Positions 1 to 64,000 of a stretch of DNA of 64,000 nucleotides are shown piece after piece. Made by a program: the position numbers and the translations under genes. The notes under the pieces were generated by a model. That model was not told the DNA's origin. It saw only the letters and a program-made list of their open reading frames with translations, and did not search any database. Numbering within the stretch: the stretch's first letter is position 1; the number at the start of each line of letters is the position of its first letter. The stretch is taken from contig MU832019.1 in the NCBI GenBank assembly GCA_029204225.1, positions 27,238 to 91,237 of the forward strand. Direction: 5' to 3'. Origin of the DNA: Diphasiastrum complanatum (lineage: Eukaryota; Streptophyta; Lycopodiopsida; Lycopodiales; Lycopodiaceae).

Positions 1-245
1 TGTATAGATCTTTTTCTAACTCTCCATGCAAGAAAGCAGTTTTCGCATTCACAACATGGATTTTAAGATCATGAGCTATTGGATAAGCAAATAACAAATG
101 AAGTGATGTCTGTTTGACTACAAGTGAGAAAGCATCAGTGTAGTCGATACCATATTTCTGTGAAAATCCTTTCGCTACCAACCTTGGTTTGTATCTGATG
201 ATTTTTTCATCAGGACCTGTTTTGATCTTGTAGATCCACTTGCAT
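1..245 (-). pseudogene. Element H reverse transcriptase, N-terminal part, cut by window edge
   Basis: The minus strand encodes a copia RT (RVT_2) start: LVAKGFSQKYGIDYTDAFS, then VVNAKTAFLHGELEKDLY with the conserved AFLHG segment (the usual VDVKTAFLNG appears as VNAKTAFLHG). The catalytic YVDD box would lie left of the window. The frame differs from that of the integrase ORF, so this is a pseudogene. Confidence 0.8.
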
Positions 246-1728
246 TTACTGGTTTCCTTCCATCAGGTACAGATGCAAGTGTCCAGACATTGTTCTTATG
301 CATTGATGACACTTCGTCCTCCATTGCAAGAATCCAATGATCTTTATCTGTCCATCAATTGCTTCTTCGAATGTTTGAGATTCTTCCATGAAACCACAAA
401 GTTCAATAGCTATATTTGTTGAAACATCTTGACCAAACCTTGCTGGTGGTATTCTTTGTCTTGTAGATCTTCTCATAGCCTGTATGGATTTCGAATTCAA
501 TTCTGCATTCTCAGGTTCAAGTAATTTTAGTTCATCATCTGCTTGCTTTACTTCTCCTGTTGGTAACTCATAATAAGTCTTAAAAATTTCATAGCCGATT
601 AAATCACTGTTTGCTATGTACTTCGACTCATCAAATTTGACATCTCGAACTACTTTTATTCTGGTAGTTTCGGGTAGGTAGATTAGATAGTATGAAGAAT
701 GTAACTCGAATCCTACCAGAAAACCTAGTTTTGTCTTTTCATCGAGTTTCTTTCTCAATTTATCTGGTATGTGCATATAAACTACACATCCGAATGTCTG
801 AACATGAGCCAGATTTGGCTTCGACTTCCACCACCCATGAGGAGTTTTGTCCGGTATTTTGGATTTCAAAATTCCATTCTGCAGATAGTTTGACGTAGCA
901 ACGACGTCCGCCCACAACTGCTTCAGTGTTTTCGCATAAGCCATCATACACCTGGTAGCTTCTATTAGGGTACGATTTCTTTGTTCCGCAATTCCATTGT
1001 GCTGAGGTGTGTATGATGCAGTCTTCGTATGCATAATACCTCGATTTGTACATAAAGTTTTGAATTCGTTGGAAATGTATTCACTCCCAAGATCTGTGCA
1101 AATTTGCTTCAACTTGTTCCATGTCTGTTTCTCAATCCAATTGATATAATCAACGAATTTTTCAAAAGCTTCTGATTTTGTACGAATAAAGTATACTACA
1201 ACGAACTTGCTGAAGTAATCAATAAACGTTATGAAATATTTTGCATCACCTAAAGACATTACTCTGAATGGTCCACATATATCCGAATGTACAATCTCCA
1301 GTACCTTGGTTGTTTTAAAAACATCTTTATTGAAAGGTGTACGAGTCATTTTGCCTTTAAGACAAGATTCACAAGTAGTTCGAATATCTCGACTCTTGAT
1401 TTCGACTCCTTCAATCCTTTGACTCTTGTTGGCTTGGTACAAGGCTTCCATGTTTAGTGAAATAACCTCTTGTGCCACAGAATATATGTTGATTCTTGAG
1501 CTTGATTCGCTTCCTCAACTCGAGTTCGACTGCTCAAGTGATGCAAATTCTCATTTCTATTACCTTTAGTAACTAGGTTATCAGAATCTTCATCGAACAA
1601 CTTACAAGAGTCCTTTGTGAAGGTTACTTACATCCTTGTGTCGACTATCTTGCTACGGATAGAAGATCTTTATCGAGAGTAGGAACATAGAGAACTTCCT
1701 CCAGTTTCTTGTCACCCTGATTCGTGTC
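246..1728 (-). pseudogene. Element H pre-integrase and integrase
   Basis: From 1728 the minus strand reads KKLEEVLYVPTLDKDLLSVA, the standard stretch before the copia GAG-pre-integrase domain. A long open frame at 1478-246 then carries integrase: a zinc-binding remnant (CESCLKGK), HSDICGPF with the first catalytic Asp, CTDLGSEY with the second, and HNGIAEQRNR with the Glu region. The C-terminal part runs through VFGCVVYMHIP, typical of copia. A stop separates the 1479-1728 piece from the integrase frame. Near 350 the frame leaves the conserved path, and the RT continues in another frame. Confidence 0.85.
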
Positions 1729-2465
1729 TGTGAAGAACTGAAAAAGATTATCTATGTTAGATATAGGGGTCTTATGTTTTTTACATCAAGCATCTAGGTG
1801 TAGGATGTTGATAAGAATAAATTTGGCATAGATGGCAAATTATGCATTTCCACTTGTAATGTCACTATTGAGCCAAAATAGAGTAAAAGGCTAAACACGT
1901 GCCAATTAGAGTGTAGACAAGTGTAAAGCTTTTGTTTGATGAATTCCAAGAGGTCCAATAGGATTTAGAGGTGGAACCTTGTGAGGTCCAGAAGAAAATT
2001 GAGGTGTGCTTGAATATAGTCCAATAGAATTAAGAGGTGCATGGATCAATGGTCCAATAGGATCAAGAGGTGACAAAGTATGGTCCAATCATAGTTAAGC
2101 ATAGCGGTAGCTCGTGGATCTACTAGTATCATTGTACTCCTCATTTTGAATCTAATTGATTTGGTGATTTCATGGATTTTGTGAGTTATTGGATTTCTAG
2201 CTTTCTCTCTCTACCCGAGAGCTCATGATGTTTTTTCTCTCTCTACCCAAGGAGAGCAGCTTGTTTTTACTTAGATTATTTTTTGAATACTTCCCACATG
2301 TGTGAGTGAGAGTTGGAAGTGATTGAATGCATGTAGTAGTGTGTTTTTGCCATAGAATCAAAGATAGATCTTGAATCTCAATCTAGTCTTGATCTTGGTG
2401 CATCTACACACCTTAGGAGATCACAAGTACATGTAGTGGACAATCCACACGTGTGAAATTCAACA
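1729..2465 (+). repeat. 5' LTR of E1 (737 bp)
   Basis: The LTR starts tgtgaagaac and ends gaaattcaaca, directly followed by the primer site. It pairs with 12626-13362. It carries CACACGTGTG at 2446-2455 close to its 3' end and CACATGTGTG at 2297-2306. CT-rich runs near 2205-2260 repeat ctctctctacccgag. Confidence 0.95.
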
Positions 2466-2478
2466 TGGTATCAGAGCC
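2466..2478 (+). other. Primer-binding site of E1
   Basis: The sequence tggtatcagagcc immediately follows the 5' LTR and is complementary to the 3' end of initiator tRNA-Met, the usual primer of plant copia elements. Confidence 0.95.
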
Positions 2479-3222
2479 TACCTAAGGTTACCATGCATTT
2501 TGATCCATGTAAGTGAAAAAAATTTCATCAATCTTGAGCTAGAAGTTGTCAAGGCACATTTTCCTAGCTATCTTGTTCAATCTTGGATCAAAAGAGATCA
2601 AAAGGACATTGATTGGGTCTGACCTGGTACTGTACGGAATCAGGTGCTCAGACATGTGTGAGAAACATCCAATTTCAGTTTGGGAGTTCTCTCTCATGCT
2701 TGATCCATTTATCTTGTTTGATAGCTTGTTTTGAAGCTATTTTTGTCTAGTTTTTTATGCAATCAGTTTCATTGCATTTGGTTGAGCCAATCAGATGTTA
2801 TAAGCTTTTGAAGAGGGTTAGGTAGGGCACCTAGACCTGGGTGGACACATTTGGTTTGGTCAAGAGATTGCTTGGTTGATCCAAAATCACAGTTGTATGC
2901 TTGCCAATCTCATCTATATGTGATCTAGGCACTGTTTTGAGATCTTAGCCATTTTGTTTCATGCAATATCATTGTATTTGAGTCAAATTTGGTTTCTTAG
3001 AGTACTTCACACGTGCTAAGAGTGTTTGATCCTAACTTTGCCTATACTCCATCATTTGATGTGAAATAGATCTTGTTTTAGAGAGATTTGTGTAGCTAGT
3101 GAGAATCAATTCACAAATAGTTGCAAGATCTTTCATAGGAGGAGATAGTACTCTCTTATTGGATCCTATTGAGAGTGTGTAGCAACATTTATTGTTCATC
3201 ATTTGAGTTTTCTTCACTTCAA

Positions 3223-4350
3223 ATGTCTTCAATGGGTTCATCCTTGTTGGAATCAAGTGAAAGATTGAGCACTTCAAACTATTCAGTTTGGAAAATGAGG
3301 ATGGAGTCCATCTTGATCCTTCAAGACGTGATGGACATAGCTCTTGGCCTTGAAGAAGAACCACAAGTTCTTCAAGAGGTTCAAAAATACAAAAAGAGAG
3401 CTAGGATGGCTCTCCACTACATTATGATGAATGTCGCTAATGAGATATTGAGGGAGATAGGTACTTGTACAACAGCCAAAGAAGCTTGGGATTGTCTCAA
3501 GACCATCTATGAGGCTAAGAATACCTCTGGGCTTCTCACTCTTAGGAATCAAATCTTTCAAAGCAGCCAAAAGAGTGATGAGAGTGCATCTAGTTATGTT
3601 TTGAGAGTAAAAGATATTCATAGAGAACTTGCTTGTATTGGTGATTCCATCAATCAAAATGAGCTAGTTCAAGTCATCCTCAATGGCTTGAGAAGTGAAT
3701 TTGATAACCTTGTCAAATCCTATGCCATTAAGGAGGAGCTACCAAGTTTGGAGGCTCTCCAAAGTGTGCTAATTTTGGAAGAATCAAGACAAGAGTACAA
3801 GCTCTTGAGGATGGACAAGCTTTCTCTCACTCATAATGATGGCAAAGCTCTCTTTGCCAAGGATAAGCACAAAGGGAGGAGCAAGAACCAACATCAACAA
3901 TCCTCAAGCAAGGACAAAGTCAAATCCAAAGACAAAGATGAGGAGGAAGATGATTCCTCTAATGCTTCATCATCCAAGCTCAAGAAGAAGAAGATCAAGT
4001 GCTTTTATTGTGGCAAGAAAGGTCATTATGCCACCAATTGCTTCAAGAAGAAGAATCAACTCAAGCAAGCCAACATTACTAATGAGAAGGAAGACACTAT
4101 TGCAAGTGATGGAGAGGGATCTCTTATGGTCTTTAGTTTCTCATCTACTCCTTTCAAGAAGGACGACCTATGGTATATTGACAGTGGAGCCTCTTCACAT
4201 ATGTGTAGCTCCAAGGACTCTTTCTCTTCTATTGCACCTTATGATGGAGTCAAGAAATCAATATACACTGCAAATGATTTTGAATGTTCTATTGAAGGCA
4301 TAGGGAACATTCCCTTGAAGCTTGCATCCTCTAGTTCTTTCTCTCTCTAA
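3223..4350 (+). pseudogene. E1 Gag and start of protease
   Basis: The frame has a copia UBN2-type Gag with WKMRMES near its start, the ALHYIMMNV and EAWDCLKTIYE segments, a lysine/serine-rich linker, a CCHC knuckle CFYCGKKGHYATNC at about residue 260 and the protease active site WYIDSGASSHMC at about residue 317. I choose the ATG at 3223 because related Gags in the window begin at the same point; the frame is open back to 3169. It ends prematurely in a TTCTTTCTCTCTC tract, where the protease continues in the next frame, which suggests CT slippage. The Gag resembles that of E2 residue for residue over its first 270 positions. Confidence 0.88.
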
Positions 4351-4862
4351 AGTTCTTTATGTACCTAAGCTTACCAAGAATCTTATTAGTGTTGGCCAAT
4401 TGCTTGATAATGGCCTTGATGTAAAATTCAATGTTGATACTTGCACTATCAAGAAGAATGATAAGATACTTGCATTAGGATCTAGATTTGGTGGCATCTA
4501 TAAACTAGATCCAAATGAGTATGTGAATGCTTGTAATGTTGCTCTTGTGAACAAGCTCTCTATGGAGGAATTATGGCATAGGAGGTTGGGACATCCCAAC
4601 TACAAATCCATGCTCTCTATGATCAAAGAAGCCAAAGCTATTGGCTTGCCAAAGTCACTCTCCAAGAAGATCAAGCCTTGTGAGGCTTGTGCTATTGCTA
4701 AATCTCACAAAAAGCCATTTACAAGATCTTCTATCAAAAGCAAGCATCCTTTGGAGTTAATCCACTCGGATGTGCATTTCTCATCAACTACAAGCAAGGG
4801 AGGAGCCACTTGTTTTGTTACTTTCATTGATGATTACACAAGATTCACTTGGATATATCTTC
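4326..4862 (+). pseudogene. E1 protease end, pre-integrase and integrase start, cut by E2
   Basis: This continues E1 in the next frame: KVLYVPKLTKNLISVGQLL, then the pre-integrase zinc region LWHRRLGHPNY ... CEACAIAKSHKKPF, then LIHSDVHF with the first catalytic Asp of integrase, ending in FTWIYL at the E2 insertion. The target duplication TCTTC is 4858-4862. The frame resumes at 10419. Confidence 0.88.
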
Positions 4863-5509
4863 TGTGAAAAATACAGATCCTAAGTGGATCTAAACTCCAA
4901 GATCATTGGCTTGAATGCTTGCACTCCAAACTACATAAGCTAGGAATTGGCAACACATTCTATGCTACCTAGAATGCAAAGAACTTGATCAAAAAGCATT
5001 TATCACAAATGGAAACTTCCATAAACATCAAGTGCGGCCCAAAATAGCATTATACAGTCCATAATACATCAGCCTACCACTTTTGGAAAGCACCTAAGAT
5101 CATACACACAAAGCTTGAACTCAATCACTACACAATGCCAACAATGGAAGGAGAACCCAATAGAAAAATCTCTCATTAAGCAAATGAATACAATGGATCT
5201 GCTCCAACCTGTTTCTCCACGGCCTACCTGCTATATATAGCTGAGAGAGATGACTCTCTCTCCTCTCTCTAGACCCTCCTTACCTAAAATATGCCCTATA
5301 TAGGTAAAATTGGCATATATGTCCAAAATACATGAAAATGGACTCATTTCGAAGGTCTTGAAGTTTGACACTTCTTCATACTGAAAAAATACACTTACTA
5401 AAAATATCTAGACCTGTTTCACACGTGTGAAAAGTCAGATCCTAAACTATGTGCCATTTTTAGCAATTTTGGCCTAAAACTAGACAAGGAAATGTTGACA
5501 ATTTTCACA
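4863..5509 (-). repeat. 3' LTR of E2 (647 bp)
   Basis: The LTR has TG...CA ends (tgtgaaaaat ... attttcaca). It is a direct copy of 9772-10418 at a constant offset of 4909 bases. It contains a 16-bp perfect palindrome, TTTCACACGTGTGAAA, at 5417-5432 and TATATATA at 5232-5239. Confidence 0.97.
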
Positions 5510-5522
5510 CTCCCTCTTCAAC
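5510..5522 (-). other. Polypurine tract of E2
   Basis: The minus strand reads GTTGAAGAGGGAG directly before the 3' LTR, the expected plus-strand priming site. It begins right after the ORF stop codon. Confidence 0.9.
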
Positions 5523-8500
5523 TTAACTTGCTAGTTTTACAACACTACTTTGTTCCAACTTAAGAATGATCTCCATCATCAGAATAGATCTCTTCTCAAG
5601 GATCCTAATATGTACAAAATAGGACACAACATAATTGATATAGATAATAGTGTCCATATAGGATGCTTCACTATTTCTTACATCAATTTTACATAGAATC
5701 ATAAAAATGGTACATGTAAAAGAACATAGAATCTCAATTAATGAATTCCTCCATGTATCCATCTCTGGTTTCTCTGTAAAATAGCAGCAAACAAGTTGTA
5801 AATGAAAGTGATCAACAAGTGTTTGCATGCCTCCTCCACATTTCACTATACATATAGTGAATGCAACATGTATCTCCATGAATGAACTTCCATCACCACC
5901 TTGCCTTTGTAGATCTTCAATCCATGAAAGCCTTTGAGTGAATGAATGCCAAAAAGATGTGTTCCCTACTCCATTTGAATGACCAAAACCTGAACTTGAA
6001 ATACTTGAAGTACCTCCACAAGATTTGCACACAACGCTTGATCCTACAATGTCAACAAGTTGCCAATTTGCCAACACTAGAATACTAGATCTTGAACTTT
6101 GTTCAAAAGAAAACATATTGACCACTTCAATACCTTTCAAGATCTGAATGAATTCATGTACTTGATCATACAAACCAGCAATGATAACTATTCCATCTCC
6201 AAGATCCAAAGGATGCAAAACTATGGAACTAGTTTTATTGAAATTTGACAATTTCAACACATTGACATAACAATGTTCATACATGAGATTAGGCAAGTGA
6301 GGTAGAGTAAGAAGACACTTCCTTGAAGCTCCAAAGACCTTACTTGAACCTTCAAGAACCTGTAAAAACAGATCCAAAATGCCTTGACCATTTGTCTCTT
6401 CTTTGATGCTTTTCACTAGCTTCGAATTGCCACTTGTCTCTTGGTGTTGATGAAGCAATCCAAGATCAACCTCTTGATCTTCCAATAAGACATCAAAGAT
6501 CTTGCATATGTGAACATATTCAGATCTGAAACTCTGAAGATACTCCCTCTCAAACACATGATTAAGATCCCACAAGATCTCATCAATGCTCAAATTTGAC
6601 CCTTCACTATAGTTAGTGAAAACAATGCCACCATCATAAACCAAAAGATAGATTCCAACATTTCCATTTAACATGAAGTAGAGTAGGTGAAGATGAGTAT
6701 CAAACCTAATCAAAACAGCCCTCTTGAGTTCATAACAAACCTCAATAAGCTCACCAATGATATCTCCCTTGCCTTGAAGAAGTTGCCACTTGAGTTGCTC
6801 CATGTAGTCTTCTTCAACCAACCTTTTGCCATCTTGACCATGAATGAACAATCCACCACAATCATAGAATTCTTTGAGTTGATGAAGAGATGTTAGATCC
6901 ATGCTTTGGATCTTCCCAAGAACCACTCTTCCATTGCCCTTTCCTTCACAAGACTCCCTCTTAATGCTAGCACCACAAAAGTTAGAAACCTCCCTCTTGA
7001 TAGTTGCACCATAAGAAGTAGAAGACTCTTGAATATTAGAAGCCAAGAAAAGAATCCTTAGTACCTTCAACATAAGAGTGATTGAAGTACTCTCTCTTTT
7101 CAAACATGAACTTCTACTCAATGATTTAGGTAATGAGTCATATGATAATGATTCTTCCTCACTATCGTTCATAAAAACATCATTCAAAGTACATCCTACT
7201 TTGAACACTTCACATACTTCTCTTCCTTTTGACTTGTGATCTCCCTCACCAAGTCTCATGATAGAAACCTTTGATCTGCTCTTTTTATGAAGAAATGTGA
7301 CACCACTTGTTGCACAAATGACTTTATCACAAAAAGATGTAAAAGAACCATTTCCTTCAAGCATGCTCAAAGCACCATCATCTTTTCCCACATGATTACA
7401 TACATCAATATGAAAAGAATTAGAAGAACAACCATCTTCTTGCAAAGAATGACACTTAGCATCTCCATCTTTTTCCATATGAACAAACAAGTCATTAGCA
7501 ACAATCACTTCCAAAGAAGAATCTTCATCAGCTCCATTGATGAAGTTAGCTCCTTCCTTACCTTTTCCATTTTTGCACTTGCCATCTAGTTCCATTGAAG
7601 AGCCACCAAGACTTGAAAATCTATGAGTAGAAGAGTTCAAACATGATACTAATTTAGCACCACATGACTCCATTTGACTAGTAGGTAGCACTAGTCCATC
7701 TTCAAGATCCAATGGATCCAAAAAATTGACCATAGATTCACCAAAGCTTGCCAAGTTAGCACAACAATTATCATCTCCAAGAAGTACATTAGATCTCAAC
7801 CTAGATCTAGCATTTTGTTTCTTATGGCATTCATTTGCAAAATGTCCTTTCACTCCACAATAAAAACATTTGAACTTGGACTTATCTTGCTTCCTACTTT
7901 GCAAAGAAGAAGAATGCTTTCCATGCTCCAAACTACCTTGCTTGGACCACTTGCCTTTGAACTTGCCCTTTGTGAAAAGAGCTTCTTCATCTCCACCTTG
8001 TGTTGATGCACCACCACCTTTGGCTTGCAACCTATGCTCTTCAGCCACCAAGATCTCTTGCAAGTCATTGACACTTGGCAAGGACTTTTGTATAGCAAAG
8101 CATTGTACAAGGTTAGAATGTTCATCAAGCAAACCATTCAACATGACTTGAACTAGTTCCCCATCCTTTATGCTTTCATCTATGCATGCTAGATCATCAT
8201 TCAAGGATTTAACCTTCAAGACAAATGAATGTGCACTCTCTCCCTCTCTTTGACAACTTTGGAAGATTTGCCTTCTTAGGGTGAGAACCCTAGATGTGGA
8301 TTTGGACTCATAGATCTTCTTCAAAGCATTCCATGCTTCACTTGAAGAAGTACATTTACCAACTTCTTTAAGAAGTTCATTGGTAACATTCATCTTTATG
8401 ATATGTAAGGCTCTTTTAGCCCTTCTATCAAAATTTAGTTGCTCTTGAAGAATTAGAGGTCTTTCTTCAATTCCCACAACTATATCCATTAGGTCATTCA

Positions 8501-8663
8501 ACTCTAGTAAAGACTCCATCCTCACTTTCCAAGTTGAATAGTTTGTAGAGTTTAACCTCTCTTTAGCTTCCAACATGATTCCACCATTGGATGTCATGAT
8601 GCTAAAATCTTCTTGTGTCCTTAGGCTCTGTTCTAATGCACCTAGCACTCTCCTTTCTCTCAA
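5523..8663 (-). CDS. E2 Gag fused to a ~770-residue domain of unknown function
   Basis: The frame is 1046 codons without a stop. Residues about 23-240 are a copia UBN2 Gag (TNYSTWKVRMESLL, ALHIIKMNVTNELLKEV, EAWNALKKIYES). A CCHC knuckle CFYCGVKGHFANEC lies near residue 265. Related Gags begin at the equivalent of Met 23 (ATG at 8597), so that is the likelier start. Beyond residue 280 I see no DSGA protease, HHCC or D-D-E integrase, YVDD RT or RNase H box. The region is Ser/Gly/Asp-rich first, then more folded-looking, with the similar phrases LDPLDLEDGLVL and LHPLDLGDGIVI about 550 residues apart, and a hydrophobic C-terminus. The stop lies 13 bases from the 3' LTR. The function of the second part is unknown. 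Confidence 0.88.
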   Translation of the reverse strand: MRERRVLGALEQSLRTQEDFSIMTSNGGIMLEAKERLNSTNYSTWKVRMESLLELNDLMDIVVGIEERPLILQEQLNFDRRAKRALHIIKMNVTNELLKEVGKCTSSSEAWNALKKIYESKSTSRVLTLRRQIFQSCQREGESAHSFVLKVKSLNDDLACIDESIKDGELVQVMLNGLLDEHSNLVQCFAIQKSLPSVNDLQEILVAEEHRLQAKGGGASTQGGDEEALFTKGKFKGKWSKQGSLEHGKHSSSLQSRKQDKSKFKCFYCGVKGHFANECHKKQNARSRLRSNVLLGDDNCCANLASFGESMVNFLDPLDLEDGLVLPTSQMESCGAKLVSCLNSSTHRFSSLGGSSMELDGKCKNGKGKEGANFINGADEDSSLEVIVANDLFVHMEKDGDAKCHSLQEDGCSSNSFHIDVCNHVGKDDGALSMLEGNGSFTSFCDKVICATSGVTFLHKKSRSKVSIMRLGEGDHKSKGREVCEVFKVGCTLNDVFMNDSEEESLSYDSLPKSLSRSSCLKRESTSITLMLKVLRILFLASNIQESSTSYGATIKREVSNFCGASIKRESCEGKGNGRVVLGKIQSMDLTSLHQLKEFYDCGGLFIHGQDGKRLVEEDYMEQLKWQLLQGKGDIIGELIEVCYELKRAVLIRFDTHLHLLYFMLNGNVGIYLLVYDGGIVFTNYSEGSNLSIDEILWDLNHVFEREYLQSFRSEYVHICKIFDVLLEDQEVDLGLLHQHQETSGNSKLVKSIKEETNGQGILDLFLQVLEGSSKVFGASRKCLLTLPHLPNLMYEHCYVNVLKLSNFNKTSSIVLHPLDLGDGIVIIAGLYDQVHEFIQILKGIEVVNMFSFEQSSRSSILVLANWQLVDIVGSSVVCKSCGGTSSISSSGFGHSNGVGNTSFWHSFTQRLSWIEDLQRQGGDGSSFMEIHVAFTICIVKCGGGMQTLVDHFHLQLVCCYFTEKPEMDTWRNSLIEILCSFTCTIFMILCKIDVRNSEASYMDTIIYINYVVSYFVHIRILEKRSILMMEIILKLEQSSVVKLAS

Positions 8664-9759
8664 TAAATGAAGAAGGAGAAGATCTTAAAAGATTTAGAAC
8701 CCTAAATGACCTCTATCTTGAAACTATTTGGCTTTCAAGCATAGAAAGGAAGATTGAAAACACATGCAACACTTTGCACACACTAAGAATGGATTACAAA
8801 CTCAAAACAACCTGAACACACTCTTGCTTAAGCTCTCAAACTTTCTAGCAAGTGACCAAATCAAGTTATGGTGTGAAGAGTTACTTGCATTCTTAGAAAA
8901 TACCCAAAACTAGGATGCCAAAATTACCTAGTAATGAACAAACTTGATCAACATATGATCACCACACTAAGATATTGATTCAACCTGTAAAACCACATGT
9001 AAACCACACTTCTAAAAGTTTATAAACTCCATCAAGTGATAAATACAAGATTTAGAGGTGAATGAATGAGCACACTTAGTGAATCACAAGACTAGCTTCA
9101 CTATCTTGTCAAATCTTGGTGTTTAGATGTAGATCTAAGATCACTTCACATGAGAATGTTCCTCAACCTGTTAAGAACCTGAAAACACACTTGCATAATG
9201 GTTAACACCTTCCAGCAAATGCTCCAATCAAATTACATAAGGAGAGTTACTTACATGCTCAACAAAGTACACCAAAATTTATGCCAAAATTGATGACAAT
9301 CTTTACAATATGCTCTTCACAATGGAGCTTACAATATGTTCACCCAAAAAAGGGGATCTTTCATCCAAATGGGAGCTTTGCTCAGCCTTTAGGAGAATTA
9401 CAACTCACTCAAAAGAGCATTTGTCATCCACTTAAGGAGAAGTTTCATCCACTTAAGGAGAGTGTTCATCCAAGAATGGAGATTGTCAACAATAGGATTG
9501 AAAAGAACATTGTTAGTATTGAATATGCACAAGCCTCACAATCACAAATGATTAGGTGTTATGATCTGATCCAAAATAGTTTCTTTTCAGCCTCTGATCT
9601 TCAATAGACCTGAAATATGCTTTTGATCCACAAGTTCAACTCACAAAACAAAGGTTAGTAAGATTTGATCAACAAAGCAATGCAAAATCATGCTAGAACT
9701 TGATCAAACATCCAAATATCACCAAAAATGGAATACTTACTGTAAATAGAAGCCAACCA
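8664..9759 (-). other. E2 leader (presumed packaging and dimerisation region)
   Basis: About 1.1 kb lies between the primer site and the Gag frame. No convincing coding sequence was found. A short plus-strand repeat of catccacttaaggaga occurs twice at about 9428-9465 with weaker copies on both sides, and 'aacctgt' motifs recur. In non-autonomous LTR elements this region would hold the packaging signal recognised by Gag; that role is inference. Confidence 0.5.
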
Positions 9760-9771
9760 GCTCTGATACCA
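9760..9771 (-). other. Primer-binding site of E2
   Basis: The plus strand reads gctctgatacca, i.e. TGGTATCAGAGC on the minus strand, abutting the LTR with no spacer. It is complementary to initiator tRNA-Met, as in the autonomous copia elements here. Confidence 0.95.
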
Positions 9772-10418
9772 TGTGAAAAATACAGATCCTAAGTGGATCT
9801 AAACTCCAAGATCATTGGCTTGAATGCTTGCACTCCAAACTACATAAGCTAGGAATTGGCAACACATTCTATGCTACCTAGAATGCAAAGAACTTGATCA
9901 AAAAGCATTTATCACAAATGGAAACTTCCATAAACATCAAGTGCGGCCCAAAATAGCATTATACAGTCCATAATACATCAGCCTACCACTTTTGGAAAGC
10001 ACCTAAGATCATACACACAAAGCTTGAACTCAATCACTACACAATGCCAACAATGGAAGGAGAACCCAATAGAAAAATCTCTCATTAAGCAAATGAATAC
10101 AATGGATCTGCTCCAACCTGTTTCTCCACGGCCTACCTGCTATATATAGCTGAGAGAGATGACTCTCTCTCCTCTCTCTAGACCCTCCTTACCTAAAATA
10201 TGCCCTATATAGGTAAAATTGGCATATATGTCCAAAATACATGAAAATGGACTCATTTCGAAGGTCTTGAAGTTTGACACTTCTTCATACTGAAAAAATA
10301 CACTTACTAAAAATATCTAGACCTGTTTCACACGTGTGAAAAGTCAGATCCTAAACTATGTGCCATTTTTAGCAATTTTGGCCTAAAACTAGACAAGGAA
10401 ATGTTGACAATTTTCACA
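9772..10418 (-). repeat. 5' LTR of E2 (647 bp)
   Basis: This is identical in length and, as far as I can read, in sequence to 4863-5509. It is followed on the plus strand by the target duplication TCTTC and the resumed E1 integrase. The 16-bp palindrome with a CACGTG core is at 10326-10341, upstream of the TATA box in the direction of transcription. Confidence 0.97.
10141..10148 (-). promoter_or_regulatory. Probable TATA box of the E2 5' LTR
   Basis: TATATATA lies in the 5' LTR, followed in the minus direction by GC-richer sequence that could hold the start site. About 180 bases upstream is the palindrome TTTCACACGTGTGAAA with a G-box core. Assignment is by motif and position in the LTR only. 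Confidence 0.55.
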
Positions 10419-12070
10419 TCTTCTTGCTTCTAAATCTATGGTGTTTGATCATTTCATTATTTTCAAAGCTTATGTAGAGAAGCAATTCTCATTCAAGATT
10501 AAAGCTCTTAGAAGTGATGCAGGTGGTGAATATATCTCCAATAAATTTCAAGATTTTTGTGAGCTTGAAGGCATTAAAAGAGAGTTTTCTTGTGCCTACT
10601 CTCCATCTCAAAATGGAGTGGCCGAGAGAAAGAATAGATCTCTATGTGAATGTGCAAAATCTACGAGAATTGAGGCATCTTTGCCCAAAGATTTTTGGGG
10701 AGAAGCCATTAATTGTGAAAATTATCTTTGCAATAGGCTCCCACATATAGCTCTTGGAGGAAAGTCACCATATGAAATCTTATTTTTTAAGAAGCCTAAG
10801 GTTGATCACCTTAGAGTTTTTGGATGCTTATGCTTTGTCCATATTCCCTTGGAAACAAGGAAGAAGGAAGATCCTAGTGCATGCAAAGGGATCATGGTTG
10901 GATATTCATCCACCAAGAAGGCCTATAGAGTCTTTATACTCTCTACTTCTCAAGTTATTGAAAGTAGAGATGTTGTCTTTCATGAAGATCAACACTCATC
11001 TTTTGAAGAGGCCGAGATCAAGAAATCTATGGATGCATCATCAATTATTGATTTTGAAGACAATCATAATGTGATGGTGTCGAGATTTGAAGAAGACTCT
11101 CCTCGGATTTTCTCACCAAGAAGATCCATGAGAGATAGATCTGAGCCTAAGAGGCTCTCATATGTTGACAAAGGCAAACAAGTGGATCTTGATTCCACTA
11201 ATTATGTTTTTTATGTCTCTCATGAAGAGCCAAAGAATGTACAAGAGGCACTCAATACCAATGAGTGGTATGATGCCATGAAGCAAGATTATGATGCATT
11301 GATCACCAACAATACTTGGGAGCTTGTGGATCCTCCATCCAACAAGCATGTGATTGGGTGCAAGTGGGTATTTCGGATCAAGTTCAATCATGATGGCACC
11401 ATCAACAAGCATAAAGCAAGATTATGTTCCAAAGGATTTGTTCAAATCCATGGTCTTGATTATGAGGAGACCTTTGCACCCATTGCAAAGATGGTGACAA
11501 TAAGAATTTTCAAGTGGAAGGTGTTCCAATTAGATGTATCCAATGCTTTTCTAAATGGTTATCTTGAGGAGGAGATCTATATGGAACAACCTCAAGGATT
11601 CATCAAGGATGAGTCCAAAGTGTGCTTGCTCTTCAAAAGTCTTTATGGACTCAAGCAAGCACCAAGATCATGGTATTCAAGACTTAATTCTTTTCTTATC
11701 TCACTAGGATTTACTCTTAGTGACTATGATCCTTCCATGTATCTAAAGTTTGTTGATAGCAATATTGTCATTCTTCTAATTTATATTGATGACATTATTC
11801 TTTGTGGAAGTTGTATCAAGCTAGTTGATGAAACCAGGCTAGCACTTGGATGTGAGTTTAAAATGCAAGATCTAGGAGAGATGCATTACATCCTAGGCCT
11901 AGAAATTAATTTTTATGAAAATCATGTCTTTATATGCCAATCTAGATATGCTCACTCTATGTTGAAAAAATTCCATATAGAAAATTCTAAGAGCATAGAT
12001 ACTCCGATGGAGCAAATTGTAAAAGATCCTAATAAAGGTGATGAAAGATCCTTTGAGGACATCACACTAT
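10419..12070 (+). pseudogene. E1 integrase remainder and reverse transcriptase
   Basis: E1 resumes after the E2 target duplication. The integrase part has LRSDAGGEYISNKF (second Asp) and SPSQNGVAERKNRS (Glu), then VFGCLCFVHIP. The RT part has KHKARLCSKGF, QLDVSNAFLNGYLEEEIYM and LYGLKQAPRSWY. Its catalytic box is YIDD, where most plant copia have YVDD. About 15 residues are missing between KMVTIRI and FKWKVFQLDV compared with relatives, a small deletion. The frame is lost near 12070. Confidence 0.9.
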
Positions 12071-12610
12071 GTATCTTCATCTTGTGATTATGGTCTACTC
12101 TATAAAAGTGAAGATCTATCCATTATTGGCTACTCGGATTCGGACTTTGCAAGTGACAAGATGGATCGAAAGTCTATTAGTGCATACACTATCTTTCTTG
12201 GAGGCAATCTAATATCTTGGCTTTCCAAAAAGCAAGATACTATATCTCTCTCTTCATGTGAGGCTGAGTACAAAGCACTCACTACAACTACCAAATAAGT
12301 GCTTTGGATCAAGAGGTTATTAATGGAGCTAAAGTGCATGAAGGAGGATGATCTACCAATGATCAAGTGTGATAACATCTCGGCCCAAGCTCTTGCCAAT
12401 AATCCCATATTTCATGCAAGAAGCAAGCACATAGAAGTGGCACACCATTTTGTGAGAGAAAGGCTTACTGGAGGAGAAATCTATTTGGAGCATGTCAACT
12501 CGTCCTCTTGTATTGCCGATCTACTCACCAAGCCTTTGAGCAAAAGTGCTTTCATCAAGCATAGATATAATCTTGGAGTTATATCAAGATCAATGCTCAA
12601 ATCTTCATAG
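12071..12610 (+). pseudogene. E1 RNase H
   Basis: In a new frame the sequence encodes copia RNase H: GYSDSDFASDKMDRKS (first Asp), ISLSSCEAEYKAL (Glu), KCDNISAQALANNP (Asp) and the terminal HARSKHIEVAHHFVRE. A TAA at 12296-12298 interrupts the frame in the middle. The segment linking RT to RNase H is missing, so a deletion accompanies the frameshift at about 12060. The stop at 12608 is followed by the 3' LTR. Confidence 0.88.
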
Positions 12611-12625
12611 ATAATTTTTTAGGAG

Positions 12626-13362
12626 TGTGAAGAATTGAAAAAGATTATCTATGTTAGATATAGGGGTCTTATGTTTTTTACATCAATCATCTAGGTGTAG
12701 GATGTTGATAGGAATAAATTTGGCATAGATGGCAAATTATGCATTTTCACTTGTAATGCCACTATTGAGCCAAAATAGAGTAAGAGGCTAAACACGTGCC
12801 AATTAGAGTGTAGACAAGTGTAAAGCTTTTGTTTGATGAATTCCAAGAGGTCCAATAGGATTTAGAGGTGGAACCTTGTGAGGTCCAGTAGAAAATTGAG
12901 GTGTGCTTGAATATAGTCCAATAGAATTAAGAGGTGCATGGATCAATGGTCCAATAGGATCAAGAGGTGACAAAGTGTGGTCCAATCATAGTTAAGCATA
13001 GTGGTAGCTCGTGGATCTACTAGTATCATTGTACTCCTCATTTTGGATCTAATTGATTTGGTGATTTCATGGATTTTGTGAGTTATTGGATTTCTAGCTT
13101 TCTCTCTCTACCCGAGAGCTCATGATATTTTTTCTCTCTCTACCCGAGGAGAGTAGCTTGTTTTTACTTAGATTATTTTTTGAATACTTCCCACACGTGT
13201 GAGTGAGAGTTGGAAGTGATTGAATGCATGTAGTAGTGTGTTTTTGCCATAGAATCAAAGATAGATTTTGAATCTCAATCTAGTCTTGATCTTGGTGCAT
13301 CTACACACCTTAGGAGATTACAAGTACATGTAGTGGACAATCCACATGTGTGAAATTCAACA
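12626..13362 (+). repeat. 3' LTR of E1 (737 bp)
   Basis: This is the same length and sequence as 1729-2465 apart from scattered, mostly transition-type differences. In this copy the palindromes are CACACGTGTG at 13192-13201 and CACATGTGTG at 13343-13352, each a C/T change from the other LTR. Element H resumes at 13363. Confidence 0.95.
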
Positions 13363-14640
13363 GTGCCTAACCACAGTACACGAGTTTTGTCAACTTCATG
13401 CTTAGAATCGTCTCCAAGTACAATGTATCTCGAAAAATTCATTTTCTTATAGTCCGATAAAATTTGTTTCGAGGAAACAAAATGTGAGGTGGCTCGCGAA
13501 TCAATTACTATATCTCGAATTTTTGAATTCGATGAACAACATAGAGCAGCAGAAAAATATGCTGCTGAGTTTCTTGTCGTCCTCTCTTCTGCTGCTCTGG
13601 AGCATTTTGCTTTGTCTTCGACAAAATTCAAATCTGAAGGTTCACTTCAATTTTGTTTCTTCTTCTTGGGATTTTGATAATAGTCTACTGCTGCATGATC
13701 TCGTTTATGACAATGAATACAATCAATCTTTGGATTCAACCAACATTTGTCTTTTGTATGACTTGATCTCTTGCATCTGTTGCAAATCTTCCTATCACCA
13801 GAATCTCTTGAGTGTTGTTTACCTGATTGTCGATCATTTGTCTTGAATTCATCTGAATGATCTCCATCCTTTTTTCAATTGCTATTAGCCTTCTGAGATG
13901 ACTCCCTCTTAGATTGAAACTTCTTCGAAGATTTATTCGTTTGAGTAAATAGAGCCTTTTTCAAATCACCATTGTCGTCATAGCATTTGCGAGCTTCTAC
14001 TTCATCTTTGACTCCATCTATCGCCTTTTGAAGCATCATAGACGAATCTTTCGCCAGTAAAGTTCGAGTTGTGTAGAATGACCTGGGTAGGGCTCGAAAA
14101 AAATAGTTGAGCGGTTTTTCCTTTGAGATTGCATTTTCCGTACCGGAATTCTGCAAAGAAATAAACAGATGTTATATTTTTTGCACGAAAGTGGTCAAAT
14201 CTTTGTCGTCCCATTGTAGGTAAGTCAACTGGTCTTTCAAGAACATGATTTGATTTCATGATCGAGTCTCATTCCTAGTTTGCAATTCTTGCCATAATTC
14301 TTTCGCGTTTGAAGTTCAAGAAAGATCTAGTAGTATGCTATCATTCACTGTTGAAGACGCAATAATTGCTATAACTTTGTCATTTTTCTCCCTCCATTCA
14401 TGAAATTCTTTGCCAGGAGTAGTTGGCTTCTCTTTTGTTGAATCTACCCATTGTCAAAGATTTTCACCCTTTAGTATGAGTGAAGTCTTTAACTTCCAGA
14501 CTAGATAATTCAAACCTTCTGTATCCAAGATCGTACTTATCTTAGACTGAATGCTGTTGATTGAAGAGATCTTCAAATCTTCTGAATTTCTTTAGCACTC
14601 AAACACACTCTTATCGAGTAACCTGGATAGTTGCTCAAAT
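13363..14640 (-). pseudogene. Element H gag and protease (frameshifted)
   Basis: This is the 5' coding part of H. Around 13875-14156 the minus strand encodes a Gag C-terminal region rich in K and S. Zinc-knuckle-like Cys/His groups follow near 13700-13850. Nearer 13560 comes a protease-like segment (IVIDSRATSHF, with DSR in place of the usual DSG) followed by LGDDSKHEV. Several frameshifts and stops separate these pieces. The coding ends at the E1 insertion point. The family assignment rests on domain order and on continuity with the integrase across the insertion. Confidence 0.65.
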
Positions 14641-14656
14641 ACGGCTGTTGTAGGTT

Positions 14657-14668
14657 GCTCTGATACCA
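14657..14668 (-). other. Primer-binding site of element H
   Basis: The plus strand reads gctctgatacca, i.e. TGGTATCAGAGC on the minus strand, complementary to the 3' end of plant initiator tRNA-Met. It lies one base inside the 5' LTR. Confidence 0.85.
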
Positions 14669-14669
14669 C

Positions 14670-15295
14670 TGTAGGAAAAACACTGGGAGTTTTCCTTCAA
14701 ATAATGCGATGAAAGTTCGAATAAATCAAATAGATATCAGCATCTTCAATCATGTCTGAATCTAGCCTGTATACTAATGGAGTAGGTTCTATTATGATTG
14801 AATTAAGCGTGCGGATTTAAACATACATATGAGTGTGATAGATAATTTTAGATAATCAGAAATGAGTATGAAACACAATGAAGTAAAAATTAGTCTATTG
14901 ATAACCTTGATCAATCAATCTTTTTCTCTTCTAATCCAATTCTGATTCTTCTATTTGTCTTCCTACCTTCTGTCTACCTACTTACAATGAGTAAGTGTAC
15001 ATGTATTTATATTGTCACACTCTCATGGCCTTCTTCCTCCTATAAACAGTTAATCTAACCGTTAAAACGGTAGATATACAATGACGTTTTGTTTCCAGGT
15101 CAATTTTCGATTCGTTTATCTTTCGAATTAGAATAAAGGTCGAATAAGTAAATGTCGAATGAATAAATATCGAATCATCATTGGTTGATTTGAATAAATA
15201 CATATCGATTCTTTCGAATTCGATTTCTCAACCTTTGTCAATTAAAGTGTAGACTTTGTAAGTAGAATTGAGACTGTCTGTCCAGGTGTTCTACA
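14670..15295 (-). repeat. 5' LTR of copia element H (626 bp)
   Basis: The LTR has TG...CA ends on the plus strand (tgtaggaaaa ... gttctaca). It lies one base from a primer site complementary to initiator tRNA-Met. The following bases atatc would be the target duplication, but the partner site is outside the window. The right half is AT-rich with TATA-like stretches near 15005. Its pair cannot be seen, so the outer boundary rests on the TG/CA ends only. Confidence 0.6.
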
Positions 15296-16040
15296 ATATC
15301 ACTTAATAAAGGTTTCGACGACAAGCCAACCGAAGTCCCAAATAAATCTCACAAGGTGTCATGGGATCGCCACCAGTTTTGGTGGCTGATATTGTTAGAG
15401 GGTTTGTGGATCCCAAGGCAACCCTAACCCTAGTTAATAAGTGAGAGGGATTTGGCACCATGCGTGTGTAAGTTAATAAAAGGCTTTTTGCGGGAATTAA
15501 ATGTCGCAATGCCCAATAGTCAAGTTAGTGAATAATAAGGGCTCCTCCCAAAATTCGAATCTCAAATAAATAAGGGAGGCAGAGTTTGGCCAATAGGAAT
15601 TGAGGCCAAAGCCCTAAAATCCACTATATATAGTGGTACTTTGTGATTCATTTCTCATGTTCATATTCATTTCAATACAAGCAAGTTGAGCCTCTTATGA
15701 ATTGGAGTTGAATGTCCTTGCTTCTCTACTATTCTTGATCTAACTCTCATGTTTATTTGGATTTTTTTATTTGTTGGATTTGTTGTTATACTTTTATGAG
15801 AGAGAGAAAGTAAGCTCTACCTATTGGACATGTAGTGCTAATTGCTAGTGTTAGTGGATCTAGTGGTAATCCTAGTGTTAATTATGGATCATTTGTACAT
15901 GTTAGAATCTGAACTATGCTATCACTCTCATGGGAACGAATCTCTGCGTGACAACTAGTTAGTCCTCTTCATCTTTTGATGCTTATAGAGCTTGGATCTA
16001 GGTTTGAAGGAGGATAGCGAATGCTCCGCTACAAACACAT
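15296..16040. other. Unassigned, LTR-like non-coding DNA
   Basis: I see no convincing gene. A palindromic TATA region cactatatatagtg near 15634, a nearby region rich in cat/ttc, and short AG-rich runs recall an LTR or promoter, but no partner repeat or primer site was found. Confidence 0.3.
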
Positions 16041-17840
16041 TCTACACACTAGAAATCAAGATATCTTGACAAATACACAAGAGATGGACATAGAATCAAA
16101 AGAGATGAATTATCCACATAAAATAAGATAGAAAGATCATTTCTCCATGCCGATAATACTATTTATAGCTACCAGAATGTCACTTGGCCAATTGCCCTAA
16201 ACTAGCCCTAAAATGGTAACTTCTAGGAACTTCATAAAAAACCTAGATTTTTGTGACTAGATGCAATGTACCTATATTAGCCAATTAGAATGGGTCCAAA
16301 GGCGACCTGATCCACAAATGTACTTGCCAAGAATAGTACAAACACTATTTAGGCCTTTATTGACAAAAATAAATTATCTCTTAGTTGAAATTTCATGTTG
16401 GCCTCAAAATTGCCAAGATATATCAACTAAACTAGTTGACATTTTTCACACACCACCCTTGCTTATCAACATCATGTGTTGCTCTTTTGGTCTTGTGATC
16501 CCTGTAATAGGAAAACAAAGCAACACTCTACATGCTTCGCTTTCTAACACAATAATCCATTTTTTTCTCTAAAACTCATATCAACAAAATCCTTAAGGAA
16601 ATGCTTCCTTTCAGAAAAGTAATCCATTTCGCTTTCTCGAAACTTGTCAGGCGGAAACTTTCTATAGATTTTCTTCTTTCTAGGATAATATTCCATTTCC
16701 CTTCTTCAGAACTTTGCCAGAGGGAGTTCCTCACGCAAATGCTTATACCTGGGGTAAAAACTCCGCTTCTTCTGGTGAAAATAATGCATCTATCGTTATG
16801 CACACATGCAGACAATCAATGAGATGCATGTTTGCCATGAATCATTTGCATATCACTTAGAGAAAAGGAAAAGCTAAATGTGCATGCAAGGCAATCTTTT
16901 TCCATTCAACAAATGTCTTTTGCTATTTTAGATGCATGCATGATTACTTTCATGAAATTTTGGGCCACCATCACAATATGTCTTTAACGTTGTCTTTCTT
17001 CCAAACTCCATTGACCAAGCCGACACAAAAAAAAATTTCTCTAGCAACTTTATTTGCAATATATTGTCTTTCTAATTGCAATGTAAAGATATACTTCTAA
17101 TTACATCCCCTAAACAATAGATTCTTTCCATTGAAAATGCATTACCATATTCTTCAAATCTTTCTCAATAACCTAAGAAACCATTCTTTCCATGACACCA
17201 AACATGAGGTCCCTACATCCCTCATGAAAAAATTGAGAAAATGCTATACTTCATCAATCCACATTGCTCATAACCTAACAACAAGGCATACCTATAGGGC
17301 TCAAGTTCTAACTTACATGCACGAACTATTGACCAGACTGATTATGGCTACATTGTTGCATAGTGACATGGGCCACAAGGTGATTAAGATCGTGCTTGTC
17401 ACTTTGACCAAGAATGTGACTGGAACAAACTTTGCCTCTAAATGGCTTTAACCACCAAATGTTATTTACAATAGAATCTTTGACTTATTTAATGGGCTAC
17501 TCCCGTAATTGAATACATATTGTCTTGATTTTCTACACAAAAATTTGGTTTTCATATTGATTTAGAAAAGGAATAATTCATTTAGGTCTAGGACATTGAC
17601 TAGGTTGAATACCCTCCAATTCATCATACACAACTTCCATGTCCGCAACCAAAAGCACAATTGTTGGGGTTCAAATTCAAATTTGTCGTTTCAAGCTTTG
17701 TTTGTTAATACTTTGTCCAAAGTTGATCCTAAGTGTGTAGATCCCACTCTATTAGTATGTTGACATAATTAAAAAATACTTTCAAATTGGTGTGCCTTGT
17801 ATTATTAGGGCATTCCCACACGTGTGAATTTTCACAATTA
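16041..17840. other. Unassigned; possible LTR edge near 16450
   Basis: There is no recognisable gene. At 16430-16452 the plus strand reads ctagttgacatttttcacaca followed by ccaccctt. On the minus strand this is a purine-rich run, then TGTGAAAAATGTCAAC, closely matching the start of the E2 LTR, so a related LTR probably ends here. Near 17817 the palindrome CACACGTGTG recurs, followed by gaattttcaca. Confidence 0.35.
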
Positions 17841-17849
17841 TTAGAAGTG

Positions 17850-18435
17850 GGAACATGGCAAGGGAGGAGCTCACTCAAATGGAGTTATGACACAAGAGGT
17901 TAGGCCATCCTAACTATCAAGCAATGGAGACCATGATATCCAAGGAGCTAGCACTCGAGCTTTCTAAATCCACTTCCAAGTGTGGGAAGCTTTGTGAAGC
18001 TTGTGGTCTTTCCAAGACACATAAGCAACCATTCAAGAGACCTTTGACTAGATCTACCTCTCCTCTTGATCTTATGCACTCGGATGTGCATTCATTTTCA
18101 CATGAATCAAATGGTGGTGCTTTGATGTATGTATCCTTCATAGATGATTGTACAAGATACACTTGGATCTATCTATTTCCAAAGAAAAGCTTAGTCTATG
18201 ATCCCTTTGTAAAGTTTAAATCTCTTGTTGAGAAGCAACTTAATGCTAGCATCAAAGTATTAAGATGTGATAATGGAGGAGAGTACATATCCAATAGCAT
18301 GCGAGATTTTTGTGAGGCTAATGGCATAAAGAGAGAATTCACATGTATTTACACCCCCAACAAAATGGGGTGCCCGAGAGAAAAAATAGATCTTTGTGTG
18401 AATGTGCTAAAGCTTTGAGATTAGATTTGATGAGC
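17850..18435 (+). pseudogene. Copia pre-integrase/integrase fragment
   Basis: The plus strand encodes RLGHPNYQAMETM, CEACGLSKTHKQPFKR, LMHSDVHSFSHESNGGALMY, LRCDNGGEYISN and, after a frameshift near 18360, QNGVPERKNRSLCECAKAL. It closely resembles the integrase of element 4 on the other strand (26599-27654). It is truncated at both ends with no LTR attached. Confidence 0.85.
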
Positions 18436-19391
18436 GATCTTGATTTTGAGACAAAATCTTATTATTTTCACCATTTGTGTTGTGATTTCTTGAGTTGCAT
18501 GCTATCAGTAGGCAATGTACTGTAATCTCTGCTCATTGTTTGTACGCTGACAATATTCCACAAGTGCGAGGCTGCTCTTGAGCCATATTGATCATTTATC
18601 AAGTTGTTTTTGCTAATTAGATGCAATTTTTGATCTAGATCTAGATCTAGTCATTAGAATTGTGATTGAACAATTTAATTGGCACCCAAACCTCTTGTGG
18701 ATTGATTGTAGATCCAATTAAGGTCCAAATTTTTTAGATGTCATATAAGGATTGTTGGACAAAGCAATGGAGAAGCATCCTAATATTCCACAACACTGGG
18801 AGCTATTATCATTAATAGTATGAAGTTGGAGGCCATGACGACATCCAAATTTGTTGAAGTCAATGAAAATTCCTCCCAAAGTAATGGAAAGTGCACAATC
18901 AGACTTGGCATTAGTGGGTGGCATAGACAATGAAGACATAGTTGATGAATTAAAGTATTACAATTGCTTTATAACCTTTTTCCCAAAAAGGGTATTGAAA
19001 TGAAATATTAGAATGTAACATGGGTTTCCATCTTTGGTCAAATTCATTGACATAGTCTTTTTCTTTGATACTTGTGAACTTGAAGAAGTTACTTTCGCTT
19101 TCCAAAATTTATATGGAATCTATGATTTGATTGATAAATATCAACATTGCAATGTATTTCCAACAACGTATTCGATTCATGTAGCGTGGATTCACAAAAA
19201 ATGCAATAGATAAATTAAATTTGAAATTTCGGTTAGTTATTCTTTTGGAAAAAATAATAATTATTTATTGTATTACTATATATTGTATTAATATCTATTG
19301 CATTAATAAATATTATATTAATATTTATTATACCATTATATATTATATTAATATTTGTTGTATTGTTAATATTTATAATATTTGAAAATAG
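18436..19391. other. AT-rich DNA without recognisable gene
   Basis: Nothing coding could be supported. 19255-19385 is almost pure A+T with imperfect copies of tatattaatatttattgtatt. Confidence 0.5.
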
Positions 19392-19950
19392 AAGATAATG
19401 GTCATCAAGAAAGAGGAGACAAACAAGCTAGAGAAGAAGAAGATTCCGAATAGTTTGAAGCAACTATGGTTTAAACCTATAGTCAATCCAACGAATGACT
19501 AATAAGTTAAATATCATGAACTAAGAATTACAAATGAGAGATTCAAATGTCCATTGAGAAAGCATGATGAACTAACATGCATAACCTTGACATACGAAGC
19601 TCGTACTCTCTTTTAAGTTACCACTCAATCAAGTCCTTCTCTCAAAAGATTGCACGAGTCTCAAAATAAAAATCAAAAGGAAAAGATAAATGATCATTGA
19701 AAAATGGTAGGCAAAGGAGAGAAGAAGAATATCCTAAAGCAACTATGGTTAAAACTTATAATCAATTAAATAAATGAATAATAACATCAAAAACACTATC
19801 AAAGAGACATAAACTAAGATCTAGAAATAGGGAGAAATTTAATTGTCTATTAACAAAGCATGATGATCTAAGATACATAACATTGAAGGACGAAGTTCAT
19901 ACTCTCTTATCACTCAACCAAGTCTCAAAATACTACACAAGTCTCAAAAT
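19392..19950 (+). repeat. Diverged tandem duplication, two units of ~280-296 bp
   Basis: Shared anchors in the same order show two direct copies: aactatgg at 19462 and 19741, agcatgatga at 19561 and 19857, tactctc at 19604 and 19900, ending with gtctcaaaat in both. Small indels change the period from 279 to 296. No coding role was seen. Confidence 0.65.
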
Positions 19951-20099
19951 TACTAAACATGTCTTATGTATTTCAAAAGACAATAACTCGACAAGTACCT
20001 GCAATACAATCATGGTCCAAATTAACGTAAACATAGTGATTTTGAAAGTTTATATATATACATTATCACATCCTAATATGTCAACAAAATTTTATGCAT

Positions 20100-20707
20100 T
20101 GTAAAAATGCCAAAAATTTTATTTTATAAAAGTTCCAAATTCATTAATAGAAATGCAATCCATTTTGTCAAAAATCTGTTGAAGCTTTGAAATAGTTTTA
20201 GAATATGCATATGGTCCATGTAATATTTGTCTAATAGGTGGTCTAAATCTACAAATGCCAATTCTAGCTTCATCATCATAATTATTCAAAGTGTCTTGTA
20301 TTTTTCTACTCAAAGATTGAATAGCATAATCACATAATTATTTGGACAATCACATAAAACATCTTTTTCAATTTCCAATGTAGAATAGGAATCAACAATC
20401 GAACATGCAGCTGACTATATTTGCTAAAAGCCATCGCCAACACATTCAAGGTTCACTTTGATGCATGAACCAACATCCACAATTTTTTCAGTTTTTGTGT
20501 TCATGTGAAAGCCTTGTAACTAAGATTGTGATCAAGTTTTTTTCCATGAGAGAACGACTTTTTTACAAGCCCAAACAATCTTCGACACAAATTTGAAGGT
20601 TATAAAAAACTGAAGTCTCCAATTCAATTTCATCCATACTTGAATGTTGGCAGGTATCCAATGATGTTGTCAAATAACACAATCATACAAATCTGAAATC
20701 AAAATTT
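20100..20707 (-). other. Degenerate coding-like stretch, unidentified
   Basis: The minus strand gives a fairly coherent but interrupted reading, including KIQDTLNNYDDEARIGICRF and then PIRQILHGPYAYSKTISKLQ before a stop near 20119, preceded by CSIVDSYSTLEIEKDVLCDC in a shifted frame. I do not recognise the family. It could be a gene relic or chance. Confidence 0.3.
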
Positions 20708-20956
20708 CTAATATAATTTTTTTTTCCAAAGAAAAAAGATAAAGGCAAAACTTGTCTTTAGTGCATCCCAAGCTTCTTTGGCTGTAGTGCAAGATCCTAT
20801 CTCTCTCAGAATTTCATTAGATACATTCATCTTAATGAAATGTAGAGCCATTCTAGCTCTTTTCTTATACTTAAGAATTTCAGCCTGTGCTTGAGGCTCC
20901 TCCTCAACACCAAGCACAATATCCACAACATCCTGGAGTATCAAAATAGACTCCAT
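20708..20956 (-). pseudogene. Copia Gag N-terminal fragment
   Basis: MESILILQDVVDIVLGVEEE, ARMALHFIKMNVSNEILREI and TTAKEAWDALKT match the first 90 residues of the E1 Gag closely. The fragment then breaks into A/T-rich sequence. Its primer site and LTR lie to the right (21253-21989). Confidence 0.85.
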
Positions 20957-21252
20957 TATTTGGTTTCAATTTTATGAAAACTACAGATCATAAGCTTTTC
21001 ATCAAGCTATAACACTGCTATCTTTGGATCTATAAGCAAGGAGAACAAAGAGACTGAAAATCTCTTATTTTCACACGTGCGGGATTTCAGAATTCCATAC
21101 TACCACATTTCAGGTCTGAAAATTCAGTTCCAATCCGATTTGATCCAAATACACTTCAGAGAAAGGTGAGAAAAAGTGCAAAACTGTTTTTTTGCTTGAT
21201 TTAGCTCTCAATTTATTGTACAATCAGAGATGTTAGCATGCAAAGCTTAATT
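20957..21252 (-). other. Leader of the truncated copia element
   Basis: This non-coding DNA lies between the primer site and the Gag fragment. Near 21070 it contains cacacgtgcggg, a broken version of the palindrome found in the LTRs. Confidence 0.4.
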
Positions 21253-21266
21253 TGGCTCTGATACCA
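21253..21266 (-). other. Primer-binding site of truncated copia
   Basis: tggctctgatacca on the plus strand is the initiator-tRNA-Met-complementary site on the minus strand. It abuts an LTR beginning tgacaaaatttcc. Confidence 0.9.
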
Positions 21267-21989
21267 TGACAAAATTTCCAAAATTCACACGTGTGGAGAA
21301 TGTCCACAAGTATGATGGATCTAATTAAGCTTTGTGATTAGCACAGTAACCTGATTCTAGATTGATTAGCAAGATCTAGTTTAGAAGAAATGGCTTAACC
21401 ACAATCCAGCATGCTAAGCAACTGAATATGATAGCAATGAATCAATAATGAGAAAAAGTACAAGATATCAGTGTATACGCATTAGCTTCAACACGAGTTA
21501 GAGAGAGAAAGATAGAGAGATAACAAGCAAAATAGTTTAGATCCAAAATGGCATGATGTAGCTACAAAACTTTGGTTCTTCATCATTGAGAGCTACATAT
21601 ATTTATGGAGTTTGAGGTAGCTCGAGGTAGAACCACATCCATTCATTCCAAAGTGACATCTAGAGTCTATGTGACATTTGTCACTTGCCATGCATGAAAT
21701 TCTACCAACTTTTTACAAGTGTGCTAGTTCTAACTAACAAAGTACAAATCATCATGCATGTGTCCATTACACTTTATGCATGCCTTGCATGTCACTATGG
21801 ATCACTTACAATCAATGCATGTGAATTGCCACGAGTTTCTACAAGCATGACTTTGCTAATTTCATGTCTACAAACTATATGCAAGTTGTATTCTTCAATC
21901 TAGACATTACATAACCATGTAGCTCGAGTTCTATGTAGGCCAAACTTGGCATTTTCCATTTATGAGCTACATACTTGCATGGTACAACA
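21267..21989 (-). repeat. Probable 5' LTR of truncated copia (~723 bp)
   Basis: The left edge is fixed by the primer site; the right edge is inferred from a TG/CA end (ggtacaaca at 21981-21989) and because an unrelated coding sequence stops there. CACACGTGTG is at 21286-21295, near the 3' end of the LTR in the sense direction as in E1. There is no second copy to confirm the length. Confidence 0.45.
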
Positions 21990-23565
21990 TTTGTAGCAAG
22001 CCAAGAAATCAATATGGATTGTTTTTCCAATTTTAACACTGCTAAGTGCCATTCAACATTGAAGTCTCCAACTCCTGGAACATTGAGAAGTCCTCCATCC
22101 ATATGGTCCTTGATGATCCTAGGATAAGATGTCCTTGAGAATATCCATGATAATATATCAAGATCCTCCTTCAGCACCTGTCCAAAGAACTAATCAAACT
22201 TAGTTTACAAAGAAATAATACTATTCAATGAATCTAATGTAATAATGAGGCTAGTTACCTAAAACACTGCCAATCACCATATATCATTTTCTGATTGGAC
22301 ACTGAATATGAAATCTTTTTGGTCCTCTGTTTGTGATAGTGCACCATTCATGAGAGTTATACTAACCCTCTCCATCTTCTGCCCTTTCACAATTTCTGAC
22401 TCATCTAACTTAAGTATTAGTTATTTTGCCATTCACCTTTTCGAAGGTTATATCATAGAATGTGATGATGTATCTTAGCAAGTAATTTAGATCAACAAAT
22501 AAGTCGTTTGATGAATTATAGGATATTGATCTTCCATCAGTTTCATACACCTCAATATGAAATGGAATTCCAATGATCTTATGCATACCTATGTTTAATG
22601 TATCTCTCTCTTGCTTCAAGTGATATGTCCTAGGGATTGGGACTTTTCTAATTCAACCTTGCTTAAAAGCTTCTCTAATTAGTTTAAATATTGTTGCATA
22701 TGCTTCCCTGCTAATGCTTACAAAATCACAAGCACCCTGAACTATAGTCTTATCTAATTATTTTTTAATATCCACCATCAAAGACTCTGTTATTTTACAC
22801 TTTACATTTGAACTCCTATTGTTCAAATCATCATGATACAATCAGTGGATTTTTTTGTCAATATTGAGCCCAACGACATTCCTAGTGAAGCATTGTTCTT
22901 AATATTCTGAGGAGCTACTAATGCAGATCTGCAAAAAAATAGATTGTTAGCAGAAGATCATTATAGCTGAGATTAAATCCAAATGTCATTGATCAAGTTA
23001 CAAAAATCAGAATATACTTACTTAAATGCACGAATCCTTCTATTTCGATAACCTCCTTTTGAAAGCATTTGAATATACTTGCAACTTTGTCACTTTTGTT
23101 TCTTACTTCTAGCCTTCTTCTTAGCCAATTCCACATCCTTCGAAAATTGTAAGTTTTCAATTCAAATAGATTGTAAGATTGATTTCATTTGCTCTAGTTT
23201 TGATTTGATATTCATTGTTATCTTTTGTAATGATTCATTATTTTTTTAAAATTGTTCATTTTTCTCTAACATCTTTTGGAGAAGACAATTTCCATTCTGA
23301 CAATAAGAGGATATCCGTATTAACTCACCTTCTAAAATGTGAATTTTATTCATATGAAGTTGTTGTCCATGGTTCTATAATTTCTCACAATATCCTAGTA
23401 ATCCAGTATGCTCATTGCATATCCATGTAACTAGATGAGCTATTGAGGAGAATGTGGGATGTGTCAAAGTGCTTGGATCTTGTGGATATAATGTTCCATC
23501 TGTCCACAAATCCAAGTTCTTCTTTCCTTCTGCCCTATAACGAGAACGATCCTCAACAGATATTT
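21990..23565 (-). pseudogene. Decayed spliced gene of unrecognised family (family D, copy 1)
   Basis: Three minus-strand exons join in frame through small canonical GT-AG introns. Exon 1 (about 23565-23022) has NLDLWTDGTLYPQDPST, LLGYCEKL and a Gln/Lys-rich coiled-coil-like stretch. The intron at 23021-22929 is 93 bp. Exon 2 (22928-22259) has ALVAPQNIKNNASLG, ACDFVSISREAYATIFKLI, GIPFHIEVYE and QKMERVSITLMN. The intron at 22258-22178 is 81 bp. Exon 3 (22177-21990) has LDILSWIFS and LLNVPGVGDFNVEWHLA. About six stops and one frameshift show decay. A second copy lies at 34662-35048. I do not know the family; repetition and a VEWHLA-type ending suggest a transposon protein, but this is inference. 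Confidence 0.6.
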
Positions 23566-24457
23566 GAATTCCTTTGCTTTACTCTCCTAAATCCTATGTT
23601 AATCTGCCTCCATTCATGTTGCTGCATTTTTACTCGTGTTGTCGCATAGTCAGCATATTTGAACTGTTTGTCGCCACAGTCTGTATTTTTACTTGGGAAT
23701 TTCCACAGGCGAAAAACTCGAGACTGTCGCTTTTTCACCTTAGGGCCACCCTGAGCAACTAAGTGTTTTGCGACACTTCTGGAAAAGCGACAATGGCGCA
23801 ATTTGTATAAATACAAGTAAATTTCCACAAGCAAAAAAGACGACATTGTGTTTTTACACATGATTTGTGACAGGCAAAAAAGATGACACTGCCCTAATGG
23901 AAAAGCAAAGGTACCCACTTAGTTTTTAAGACATTTGTTAGAGTGTCGCATTTTTTGCATTTTCATCAACGTTAATGTCAGCGAAGGCTGACGTCGCAGC
24001 CTTTTCACGCTCATCCCATGCATTGTGCAATCAGACTTGACAAAGACAGCAACTACCCATGATCTCCCACAGACAACACATCTACTTTTTGTGCTTTCTT
24101 CATCTGCACACCTGTAAAAAAATTATGTATATACTGAATACCATTGAAGAAACAAAGTGTTTTTGATTTCAAAGCCTTGCTAGCTTTCAGCCCTTCACTT
24201 GACGAAGATGTTCGCGAACTCGAACATCTGGAGACATGAAACACGAAGAGTTTTGCGAACACGAAAGTCAACGGAGATGAAGACGAATGGTTCACGAACA
24301 TGAAGGATCCACGAATGAGATTCCTTTGCGGTCCAACAAGAGAGAAAGACAGACAAGGTAAGCGAAACCAACGGTGGAAACGAAATCCGTTCTGTCTTCA
24401 CGCTCCAAGGACTACCACCAGAGATCATGCAAGTACCCAAAAGTACAGAGATCTGAC
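23566..24457. other. No gene seen; short imperfect repeat
   Basis: A unit of about 121-124 bp is present twice: aatttccacaggcgaaaaac near 23698 and aatttccacaagcaaaaaag near 23820, each followed by a gcgaca/gacgac-type motif. The rest, including 24000-24457, gives no recognisable product. Confidence 0.4.
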
Positions 24458-25132
24458 CTGATGGCATGACATCAGCAGATACTTCCTAGGTTGTGGCTAA
24501 TCTGCTACTCTTGTAATTCCTTGATTAGTTGTAGATGTATAATCACTCTAATCTTAGGTTTACATAGAGAGACCATACTTTCTCGATAATACTTGACATA
24601 TATCAGAACAAGATACACAGAGTGTAACTAAGAGAAGAGACACTGAAGAAGTCTGATGTCAGTAAGCAATCAAGATGAACACAGACAAAAGCTCCGTCTG
24701 TGTGCGAGAAGATAATTCTATCTAGGATTAGAAGGTCCAATTGTCTGCTAGTGAAGCGAGACTACTACTCGTGAGAGAACTGTGCTTCTCTCATGCCAAC
24801 ACACTACGTGGATTCACATGCAGTGCCCTGAAGAAATCAGAGAAAATCAATATAGATTATTTTCTAGTTGTGTCTGATCTTGGATATTGAATGCTTATGC
24901 TATTTATTTCATATGTCTGAGTTTTCTTGTTTCCTTTGAATTCTGCACTTTGGTTGAAATTAAGTCAAATGTTGTATTAATTTTATGAACGTAGATCAGT
25001 AGTAACTAACTACTCTCTGGAGGATTGTAGGAGTGTTTCAGCTGGCAGTGCTTAGCAAACGCATCTGAACTCCATCCGAATCTTGAAAGAGAGTCACGAA
25101 TCTTTCATGAATTTTCTCCTCTAGATTCATCA
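24458..25132 (+). repeat. Probable 5' LTR of another copia element
   Basis: The right end ttcatca is followed one base later by tggtatcagagcc, fixing an LTR end. The left end is a guess (tgatggcatg). The content (taatcactctaatctt, agagagaccatac) is typical of copia LTRs. No second LTR lies in the window. Confidence 0.45.
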
Positions 25133-25133
25133 G

Positions 25134-25177
25134 TGGTATCAGAGCCTCTCACGATTCTCATCAGTGGTATCAGAGCC
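25134..25177 (+). other. Duplicated primer-binding site
   Basis: tggtatcagagcc occurs at 25134-25146 and again at 25165-25177, each preceded by tcatcag. A 31-bp tandem duplication has doubled the tRNA-Met-complementary site. Confidence 0.9.
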
Positions 25178-25314
25178 ACCCTGCCATATTCTGACATAGC
25201 CAAGAAGCTAGCAGAACCAGGAGGCCAAGCATTCACACAATCAACCATTCAATCAGCAGCATGCAGAGCAAGATTTGCACTATACTTAATTCTTCAGGAT
25301 CTAACTTTCTAGCC

Positions 25315-25528
25315 TGAAAAGTTAAGACATCTTTGATACTCAAGGGCGAAGGACTCTTCCCCTGGGTGGATCGCACAGAAGAAATGCCTACGACAACAGA
25401 CAAGGAGCTATGCGAATGAATGGAGAAAAACGACAAGATAGTAGCCTTGCTATCATCTTCCATCAAAGATAGCCTTGCACTTGACCTGGCTACACTCTCC
25501 AAAGTTAAGGAGATGTGGGATGAGGTGC
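25315..25528 (+). pseudogene. Copia Gag N-terminal fragment
   Basis: The plus strand reads GEGLFPWVDRTEEMPTTTDK, then KNDKIVALLSSSIKDSLALD and KVKEMWDEV, a UBN2-type Gag start, with one in-frame TGA. At 25529 it is abruptly joined to a minus-strand RT fragment of element 4, marking a rearrangement breakpoint. Confidence 0.7.
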
Positions 25529-28390
25529 TTGCTTCAAGCCATATAGGCTCTTCCTTAAGTAGCACACCTTTTTCTCCTCACCAACCTTGATGAAGCCCTC
25601 GGGTTGCATCATGTAGATTTCCTCTTCTAAGAAGCCATTCAAGAAGGCATTTGTCACATCCATTTGGTAGAGATCCCACTTGAAAAGAGTAGCAATGCAA
25701 ATGATTAATTTAATAGTTACAAGCTTAGCTACAGGTGCAAATGTTTCTTCATAATCCAATCCTTTTATTTGAAGAAATCCCTTAGCAACAAGCCTTGCTT
25801 TGTACTTACTAATAGATCCATCTTGATTGTACTTTATTCTCTAAATCCACTTACATGCAAGTGGTTTCTTCCCTCTTGGAAGATTTACAAAATTCCAAGT
25901 ATGATTTTCTTCTAACGCATCATACTCTACTTGCATTGCATCTCTCCAAACTTTAGATTTATATGCTTCTTCAAAGGATGATGGTTCTTCAAGCAATGTA
26001 GCTAAGAAGGAGTAAGAGGTAGAAGGTGTAGAGTCTTCCTTTTGCTTTCCCTTGTCCACGTAGGTGAGCCTTGAGGGCTCGGCCTTGTTGCTTGATGATC
26101 TTCTCGGCCCCTTTTTGACTTGGATCCATGTCTCCATCCTCGGGTCTGTCAAGATTCTCCTTGGGTTTGTCAAGATCCTCCTCGAGTTTGTCAAGATCTT
26201 CAATGCACAACGGGTTGGATCCATTTGACAAGCTCTTAGCAAATTGTGACTCATCAAAAAGTACATCCTTGCTTACCTTTACGTTCTTGGATATAGGATC
26301 ATATATCCTATAGCCATTGCTATTTTCTCCATAGCCAACAAAGATCCCTTTGAAGGAGGTAGCATCTTCTTTCCTTCTAGTCTCCAAAGGGATGTGAACA
26401 TAACAAATACATCCAAAGATCTTAAAATCTTTTACATTGGGTTTCTTATCAAACAAGGCTTGATAAGGTGAGATCCCATCTATAGCACTACTAGGAAGTC
26501 TATTACACAAGTAATTAGCACATGTTATAGCTTCTCCCCGAAATGAGATGGGAAGTGATGCATCAAGTCTTAAAGACTTTGCACACTCACATAGACTCCT
26601 ATTTTTCCTCTCGGCCACCCCATTTTGTTGGGGGGGTGTAGGAACAAGTGTATTGCAACTTAATGCCATTGATCTCACAAAAGTCTTTCATTTTATTGGA
26701 GGTGTACTCTCCTCCATTATCACATCTTAGTGCTTTGATGGAAGTACTAAGTTGTTTCTCTACTAGAGACTTGAACTTAATGAAAGCTTCATAAACAAGA
26801 CTTTTCTTTGATAGTAACTCAATCAATGTGCATCTAGTACAATCATCTATAAAAGTTACATACATCAAAGCACCTCCATTACTTGCATGTGAAAAACTAT
26901 GTACATCAGAATGTATGAGATCCAGGGGAGAGGTAGATCTTGATGAAGATCTCTTGTAAGAAGATTTGTGTGACTTTGCAAGGCCACATGCCTCACACAT
27001 CTTTCCACACTTCTTGAAGGCTCTTTGTAGGCCGAGAGCTAGTTCCTTGCTTGCCATTGACTCCATAGATTGAAGATTAGGATGGCCTAATCTCTTATGC
27101 CATAGCTCCACTTGAGATAGCTCCTCCCTAGCCAAGTTCACACTTTCACTTGCAACATTAGCATCCAACTTGAAAAGTCTACCTTGCTTAATGCCACTAG
27201 CTATGCACTTATCATTTTTCAAGATGGAACAGACTCCATTCTTGAAATGTACATCTAGTCCATTGTCCAATAATTGTCCTACACTAAGCAAGTTTCTTGA
27301 AATGGTAGGAACATACAAAACATTATCTAGATCTATCTTTTTAGATGTGCCTAAGCAAAGAGGTATAGATCCTATGCCATCTATCTTGCATGCTTGATCA
27401 CTAGCAGTGTATATTGACTTCTTAGAGTCATTACAAGATAGAAGAGTAGAAAAATAATGCTTGTTAAAAGACATGTGGGAACTAGCCCCACTATCTATCC
27501 ACCATGTGTCTTGACTTGAAGTTGGTGTAGATGCAACCATTAAGGATGTGTTGAATCCATCCTCATCTTCTTCCTCTTGAGCAATGTTCCCTTGATCTCC
27601 ATTGGCTTGTTGATTCTTCTTCAAGTAGCATTCGGAGGCAAAGTGTCCAAACACTTGAGTTTTGACTTGTTCTTCACTTTGCCTTTGGAAGTAGATCCTC
27701 CATTCTTCATCTCAGCCTCCTTGCCTTGATTTTTCTTGAATGGATGTTGCTTCTTCTTGCCTTAAGATGTAAAGTTAGCTTTCTCCTCTCCTCCATTAAG
27801 TGACATGCTATCCATTCTTGTCTTGAGGTGTAGAAGCCTACTCTCCTCGGCCACAAGAACATTGTGCAACTTTTCAATGGATGGAAGAGTGTCCTGAATG
27901 GCAAATGATTGGACTAAGTTGGTGAACTCATCACCTAGACCATTCAAGATGATTTGTACTAGCTCTTGATCTTGGATCTTCTCTCCTATTGCACTTAAAT
28001 CCTTGTTAAGAGATTTGATCCTAAGGACATACTCTTGTCCACTCTCTCTACTTCCTTTCATGCTTTGAAAAACTTGATTTCTTAGCATGAGGATTCTTGA
28101 AGTATTATTGGATTCATAGATGCTCTTTAATGAATCCCAAGTCTTGGATGAGGTACAAGAAGACACCTCTTTCAAGAGGTCATTGCATACATTTAACTTT
28201 ATGCAATGTAGAGATAATCTTGCTCTCTTCTTGTATTTGGCTTGTTCTTGGGGAGTTTGAGGCTCTTCCTCAACTCCTTGAACTATGTCAAATAGGTCAC
28301 GGATCACTAGGAGTGATTCCATTCTCACTTTCCAAATGGAATAATATGTTAAAGTAATTTCTCACTTGATTCCATCAAATATCCACCCAT
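25529..28390 (-). pseudogene. Copia element 4 gag-pol, truncated in RT
   Basis: In minus order: Gag at 28390-27762 (VRMESLLVIRDLFDIVQGVE), a zinc-knuckle remnant near 27650, protease WWIDSGASSHMSF near 27500, pre-integrase LWHKRLGHPNLQ, integrase LIHSDVHS / LRCDNGGEY / QQNGVAERKNRS, then RT GFLEEEIYMMQPEGF and LYGLKQAP. Frameshifts occur near 27700 and in a G7 run at 26630. RT ends at 25529, where a plus-strand Gag fragment begins, so RNase H and the 3' LTR are lost. Gag and pol are close relatives of E1, making this family a candidate helper for E2. Confidence 0.85.
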
Positions 28391-28980
28391 GGATGACATT
28401 TTAGAATGAATGCTCTTCTTAAAATCACAAAGATTTCTGAATTTTAAAAGATCTATGAAAGGCCTAAAGCTTACAAGAATGCCTATAGGCTTGCCTCTAT
28501 CAAACTAGCACACAAGCTTGAATGATACACAAAGATCTTGCCAAAAATTCCTAGCTTTCACTCTCAAAAAAAAATTACTTAACACTTTTCTTAGAGATTT
28601 CGCTTCAACTAAGGATCTGAACAAATCAACCTCTAGGCTCTGATCTTAGACTCTAAAAAGAAATGCTTCAATGATCCAAAACTCTATTTGGTCATAGGCA
28701 TTAGCTAGATTAAATTTAGATCAATACTATGCTTCAAAAAGCACAAAAAAATGAACTAGTATTGTGATTTTGGGTCCAAAAAACACAAAGTAACTTGAAA
28801 TGAAAGTTGTTGTACGGTTTCACTCGTGTGAAAAGTACATACATAGCCTCCAAGTCATTTTGATCCAAATGAATTCAAGCTATCACTTTAGATGAACTCG
28901 CCCTCACTAGTATTGGCCAAAAACAAATTTTGCCAATGATCTTTACAAGATTTATGATTCAATGATCACTCTCTTACTTA
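28391..28980 (-). other. Leader of copia element 4
   Basis: About 590 bases of non-coding DNA lie between the primer site and Gag. Near 28825 it carries tttcactcgtgtgaaaag, an imperfect form of the recurrent LTR palindrome. No gene was seen. Confidence 0.45.
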
Positions 28981-28992
28981 GCTCAGATACCA
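28981..28992 (-). other. Primer-binding site of element 4 (one mismatch)
   Basis: gctcagatacca on the plus strand differs by one base from the standard gctctgatacca. It abuts an LTR starting tgataaattttac. Confidence 0.8.
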
Positions 28993-29786
28993 TGATAAAT
29001 TTTACAGTTTTTAGGACAATAATGATTTTACTTTACAATCATAGAGAGTTATTGGTTGCTTAATCAATGGATCTATCAAGTTCTACACATTAGATCTTGA
29101 TCTAGATTCATTACACTTGGATTTAAGCAAGAGCAATGGATCAACACATCATAAATTAGTGAGAGCAGCCTCACAGTGTGGAGTACTGGACAATACAGCC
29201 TGCACCTGAAACAACAAGTACAATAATCCTAGATAGCAATCATTCATAGAAATCACAAGACAAATGACTAGAAACCTCACAAAAGTGTAGAATGCAAAAG
29301 TCTCATCAATCTTCTTTGCAAAATGATGATCCTTTTATGGATCAAGTACATCCATGAGTCTGGTACAGTCCAGTAGGTCTTCACACGTGTGAAGAGTGCC
29401 ACATCACTCAGATCTATCCATTTGATCCATCCTTGATCCTTATCCAAAGTTGACCTTCTAGAATATGGCTAAAATCCAAAAAGCTAGTCTCCTAGAATAT
29501 AGGAATATTTCCTACAAAATAGGATCTAAGAAAAATGGTCAACTCTTATCTTCTAGTACTCTATACACACGTGTGAACATCCACTTGCCATGTGGGAGCA
29601 TTTACTCATGCACATGCAAGGAAAAGCTAATTTCTAGGTGACTAGTCAACTTGACTAAAAACTAGTCATATCATGTTCACACTAACTAGATTGATACAAA
29701 ATCAATTTAGATATATACAAGTATGAAAAGTACATCCTTTCACAAGTGGAAACAGGCTCCACATGTGTGAAATCAGATCATCAACA
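28993..29786 (-). repeat. 5' LTR of copia element 4 (~794 bp)
   Basis: The LTR has TG...CA ends (tgataaattt ... catcaaca). It contains the palindrome three times: CTTCACACGTGTGAAG at 29379-29394, CACACGTGTG at 29566-29575 and CACATGTGTG at 29760-29769. The right flank enters another copia element in its integrase, so element 4 probably inserted into element 5. Confidence 0.65.
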
Positions 29787-29835
29787 TTATTCTACTGTTT
29801 GATCAATATTTACAATAACCAATGTCAAGTGAGAA

Positions 29836-31590
29836 GTGATAATTTTTAACAATAGACATGCAGCAAAAGGTCTGTTAGATGTTGTTCATACAAATATATG
29901 TGGACCTATACAAACACCTTCATTACTAGATGCAAAGTATTTCATTACCTTTATTGACGAATTTTTCAAAAGAACAGCTGTTTACTTTATTAAACAGAAA
30001 TCAGAAGCTTTCATCAAGTTAAGACAATTCAAAGAGCATGCAAAAAATCAGACTAGTAAACAAATGAAAGCACTAAGATCCGATAACGGGGGAGAATACA
30101 TCCCCACCAAATTCAAGGAGTACTGTCTTAACAATGGCATTGAGCAACAATACATTACCTCCTATTTGCCTCAGTCCAATGGTCTTGCTAAGAGAAAGAA
30201 CAGGACCTTAGTTGACAAATCGGCAAAGTGCATGTTATCACATGCGACACTTCTGAAGTCCTTCTGGGCTGAAACGTTTCAACAACAACCTATATTCAGA
30301 ACAGATGTCCTACTAAAAGTCTCTCAAACAAAACACCATTCGAAGTTTGGACAGGTACCAAACCTTCTTACGAGTTTTTGGATGTACTGTTTTGTGTAGA
30401 TTCCTCATGATCTCAAGAAGAAGCTCGACTTCCAGAGCATCATATGTATTTTCATCAGCTACACTACTTCAGATCAAGCCTACAAATTGTTCAATCTCGT
30501 CGAGTCGAAGATATTCACTAGCCGGAATGTCATCTTGATTGAAGATCAGTTTATCGACCTCAAGGGAAAAGGCAAAGCCCATATAGCTGACTTTTTGGTT
30601 TCATCCAACACATTGAACTTCCTAGTTTTTCAGTCGACCATTCCTATCGAAAGTCCAAGCTCATCTACTTTCGACGAACAACATATCAATGGAGAATCCG
30701 AAGATGATGATGATGTAGTTCAGCAACTATAGCATGATGAAAGTGATCAACTTCCTCTGTTTCCCAAAAGATCATCAAGAACTAGCAAAACACTTGTCAG
30801 GTATATCAACGATTCTACAACCTATCTTGTTCAAGAACTGACTACTATCGAAGAGGCACTCAGTCAACCCAATTTCGATCTCTGGAAAGAAGCTATGGAT
30901 AAAGAGTATTCATCTCTTATCAAGAACCAGCCATGGACGATTGTCGAATTACCTGCTAGCAGAAACGTAGTTGATTGCAAATGGATTTTAAAAGTCAAGT
31001 ACAAAACAGACGGAAGCATCGATAGAAGGAAAGCTCAACTTGTTGCCAGAGGATTTTCTCAGGTATACAACGTGGATTACACTAAGAGATTTGGTCCAGT
31101 AGTCAAGCATTCTTCTATTCGACTTTTATTATCATTTGCTGTTGTAGCAATTTGGAAATACATCAAATGGATGTACAAACAACATATCTCAATAAAGTTA
31201 TCGAAGAAGACATTTATATGGTGCAACACGAAAGTTATATTATCGAAGGTAAACACAATCATGTGTGTAAACTCCATAAGGTGCTTTATGGCTTGAAGCA
31301 ATCTACTTGAGCATGGTTTCAAAGGATCAATACTTTTCTTATTGATCACAGCGACACACCAAGCTCTTCATATTCGAATGTCTACTTCAAGATAGTGCAA
31401 CAGACTTTATCATTCTCACTTTGTACGTGGACAACACATTGCTCTTCGACGACATTATTGATTTGATAAAAGAAGCTAAGACAATGCTATCTTCTGAATT
31501 CGACATGACTGATCTAGACGAAGCTCATTTCTACCTTGGTATTCAGATTTACAGAGACAAAAGTCGAAAGTTGATCTACATTACTCAATA
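29836..31590 (+). pseudogene. Copia element 5 integrase to RT relic
   Basis: The plus strand encodes HTNICGPIQTPSLLDAKYF, LRSDNGGEYIPTKF and QSNGLAKRKNRT (integrase), a linker, then RT: WTIVELPASRNVVDCKWILK, RKAQLVARGFSQ, and EAHFYLGIQIYRDKS near 31530. Multiple frameshifts occur. It ends at about 31590, where the protease end of a sister copy begins without any LTR. Confidence 0.8.
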
Positions 31591-31599
31591 GAAGTAACT

Positions 31600-34500
31600 C
31601 ACACTTTTAAAGGTGCAGGTCCTATAAGATTGTGATTTCAGCATGATCAATTCAAGTCACTATCAAAGGTTTTATATGTTTCTAAACTCTCTACAAATCT
31701 GTTATCAGTAAGTAATATTACAGATTTAGGTCATAAGGTAGAATTTGAATCTAATCAATGCAAAATTCTTGATAGGAGTAACAAGGTTCTTGCACTCGGC
31801 AAGAGATAGGGATACCTATATAGATTGGTGCATTGTTATTCTAAGTCTAGTCAAGCTTTGAAAACCTCTGTTCTAGTCAACAAAGCATTACTATGGCATC
31901 ATCGCTTAGGACACTTGAATTTTGCAGTTGTTTTGAATATGTCCAGACAATTCATGGTTCTTGATCTCGACTATCCTACTAGTAAGGTCGACCTCCCTGT
32001 CTGTCATAGCTGCATCTTTCAAAAGCAGGCCAGGATTCTTTTTAGATCAAACCATAGGCATGCAGCAAAAGATCTGTTAGAAATTGTACATTCGGATATT
32101 TGTGGACCTATGCAAACTCCTTCATTGTTAGATGCAAAGTATTTCATCACTTTCATTGACGAGTTCTCTAGAAGAACAATTGTTTATTTCATAAAGCAGA
32201 AATCAGAGGCCTTTATCAAATTCAGACAATTCAAAGAGCATGCTGAGAATCAAACTGGCAAAAGAATTGAATCATTGAGGTCAGATAATGGGAGAGAATA
32301 TATCTCCACCGAATTCAAGGAGTATTGCCTTAACAACGACATTGAGCAACAATGCATCACCTCCTATTCACCTCAATCAAATGGTCTTGTTGAGAGAAAG
32401 AATAGAACCTTAGTTGAAGCGGCAAAGTGCATGTTATCACATGCTACACTTTTGAAGTCCTTCTAGACTGAAGCTGTTTCAATAGCAACCTATATTCGTA
32501 ATAGATGTCCTACTAAAGGTCTCTCAGACAAAACACCATTCAAAGTTTGGACAAGTACCAAACCTTCTCTATTAAACTTACGAGTTTTTGGATGTATTGC
32601 TTTTGCACAAATACCTTATGATCTCAGGAAGAAGCTTGACTTCCAGAGTATCAAATGTATTTTCATCAGCTACACTACTTCAGATCAAGCCTACAAGTTG
32701 TTTGATCCTATCAAGTCAAAGATATTCACTAGCCGGGAAGTCATCTTCATTGAAGATCAATTTCAAGACCTGAAGGGAAAAGGCACATCCCATCCAGCAA
32801 ACCTGTCAGCTTCACCTGACATATTGAACCTTCCAGTTCCTCAGTCGACTCTGAGCTCTTCTACTCTCTCCGAACAACCTACCAACAACAAAAAAGATGA
32901 TGTCGCAGTCAGCAACTACAGTTTGATGGAAATGATCAACTTCGCCTACCCAGAAGATCTTCAAGAGCAAGCAGACCACCTAACCAGTATATTGACGAGT
33001 CTGCAGCCTATCTTGTTTACGAGCTGACGATTATCCAAGAGGCACTCAATCAGTCTAATTCAGATCTTTGGAAAGAAGCTATGGATAAAGAGTATTCATC
33101 TCTTATCAAAAACCAGACATTGACTATTGTCGAATTATTTGCTAGCATAAACATAGTTGATTGCAAATGGATTTTCAAAGTCAAGTACAATGTAGATGGA
33201 AGCATCAACAAGAGAAAGACACGAGTTGTCGCTAGACGATTTGCCGCAACAGCAGATTTGGAAATACATCAAATGTACATGCAGACATCATATCTCAATG
33301 GAGTTATTGAAGAAGACATTTATATGGTGCAACCCGAAGGTTATATTATCGAGGGTAAACACAATCATGTGTGTAAATTCCATAAGGCACTTTATGGCTT
33401 GAAGCAATATGCTCAAGCATGATTTCAAAGGATCAATACTTTCCTTATTGATCATGGCTACATGCCAAGCTCTTCAGATTATAATGTTTCTTCAAAGCAG
33501 TGTAGCAGTCTTTTATCATTATCACTTTGTATGTGGATGATACATTGCTTTTCAGCAACAGTACCGATCTGATAAAAGAAGACAAGACAATGCTATCTTC
33601 CGAGTTTGACATGACCGATCTGGACGAAGCTCATTTTTGCCTTGGTATACAAATCATATAGAGACAGAAAACAGAAGTTGGTCTACATTACACAACAGAG
33701 GTACATCTACAATATCTTAGTCAGATATAATCTGATTAATTGCAAGATAGCTCTCTCACCAATGGAACTAGGTCTCAAATTGTCAAAGGACCAGTGTCCT
33801 TAAACATTTTATGAGAAGCAACAGATGTGTGAGTATCCTTACCATTCTATTATAGGATCTCTTATATAGGCCATGATCTGTACCAAGCCAGACATAGCTT
33901 TTGCAGTCAGCTCTCTCAGTCAGTTTATGACTAAGCTTGGTGCGACACATTGGAAGGCTCTTATCAGAGTCATGAGATATCTTCGAGCTACTATGGACTT
34001 TTGCATTTGTTATGGAGCAGTCAGGTTTGAAAACTCAATCTACTCAGTGCGTACACAGATGCAAGTTGGGCAAGAGATGTAGACACTCATAAATCCACCT
34101 CTGAATTTACATTCTTCCTCAACAATGGTCCTATTTCCTAGAACAATCGCAAGCAATCTTCGATAGCTCTATCTTCCACTAAATCAGAGTATATCGCAGT
34201 CTCTCTAGCTAAAAAGGAAGCAATTTGGTTGAGGAACTTACTTTCAAGTATCGGTCTGAATCAATACGCTCTGACAAAATTATTTTGTGATAATCAAAGT
34301 TCCATTGCCTTGTCAGCCAACTCTAGATTTCATTCTAGGACAAAGCACATTGAACTTAAATATCACTTTGTCAGAATCAAATTTCTCAACAAGGAAGTAG
34401 ACTTGTAGTACTTTAGAACGCAAGATATGACATCAGATATTCTTACCAAAGCATTAAGCTTGGAAGCACACAAAAGATTTTGTGTATGTTTGGCTACATA
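31600..34500 (+). pseudogene. Copia element 6, protease end to RNase H relic
   Basis: A sister copy of element 5: KVLYVSKLSTNLLSVSNI, LWHHRLGHLNF, IVHSDICGPMQTPSLLDAKY, LRSDNGREYIS, QSNGLVERKNRT, VFGCIAFAQIPYDL, RT pieces (DCKWIFKVKYNVDG, MVQPEGYI, YGLKQ), then RNase H-side sequence (MICTKPDIAFAVSSLSQFM, RTKHIELKYHFVR-like) ending near 34500. Stops and shifts are frequent. No 3' LTR was identified. Confidence 0.8.
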
Positions 34501-34661
34501 ATCACTTAGTATCTAGCGAAAGTTAGTTGCTAAAAATTGGACGTGATTATCATCACTATGGCTTTGTTCAATTTTTGATAGGTGTAATCATGCATTGGAA
34601 GTAGGAAGTTTCCGTTGTTACATTATCTATTCTATTTCCGACAATTTGAAGCATTTACGGA

Positions 34662-35048
34662 TTGTAGCTTTCAACAATGGCAATGTTCCATTTGCATGTT
34701 GCTCTTCCTATGGAATGCACTCCAATTATTAAGAAAAATTCGAAAGTTGTAGAGAATGCTGCTACAATAGTTAGAAAATTGAGAATGAATAATCATATAA
34801 ATATAGATTTGTGGGCAGATGGATCAATTTATCCTAATGATCCAGCTACCAATTTGTGTCCAGATTTTAAGTCTGTAACTCATCTTCTCAGATTTGTATG
34901 TGAAGGAAATAGCGGATTCCTTGGATATTGTCAAAGGTTGCATGATATTGGAATGCATATCATATCTTGTCTTAATCAGCAATTACAGTTTGGTAATCAA
35001 AAATTGCTTCATTATGTTCTCCATAGCAGATGCACTGGTCCGTGGTAG
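34662..35048 (+). pseudogene. Family D, copy 2 (fragment)
   Basis: An open frame on the plus strand contains NINIDLWADGSIYPNDPATN-like sequence followed about 30 residues later by GFLGYCQRLHDIGMHI. The minus-strand gene at 23360-23520 has NLDLWTDGTLYPQDPST and LLGYCEKL at the same spacing, so the two are homologous. Only the exon 1 region is recognisable here. The upstream part (LPMECTPIIKKNSKVVENAA) has no counterpart that I could align with confidence. Function unknown; see 21990-23565. Confidence 0.55.
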
Positions 35049-35160
35049 CTCGAATATACCTCATGACTCTTATGAGAGCCTTCCAATGGGTAATGCCAAG
35101 ATTAGCCACGTTCTTCTACAGTATTACAGATTGTTTCAGTTCTTTCTTTGTTTTTAAAAA

Positions 35161-36150
35161 TGTAGATTATTCCTAATCTAATCTACACAAGAAACATGAA
35201 GCATAATTGAATCTAATCCTACTGGAATCACAAATCAGCAACACAACATTTAACTAAGCAAATGGGAATCCTACAAAGTGCTTGTTACAACTGTCACTCA
35301 ACACTATAGAAAATTGATGGAAATGTGGTGAATAGTAGCGGAAGTGATCAGCGGATGATGACAGATCAAAAGCACGGCAATTATCAAATTTTCAAGACAA
35401 AAATTGTTTCACAATCAGCAATGGAACAATCACAATGTAGAGACAAATCTTGCACACGGATTGATATTAAAAATGTGAGAACAAGGAGCATAAAGTTGGG
35501 TGCAAACAATAGTCGCAAAATAGACTTCAACTGGGAAAAATAGTTGATAGCTTTAAAACAGAACTTACTAACTGATTCTACAAAACCTACTTAATCATAG
35601 ATCCTCGTTACAGAATAATGCCTGAATCATTGTTACAAAAGATGCATGTCAAGGCATTGACTCCATCATTGATAATTGAAAGTCAGTTGATCAATGCATT
35701 GGAATCCTAAGTTAAACTACTTACAGTTCCATAGAAGGCCATCATTATTTAATGGTAAGTGGGTCGGATTTCTAATTACAAAGGGTTAGATTCATACACT
35801 AGGTTGGATTTATACTTATACAAAGGGTCGGATTTATTAGACCCACCAATCCAATCCAATCCAGGGTCGCAGATGCTTGAATTTATCAGACCCGATCCAA
35901 TCCGATTCAGGGTCAAAGATGCCTAGAAAATTAGAACCGATTTGACCCGGCCTAGGGTCGAAAAATCTCTCTTTGACAAAAATGAAATTGGGTTGGAAAA
36001 TAGGCTTGGGTCAGAAAAATTCGATCTTGAATTTTTTGATCCTTTGCTAAAATTTTGAGTCTTCATATTTTTTTTGTGTTTTCCAAGAATAATTATATAC
36101 AAATTTTTTAGGATGCCCATTACCTAATGGAATTGGGCTTGAGCATAGAA
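35161..36150. other. Non-coding; gggtcgga-type repeats, probably within an LTR
   Basis: No gene was seen. 35755-35960 contains many imperfect copies of gggtcgga and its complement (tccaatccaatccagggtcg), arranged partly as inverted repeats. The right end, at 36158, is the start of a copia LTR on the minus strand, so at least part of this stretch should be LTR. The left end was not found. Confidence 0.4.
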
Positions 36151-36157
36151 TTCCAAC

Positions 36158-36169
36158 ACTCCTCCTTAA
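36158..36169 (-). other. Polypurine tract / 3' LTR junction of copia element 7
   Basis: The minus strand reads taaggaggag then TGTTGGAATTC, a polypurine tract followed by an LTR start. It comes directly after the end of the RNase H coding sequence, as expected. Confidence 0.7.
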
Positions 36170-37335
36170 TGTGGATCCTGAAAAATTTTTATTTTCAGAT
36201 TTAACATATTGTTAAATATGAGATAATACTCCTTTGATAGAGCTTTGGTGAAGTAATCTGATGCTTGTAGTTCTGTCTTGCAATAAACTACAGAAATTTC
36301 CTTGCTTTGCACTTTCTAAGATAGTGATATGGAATTTCGATATGCTTACTTTGGGAGTGGAATCTTGGATTCAGAGATAGTGCAAAAGCACTTTGATTGT
36401 CATGGTAGAGGGTCATTGGATGTGACTGCAAAATTTCGATATTTGCAAGTAGGTTTCTCAGCCAAATTGCCTCCTTGATAGCATTTGTGATAACTATGTA
36501 TTCCGATTCTATGGAAGATAATGCTATTGAGGTATGTTTTCAGCTGTTCCATGAAATTGAGCCTTGGTTGAACAAGAAGACAAATCCAGAGGTCGATTTT
36601 CTTGTGTCAACAATGTCTCCTGCCCAATTTGCATCTGTGTAGCCCTCCAAAATGTTGGCAGGTTGGCTATCATTATAGCAAATGCTGAGATGTTTTGTAG
36701 CTTGGACATATTTCATGATTTTCATGAGAGCCTTCCAATGAACTAGACCTAAATTTGAAAGAAATTGGTTGAGGAAGCTGATGGAATGAGCAAGGTTGGG
36801 TCAGTGCAGAGCATAGCGTACATCAATGAAACAATTATGGAGTGAAATGGATACTAGTTCATTTCATCCTTCTGTGACTCGGATTTTGGACATTGCTCCT
36901 TTGATAGCTTCAAACTAGGGTCAAGAAGTGGCTTGGTTTGCACTTGGCGATTCCATATTTTGTCAGCAAATTGGTGAGGTATCCCTACTGGCTGATGAAA
37001 ATCTGCTTGTTGGATCGAATTCAAAAAATCTAAATTCTGAGGCAGTAATGAGCAGGACCCGTATCCATCATCTTGTATTCCTGTGCTAACAAACATTTAG
37101 TATCCTTCAACAAATTAAATTGTTTCTAAACATGCACGCTCGGCGCCGGATGCATTCGGACTGACGCCGGGACGTCGCGCTCCCAAGGAGCGCTTGGACG
37201 CAGATCTATTCTGAATAAAATACACTTTGGCAAATTTGCTATAATCATCAATGAAGATTATATAATATTTTAAATCCTTTGTAGAGATTTTTTTTATATT
37301 TTTTCTCAAATTTTTCTTACACATGGACCAATCAA
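36170..37335 (-). pseudogene. Copia element 7 relic (integrase, RNase H)
   Basis: Minus strand: KYYIIFIDDYSKFAKVYFIQ (integrase) near 37270-37205. A foreign GC-rich piece follows at 37130-37203, then a stretch I cannot place at 37096-36854. Then comes RNase H with GYTDANWAGDIVDTRKSTSG at about 36640 and LYYCKTELQASDYFTKAL-like sequence near 36260. RT is mostly missing. Confidence 0.75.
37130..37203. other. GC-rich ~74-bp block inside a copia relic
   Basis: A sharply bounded block of about two-thirds G+C in flanks of about one-third G+C. It contains the perfect inverted repeat GCGCTCC-CAA-GGAGCGC and a looser ggcgcc...gacgcc pair. The origin is unknown. Confidence 0.6.
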
Positions 37336-37739
37336 AAAACTCAAATTTGAAATCTAAGTAACGTAACTTTTTGAGTCCACATTTTGATTCCACACTAAAA
37401 ATGGCACAACTTTTTAGTGGTAAATCCGAATTTAGCGGAGTTTGGTGCATTGAAAAGCGCTCAACAAGAGCTTTCCAATTATATGTTACATGACATACTT
37501 CTAAGCTATGATTAAAAAGTTATGGCAAGTCAAAAGTATTAGTGTTATAATATTTTAATAATATTAAAGACATCTTGCATGAATTCTTAAAGGATCTTTT
37601 TGGAGCTCAAAACTCCCCTAATGCTCGATCTGCTTTGCCTCATGGACAGGAGCACGTGGTGCTCTCCTTTCCCTGAATTCATCAACATTTGATCTTTCAT
37701 CTTCCTCCTTGATGGCATCAGACATAGCTAGCTTTAGAC
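37336..37739. other. Unassigned
   Basis: This AT-rich, non-coding stretch lies between the copia 7 relic and the gypsy gag relic. 37590-37739 may be the decayed continuation of gypsy Gag. Confidence 0.4.
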
Positions 37740-38483
37740 TCATATATTTGTCATTGGATTTAAGCTCAGAAACCAAATGATGAGCATCTGTTCGAAGGAT
37801 TGTTCTTGTACTTGACTTTTGAGGCGCTTGAAGCGCTCGATATAGTCTCGTACGCGTTCATCTTTTGCCATCTTGATATCACTCAATTTGACAAAAGGAC
37901 TTTCAATCAAACGAAACGGCTTGAATAGTTTGATGAAGGCCTCCTTCAAGAGTGACCAGTCTCGTTTATCGTCACAATCAAGGTTCAAAAACCATTCGCG
38001 TGCTTGATCGATCATGGTCATCGAGAAGAGCTAGACCATGGCCTCTGGTGATGTTTCGCCACAGACATCGCATGCATTCTCAAAGACTTGAAGAAATCTT
38101 TGAGGGTCATTATTGTCGTCGTACTAAGGTAGATCTAACTTGGGAGTATATTTTTCAGTACGCGGGACATTATTTGCAAAAGCCTCATTTAAGTGAGCTC
38201 GTGCGTGTGATGATTCGGCAACGTGAAAGTGTGGGCAATCATATGGAACTTCAGCACGCATGGGTTCCCATCTTTCAAATGGGTTGGTTGAGGGCTCTTG
38301 GTATTGGGACTTCATCCTAGAATATCTATTTAATCGAGCCTGTTCGGTAGATGGGGAGACCATCTCTGGTGAATAGTCCTTTGTGGAATTCGGATCGTAA
38401 GGATGATCCATAGCAAATCTAGAGTACCTTAGGATTGGGTAGTCCTCTTGGTCTTTCTTTTTTCTTTTCTTTTTTAATATCAA
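37740..38483 (-). pseudogene. Gypsy-type Gag relic
   Basis: Minus strand: an N-terminal region (38483-38124) followed by the retrotransposon Gag core. The core reads FENACDVCGETSPEAMV (across stops), then QAREWFLNLDCDDKRDWSLL, EAFIKLFKPFR and DERVRDYIERFKRL, a typical Ty3/gypsy capsid pattern (W...W..L...F...F). Two or three in-frame stops occur. No pol follows. Confidence 0.75.
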
Positions 38484-39555
38484 AAATTCTTGAAAAAGAA
38501 AAAATATATCAACTTAAATAACAAAAAGCGAAAAACCTGAACATGGCTAAATCCCGAAATATGCGAAGGTTTAGGGTCATTAAAAAAACGAAAAATGTGA
38601 CAGTTGCGGGTGATGGTCAAAAGCAAAAACTGTGATAGATCAGGGTTGTGACAATGCGAAAGTTGCAACAGTTGCTGGGTTTGAAAAAGCGATAAACGCG
38701 AAAGTGGAGAAAGCGAAAAATGCGAAGGTTTTGATTGTTTGAAGATGCAAAAAACGCGATGGTTTTAGGGTTATGGCAAAAAACAAAAAATGCGACAATC
38801 GAGAGTTAGGATAATAACCAAAAAATGCGAGAGTGTAGGGTTAGGGTAAAAACGAAAAATGCGACAATCTAGGGTTTAGGGTAAAAACCAAAAAATGCGA
38901 GAGTGTAGGGTTAGGGTAAAAATAAAAAATGCGACAATCTAGGGTTTAGGGTAAAAAACAAAAAAAAAATGCGACAGTTGACTGTAATGGTGGAAAATAA
39001 AAAATCGAAAGTTTTAGGGCTATGGGCAAAAGCCGAAAAATGCGAGGTGAAAAAACTCAAAAAAAGTGAAGGAAGCGAAAAACTCGAAAAAACTGGGACT
39101 CGAGAAAAATGGTGACTTGAAAAAATTTGTGACTCAAAAAATTGGTGACTCAAAAAAAATGAGAACTCGAAAAAGATTTGTTGGTCTGGTCGAAATGTCA
39201 GTGTGGTCGTCAGTCAAGTTCGCAAAGAGGGTCGTCGATAGAAAAATTTTTGTTTTCGTGTTGTTCGAAGGGTCAAAAAATAACAAAAGCTCGAAGAATA
39301 ACTAAGGCTCTGAAAAATAACGAAGGCTCAAAAAAACGAAAGTTCAAAAAAACTGAAGGAGCAAAAAAAAAACTCGACAACAAAAAAGCTCGAAAAAACT
39401 CGAAAACAGAAAAGCTAGAAAACGAAAAAATTTGAAAAATGCAAAAAATGGCTCGAAAAACACGAAAAAGAACTCGAAAAACATGAAAAACAAAAACAAA
39501 AAAACATTATCTGAAAAAACTCTAAAAAACATGATGCAGTCAAAATTTTAAATTG
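38484..39555. other. A-rich low-complexity DNA
   Basis: Plus strand dominated by gaaaaa/cgaaaa runs with recurrent aaaaatgcgac and ctcgaaaaa motifs. Open frames here are biased-composition artefacts. It contains the telomere-like repeat listed separately. No gene was seen. Confidence 0.6.
38780..38965 (+). repeat. ~70-bp tandem repeat containing telomere-like motifs
   Basis: The motif gagagtgtagggttagggtaa occurs at about 38829 and 38899, and gcgacaatctagggtttagg at about 38861 and 38931, giving a 70-bp period over about 2.5 units. Each unit holds agggtttagggt and agggttagggt, matching the plant telomere repeat TTTAGGG over 1-2 copies. Confidence 0.75.
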
Positions 39556-40975
39556 GCGGAACCGGTCGAGATTTAAAGGATGGCGTCGGTCGAGATTTGA
39601 TGAAGGGGTGTCGGTTGAGATGGTGATCAGAAACTATCGGTCGAGATGGTAATCATAAACTGTTGGCTGAGATGGGAAATGAAGTCATAAGTCGAGATGG
39701 AGTGGAGGGGCTCGGGCGAGATCGTGATGGATGGATGGCTGAGCCTTAGTCGAGATGGCTTCTGGAGGGCTCGGGTGAGAGCATGATTAATGGGTCGATC
39801 GAGTGTTGATGGAGGGAAGGCTCGGTCGAGATGGTGATGGAGGAGTCGGTTGAGTGTGTAATGGAGGAGCCGGTTGAGAGTTGATGAAGTTCTGACTCGG
39901 TCGAGATTTGAAGCTCAGACCCGGTCGAGATTTGACGCTCATGCCCGGTCGAGATTTGAACGCCTTCTGGCTCGGTTGAGATCTGAAGGAGAGACGTAGG
40001 CGAGATTTCTCAGAGAGGGCGCGGTTGAGATTTCAAAAGAATGCCTCGGTCAAGATTTGAAGCGCGGACATGGGTGAGATCTGAAGAGAATGCCCCAGTC
40101 AAGATTTGAAGCACGGACGTGGGCAAGATCTGAAGAGAATGCCCCATTCGAGATTTGAAGCGCGGACGCGGGCGAGATCTGAAGAGAATGCCCTGGTTGA
40201 GATTTGAAGTGCGGACGCGGGCGAGATCTAAAGAGAATGCCCCGGTCGAGATTTGAAGCCCGGACGCTGGCGAGGTATGAAGAGAATGTCCCTATCGAGA
40301 TTTGAAGTGCGGACGTGGGCGAGATCTGAAGAGAATGCCCCGGTCGAGATTTGAAGTGTGGACGTGGGCGAGATCTAACTGAAATGCTTCGGTCGAGATC
40401 TGACTGAAATGTTTGGTCGAGATGTGACTTAAAGCCTTCGGTTGAGATCTAATGAAATCCTTCGGTTGAGATCTAACTAAATTGCTTTGGTCGATATCAG
40501 ACTGAATGCTTCGGTCAAGATCTGATTGAAATCCTTCGGTTGAGATCTAACTAAATTGCTTCGGTCGAGATCGGAGTGAAATACTTCGATCGAGATCTGA
40601 CTGAAATCCTTCGGTTGAGATCTAATTGAATTGCTTCGGTCAGATTGGACTTAGACGCATTGGTCGAGATTTCAATCCGAGATCTCGTTCAAAAGTTATG
40701 TGGTTTGGCCTTGATCCGGTCTGGTTGAGATGGGAGTTAATTGATCCGGTCGAGATAGAGCCCACCGGACTTGGTCGAGAGATCGGACCCAACGGACTCG
40801 GTCAAGATCCTAACAGAAACCTGCGGTCGAGATTCTAACCAAAAGCCTCGGTTGAGATTTGATGAAGGGCATCGGTCGAGATCTGAAAATTTTTTAGTTT
40901 TTTGGTAAGCACATGCATCGGTCGAGATGGTAATGGAGAGGCGACTCGATTGAGATAGTGATGGAGGAGGTCGGC
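39556..40975 (+). repeat. Minisatellite: ggtcgagatytga array with 49-bp core period
   Basis: About 1.4 kb of imperfect tandem repeats built on cggtcgagat(t/c)tga. In the core, agatttga recurs at 40053, 40102, 40151, 40200, 40249, 40298 and 40347, exactly 49 bp apart; each 49-mer is a pair of half-units (…cgcggacgtgggcgagatctgaagagaatgcccc…). The flanks use a looser period of about 25 bp or longer. No coding role was found. The half-unit structure shows higher-order repeat formation. Confidence 0.9.
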
Positions 40976-41099
40976 TGAGACGGTGACAGAGGGAGGTGCA
41001 GACGATGGGTAAACTATGCATAGAGAAGCATTCTTTCCTTCTTCCAACAAGTAGTGCTATTGCTATTGACATGGAGTTGTTGTTGGTCGTTGTTATCAT

Positions 41100-41931
41100 T
41101 ACTGCCATTTGTTTCTATGGAAAAATACTATGAGAGCTGAGAAGAGAGCCACAATAGAGAGCATAGGAACTATTGAAAAATGAAGACTCCCTTCATGTGG
41201 AACTTGTTGATCAGTCAGAAGTGTATAGTCCAATATTTGTCTAATCGTGTAGACCCAAGCCTTTCTAGAGTAATCATTAATGAAAGTCAAGAAATAAAAT
41301 GCTCCACCAATGGACATTACCTTCATTGGCCTGCATAAATCAAAAAGCACCAATTCTAGCACTCGTTTAGCCCTTGTTGCCCCTTGTTTATTGAACTTCT
41401 CCCTGTGTGACTTGCCTAGTATACACTCTTTGCAAATGGACTCTACTTTGTCTTCCAAATTGGGTAGACCTGTCACCATATTGAGTTTGCGAAGTAGCCT
41501 CAAGCTTTTGAATTCATATGCCCTAGGCATCTATGCCACAAATTGCTTTGAGATATTGACATTGATGCCAACGCATTGCACTTTGTAACTACAGCATTCA
41601 AGTTGTACAAACCACAAGTCTTATCACAAAATCCATTGGCAATTATCTTGAAACCTTGTTTCACATCCTTGATTTGACATTTTCTATTGTTGAATTCTAC
41701 TTTCAGCTTATGATCCATCATTGTACCAACAGATAAAAGATTTTTTTGTAGGCCAAGAACATACAAGACTTTTTCAATTACCTTCACTTGCCCATCAAAA
41801 AATTGAATAGCTATTGTGCCAACCCCATGGATTTGGCACTCATCACCATTCGCCTGCACAACTCTATCTCCATCATTGGTTAGCTCTAGTTTCCTGAATT
41901 TTATCATCACTATCACTGCTATAAAAACCAC
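41100..41931 (-). pseudogene. Copia protease end, pre-integrase and integrase start
   Basis: Minus strand: VIEKVLYVLGLQKNLLSVGTMM, NLWHRCLGHMN, CKECILGKSHREKF, VLFDLCRPMKVMSIGGAFYF and LTFINDYSRKAWVY. It passes through two overlapping frames (41931-41500, 41530-41099). After the integrase start the frame continues into hydrophobic sequence (HFSIVPMLSIVALFSALIVF) that is not integrase. The tandem array begins just to the left. Confidence 0.8.
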
Positions 41932-42826
41932 TACTTGTAGTGGATTGATTTGACTATATGCATATGAATCAAAATGGTTTTCATAACATTTCAGATAGTC
42001 TCCATATGAATCAATTTATTCATCATAATTGTGCTCCTAATCAATCTTCAAAGTCACGATTAATCCTCGAGTTCAAATTGACTATCATATTCATGACTAA
42101 AATTATAATAAGAATCCATTTTCTGAATTGAAGGAAGATAAGATTTGAAGTTTACATGGGACTTACGGGTTATGTGTTTCACTAAGTTGAAGTTTATTCA
42201 CAATGAAATTTGATAAACTATTGAAATGCTCTTCTTCCTCTTGCCAAAATTTGAGTGGTCGCAATGAGCTGATGTTTTTTGTTTTTTATGACACTGAAAT
42301 TTGGCGTCATATTAAAAAGTTAGAAGTGCAAACTTGAGTAACAAAACTAAATGGACGTAACTTAGTAAGCCTTGTAGATAAATTATCAATCGAATATGAT
42401 GAAGTTTTGAAATCCACAAAACATTTGTTTGCAGAAAAGAAAAAAAATCGTGAAAAATCTTAAAACTATTGGCAAACATTTTAAACTATGTTTTTCTGGG
42501 AGCATTATAGTGCTTGTGGAAGATTGTGAAACCATAAAAAGGTTATAAATGTTGTCATAAATTGTTTTAATGGTTATAATCTAGCATAAAAGTGCTTGAA
42601 AAATTGATTCCATAAAATAAAAATAAAGATGCTAAAAAGATAGCCAAAAGAAAAAAATTTGCATGAGCAATTGGGATTTGCGACCATCTGCTACAGGTGC
42701 GCAAGAAGGGAGGCATGAGATAAAAAGAGAAAGTCATTGAGGGGTAAACAAGGAGATGAAAAGAAAGAAAGCGTTTTGGGGGATATGCGGGTGAGCGAAG
42801 GTTTATTTTTTATTTTATTTTTTTTA
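41932..42826. other. Unassigned AT-rich DNA
   Basis: No coding sequence could be supported. The stretch lies between the copia protease relic and the LTR-like repeat at 42827. Confidence 0.4.
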
Positions 42827-43146
42827 TGTGGTGAGAGTTGGTGCATACCTGCGAAGGTAGATGTTAACTGGGGAGAGTTATGTTTCAAATCAGAGCATGC
42901 ACATAAGCAATCACACAGGAGAAGGGGAGAGAGAGAACACCATAGCCTATATTTTCAATAGAAAGCACAATACAATGAGAGTAGTGAACGTGAGAGAGAT
43001 AGAGAGGAGGTTGTGTCCCCTCACATCTAACCACTTCAGAAATAGCCAGTTTCACACTGTAATGACTCATAAAATAGCATGAGGCACATTAACGCAGGCC
43101 CTTTACTTGTGAATAACCAAACATGGATATTATTGATATTCTAACA
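42827..43146 (-). repeat. LTR-like direct repeat, copy 1 (3' side of gag relic)
   Basis: On the minus strand a purine run (attaagagaggg) precedes TGTTAGAATATC at 43146, the pattern of a polypurine tract and LTR start. About 140 bases from 43146 down to 43005 match 44944-44800 (caaatagccagtttc/actcataaaatagcatgaggcac). The distal end (tgtggtgag at 42827) is only a TG/CA guess. Confidence 0.45.
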
Positions 43147-43344
43147 CCCTCTCTTAATGACAACTTTGGTTGAGCATTAATATCATGTCTATTGTTAGAG
43201 CACAAGATCCAAGATGCTTCCCAGTGTATATTAGAGACATGTTATTTTAGTAAGCAATTAGAAAGGGATGTCTTTCTCAAATTGAGCAAACAAGTCAATT
43301 TCAAGACTTGATGAAGATTGCCCTTTCACACTATCATCATAGGC

Positions 43345-44085
43345 CTTTTTCCATCATTTGTTAACAGCATGACCAAGTTTGTGACAATAAGTACATTTTT
43401 CCTTGTTCTTAGCTTTAGCTCGATCATCTGAATTTGCTAATTTACCTTTGAATTTGTGCTTACTCTTATCCTTAGTAGATATAGCAGCTTCAACAGGAAC
43501 AATATCTTTAGATTTACCTCTTCTTAGCTCCTCTTGGATGAGTAATGCCGACACACTTGTTACACTTAATCCAGATACTAGACTTAAACCAATGAAAGTG
43601 TAATAATCATATGAAGGAGGTAGGCTACCAAGAATATTCATTACCACTTCATCAGCATTCGTCTCAACTCCAATAGCAGCTAACTGATCAAGAAGAGCTT
43701 GTATAGAAGAAAGATGATTTGTGAGTGAATCACCTTCATTCATCTTTATTTGCATCAATTTCCTCTTCAAGTACAGTTTGTTAGCCATAGTTTTGCTTTC
43801 AAATAAATCAACTAATGCTCCCCACATGGCTTTAGAAGTTGTAAATTTACTAATTTGAAGAAGTAAATTATTTGATAAGCTCAACTGAATTAGTGCTCTA
43901 GCTTTATTATCTTGTTTTATTCAAACTTTAGTAGCTTCACCTTCACTAGGTTCAATCTCGCCAATAACAATTGGCCATAGATCCTTTTCCACATGAATAA
44001 CCTGCATTTTTAATTTTCATATCAAAAAATTCTCTCCATTCAATTTTTCGAAGAACATTGTATCTCTTATCATATGATCAGCCAT
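43345..44085 (-). pseudogene. Copia Gag relic, possibly of a gag-only element
   Basis: Minus strand from an ATG at 44085: a start of the MADHMIRDTMFFEKLNGENF type, a stop, then after a frameshift WGALVDLFESKTMANKLYLKR, MNEGDSLTNHLSSIQALLDQ, LGSLPPSYD and a knuckle CTYCHKLGHAVNK, ending near 43345. About 200 bases later comes a polypurine-like run and an LTR-like start, with no pol between. Confidence 0.75.
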
Positions 44086-44944
44086 TTTAGGTAGTCTTTA
44101 AGGACCCAACTTTAAAATGTTTTTAAAAAAATGTCGTCAAAAACTTACAAGGACTATCAAAAAGCTTTACATTTGCATTTCTCTTCGGGCACCTGAAATT
44201 TCCTACGGGCCCTTCTCTCTCACTCAGCCTTCTTGCTGGATTGCGACCACCTGCCTCGATCCTACTTCATGCGCTCATCATCATCTGGATCGCGACCTGA
44301 GAAAAGAGAGAGCCTGGTTCTCTGGATCAGACGCGTGACGGCCCTACTGGTACACGCCTATGGCTGCCATCTTATTTCTGAGGGGTGGCAAGCAGTAGGT
44401 CGATTCTTGGAGGTATTTCCAGGGGCGGGTTCTGCTCCAAGAAAATAACCTGCGACTGTACCTTTGAATCGAACAGTGCTGCTGCCTTTCTTGATTCTCT
44501 GGTTCTTGTAGCAAGCCTATGGGCATTCAAATTCTCACAGATCAGTGCATACAAGACTTGTATAATGCATTTACAATGCATCTACCACCATTCACAGAAT
44601 CATGCAAACACTAACACAAATCTGCAACCAGTCTTTCACATCCTCTCTTTTCTACATGGATTGAAGTATAGCAAAACATTCTGTTTTCTGGATAGCGGCT
44701 GTCAATGATTCACCAGTCTGCATCAGATTAGGATCTGAAGACTTATGCCGAAAGATGCAGGCAGTTGCTCGTACATACTACAACATCGTAGTTTCAAGAT
44801 TGTGTCCCCTCACATATAACCACTTCACAAATAGCCAGTTTCAAACTCTAATGACTCATAAAATAGCATGAGGCACATTAGGCCTATTTCCCTAAATAAT
44901 AACATTTGGCCCTGAATAATCAAAGATGGATATTACTAATATTT
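44086..44944 (-). repeat. LTR/leader region 5' of the gag relic
   Basis: 44800-44944 repeats 43005-43146 in the same orientation with small indels. Past 44800 the two copies diverge completely. 44190-44460 is unusually GC-rich for the window and has no recognised product. No standard primer site was found. Confidence 0.4.
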
Positions 44945-46539
44945 TAATAGCCTAAATGACACAAATTGGTTTTTTTTTTACTCGTGAATGACCACAAATG
45001 GATAGGTTAAATGACACAAATTGGTTTTTTTTTTAGAAAACTTCAAAATGAAACGTTTGAAAGTTTTTGGCAAAGGCTCAAAACCTCATAATACAAAATT
45101 TGAAATGTGTCCTCTCTCCCTCTCAAAATACGAAGAAAATTTCAATTTGATATCAAATATGATCTCCTACCACTAACATGATTATAACTCCCTTGATACT
45201 AATCCAAATAAAAAAAAACTCAGTACCTCCAAAAAGCTAAAAGCAAGCTTTATCAACCTATATGACTATTTTAATAAGTGATGTGATTTGGTAGGTCAAA
45301 TTTACAACAAAACATATTTGATAGTTTTCAAAAAAGAAAACAAGCAAAAAGAAAACTACGAAATAAGAATTGCCATAACTTCTTCAACACTAATCCAAAT
45401 GGCTTGCCATATGGATTATATTTAGTTCAAAACTAAAAGAAATCACTCAGGTTAGATATGAAACTCTCAAACAAAACTATAACAAAATTGTAATCACCTA
45501 TTTGGACAATTGTTGAAAATATTGCAATGATTTTTGCTTCTCTTACCCAAATGGCTTGCAAATTGATGCAAATAAAAGCTAAAATAGAGCTCTAGAAGTC
45601 CATGCAAATAGATATGAAGTAGAAAATGAAACATTACTCCAAATTTTGACCTGAACAGGTCTAAAAAATTCAAGACTAGAAACTAACAAGAAAGTTAAAA
45701 CAACAATGAAATTATTAAATGAAATGAAAATTGTATTGAACAAGATTATTGGATTTTAGACTTCGATACCACAAATGCCATGTGCCGAACTTCTCAGTCA
45801 AAGCTAGGTAAGCAAAGAAATAGAGACAACCATCACATGTATGTTGAAAAAAATCAAAGGTAACAAATAATCATAAGTTTTCACAAAGCTCATATTAAAA
45901 TGAATGACAAAAGAAAATAGATTCCAATATGAAAGGTGTGAAGTACATAAATTCATGCGATAAGACAGACCTAGCAAGATCAAATCTCAAGGCCCACATT
46001 CACAAAGAAAAAGAAGAGATGGAGCTCCAAGTTCTCTCAATTGCAAATGAGCCAAAAGATCTTCAAAAATGATTTCTAATGCCTACTTATAGACAACGCC
46101 CATGTCTTAAATAAGCATAACTATCTTGAAGTCTAATTAGGCATTGTTAGCCATTGTTAAGCTTTTTTATTTTAACTTTTTTTGGTTTGTTATCCTTATC
46201 TAAGGCACTTTGAGGGGTCTAAAGAGATAATCACCTTCATTTTTAAGGCTAATAATTTTTTGGGAACCCAAAAAAGCTTACAATGGATATTATTATTCTA
46301 CTTTGAGCACTTGTATAATCAGAATATATGATTAGTTCTCTTTGAAAGCAAAAAGCTAGATCCTACTCAATGTAGATATGAAAAAAGTTTTTACAATAAT
46401 TCACGCATTGAAAATCTAAAAGCATTATTTGTATGCTGCCAACTTTATAATTGGACTAATCACCAATTTTTGTAAGTACATATGTGATGTCATTGACTTT
46501 AGAGATTGTAAAGCTAAACGTTCAGAACTCATCAAGAGT
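44945..46539. other. No gene seen
   Basis: AT-rich. A short duplication of taaatgacacaaattggtttttttttt occurs near 44952 and 45005. The remainder, to 46539, shows no coding or repeat structure I can support. Confidence 0.4.
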
Positions 46540-47010
46540 ACAAGTTCGTCATTAAGTACTATAAAGGTGCATTGAACTATGTTATCGATGTTTTGAATCG
46601 AATTGAAAAAATCACCCAATTGTGCTTTGTTGAGATCCAAGCTAAGAAGTATCTATTACTTCAAGATATTTGTCAAATTGATGGGTATTTCGATCATATT
46701 TGACTAGATGTCTTGGTAGGAAATTTAAGATCTAGTCAAGACTCTCAAATACAAGATCAAAAAAAATCCTGAAACGATAAGATAGTAAATGAATTTTTTA
46801 TAATTAAAAAATGGCTTACCTTTTCAATTAAAAAGCCATATGCCGAAAAAGAAACAAGTTAGGGCCCAAATCTTGCAGCAATGTCATGACAACTCTTGTG
46901 CTAGTTACCTTGGCATACAGAAGATACTTGACCTTGTAAAACAAAAGTTTTAGTGGCCAAAGATGAAAGGTGATGTTGAGACATACATCCAAGGTTGTAA
47001 ACAATGCCAA
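46540..47010 (+). pseudogene. Gypsy pol relic (RNase H end and integrase zinc domain)
   Basis: The plus strand gives YYKGALNYVIDVLNRIEKI, resembling the RNase H end Y-x-x-G-x-x-N-x-V-x-D-x-L-S-R of gypsy elements. About 90 codons later comes an integrase zinc module: LGIQKILDLVKQKF, a stop, WPKMKGDVETYIQGCKQCQ, matching H-H-C-C spacing and the [FY]-W-P-x-M signature. Stops interrupt the frame. No LTRs were found. Confidence 0.6.
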
Positions 47011-47266
47011 TTTAACTTATCCAAAAGGGTCAAAATTTTGGATTTTTAACATCCTTTGAAAAAACTCAATAACTATACACCTCATATATTAATATTTGAA
47101 TAACTTCCTTATATGCTTTAATGGATATGAGTTGAGGAAGTCCATAAATATACTGAGATTTTTGTGAAATCTACAACAAACAAATTGCAACACATGCGAG
47201 AGATTCTAAAATCCACTCGATATCATATGTAGGAAAGCTCAACAAAAGATGAAACATTACACGAAC

Positions 47267-47271
<5 letters not shown>

Positions 47272-47348
<77 letters not shown>

Positions 47349-47358
47349 ACGCGCGCGC
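47272..47358 (+). repeat. (TG)n microsatellite running into (CG)n
   Basis: About 38 uninterrupted TG units followed by caCGCGCGCGC. Alternating purine-pyrimidine over about 87 bases is a candidate Z-DNA former. Confidence 0.95.
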
Positions 47359-50300
47359 ATGTGAACTTCAGATTGCAATTTTATCAACATTCAAAATTAA
47401 AAAAATCTCAAAGTAGAAAATTAGCTCTAAGATTATTTGGTCTTTTCATTGTTTTAAGAAGAATCGGAAAAATCGACTTATGAATTGAATCCATCTGCTG
47501 AGTTTTTTTTTCTTAGTCTAGGTTGAGCCATGAGCTATTGAGGGTTACTAAAACAAAGACTTGAGGATTGGTAAACAATTTTAGCAATATCTAACCATAT
47601 ACCTTTTGGCTATGCCAATGGAGGAGTCGGGTATCTAGCCCTTGACCTTGTGTTTGGAAGTAATAACTATACGCTTTTTAGCATTATCGGCATGCAGGAT
47701 TATAGAGAATCAAACATGGGTGGTGGGCGAGCCCAACTCAAACACGATACACACAATCACCATATGTCAAAATTAAATTTTGAAGTGAAATTTTTAAATT
47801 TGAGAAATGGCCAAAATTCATCGAGTTGGCTAGTTGATTACACACGTTCAATAATGCATTATGGGAGTTCCAACTTAATCACATGATATCCAAACCTTCA
47901 CGCCAATTTATCAAGCACAAATTCTAGTTTCGTATTTATTAAGTCAGCGTGTTGACTTTTGATTCTAATTTATTCAATCACCCCAATACATCAATGAATT
48001 TGGGCCATCTCAAAGTAGCCCATAAATTTCAAAATTTGAGGCTGTTGTAGAGAGTGACTTTCAAATTTGTATTGCCTATATCTACACTCCATTCCTTACT
48101 AAGACATGCACAACGTCCATACAAGAGATTAAAATGCATGCAAATCCCATTAACCTATCAAACTTATACAGGTACTCTAAAATTTAATGACAAGCTTGAT
48201 GGAGCTTGTCTAGAGATCAATCTCCATCGTTTGCAGAATTTGAACACATTAGAAGAGCTTTTGGAGTGCTTTTCTGACTGGAAAATTTATTCCAACATCA
48301 TTTAGATAGATATCAAATAACATTTACCCTTCAGAATAGTGAACATATTTGCAAAATCCTTTCCTACGACTGTTTTCTTCACACTCTTGCTCCATTCAAT
48401 AGAAGCAAACACTTACTCGAATGATTTAATATGCTACAATCAGCCCTGGAATAAAGGACATAAAAGCGAGAAGCCTTTTCAGTCCCCTTCTAGCCATGCT
48501 TAGCATCAAAATCCGCTTCTTTCATGAAGAGATCAATGTTTCCCAGATGACCTCTTCGAAACGAGCTATGCAGTGCTGTAAACTCACTATCCTTCAAAAT
48601 TCCTCTGCTAGAACTGACTATTCAATATCAGAATCTGGATACCACATCACATTGAGATGTATCAGAAACTCAGAATTAGACTCGAAAGAATATCAGTACT
48701 GGTACTTTAGAAGCTGAAAACTTGAGAATGAAATTACTAATCACTTAACAACCACAACCAAAATGAAATTATCCTTGAAAAAATATGGAAGCACATACTT
48801 TCATAAAAACTCAAGCTCTTCATATTTACCATCTTATAGCTAGTGTATATCTGGAGCTCAGATTCATAGCATGTCATAAACATGTCTTACAAAAAATTAA
48901 AAGGATTGCATTTCAATTGTAAAAGCAGCCATGCACTTACGTCAAAGAAAGGTTGACCGCTTTTAGAACAAAGAAGTTCAATCCAATTCCAAGATCAATT
49001 TAATGCACCACTAACTTAAATAACTGGATTGTTGACCAAACAGAGCTATGAAAAATTCTGCAAGTTTTAGACTTCCCATGCAGTTTAGCCAGAAGCTCTG
49101 GGATTAAAAAGAATCCATTCTTTTAAGACAATCAAGATCCACGGTAGCTACCTCTAGGGAAGAAATCCAGTTACACTCTAACATTTATCAGAAAACGAGC
49201 TTGTGGGCCTCGGTGGACATCATATCCTGAAGAAATTCAAGGTGTAAGTTGACAGACTCAAAGCAACTGCTATTCTGGAATAGAACTGGCATGCAGTGTA
49301 GTATCTGAAATCTTTATGCAACTTCGTTTGAATCAGATGATTTCATGTCTTGCTGAAACCTTTCCAGAGAAATTGAGCATTCAAGACTTGTCACCTTGCC
49401 AAAAATAAGCCAGTCAAGATTCCATTGTAAGCTTCAGCTGTTGAAAATGATGAGACATATCTTGATTCATCGATAAGGATAGTAACAGCCTTAAAAATTA
49501 CAAAAAATTGAAGAATGCTTCTAAGAATTTTAAGATGCATCAAAGCTGACACCATGCGCTATCTTTTTTAGATGACTATGTTGGCAAGGAAATATGTGCT
49601 CCAAGAAAACTGGTATTCCTTTGCACTCTGCTTAAAAAATGGATTGAAAGAGACACGTGGTAGGTGACTTAAGCCAGTTTTATTACAATCTATCTTGTGC
49701 TGTTAGATCTATTTCTATCAACAATAAAAGGATTGACTGCTTGGTGGAAAGACTCGAATGTTTTTGTATAACAAACACAACCAGCGATTTAGTAGAAAAC
49801 TAGATAGAAATGATTGTTCATTACGTTAGGTTCTCCATAATTGAAGCCTGCACTTGACTTTAAAATCATGACAATGGATTCAACTTGTTCATTTTAATAT
49901 TTTAAACAAATTCCCAAAAAGATGTTAGTTTGCAAGAGTTGGATTTACCTACTGAAGGTCATCAAAACCAGTGTACCTTAAATCCATAACCAGGAAATAC
50001 AAGCTTGATATCATCACAGTTCATCCTTCATGTTTATACCATCAAGTCATCAGAAGCATTGACAAACACCAAACATCCTCAAAAGACCTGGCGTTACAGA
50101 ACAGCTTAACAAAATGGGATAATTCTTGACAGCCATAGAGAAGGTAGAATCCTAACTCAAATCTAAGAAACCTGTCACTACAAACCGGGTTGGAACATAC
50201 AGACATACTGGAATGTACCTCTGAAAAAAGGATAAAATAATAAAAAAAACCTACCTTGCACTGCTTGATCAATAATGTGTTTCGCATTAGATAGAAATGA

Positions 50301-50417
50301 AGACAGGGCTGGCATTTGTTTTCCTTCAAAATATCTCTAAATTTTGAATAAGCTTGATCGGGCCTGCTATATATATATCAGTCTCTGAAGTTTTTCCAAA
50401 GATGACACAATAAGCTA
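47359..50417. other. No gene recognised
   Basis: Moderately AT-rich sequence without strong open frames or repeats. It lies downstream of the ceramide synthase exons in that gene's reading direction and may include its 3' end or the last intron, but I could not find the final exon. Confidence 0.35.
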
Positions 50418-50425
50418 GTTCTGAC

Positions 50426-50507
50426 CATAGTTGCAGCGAATCGCGATTCGCTGGGTCTGCGATTCGCGGGTCGCGATTCTGCGAATCGCGATTCGCGACC
50501 CAGAATC

Positions 50508-50544
<37 letters not shown>

Positions 50545-51271
50545 GAAAAATGGCTTATTGCTGAAATTTTTTTAGGGGATCAATGGTCAAACCAGCGTTT
50601 TGCCTCTCATAAGTGCAGTAGATGAGGCACAAACAGATCTTATTTTCAGTAGCTATCCGATTGTCATTTGCTCTGGTTTTCAGTAAATGTTAATGCTACA
50701 GTTTGGACTATCAACTGTATGGATGATGATCACTTTTGCAATTGGTTCACTGGAGATGTGAGTGCAATGTACATACAGTTGGGGGCATAAATATTGGGCC
50801 CTTCTCGGCACGCATTTGGACCCCATTTTTATCTACAGGGGGGCGGTGGCATTTTTATCTACAATGTCTATATAGCAAGAAGCTCTAGGGGGTTCGGGGG
50901 ACAATAGCCCCCCGGGAAACGGGGGGTTCGGGGGGCGGTAGCCCCCTGGTGGGGGGTTTGGGGGGCAACGCCCCCCAACGGTGGGGTCCGGGGGCTGCCG
51001 GTAGACCCCGGCCCCGACGGTAAGGCCTCTTCATGATTTGGCCTTCCAACTCCCCGAGTGAAAACACACTTTTTCGTGTTTCGCACCCGAAACAGTCGGC
51101 AAACTACACAATCATAATCCCCTCGATCAGAGCTTTCATCTAATACCCATATTGCCTAAAAAAATTTCAAAAAAAAAAAAAAATCGATTCTACACGATTC
51201 TGGGAAAATCCCGAATCGCGAATCGGAATCGCGATTCTGAATCGCGATTCCGGAATCGCGCTGCAACTATG
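50426..51271. mobile_element. Non-autonomous hAT-type DNA transposon (846 bp)
   Basis: Perfect 13-bp terminal inverted repeats, CATAGTTGCAGCG at the left and CGCTGCAACTATG at the right, are flanked by the 8-bp direct duplication GTTCTGAC (50418-50425 and 51272-51279). An 8-bp target duplication is the hAT hallmark. Subterminal regions are packed with the palindrome GAATCGCGATTC and variants, likely transposase-binding sites. The interior has an A29 run, some AT-rich DNA and a strongly GC-rich block, but no transposase. It must be mobilised in trans. Confidence 0.88.
50880..51030. repeat. G/C-run hairpin repeats inside the hAT element
   Basis: About four imperfect units of ggggggttcggggggc(aa/gg)tagccccc, each made of a G-run followed by its C-run complement, so each can fold on itself; the G-runs could also form quadruplexes. 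Sharply different in base composition from the surrounding DNA. Confidence 0.8.
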
Positions 51272-51560
51272 GTTCTGACCTTAGAAACCCATTCCAACCC
51301 TTTTGGGTCGGATCGTACTGTACGTTCCGTACAGTACATTCCGGAACGTACTGGGTCACAACATTTTTTTTTTTACATATAAAAAAAACAGGTATTAAAG
51401 CACCTGCTGGCCGCATGTTCCTTCTTTTTAGGGACGCATCTTGATATGCGAGCAATCTGTAGAGTTTTCTGTGAAAATCTTGTATCTGTTTATCTAGTCA
51501 GGATCAAGCTTCTTTGAACCTGTCATTCATCAATATCTATCCCCTCACAAAATTACTCAC

Positions 51561-51863
51561 TGAGAGAAAGGCCATCATGCAAATATCAGATAGGCTATCT
51601 TCAGCTTTTAGTGAAAGCAAAGTATCTAAAAAATCTGTCTGCTCTCTAATGCCACCATCCAGCTGATGTTGTAGCCTGCGCTCAGAGATTCTAGTTGCAA
51701 ACAACTTCTCGATTCCAGGTCTCACTTGCTCTCTTAAGTTCTTTTCTGTGCCTTGCAGATCAAGCCCAGCAGAAGTCCCCAAGGTGAGTTTTCCCCTCTC
51801 TTCCACTAGTTGCTCCTGCATACTTCGGAATGCAGCAGCCTCCGATCCATACGAGTAAGCCTG
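51561..51863 (-). pseudogene. Cytochrome P450 exon fragment
   Basis: Minus strand: LVEERGKLTLGTSAGLDLQG, TEKNLREQ...IEKLFATRISERR and TDFLDTLLSLKAEDSLSD, followed by MMAFLS. Order and spacing fit the plant P450 stretch from the LDLQG segment (F-G region) to the start of the I helix. At 51561 the exon meets GTGAGTAATTT, a good donor site, just where the AGTDT segment would follow. That segment, the ExxR and the Cys-heme loop are absent nearby. It is therefore one exon or part of one, captured or left behind. Confidence 0.6.
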
Positions 51864-52532
51864 ACAAAATCTGATCTACTGGATGGTTGTCTCAATCGCA
51901 CATATCTATCTCTCCACCATCCAGCACAAATGACTCCAGAGTCCAGCCTAGATCTCCAGGATATTTTCTTCTTGTTTTTTTTTCCTTTGTTAAAAAATCC
52001 GTATTTAAAAAAAAAAAAAGTGGCCAAGTTCCAGAATGGAACACATTCCGTTCCAGAACGGGCAACTAAAGGACGGAACAAGAGCAGAACTACATAAAGT
52101 CAATATCATCATCCTATAGAACATGAACAAGATCAGTTGAAAAACATCTTCTTTGAAGCAAGAAGAATAGGAAGCACAGGCTGGAGATCAAAAGCTGTTT
52201 CTAAAGATAGCACCAGTGACCATTTGAAAATAGGAAGAATGATCCTAAGACTTCATGCAAAGTAGGTTAGCGAAAGCCAGAAGACCTCAGAGATTAACTG
52301 TTTCTATCTCGGAGGTTATGTTTCATGGTTTTTCTGTATCCCTAAAGGCAAAAATTTCAAACCCAATTTTTTTGTTCAGATTTTCAAGTTTTTAACTAAA
52401 AAAACCAGTACGTACCCCAAAAAAAAATAATGGCCCATTCCGGAACGGGGGCAAGTACTTAATCCATGTAGGAGAGCACCAACAACATGTAGTTAGCATA
52501 CGATACAACAAGATTGGAGAAACTAGGCTTAC
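51864..52532. other. Intron or 3' flank of the ceramide synthase gene
   Basis: No coding sequence found except a possible acidic tail (minus, 52093-52116, D-D-D-I-D-F-M-stop after an ag), whose phase does not match the upstream exon. Palindromic motifs of the type attccggaacg occur near 51340, 52040 and 52440. Confidence 0.35.
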
Positions 52533-54336
52533 CAGATCTAACATCATCGCCAACTTTCCCTTTGTTCTGTAACTGCTTTTGAATCATTCGGAAAATTAAA
52601 ATCCACCAGTAAAGATGTATCACCAACAGTGATATCAACAATGTGTTGAACATGTAATAAAGCTTTTTGGTCATTGGAGTACTAGTATCAATATAGCTGA
52701 TCACTTCAATGCTGTGATCATCCGAAACAAACTCTAAATCAGAGCTACTTTTTAGAGAAATTTCTAATAGCAAACACCAAGGCCCATAAACAATGATGTT
52801 TTATGATGGATGAACAGTATGTAACTGCAATGTTTGAAAAATTTAGATGCATGAGATAAAGATAAAAAAAATTTGTAGTTACCAACTCGCATGAGCTATA
52901 CACTCAATACAGTACAATCAAATGCTCATCAAGAAGTTTGGTATACGTGTTCAACATAGAGAGTCCTGCTTTTTTTTTGTGCGAACTTAGAAGTGGGGCA
53001 TCATCTATCAGCAGAAAATAGTTGAGTGGATGACTCTTTAAAACCCCCCATATGACCCAACTAAAAACGACATAATTACCTTGTGCTCCAAATGATCCAA
53101 AATGGGAAATAAATGAGCCGCAGAATTAGCCAAGATAAAGCAAATACTGCAAACAAAAAACTGGCCTCCAATTCCTTTCCAGCATATTTGCATAGTTTTG
53201 CAGATTCCAGCAAAACATCCGTTACATCATGCAAAGCAACCACAATTGACCCCACCCGAAAGGAACTGTGAAATCAAAGTTTTATCAGATTGTCACTCCA
53301 GATGCTAGGGAAGTTAAGATGAGAAAAACAATCATCAAAAAAACAATAGTATGTCTCGTCATCTGTATGTAAGTACATGTGAGAGCTACTGTCCACCTCC
53401 TTAACAATTTCTTGAGTAAAGCTTCCGTGAAGAAACCATCGTCACCCTTAGTAGCAACAATTGCTCTGATTAAGTTGGAGCATGGTTGAAATGTCTCTAA
53501 TCATAGAACACAAGAATGCCATGTGGATGTGAAGTATTGAATACAGTAAGCCTTTGGATTATGATGTATACTTTATTGCTCGAATAAATAGACGTAGATA
53601 TTTGTAAAGTACAATCATAATGCTAGAATGTAAAGAACTATTAGCTGAACAGAAACAGTTATTCACACTCATTCTGAGTAATATTGGCTACTCTAGATGC
53701 ATTTACAACATCCAAGAACAGAACTTTCCGAACTCATTACATCAATGTTATGTTTAAGATAATACCCAACATAACAAACAAGACGTGCAAATTCCAACCC
53801 TATAGAGTCCAAATACAAAGTTTTAAACCATCAATTTTATCATGCATACCATGAACCAAATGCTATGACATGTCTACTCACGTTCTCAGCACCCTAGAGT
53901 AGGTGCTGGTCACATGCATAAACATATGTCCACATTAGCTTTCATACATTTGTACAGCAACCAACATACTGAGTTCCTATCACTTCTCCGGAGGTGAAGG
54001 ACAGATTCAGTCATGATGATAAACAGATGTTTCCAAGCTCAATATCTTTCTTATCACACTCATAAACAACATGTGAGGCAACAATACATGGCAGCTTTTT
54101 GAACATATTTAGTATTTAGGATCAGTACTACAAACAATGAGCTCAATGAAAAAGAGGACATACCCTGTAATGTACGAAAATGCAATCAAACCAATTGTCA
54201 AGATGTGATGAGTCATCATAACATTAAAATCCTTTCTCCGAGTTTCCCAGACAAGAAGAGCTGCAACGCTGTAAATGTAGAAGCCACACTGAAACGTGTA
54301 GAACACTTTCAGTTGAAACCTTTTCAAACGAAACAT
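52533..54336 (-). CDS. Ceramide synthase (LAG1 homologue, TLC domain), three exons, ends missing
   Basis: The product N-acylates sphingoid bases in the ER. Exon A (about 54336-54164) has [32 protein letters not shown] with the two catalytic-type His, and SYITG. Exon B (53265-53080) has [19 protein letters not shown], the Lag1p motif with its two Asp, and [13 protein letters not shown]. Exon C (52711-52533) has [27 protein letters not shown] and [10 protein letters not shown]. The junctions are GT-AG and phases match. The closest plant type by eye is the LOH2 class (IELLDYLD, GKVGEDIRS). The acceptor of exon A is uncertain. The N-terminal exons and the short acidic C-terminal exon were not found. 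No stop or shift interrupts what is visible, so the gene may be intact with exons elsewhere. Confidence 0.85.
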
Positions 54337-55259
54337 GAGAAGTGTTACTCTCCCGTCATTGTACTACTATCCTCTGTCATTGCTCTACTATCCTCTTTAA
54401 CAAATTGTCAGGTTGTGATATCTTCTTCTCTTCTTTTGTTCTATTTCTAAGCTATGTCCTCAGGTTTTCGAGCTGTACAGACTCAGCAGTCAACAAAGAA
54501 AACCCCATACTAGACATGTAGCTTGTATAGCACACTCTGATAAACGTACAAACTTTTCTATAAGATAAATTGGATCTACAATAAATTGATTAATTTCAGC
54601 GAACAGCAGAACATGAAGCGATCAACATAAATAACAGTAGAACAGCTAATATATGCCACTTGTAACATCACACAATCCTAGACACAATTCTAAATGCTGT
54701 TTTCTAGAAGAAAGTCCTCGAACGGTGGATATTTAACATAAATAATATGATTTTTGTTAAAATGTTTTACCTTGTCCTAAAATATTAGCAAAGCATGGAC
54801 CAATTTGATACAATGCGTCCATGGTATGCCAATTAATACTCTTACAAAGTCGTGGGCATCAAAGTGAAGTGCCAAGTGCAGTGATGCTAGTTTTTAATCA
54901 CGAATGATGAGATACAGATCAGCATAATCACTTATCATAGCAAAAATCAATTTTGAGCCTGTTCATTGATACCTTTCTGTCATATTCCTGCAAAAAGTAT
55001 CGCTATGGCTGATTAAACTCTAATGTAGTTCAAAACCATTTCAAGCAAAAATTTCTAGAGCTACTGTTACATGTCTTATGATATCAAGGCAAATGCCATT
55101 CTCCATTAGGACTATGCTAGCTTTTATTAAGTTGGAGCATGGTTAAAATTGATAGAATGACAGCACCGACTCAACCATTAACAGCTCTTGATCAAAGTGA
55201 CAAATGCACTACTCACCCTCAATTATTGGCCAAACATAGTGCGCATGCAGATTTTGCTG
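54337..55259. other. Intron or 5' flank of the ceramide synthase gene
   Basis: N-terminal ceramide synthase exons (membrane segment, KESxWK region) were searched for by eye on the minus strand and not found. Otherwise unremarkable. Confidence 0.4.
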
Positions 55260-55471
55260 CCTCCATTTCCCTTGATCCGCTGCCACTCCTACAATCCACT
55301 ACCTCCCCTACAATCTCCCTCGATTCGCTGCCTCCATTTTCCTTGATCCTTGCCACCCCTACAATCCGCTACCTGTCCCGCTCCATCCCCTCTCCTTACC
55401 AGCTCCTGCCCTTGCTACCTGTCCTGCCTCGCTCCTGTCCCGATCCTGCCCTGTCCCGCTCCATCCCCCCC
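55260..55471 (+). repeat. Pyrimidine-rich 5' region of LINE copy C, left part
   Basis: C/T-rich imperfect repeats (cctacaatccgctacctgtcccgctcc...). The stretch continues after the chromovirus at 58916 as cccgctcctgcc-type repeats, so it is one region split by the insertion. Open frames here are compositional. Confidence 0.65.
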
Positions 55472-55829
55472 TGTAATAGATCCTAACACCACAGTAGGGC
55501 AAACACTAACTGATCCACCCAACCTTGCCTACTCCCTGATATAGAGTAAGCCCCTCCTAGCCCAGTGTGAGGACTGGTAGCATGCTACTGCCAAGTGTCG
55601 GCCACGTGGCACTGACGTGGCCGACTGCACGTTGGGACCCAACTGGGAGCCCTATCCTGCTGACAGGGTCCCTAAGCTGTGTTAGGCCCGCCATGGCTAT
55701 GGACCGTGCTGGGGCACACTACTCACACTGTCTTGCCCTGTTGGTCATGTACGCTGGACACGACCCTCACTGTGGTATCTGACCTATCTGTGTTCTCTAG
55801 GGTTCGGCACTGGTTACGAGCTCGTAACA
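55472..55829 (-). repeat. 3' LTR of chromovirus derivative (358 bp)
   Basis: The LTR starts tgtaatagatcc and ends gctcgtaaca (plus strand). It contains the hairpin GTCGGCCACGT-ggcactg-ACGTGGCCGAC at 55597-55625. It is nearly identical to 58558-58915, with a few substitutions such as cacgttggg/cacgtcggg. Confidence 0.95.
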
Positions 55830-55840
55830 CTCCCTCCCCC

Positions 55841-56370
55841 TTAAGAACCGTCTTGGTCCTCTAAGACAAAGTCTAGAAAAATCTTGCGAAGGACGCTGCC
55901 TCTTTCCCAAGTGGCATTCTCAACAGGCTGATCATTCCACTTAACCAGATATTCTCGGTATAGAGTATGACGAGTCTGCGTCTCTCTACTATCAAGAATC
56001 TCCTCTGGTTCATGTGGAGGTTGTTGAGGATCCAATGGGAGAACTAGAACACTGTCCCCTACCAGATTGTCTGATTTGGTTAAGGCTTTTCGTAACTGAC
56101 TTACATGAAAGATTGGAAAAACCTTACTGCTCTGTGGGAGTTCTAGTTCATAGGTGACCTCGCCTAGTCTCCTACTGATGGTAAAGGGACCACAATACCT
56201 TGGAGACAACTTAGCACACACTCCTGATTTGAGGGTTTTAGAGTCAACTGGGACTCTCAAGTACACTTTCTCACCAGTGGAGAACTGCACATCCCGTCTG
56301 TGTGGATCTGCATAATGCCTGGCTCGATCCTGGGACTGCCTAATGCTACGCTTAGCATGTTGTAGTTGAT
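55841..56370 (-). pseudogene. Chromovirus integrase C-terminus and chromodomain
   Basis: From the deletion junction the minus strand encodes QDRARHYADPHRRDVQFS, then GEKVYLRVP, the GPFTISRRLGEVTYELELP segment (GPY/F module) and VFPIFHVSQLRKA. The chromodomain region near the end includes YLVKWNDQPVENATWER. The stop at 55841 abuts the polypurine tract (minus AAGGGGGAGGGAG) and the 3' LTR. The chromodomain targets integration to particular chromatin in full-length relatives. Confidence 0.9.
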
Positions 56371-57687
56371 GAAATTATGGGTTGCCCCATCATCAACCAT
56401 AACTCTTACTGACTGGTTACCAACTTTCCCATGCATACGTACTAGGTCATGCGGCCCAAAGCTGAAGGGTCTCGCTAGCATTACAGAGGTCAGCTGGCAA
56501 CAGTGTTCATGATCTTCATGATACACTTTGATCTCGGAAGCTGCCGAGTCACTGGGGAAACATACAGTCTGAACAAGATGAACTTGTTTTTTATCTTTCT
56601 TATCTTTTTTAGTGAAAGGCCCCTTGGGACACTGTCTGACTGTGTGTCCCTTGCCCATACACACAAAGCACAAACGTTCTTGTTTGGCTTTCTCAAAATC
56701 ATCTGGTTTTAAGGGCTGTATGAGTGAAGGGCGTTTCTGAGGAGCTTCACTTTTAAATTTATCTTTTTTCTTTCTTTTTAAAAATTTCTTTTTAAATTGA
56801 AAGTCTTTCTGAGAAGGCTGCTCAGAAAGTGGCTGTTGTCTCGCCTTCTTCCTACCCATTGAATCATCATAGATTTGAGCATATCTGAGGGCTTGTTCAA
56901 GGGTAGTAGGCGAGTTTCTCTGGACCTCTACTTTATATTCATCTTTGAGGCCACGGACAAATCCCCTGATTTTCTGATAGTCATCCATATTTTTAATCTT
57001 TAGAATTGCTTCTCGATACTGCGAGATATATTGGATGAGGGATTTATCCATTACTTTCCCAGGCTTCCCAGGCTCTATCCAGTTCATTTTCTGGTAGAAA
57101 TTCTCTTAGGAAAGCTTCTTCAAAAGCTTTCCATGACCGGGGAGTCTGCCCAGTCTCCTGGAGATTTAACCACCACTTATAGGCCATAGGCCCTAAGGAA
57201 AGACTGGCCTCAATTGCTTGCAAATGGTCAGGGGTCTGTTTAAGAACATGAATGTTCTTCCATTTGCTGAGGAAGGTTTGTAGAATATCTGCATTTCTAT
57301 CCTTCTCTTCCCCATTAAAAGTAGGAGGCTTTAAATCTTTAAAAACACTGGGGTGAGACCGTAAAGTCTCACCCGAAACTGATGGAAGTGGAGAAGGGGA
57401 TAACTGAGAAGTGGAGGGAAGGCTTCCTACAAAATTAAGTTTTTGAGTTCAGCGAACGAGTCGTCCACACTGGACTTGAAATTGGCTAATGCCAACTTCA
57501 GTTCATCCACTTCTGTTACCAATTGGAGAAATTGCTCCTTGGTAACCAGTTCGTCGAGTTCTTCGGCGAACTGTTCCTGTTCTTCCACTTCCATGGGTTC
57601 CTTCCCTTTCCTGTAAGCCAAGGCTTCTGTTTCAAGTTCGTCGAAGCCTCTCTCCTGGGGTTGATCAGGTCCCTGAGGAGTGGTCAT
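56371..57687 (-). pseudogene. Chromovirus Gag and protease start
   Basis: The ATG at 57687 opens an 86-codon acidic N-terminus ending at a TAG (57427). The capsid continues in shifted frames (YKWWLNLQETGQTPRSW, AFEEAFLREFLP), then at 57087 SLIQYISQYREAILKIKNMD and a basic linker. The zinc knuckle CFVCMGKGHTVRQCP is near 56650. The protease motif VMVDDGATHNF follows near 56390 and then stops. At the deletion junction the frame passes into integrase sequence out of phase. Confidence 0.85.
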
Positions 57688-58544
57688 TTTCGGAACTGAA
57701 AGAGAGGTACCTTAACTTCTGTCTGAAAACAAGAAAAGAGATTGACTAACTGGAAAATGAAAGTAGAGTACTTAGCTCTTTCTTAGGACTGTACTTCCAG
57801 AGCAAGAAACCCCCTCAGTTCTTCCGCAGCTGTCCAATCCATCCTCTTAAAGTGCATGCCATCAGATGAAGGCAATCTGGAAATTGTGTAGATGATTGTT
57901 GGAGAACCCCTGCTGATAGAGTTTGCCTCTGCTGCCTCCAAAAATCAAAGTTACAACTTGGGAAAGCGCAACCAATTTCCAAATTACTAGCCCTTTACCC
58001 TCGCTGTCTGATTAAGGCTATTTCTGCTCCAGAATTTTCGAATTTGACACTACCAATCAAATTGAATATCCAAGATTTTACATAGGTGACTGGTCGCTGA
58101 TCTATCCTGTCTGATCACCAAAGTTGGAGCAAAAACTTCCAAAAATCGGGGAGCAAACTACAGTTTAACTCCTGCCTGTCCAGCGCTGAATCTGCCTCAA
58201 GATTTCTGCCCTGAAACTACTTCAAAATCCGGAAACTTCACTCCGAAATCGAAGCTCAACCCTGATTTGGCAGCGCTGGACCTGTCCTCAGATCTGTCCC
58301 CATAATCCGCTCAGAAATCTGGATAAAAACATTCGAAAATCAGGGATGCAAGCTGATCTGTCAGCGCTAGAACTGTACAAGGAAATTGCCTCTAGAACAC
58401 TGAAAATCCCAGCAAATTTAATTGTGTAGAGAGCTGTTTCTACAGCAATGTCCCTCTTCTACTCTTTTCTGAAAATCTGAGAATTCTTTCCTAGCTTCTT
58501 ATAGCTTTCTCGACTGCTGTCCTGAACTCCCTAGGATGGAGATG
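57688..58544 (-). other. Chromovirus leader
   Basis: 857 bases between primer site and gag ATG, without coding sequence. Repeated gatctgtcc/cctgtcc-type motifs occur around 58190-58380. Confidence 0.5.
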
Positions 58545-58556
58545 GCTCTGATACCA
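58545..58556 (-). other. Primer-binding site of chromovirus derivative
   Basis: gctctgatacca on the plus strand, one base from the 5' LTR, complementary to initiator tRNA-Met. Confidence 0.92.
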
Positions 58557-58557
58557 G

Positions 58558-58915
58558 TGTAATAGATCCTAACACCACAGTAGGGCAAACACTAACTGAT
58601 CCACCCAACCTTGCCTACTCCCTGATATAGAGTAAGCCCCTCCTAGCCCAGTGTGAGGACTGGTAGCATGCTACTGCCAAGTGTCGGCCACGTGGCACTG
58701 ACGTGGCCGACTGCACGTCGGGACCCAACTGGGAGCCCTATCCTGCTGACAGGGTCCCTAAGCTGTGTTAGGCCCGCCATGGCTATGGACCGTGCTGGGG
58801 CACACTACTCACACCGTCTTGCCCTGTTGGTCATGTACGCTGGACACGACCCTGACTGTGGTATCTAACCTATCTGTGTTCTCTAGGGTTCGGCACTGGT
58901 TACGAGCTCGTAACA
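58558..58915 (-). repeat. 5' LTR of chromovirus derivative (358 bp)
   Basis: Partner of 55472-55829, with the same hairpin at 58683-58711. The right flank is a long C-run continuing the pyrimidine-rich LINE region. Confidence 0.95.
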
Positions 58916-59249
58916 CCCCCCCCCCCCCGCTCCCTCTCCCTCTCCCGTCCCGCTCCTGCCTTTCTCTTGCCCTGTCCCTCTCCTGACCTGCCCCTGTCCC
59001 GCTCCAAAGAACATGAGCTGAACATGACCTGTCCCTGTCCCCTCTCCTGTCCTGCCCTGTCCCGCTCCTGCCTTTCTCCTGCCCTGTCCCTCTCCTGCCT
59101 TTCTCCTGTCCCCGCTCCTGCCCTGTCCCACTCCTGCCCTTTATACCTGTCCCTCTGCCTCCTCATCGTTGTCCCTCTGTCGCTGGCCCTCCATCGTTGT
59201 CCTTCCATAGCTGTCTCTTCCCTCCATCGTTGTCCCCTCTTGCCATTAT
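58916..59249 (+). repeat. Pyrimidine-rich 5' region of LINE copy C, right part
   Basis: Imperfect tandem repeats of ctgtccc(g/t)ctcctgcc on about 330 bp, just upstream of ORF1 of LINE copy C. It mirrors the CT-rich 5' region of copy A (60437-60700). Confidence 0.7.
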
Positions 59250-60230
59250 GGCTGATTGGCAATCAGTGAATCGGAAGGGGAAGAAGAAAACCCCTCCCCC
59301 TTCTCCCTTCGTTTTCTCAGCCATCCCTACTACGGCTCCAAATCCCTTTACCTTGCCCCCTCCCTCTCCTGCTTCCTCTCCCTCGCCCCTACCCTCCACT
59401 CCTGCAACCTCTACCTCTTCTCCTACGGCCACTACTCCCTCTACTCTTTCTTCCTCCTCTCCCTCTTTCACCCTTCATCTTCTCCCCCCTTGTCTCCGTC
59501 TCTTTCAGCTGAATTTTTGTCTGGTTTCCCCCGCATTATTAAGTCTCTTCAAGAGACCAATGTATCCTTGCTTGCGCTAATCAAGCAACAAACATTCCAA
59601 ATCTCCACTCTGGAGAATACGGTTTTGGTCCTCCAAGGTAAAGTTGGCATTCTTGAGGTTGATGTTACTCACCTCCAGAAGGATTTGGAATCAGATGAAG
59701 AGGCAGAAGAAGGAAGCGGCAATTCAAATTCAGAAGACATGGTGGAGCAGCTTCAAGAGCGGGTTCACTCCTTGGAGCAGCAATTTCAGCAATCGAAGAG
59801 TTCTTGGGCCGACGTGGATCTAAGCAGGTTAGTTTTGAATCTATTCAAGAACATCAAAAACGAGATCTCAAGGCCCTCAAATGTCAGGGTTAGGGGAGCT
59901 TCTTTTGCGGGTAAGGACCTCGTGGCTGAGGCAAATGCTTTCATTCATTCTACCTTTGGTCTCAAAGAGGATGTCGTATCTGCTGCTTGGGTGGGTAAGC
60001 TCCAATCCACCACAGTGTTTCTGTGTTTCAAAGATGCTTTGCTTCGTCAAAAGGTTATACGTAAAAGAGGTTGCTGTTTTTATGGATGAAGATTTGACGC
60101 CCATTCAATGGACTGAGAGAAAGAAAATTATCGCAGATGCTAAGGCCAGATGCTAAGGCCAAGGACTGTCTTTCGAGAGGGACGCCCGGTCTTGGTTAAA
60201 ATTGCAGAACTTAAAATTTCATATTCTTCT
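59250..60230 (+). pseudogene. LINE copy C ORF1
   Basis: Starts MADWQSVNRKGKKK, passes through a Ser/Pro/Thr-rich stretch, shifts frame near 59500, then a coiled coil (TLENTVLVLQGKVGILEVDV; QLQERVHSLEQQFQQ), the NVRVRGASFAGKDLVAEANA segment and AAWVGKLQSTTVFLCF. After another shift near 60060 comes FMDEDLTPIQWTERKKI. A 13-bp duplication (gatgctaaggcca, 60138-60163) breaks the frame, beyond which VFREGRPVLVKI is readable. The same order occurs in copies A and B. Confidence 0.75.
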
Positions 60231-60431
60231 CCCTCTCCTACATGAGAGATGTTTGAGCTACGGCCATTTATTTCCTCTCCTGCACGAAAGATGAGCTTTT
60301 TTACATAGCGATTTACGTTTTAATTTGGCTTTCTGTTGACGGCATTGTCCCGTCCGAGTTCCATTTACTGTGTTGTACTCCTTTTTGTCTTATACGCCTT
60401 TTGGCATGGAAAAGACGTTAATAAAGCTTTT

Positions 60432-60436
<5 letters not shown>
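59250..60436 (+). mobile_element. LINE copy C: ORF1 followed directly by a 3' end, no ORF2
   Basis: ORF1 relic (59250-60230) is followed by about 200 bases of non-coding DNA ending in aataaagc and a CT-rich tail at 60430, with no endonuclease or RT. The 5' region lies at 55260-55471 and 58916-59249. The arrangement is an internally deleted LINE or a 3'-UTR-only junction. Confidence 0.55.

Positions 60437-60519
<83 letters not shown>
60437..60519 (+). repeat. (CT)n microsatellite
   Basis: About 41 uninterrupted CT units between the 3' end of LINE copy C and the 5' region of copy A. Confidence 0.97.
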
Positions 60520-60521
<2 letters not shown>

Positions 60522-60703
60522 TTCACACCTCTCTCTCTCCTCTCTTGCGCGCCCACCCGCCCTGCTGGCGCTGCTGTCCGCCCTGCTGGCGCTGCAGTGC
60601 TGACCTTCGCACCTGCCCTACGCTGCCCTGCGCTGGTCTGCGCTACTGCGCTGCTACGCCTGGCCGTTTGTCTACACTGTCCTCCATCTGCTTACCGCCT
60701 CCT

Positions 60704-61623
60704 ATGGCACCTAAGAAAAAGGGGGGTGTTCTTACACCCCCCTCCCTGTTGGACACCCCCCCATCACCGGTAGTGATGGAGGAGCCGTCTTCGGTGATAG
60801 AAACTAGTGACATTCCTGTCAACATGGCTGCCATTGACTACACTCCTTCCAAACCTACCGAAAGTCTTTTTGCTTATGATCTTAGTTTTATCCGACAAGA
60901 AATTCTTGGACTTAAGAAACAACTACACCTCTTTGAAGCTGAAAATAGCAAGTTAGCTAAGGATCTTTTTGGTGTCACGGAACGTGTGGAGCAGCTTGAG
61001 CAAGAAAATATATATCTTAAGCAACGAATTGCAGAAAAAAGTGCCTTGGAGGAGACTTCCAACAAGATCAATAGCTTGGAGAAACAAGTCGAGGAGACGA
61101 AAACGTGGGCAGCACTCTTCAAACCGGATGATATGGGCAGCAAACTCTCATCACTCGCAAAACAGGTTGAAGAAACGACATCGATCCTTAAGCAAGGTAA
61201 TCACTCTCAGATTTCATCTTTTCCGAAGGAAAACGATTTGGAGACAGTTTTGGGTGAACAAGCCAGAAGGGCCAAAAAAGCCTTTAACATTAGAGTAAGA
61301 GGCATTGCCAATGGTGGAAAACCGTTGGAAGAAGCTACGGATTTGCTCATTTCCAAGTTATCTCATGTGGCTGATGGTTTTGATACTGCTTGCGTAGTAA
61401 ATTTGATGACAATGTTTTGTTTATCAAGTTCCGCTCGCTTTCACAACGCAATGCTGCCCTTCGGCTTAGGGCAAAGCTTAAAGGTACTTTCATTTATATG
61501 GATGATGACTTAACCAATACTCAATGGTTGGCAAGAAAAAAGATTATCCTTGAAGCGAAAGAGAAAGGGCAAAGGGTTGTTTTTATTGACGGGAAACCGA
61601 GATTTTTCGACCTTCCACAATAG
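60704..61623 (+). pseudogene. LINE copy A ORF1
   Basis: The ATG at 60704 starts MAPKKKGGVLTPP. A long coiled coil follows (LGLKKQLHLFEAENSKLAKD; VEQLEQENIYLKQRI; INSLEKQVEETKTW), then FNIRVRGIANGGKPLEEATD, an RRM-like entry. A one-base frameshift falls at about 61390. The C-terminal part carries FIYMDDDLTNTQWLARKKII and GQRVVFIDGKPRFFDLPQ before a TAG at 61621. The layout coiled coil - RVRG - DDLT resembles ORF1 of L1/CR1-type LINEs rather than the zinc-knuckle ORF1 common in flowering-plant L1. Confidence 0.8.
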
Positions 61624-62283
61624 GAACTAGGGGCCCCCGGATATAGAAGCTACCCGAGATCCCCTACCAATTTGAGACTTGGCTTCTGGAATTGTAATGG
61701 TTTTTTATCTTCGTCATCAGCCGGAGACTTTGCTGATTTTATTAGAAAATGCGCCATTTTGTTGTTGGCTGAAACTCATGAGTCCTTATATCATCCTCTT
61801 CCAAATATACAGGAGTACTCTTGGCATTCTGCTTTTCGTCCATTTGTTAGGGGAAAAACTTGTCGAGGATCTGGAGGAGTAGCTTGTTTATACAGAGACA
61901 CCACAGTTCAGATGGTTAAACAAGATCCATACGCTCGCTATATTTGGTTACACATTATTGGCTCACTATTGGGATTACCTCAGGACATCTATATAGCTGT
62001 ATGCTATTTTGCTCCACAGACCTCAGTGTTTGCTGAGTTTGGCGGGGACCCTTTTCAGGCTCTCTCAGATGATATTGCTATCTTTTCTCAGCAGGGTTCC
62101 ATTTTACTAGCAGGTGATTTCAACGCCCGCACAAGCTCTAGACAAACCAAATTTCATGCAGCTACGGATCTTCTCAGGCTTTACCCTTTGGATATGGGGC
62201 TAGACCGGGTATCACAGGATGCAGACACTCCAGCTACATCTTTCGGGGAGCAGTTGATCACTCTAGCAGAGACACACAAGCCA
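61624..62283 (+). pseudogene. LINE copy A ORF2, AP-endonuclease domain (truncated)
   Basis: In frame with ORF1 beyond its TAG: LRLGFWNCNGFLSS (N of motif I), LLLAETHES (catalytic Glu), GSGGVACLYRD, IYIAVCYFAPQTS (Tyr) and ILLAGDFNARTS (Asp and Asn). The final SDHxP part and the RT are missing: after TLAETHK the sequence is foreign. No ATG lies between the TAG and the domain; the first codon of the conserved block is TTG at 61672. Confidence 0.85.
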
Positions 62284-62317
62284 GTCCCTCCAAGCTCGTG
62301 AATCCTAGAAGCCGGTG

Positions 62318-62743
62318 TGTAGAATGAACCTCCCAACCATAGGCACCCCCTCCTTGAGTCCTTCTACCTGCCGTCAACTGGCACATGGCATCCACCAGTG
62401 GGTGATCAGTCCACTTGGCATGCCTAGCCCCTGTGACCTGTGAATACTGAGTGACTCATAGGGTACCCACCCCGTGCCCGCCAAAGACCTGTGACCACCT
62501 AGGTCATCCCGACTACTTGCCGACTAGCATCTCGTCACTGACGGCTAGGGTCCCGACGGTCAAGACACACCACATCTCTGACAAATTGTCAGGCGGCCAC
62601 ACCAGGTCACTGCTCGTGACGCACCGGTCCCAACTTGGGACTGATGTCCTCCTCGGTCACTGGCCCTTGCCAATACTTGGCCTCAGGCCCTCTGGTGACC
62701 GGCCGTGCCCAGATTATGATAGAGTCGTAACTGGACTCTAACA
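62318..62743 (-). repeat. Possible solo LTR (~426 bp)
   Basis: A GC-richer block between LINE copies A and B, with TG...CA-type ends (tgtagaatg ... ggactctaaca). On the minus strand it starts TGTTAGAGTCCAGTTACGAC, similar in style to the chromovirus LTR start TGTTACGAGCTCG. No clear target duplication was found, so the boundaries are tentative. Confidence 0.35.
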
Positions 62744-62775
62744 ACAGTCTACAACCAATATTCCGTATACGCCTT

Positions 62776-63484
62776 CTAAATCAGTTAAACTTTTTTTCAT
62801 CTTGGCAGATTGATCAATTCAAGGCAGATTTCCAGTTTTTGCGGTATGAAATTTCACAGCTGAAAGGAACGGTTACTTCTTTGATCAACGAGAAGAAGCT
62901 ATTGCAGTCCAAGGTTGCCTCACTCGAACAATCCATCGGAATCAAACAGGCCGCAGCTTCGGAATCCACCACCAACATGCTACGGGAGCTAGAAACCAAG
63001 ATTGAGAAGCAACACGAAGAGGCCCTTTCCTGGGGCATCAGTTTTGAAAAAGGGGCACCAAACCCAACGCTCCCATCTCCTCAATTATCTCAGCCACCAT
63101 CTCGAAAGAGAAATCTCGAGACCAAAAAGCCCACAATATTAGAGTTCGTGGAGTTCTAGATACACAGGGATGCATTGGCTGAAGCTAAACGCTTTCTCGA
63201 CATCACTCTCGGACACAGGACAGAGGGGTTAGACACCGCATGGAGGACCACTAGAGATGCAAGCCACACTCATTAATCATTTCACCTCCCTCGAGAGCCG
63301 CCGAGATGCTTTGTGGTGCAGAGCTAAGCTACGTGGTACCACTATCTATATGGACGATGACCTCACATATATCCATGTAGAGAGGCGTAAGGCCTTTCAG
63401 GCAGCCCGTGAGTCTGGAGACGAGTCATTTACCGAGATGGACGAGTGCGTTTTTGACAGTGCACCTAGCAGCTCCCAGTGCTAG
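62776..63484 (+). pseudogene. LINE copy B ORF1
   Basis: Coiled coil (LRYEISQLKGTVTSLINEKK; LQSKVASLEQSIGI), then HNIRVRGVLDTQG in a shifted frame, DALAEAKRFLDITLGHRTEG in another, and finally TIYMDDDLTYIHVERRKAF. The frame ends SSSQC and a TAG at 63482-63484. At least three frameshifts relative to copy A. Confidence 0.7.
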
Positions 63485-64000
63485 GGATTTGAAGTCTCGG
63501 GTTCGGGAGTGCCCCCCCATCCACACCATCTCCGGATTGGAGTATGGAACTGTGATGGTTTACACTCATCTTCCATTGCTGGCGACTTGATCGATTTCAT
63601 CACTGACAGGGATTTACTGCTCTTTATGGACTCATGAGAGTCAGGAGAGAGGATTACCTATTTTTCCAGAATACAGATGGGATTCCGTGTACAGACTTGA
63701 GACTAGATCAGCTAGCGATCGTGGATCCGGAGGTGTTGCATACAGAGAGTCTCTTCATTCGAGCATTGAGTTTATCAACACACGAGCATGCACGGTATAT
63801 ATGGATTCGTATTGTTGGGCAGGATATTGGTTTGGACAGGGACCTCTTTGTGGCGGCCTGTTTTGTGGCGGCCTGTTATTTTCCTCCAGAGTCTTTGTCC
63901 TTTGCTGAGGGCAACAGGTTCACCCTACCTTGATTTATCGCCTGATATTATCAGATTCGCAAAGCGGGGGCATATTCTCCTCACTAGAGATTTTAATGCC
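63485..64000 (+). pseudogene. LINE copy B endonuclease relic
   Basis: In frame after the TAG: LRIGVWNCDGLHSSSIAGDL, soon broken by a TGA. Later pieces in other frames: DRGSGGVAYRES, ARYIWIRIVGQDIGLDRDLF and YFPPESLSFAEG. A 15-bp duplication (gtggcggcctgtttt, about 63849-63880) doubles an AACF unit. The window ends within the LLTRDFNA segment. Confidence 0.75.

Follow-up and report, generated by a model that had tools for sequence, protein, structure and literature searches.

A young Gag-encoding copia-type element of Diphasiastrum complanatum whose dead pol seems to be kept readable

One open reading frame fills the interior of a retrotransposon in the window (the whole 64,000-nucleotide stretch of Diphasiastrum complanatum contig MU832019.1 that was analysed), and only its first quarter or so resembles a known protein. 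What is the remainder, and why is it open? The first-pass annotation had proposed an extra protein domain for packaging, helper use or spread in a non-autonomous lineage. Below, X1 and X2 are the two portions of this second part, A to E are related lineages, with the window copy in A, and L numbers denote individual loci. The features of the element are as follows.

4858..4862, no strand: target-site duplication TCTTC, left copy (from the sequence)
4863..5509, minus strand: 3' LTR, 647 bp, 0 differences from the 5' LTR
5510..5522, minus strand: polypurine tract (PPT) GTTGAAGAGGGAG, before the 3' LTR, a string common to lineages C and D and the autonomous relative L048
5523..8663, minus strand: single ORF; 1,046 codons if begun at TTG, with ATG 8597 (codon 23) the likely start
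5526..6812, minus strand: X2, codons 618-1046, a module common to lineages B, C and D
6546..6812, minus strand: decayed reverse-transcriptase (RT) segment at the start of X2, codons 618-706 (shuffle-tested alignment and hhalign)
6813..7808, minus strand: X1 (open frame without sequence constraint), codons 286-617
7690..7757, minus strand: segment duplicated in frame, with 71% identity to its partner at 6187-6254
7809..8597, minus strand: Gag with CCHC knuckle, codons 23-285 (Pfam; strong purifying selection)
8664..9759, minus strand: 5' leader, about 1.1 kb, between primer-binding site and ORF, no open frame (25-27 stops per frame)
9760..9771, minus strand: primer-binding site (PBS) TGGTATCAGAGC, directly 3' of the 5' LTR (from the sequence)
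9772..10418, minus strand: 5' LTR, 647 bp, 0 differences from the 3' LTR
10419..10423, no strand: target-site duplication TCTTC, right copy (from the sequence)

This is a complete Ty1/copia-type element of 5,556 bp (window 4863-10418, minus strand), and the anatomy of a young element given by the first-pass annotation was borne out in full, from the identical LTRs, TCTTC duplication, PBS and PPT to the 1,046-codon frame at 8663..5523. The LTR termini are of the TG..CA type (TGTGAAAATT..ATTTTTCACA), and we take the PBS to be of the initiator tRNA-Met type. The first in-frame ATG, at codon 23 (8597), agrees with the starts of relatives (MASNGG, MATSGG), and the ORF ends 13 bases short of the 3' LTR, where pol ends. 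The element sits within the integrase gene carried by a related copia element. By Pfam it has no RT or integrase domain, and the copia-type pol order PR-INT-RT-RH, present in relatives L048 and L052, is absent. Identical 378-bp ORF ends occur at least 40 times elsewhere in the 1.74-Gb genome; 39 further loci were fetched, of which 26 keep an open frame and 30 have identical 5-bp flanks. Copies within a subfamily are about 99% alike. The first-pass annotation was right about a Gag-encoding copia lineage that borrows pol, and stops throughout the second part of other copies, for which it had advised looking, were not found. All copy counts here come from the best-scoring copies in search tables for one genome.

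The ORF begins with a working-type Gag. Pfam places Retrotran_gag_2 (2.3e-22), DUF4219 and, at a value that misses its cut-off, a CCHC knuckle (0.002) before residue 285, as expected from the copia Gag of about 280 residues first described. Gag is under strong purifying selection, with a dN/dS of 0.10-0.15 (NG86), or 0.27-0.28 by an own-spectrum method, and substitutions at codon positions 1/2/3 of 31/17/94 (A-D) and 31/29/91 (A-C).

In line with the first-pass annotation, the length of the frame is not a product of chance. A first-order Markov model built on the region puts the probability of 761 codons without a stop at 1.2e-23. In 60 simulated sequences, each read in three frames, open runs reached at most 118 codons, and 37-80 stops occur in the other five frames, so we rejected a chance ORF. 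Substitution in the second part is nevertheless close to neutral. The first-pass annotation had said beforehand that a dN/dS near 1 would count against its extra domain, and the pooled A-D value came to 0.99 (bootstrap 0.78-1.27), with further A-D values of 1.00 (X1) and 0.75 and a range of 0.65-1.03 in the main comparisons. Between A and D, the second part changes about equally at the three codon positions (26/41/28 in X1, 79/64/73 in X2) and Gag mostly at position 3; X2 gives 43/37/55 for A-C. The A-C omega of X2 was 0.65-0.70 (0.70, p 0.04, with an LTR-derived spectrum), and weak amino-acid constraint on X2 is therefore possible.

Stops and indels tell of the frame itself. The second part shows 0 stops between A and D against 18.2 expected, and X2 shows 0 against 9.5 over 138 substitutions between A and L050, a copy chosen by sequence and not by frame. 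Copies L054 and L052 had been picked for their long frames, and the L053 segment was excluded from the stop count because it ends at its first stop and so has none by construction. The seven aligned A-D blocks, one of them moved, are all in one frame. Gap lengths were divisible by three in 10 of 12 cases (A-D, A-C) versus 1 of 14 in the LTRs (p 1.7e-4); with the C-D gaps added, this became 14 of 21 (p 5.6e-4 against the LTRs). Five gaps in the C-D alignment are not divisible by three, yet the frame is regained. Copies with broken frames have multiplied slightly: L017 and L034 have a stop in common, and L035 and the second element of L036 a 47-bp deletion. The persistence of the open frame is a real puzzle.

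We next consider where the second part came from. Pfam finds no pol domain in it and YVDD is lost, in agreement with the first description, but it does hold a decayed RT segment, which that description had not noted. About 90 residues match copia RT, with YVDD and YGLKQAPRSWY lost; the score of 80 compares with 38.5 for shuffles (s.d. 5.6, maximum 57; 0 of 400 as good), and hhalign gave E 1.6e-4 but a probability of only 51. Against RT, the X2 of lineage C had a weak score that 18 of 400 shuffles equalled, and X1 of the window copy had no significant match to pol (80 of 400 as good). A trace of integrase comes by way of sister lineage D, where the second part is joined in frame to integrase and the start of X1 follows the pre-integrase region in frame. 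The lineage D counterpart of the duplicated segment lies near the ORF end (A 52-203 vs D 1663-1814, same frame). No resemblance to pol was seen in most of X1 or in X2 beyond codon ~735. When all six frames of the internal region were compared with six pol and gag pieces, the matches fell mainly in the frame of the ORF; there was no sign of decay by frameshift, and frameshifted pol was rejected. These matches were mostly weak, and a reversed-sequence control gave weak ones only.

Searches for other sources returned nothing. The last 765 residues alone gave one Pfam match (E 0.5), the second part had no homologue at E 0.001 among the 8,000 best candidates, the ones scored, of a protein collection and no PDB match at E 1, and transduction of a host gene was rejected for want of a cellular match in these searches. 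AlphaFold2 placed 0 of 429 X2 residues at pLDDT 70 or above (mean 32), compared with 72 of 243 in Gag (mean 54); alignment depth was five rows for both, the Gag rows being more diverse. With neither a domain match nor a confident residue in X2, and with dN/dS near 1 and an RT relic inside it, the second part does not look like the new domain proposed at first, and we read it as the remains of pol.

Gag alone sets lineages A and B apart (168 vs 19 differences), B and C have 935 bp in common at 99.4%, and C and L048 have 1,722 bp in common at 99.65%; these near-identical modules show recent recombination between lineages. Lineage C has Gag, PR and INT and lacks the RT catalytic core, and its X2 had no stop in 94 of 98 scored places. 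In an abundant autonomous relative, RT-RNase H was free of stops at all 111 scored places, 73 of which had a frame of 1,322 codons. Lineage A and L048 have the same LTR ends and PPT (LTRs 85% identical), and this autonomous relative is the likely helper, judging by the shared ends. The PBS is identical in A and D. Lineage E, an unrelated-looking second lineage with a 673-codon ORF, shows the same pattern of an open frame without protein constraint. Its ORF was open in 80 of 86 scored copies, and its duplicate halves (39% protein identity, 113 of 113 codons in phase) have 0 stops against 6.6 expected and an omega of 1.16. Pfam found no capsid in the 540 of its 673 residues scanned.

Could the frame be open simply because a neutrally decaying pol has had too little time to collect stops? 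Identical LTRs and the likeness among subfamily copies would fit, but over X, lineages A, C and D have diverged by 11-40% in nucleotides or protein and still show 0 stops against 7-18 expected, and indels break the frame in 13 of 14 cases in the LTRs while mostly keeping it in X; we regard this explanation as scarcely credible. A real, fast-evolving protein, acting in packaging, helper capture or escape from silencing and with purifying and positive selection balanced across sites, is unlikely, though of the alternatives it has the most to commend it: a frame open in several lineages, the lowered A-C omega of X2 and some A-D stretches that align well. It sits poorly with flat substitution over codon positions at a pooled omega of 0.99, the recurrence of the pattern in lineage E, the decayed RT inside the second part, segments shuffled or missing between lineages, the lack of confident X2 residues and the absence of homologues in the protein candidates and PDB.

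The tail might also serve as a spacer, if a Gag-tail polyprotein of set length but any sequence were needed for the Gag:Gag-X ratio, protease release or particle assembly. Length is preserved without sequence, and A, B and C have a common end point for the tail; against this, lineage E has no capsid in the residues scanned, and ORF lengths vary widely (1,046, 1,203, 1,347 and 673 codons), which makes a spacer very improbable. The tail drifts freely yet stays stop-free, so protection seems to fall on full readability and not on a new protein. From these comparisons we infer that openness of the frame is itself selected: the element is probably a very young, Gag-supplying, non-autonomous Ty1/copia-type element with a dead pol selected to stay readable.

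Under this preferred reading, the element would encode a working Gag while the autonomous relative would supply protease, integrase and RT-RNase H in trans. The ~760 codons after Gag would be pol remains that keep to the former reading frame of pol, with amino acids no longer under selection, and lineages acquiring stops or frameshifts would lose out. Plant mRNAs with unusually long 3'UTRs are targets of nonsense-mediated decay (NMD), and in Rous sarcoma virus an element after the gag stop protects the RNA from NMD, according to the available text of PMC7566565; silencing of EVADE is translation-dependent in that of PMC8892269. A stop after Gag would leave an untranslated 3' stretch of >2.3 kb and could expose the genomic RNA to NMD or related translation-coupled surveillance, a decay that a frame open to 13 bases before the 3' LTR may avoid. 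Such escape from long-3'UTR decay is the most likely reason for the open frame, with about an even chance of being correct.

Several known elements invite comparison. BARE-2 and RLC_Angela are non-autonomous Ty1/copia elements co-evolving with an autonomous partner; BARE-2 has lost Gag and kept pol, and the coding sequence of non-autonomous Angela is degenerate, whereas the present element retains Gag and has a hollow but open pol. TR-GAG elements are short, with LTRs, PBS, PPT and gag as the only recognisable gene; these features are in common, but TR-GAG is not known to have a long tail after Gag and the present element has 760 further in-frame codons. A close likeness is to RLG_Quinta of wheat, with RLG_Cereba as helper, which has one ORF with Gag and a domain of unknown function (DUF1), no RT or integrase, and an autonomous partner with the same ends; recombination is the explanation given for its own lineages A and B, which diverge in Gag but are >90% identical outside it (available text of PMC11302176). 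The Gag-plus-DUF architecture is thus already known, and the present element works like RLG_Quinta in another superfamily, RLG_Quinta being Ty3/gypsy by descent from Cereba (CRM) and the present element copia by Gag. In the same text, the authors see no hint of function for DUF1, perhaps a later acquisition, whereas here the tail was followed back to pol and the selection on it was tested. Also from wheat, RLG_Sabrina and RLG_WHAM, partnered by RLG_Wilma, resemble the present element as semi-autonomous elements with Gag or Gag-protease, an autonomous partner and modular variants with unrelated short ORFs, but they are gypsy, their replacement ORFs are short and the available text of PMC9744471, which also mentions BARE-2 and RLC_Angela as Triticeae copia elements, describes no long in-frame pol relic. 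Pol-less Athila families of Arabidopsis have intact gag ORFs under purifying selection and new lineages formed by recombination (PMC2410132, available text); they are Ty3/gypsy with env, and their intact ORFs are under purifying selection while the present tail is open without it. In the literature searched, including the available text of PMC7264820 and PMC8892269, no report of selection on the frame only was found.

Conservation of a long ORF usually counts as proof that it encodes a protein; in this element selection appears to hold the frame but not the protein, and the pattern recurs in a second lineage. Hollow frames may form a third state between coding and non-coding, in which several non-autonomous copia lineages of this plant keep a dead pol stop-free and in frame over hundreds of codons, with neutral drift of the amino acids, and selection acts on RNA readability as a passive escape from surveillance; we would give this generalisation, drawn from sequence comparison, as much chance of holding as of failing, and other Gag-plus-DUF domains such as RLG_Quinta DUF1 may be alike. 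The locus also offers a well-sampled case of module exchange among autonomous, semi-autonomous (lineage C) and Gag-only elements. If true, hollow frames would account for some of the unknown domains seen in non-autonomous retrotransposons, would call for caution in gene finders, and would make it testable whether plant RNA surveillance sets a limit on retrotransposons.

The window's element, which with its subfamily we term A, is complete: its 647-bp LTRs show 0 differences, its target-site duplication is TCTTC, and both a primer-binding site (PBS) and a polypurine tract (PPT) are present, bearing out the first-pass annotation's description of a very young LTR element. A has inserted into a related copia element, interrupting that element's integrase gene; the host's own LTRs are 98% alike (first 300 bp compared).

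4863-10418, minus strand: complete LTR element A
Within A, minus strand: single ORF of 1,046 codons, its stop 13 bases before the 3' LTR
1729-12925: related host copia element (gag 3169-4350; RT 10438-12087; integrase split by the A insertion)

The ORF cannot be a chance product; the annotation had likewise judged so long a frame unexpected by chance, and chance is now excluded. Elsewhere in the window, a direct-repeat pair (55472-58857; 99% alike, 3,086 bp apart) encloses a gag-like, CCHC-containing ORF at 56257-57087 and may represent another short, non-autonomous LTR element. The window also holds tandem arrays at 39963-40680 (49-bp period) and 38542-39019 (about 70 bp), and a tandem duplication of ~2.2 kb at 29848-33654 with pieces 81-90% alike.

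Searching the 1.74-Gb genome with 378 bp from the end of the ORF turned up 1,247 first-look candidates, and 40/40 scored candidates were 100% identical. We fetched 39 loci carrying these hits. Identical 5-bp flanks occur in 30 of them, and in 26 the frame between stops spans 1,031 codons or more; the 39 were picked by identical ORF end and hence are no random sample. One of the 26 loci with an open frame, L036, additionally carries a second, broken element. Stops throughout the second part of other copies are thus not the rule, though some copies are broken: stops occur in single copies (L025, L029, L032), tail frameshifts in L009, L021, and L044, a common stop in L017 and L034, and a common 47-bp deletion in L035 and in L036's second element. 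As these shared lesions show that broken copies can spread, the open frame is favoured but not required. The fetched copies fall into two subfamilies, A and B. Of the positions that distinguish them, 168 lie in Gag and only 19 in the remainder, so Gag was exchanged; breakpoints lie within Gag in L030 and L014. L024 contains a segment of a third lineage, which led to lineage C.

Lineages C and D share parts of the tail that follows Gag in A (X1, codons 286-617; X2, codons 618-1046).

L052, 124-4164: lineage C element with Gag, protease, integrase, and the first part of RT

Its 1,347-codon ORF encodes Gag, protease (DSGASSH), integrase, and the RT start up to IYMEQ, then X2 with 79% protein identity to the window's X2. 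Lineage C is semi-autonomous, without the RT catalytic core and RNase H. A protein search with its X2 found 94/98 scored places without a stop in X2, 73 of the 98 having the full frame of 1,340-1,348 codons. Lineage D was detected via a copy (L038) inserted in an old relative. In L054, a 1,203-codon frame runs through Gag, protease, and pre-integrase, then X1 and X2, and continues into the LTR, as in autonomous pol; 91/108 scored places had no stop over the queried 381 codons, 23 of these 91 with a frame of at least 1,000 codons. L053, a decayed D copy, has two overlapping ORFs (273-1919 and 1559-2701), its Gag-protease frame extending, in another frame, across the X1 start. The autonomous relative L048, the likely helper, has complete integrase and RT-RNase H; its LTR ends and PPT are identical to those of A, with LTRs 85% alike. 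With 111/111 scored places stop-free in RT-RNase H and the 1,322-codon frame in 73, the helper family is intact in the genome.

The annotation had taken the tail for an unknown extra protein, to be checked for decayed RT or integrase, and that check found a decayed RT segment. Codons 618-706 scored 80 against L048 RT (shuffled 38.5, s.d. 5.6, maximum 57; 0/400 shuffles as good), with an hhalign E of 1.6e-4 (probability 51) and YVDD replaced by YDGG. X2 of lineage C resembled RT weakly (18/400 shuffles as good). No significant likeness was found for X1 of A to RT-RNase H (20/400) or whole pol (80/400), or for X2 beyond its first 120 residues (122/400). In lineage D, X1 follows the intact pre-integrase region directly in frame, and a 170-residue pol match reaches ~30 residues into X1, its E of 2e-29 owed mostly to the pre-integrase part. 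The final codons before the PPT (KLAS) match those that close pol, also in the same frame. Both ends of the tail and one middle segment are therefore pol, in the pol frame. The remainder can no longer be recognized and has been partly shuffled: codons ~303-350 of A match a stretch close to where D's ORF ends.

Gag is under constraint, and the tail is open without detectable constraint. Gag omega (dN/dS) was 0.10-0.15 (Nei-Gojobori) or 0.27-0.28 (pairs' own substitution spectrum), with substitutions at codon positions 1/2/3 of 31/17/94 (A-D) and 31/29/91 (A-C). Tail omega was 1.00 for X1 A-D, 0.75 for X2 A-D, and 0.65 for X2 A-C (own spectrum: 1.21, 0.91, and 0.92; LTR spectrum for X2 A-C: 0.70, p 0.04). 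The pooled A-D tail value, 0.99 (0.78-1.27; own spectrum), argues against a new protein. Tail codon-position counts (26/41/28, 79/64/73, and 43/37/55, in the same order) did not depart from flat (p 0.12-0.45). The A-D tail had 0 stops against 18.2 expected, and A versus L050 had 0 against 9.5; L050 was fetched for its sequence, its frame then unknown, while L052 and L054 were picked for long frames, which biases their stop counts but cannot erase stops fixed in ancestors. Gap lengths were divisible by three in 9/11 (A-D), 1/1 (A-C), 4/9 (C-D), and 1/14 (LTR) cases, and 7/7 blocks of the A-D alignment lie in one frame.

The same pattern recurs in an unrelated-looking lineage, E.

L051, 147-4501, and contiguous L050, to about 1386: element E, inside the L050 copy; young, with identical 867-bp LTRs

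Its 673-codon ORF has the first Gag residues, a CCHC-like motif, and in-frame RT traces (E 1e-5); Pfam found no capsid in the 540 of 673 residues scanned. E has two duplicated halves (39% protein identity, 113/113 codons in phase) with an omega of 1.16 and 0 stops against 6.6 expected. The genome holds 33,499 first-look candidates; 86/86 scored places were stop-free over 497 codons (full 673 in 80), but the best-scoring copies are near-identical and so represent one successful lineage, not 86 tests.

B and C have 935 bp around Gag in common at 99.4%, and an integrase-RT stretch of 1,722 bp is 99.65% identical between C and L048. For modules to have been exchanged so recently, the RNAs of these lineages must meet, most simply, we suggest, through co-packaging and template switching.

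Parallels are described among gypsy elements: wheat RLG_Quinta/RLG_Cereba have the same plan, combining Gag with an unknown tail and two Gag lineages on one backbone with an autonomous partner (PMC11302176), Athila includes pol-less families with selected gag (PMC2410132), and Sabrina and WHAM are semi-autonomous (PMC9744471). Three things are new here: the element is copia rather than gypsy, its tail can be traced to pol, and the frame is kept while the protein is not. For the last of these, the literature searched yielded no earlier report.

We infer that the tail is kept open because genomic RNA doubles as mRNA; a stop right after Gag would leave >2.3 kb untranslated. In plants, mRNAs with unusually long 3'UTRs are marked for nonsense-mediated decay (NMD), against which Rous sarcoma virus requires an element after its gag stop (PMC7566565), and Arabidopsis EVADE, likewise copia, is silenced via ribosome stalling and RDR6 (PMC8892269). 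Under either surveillance route, NMD or RDR6-linked silencing, a readable RNA would be favoured.
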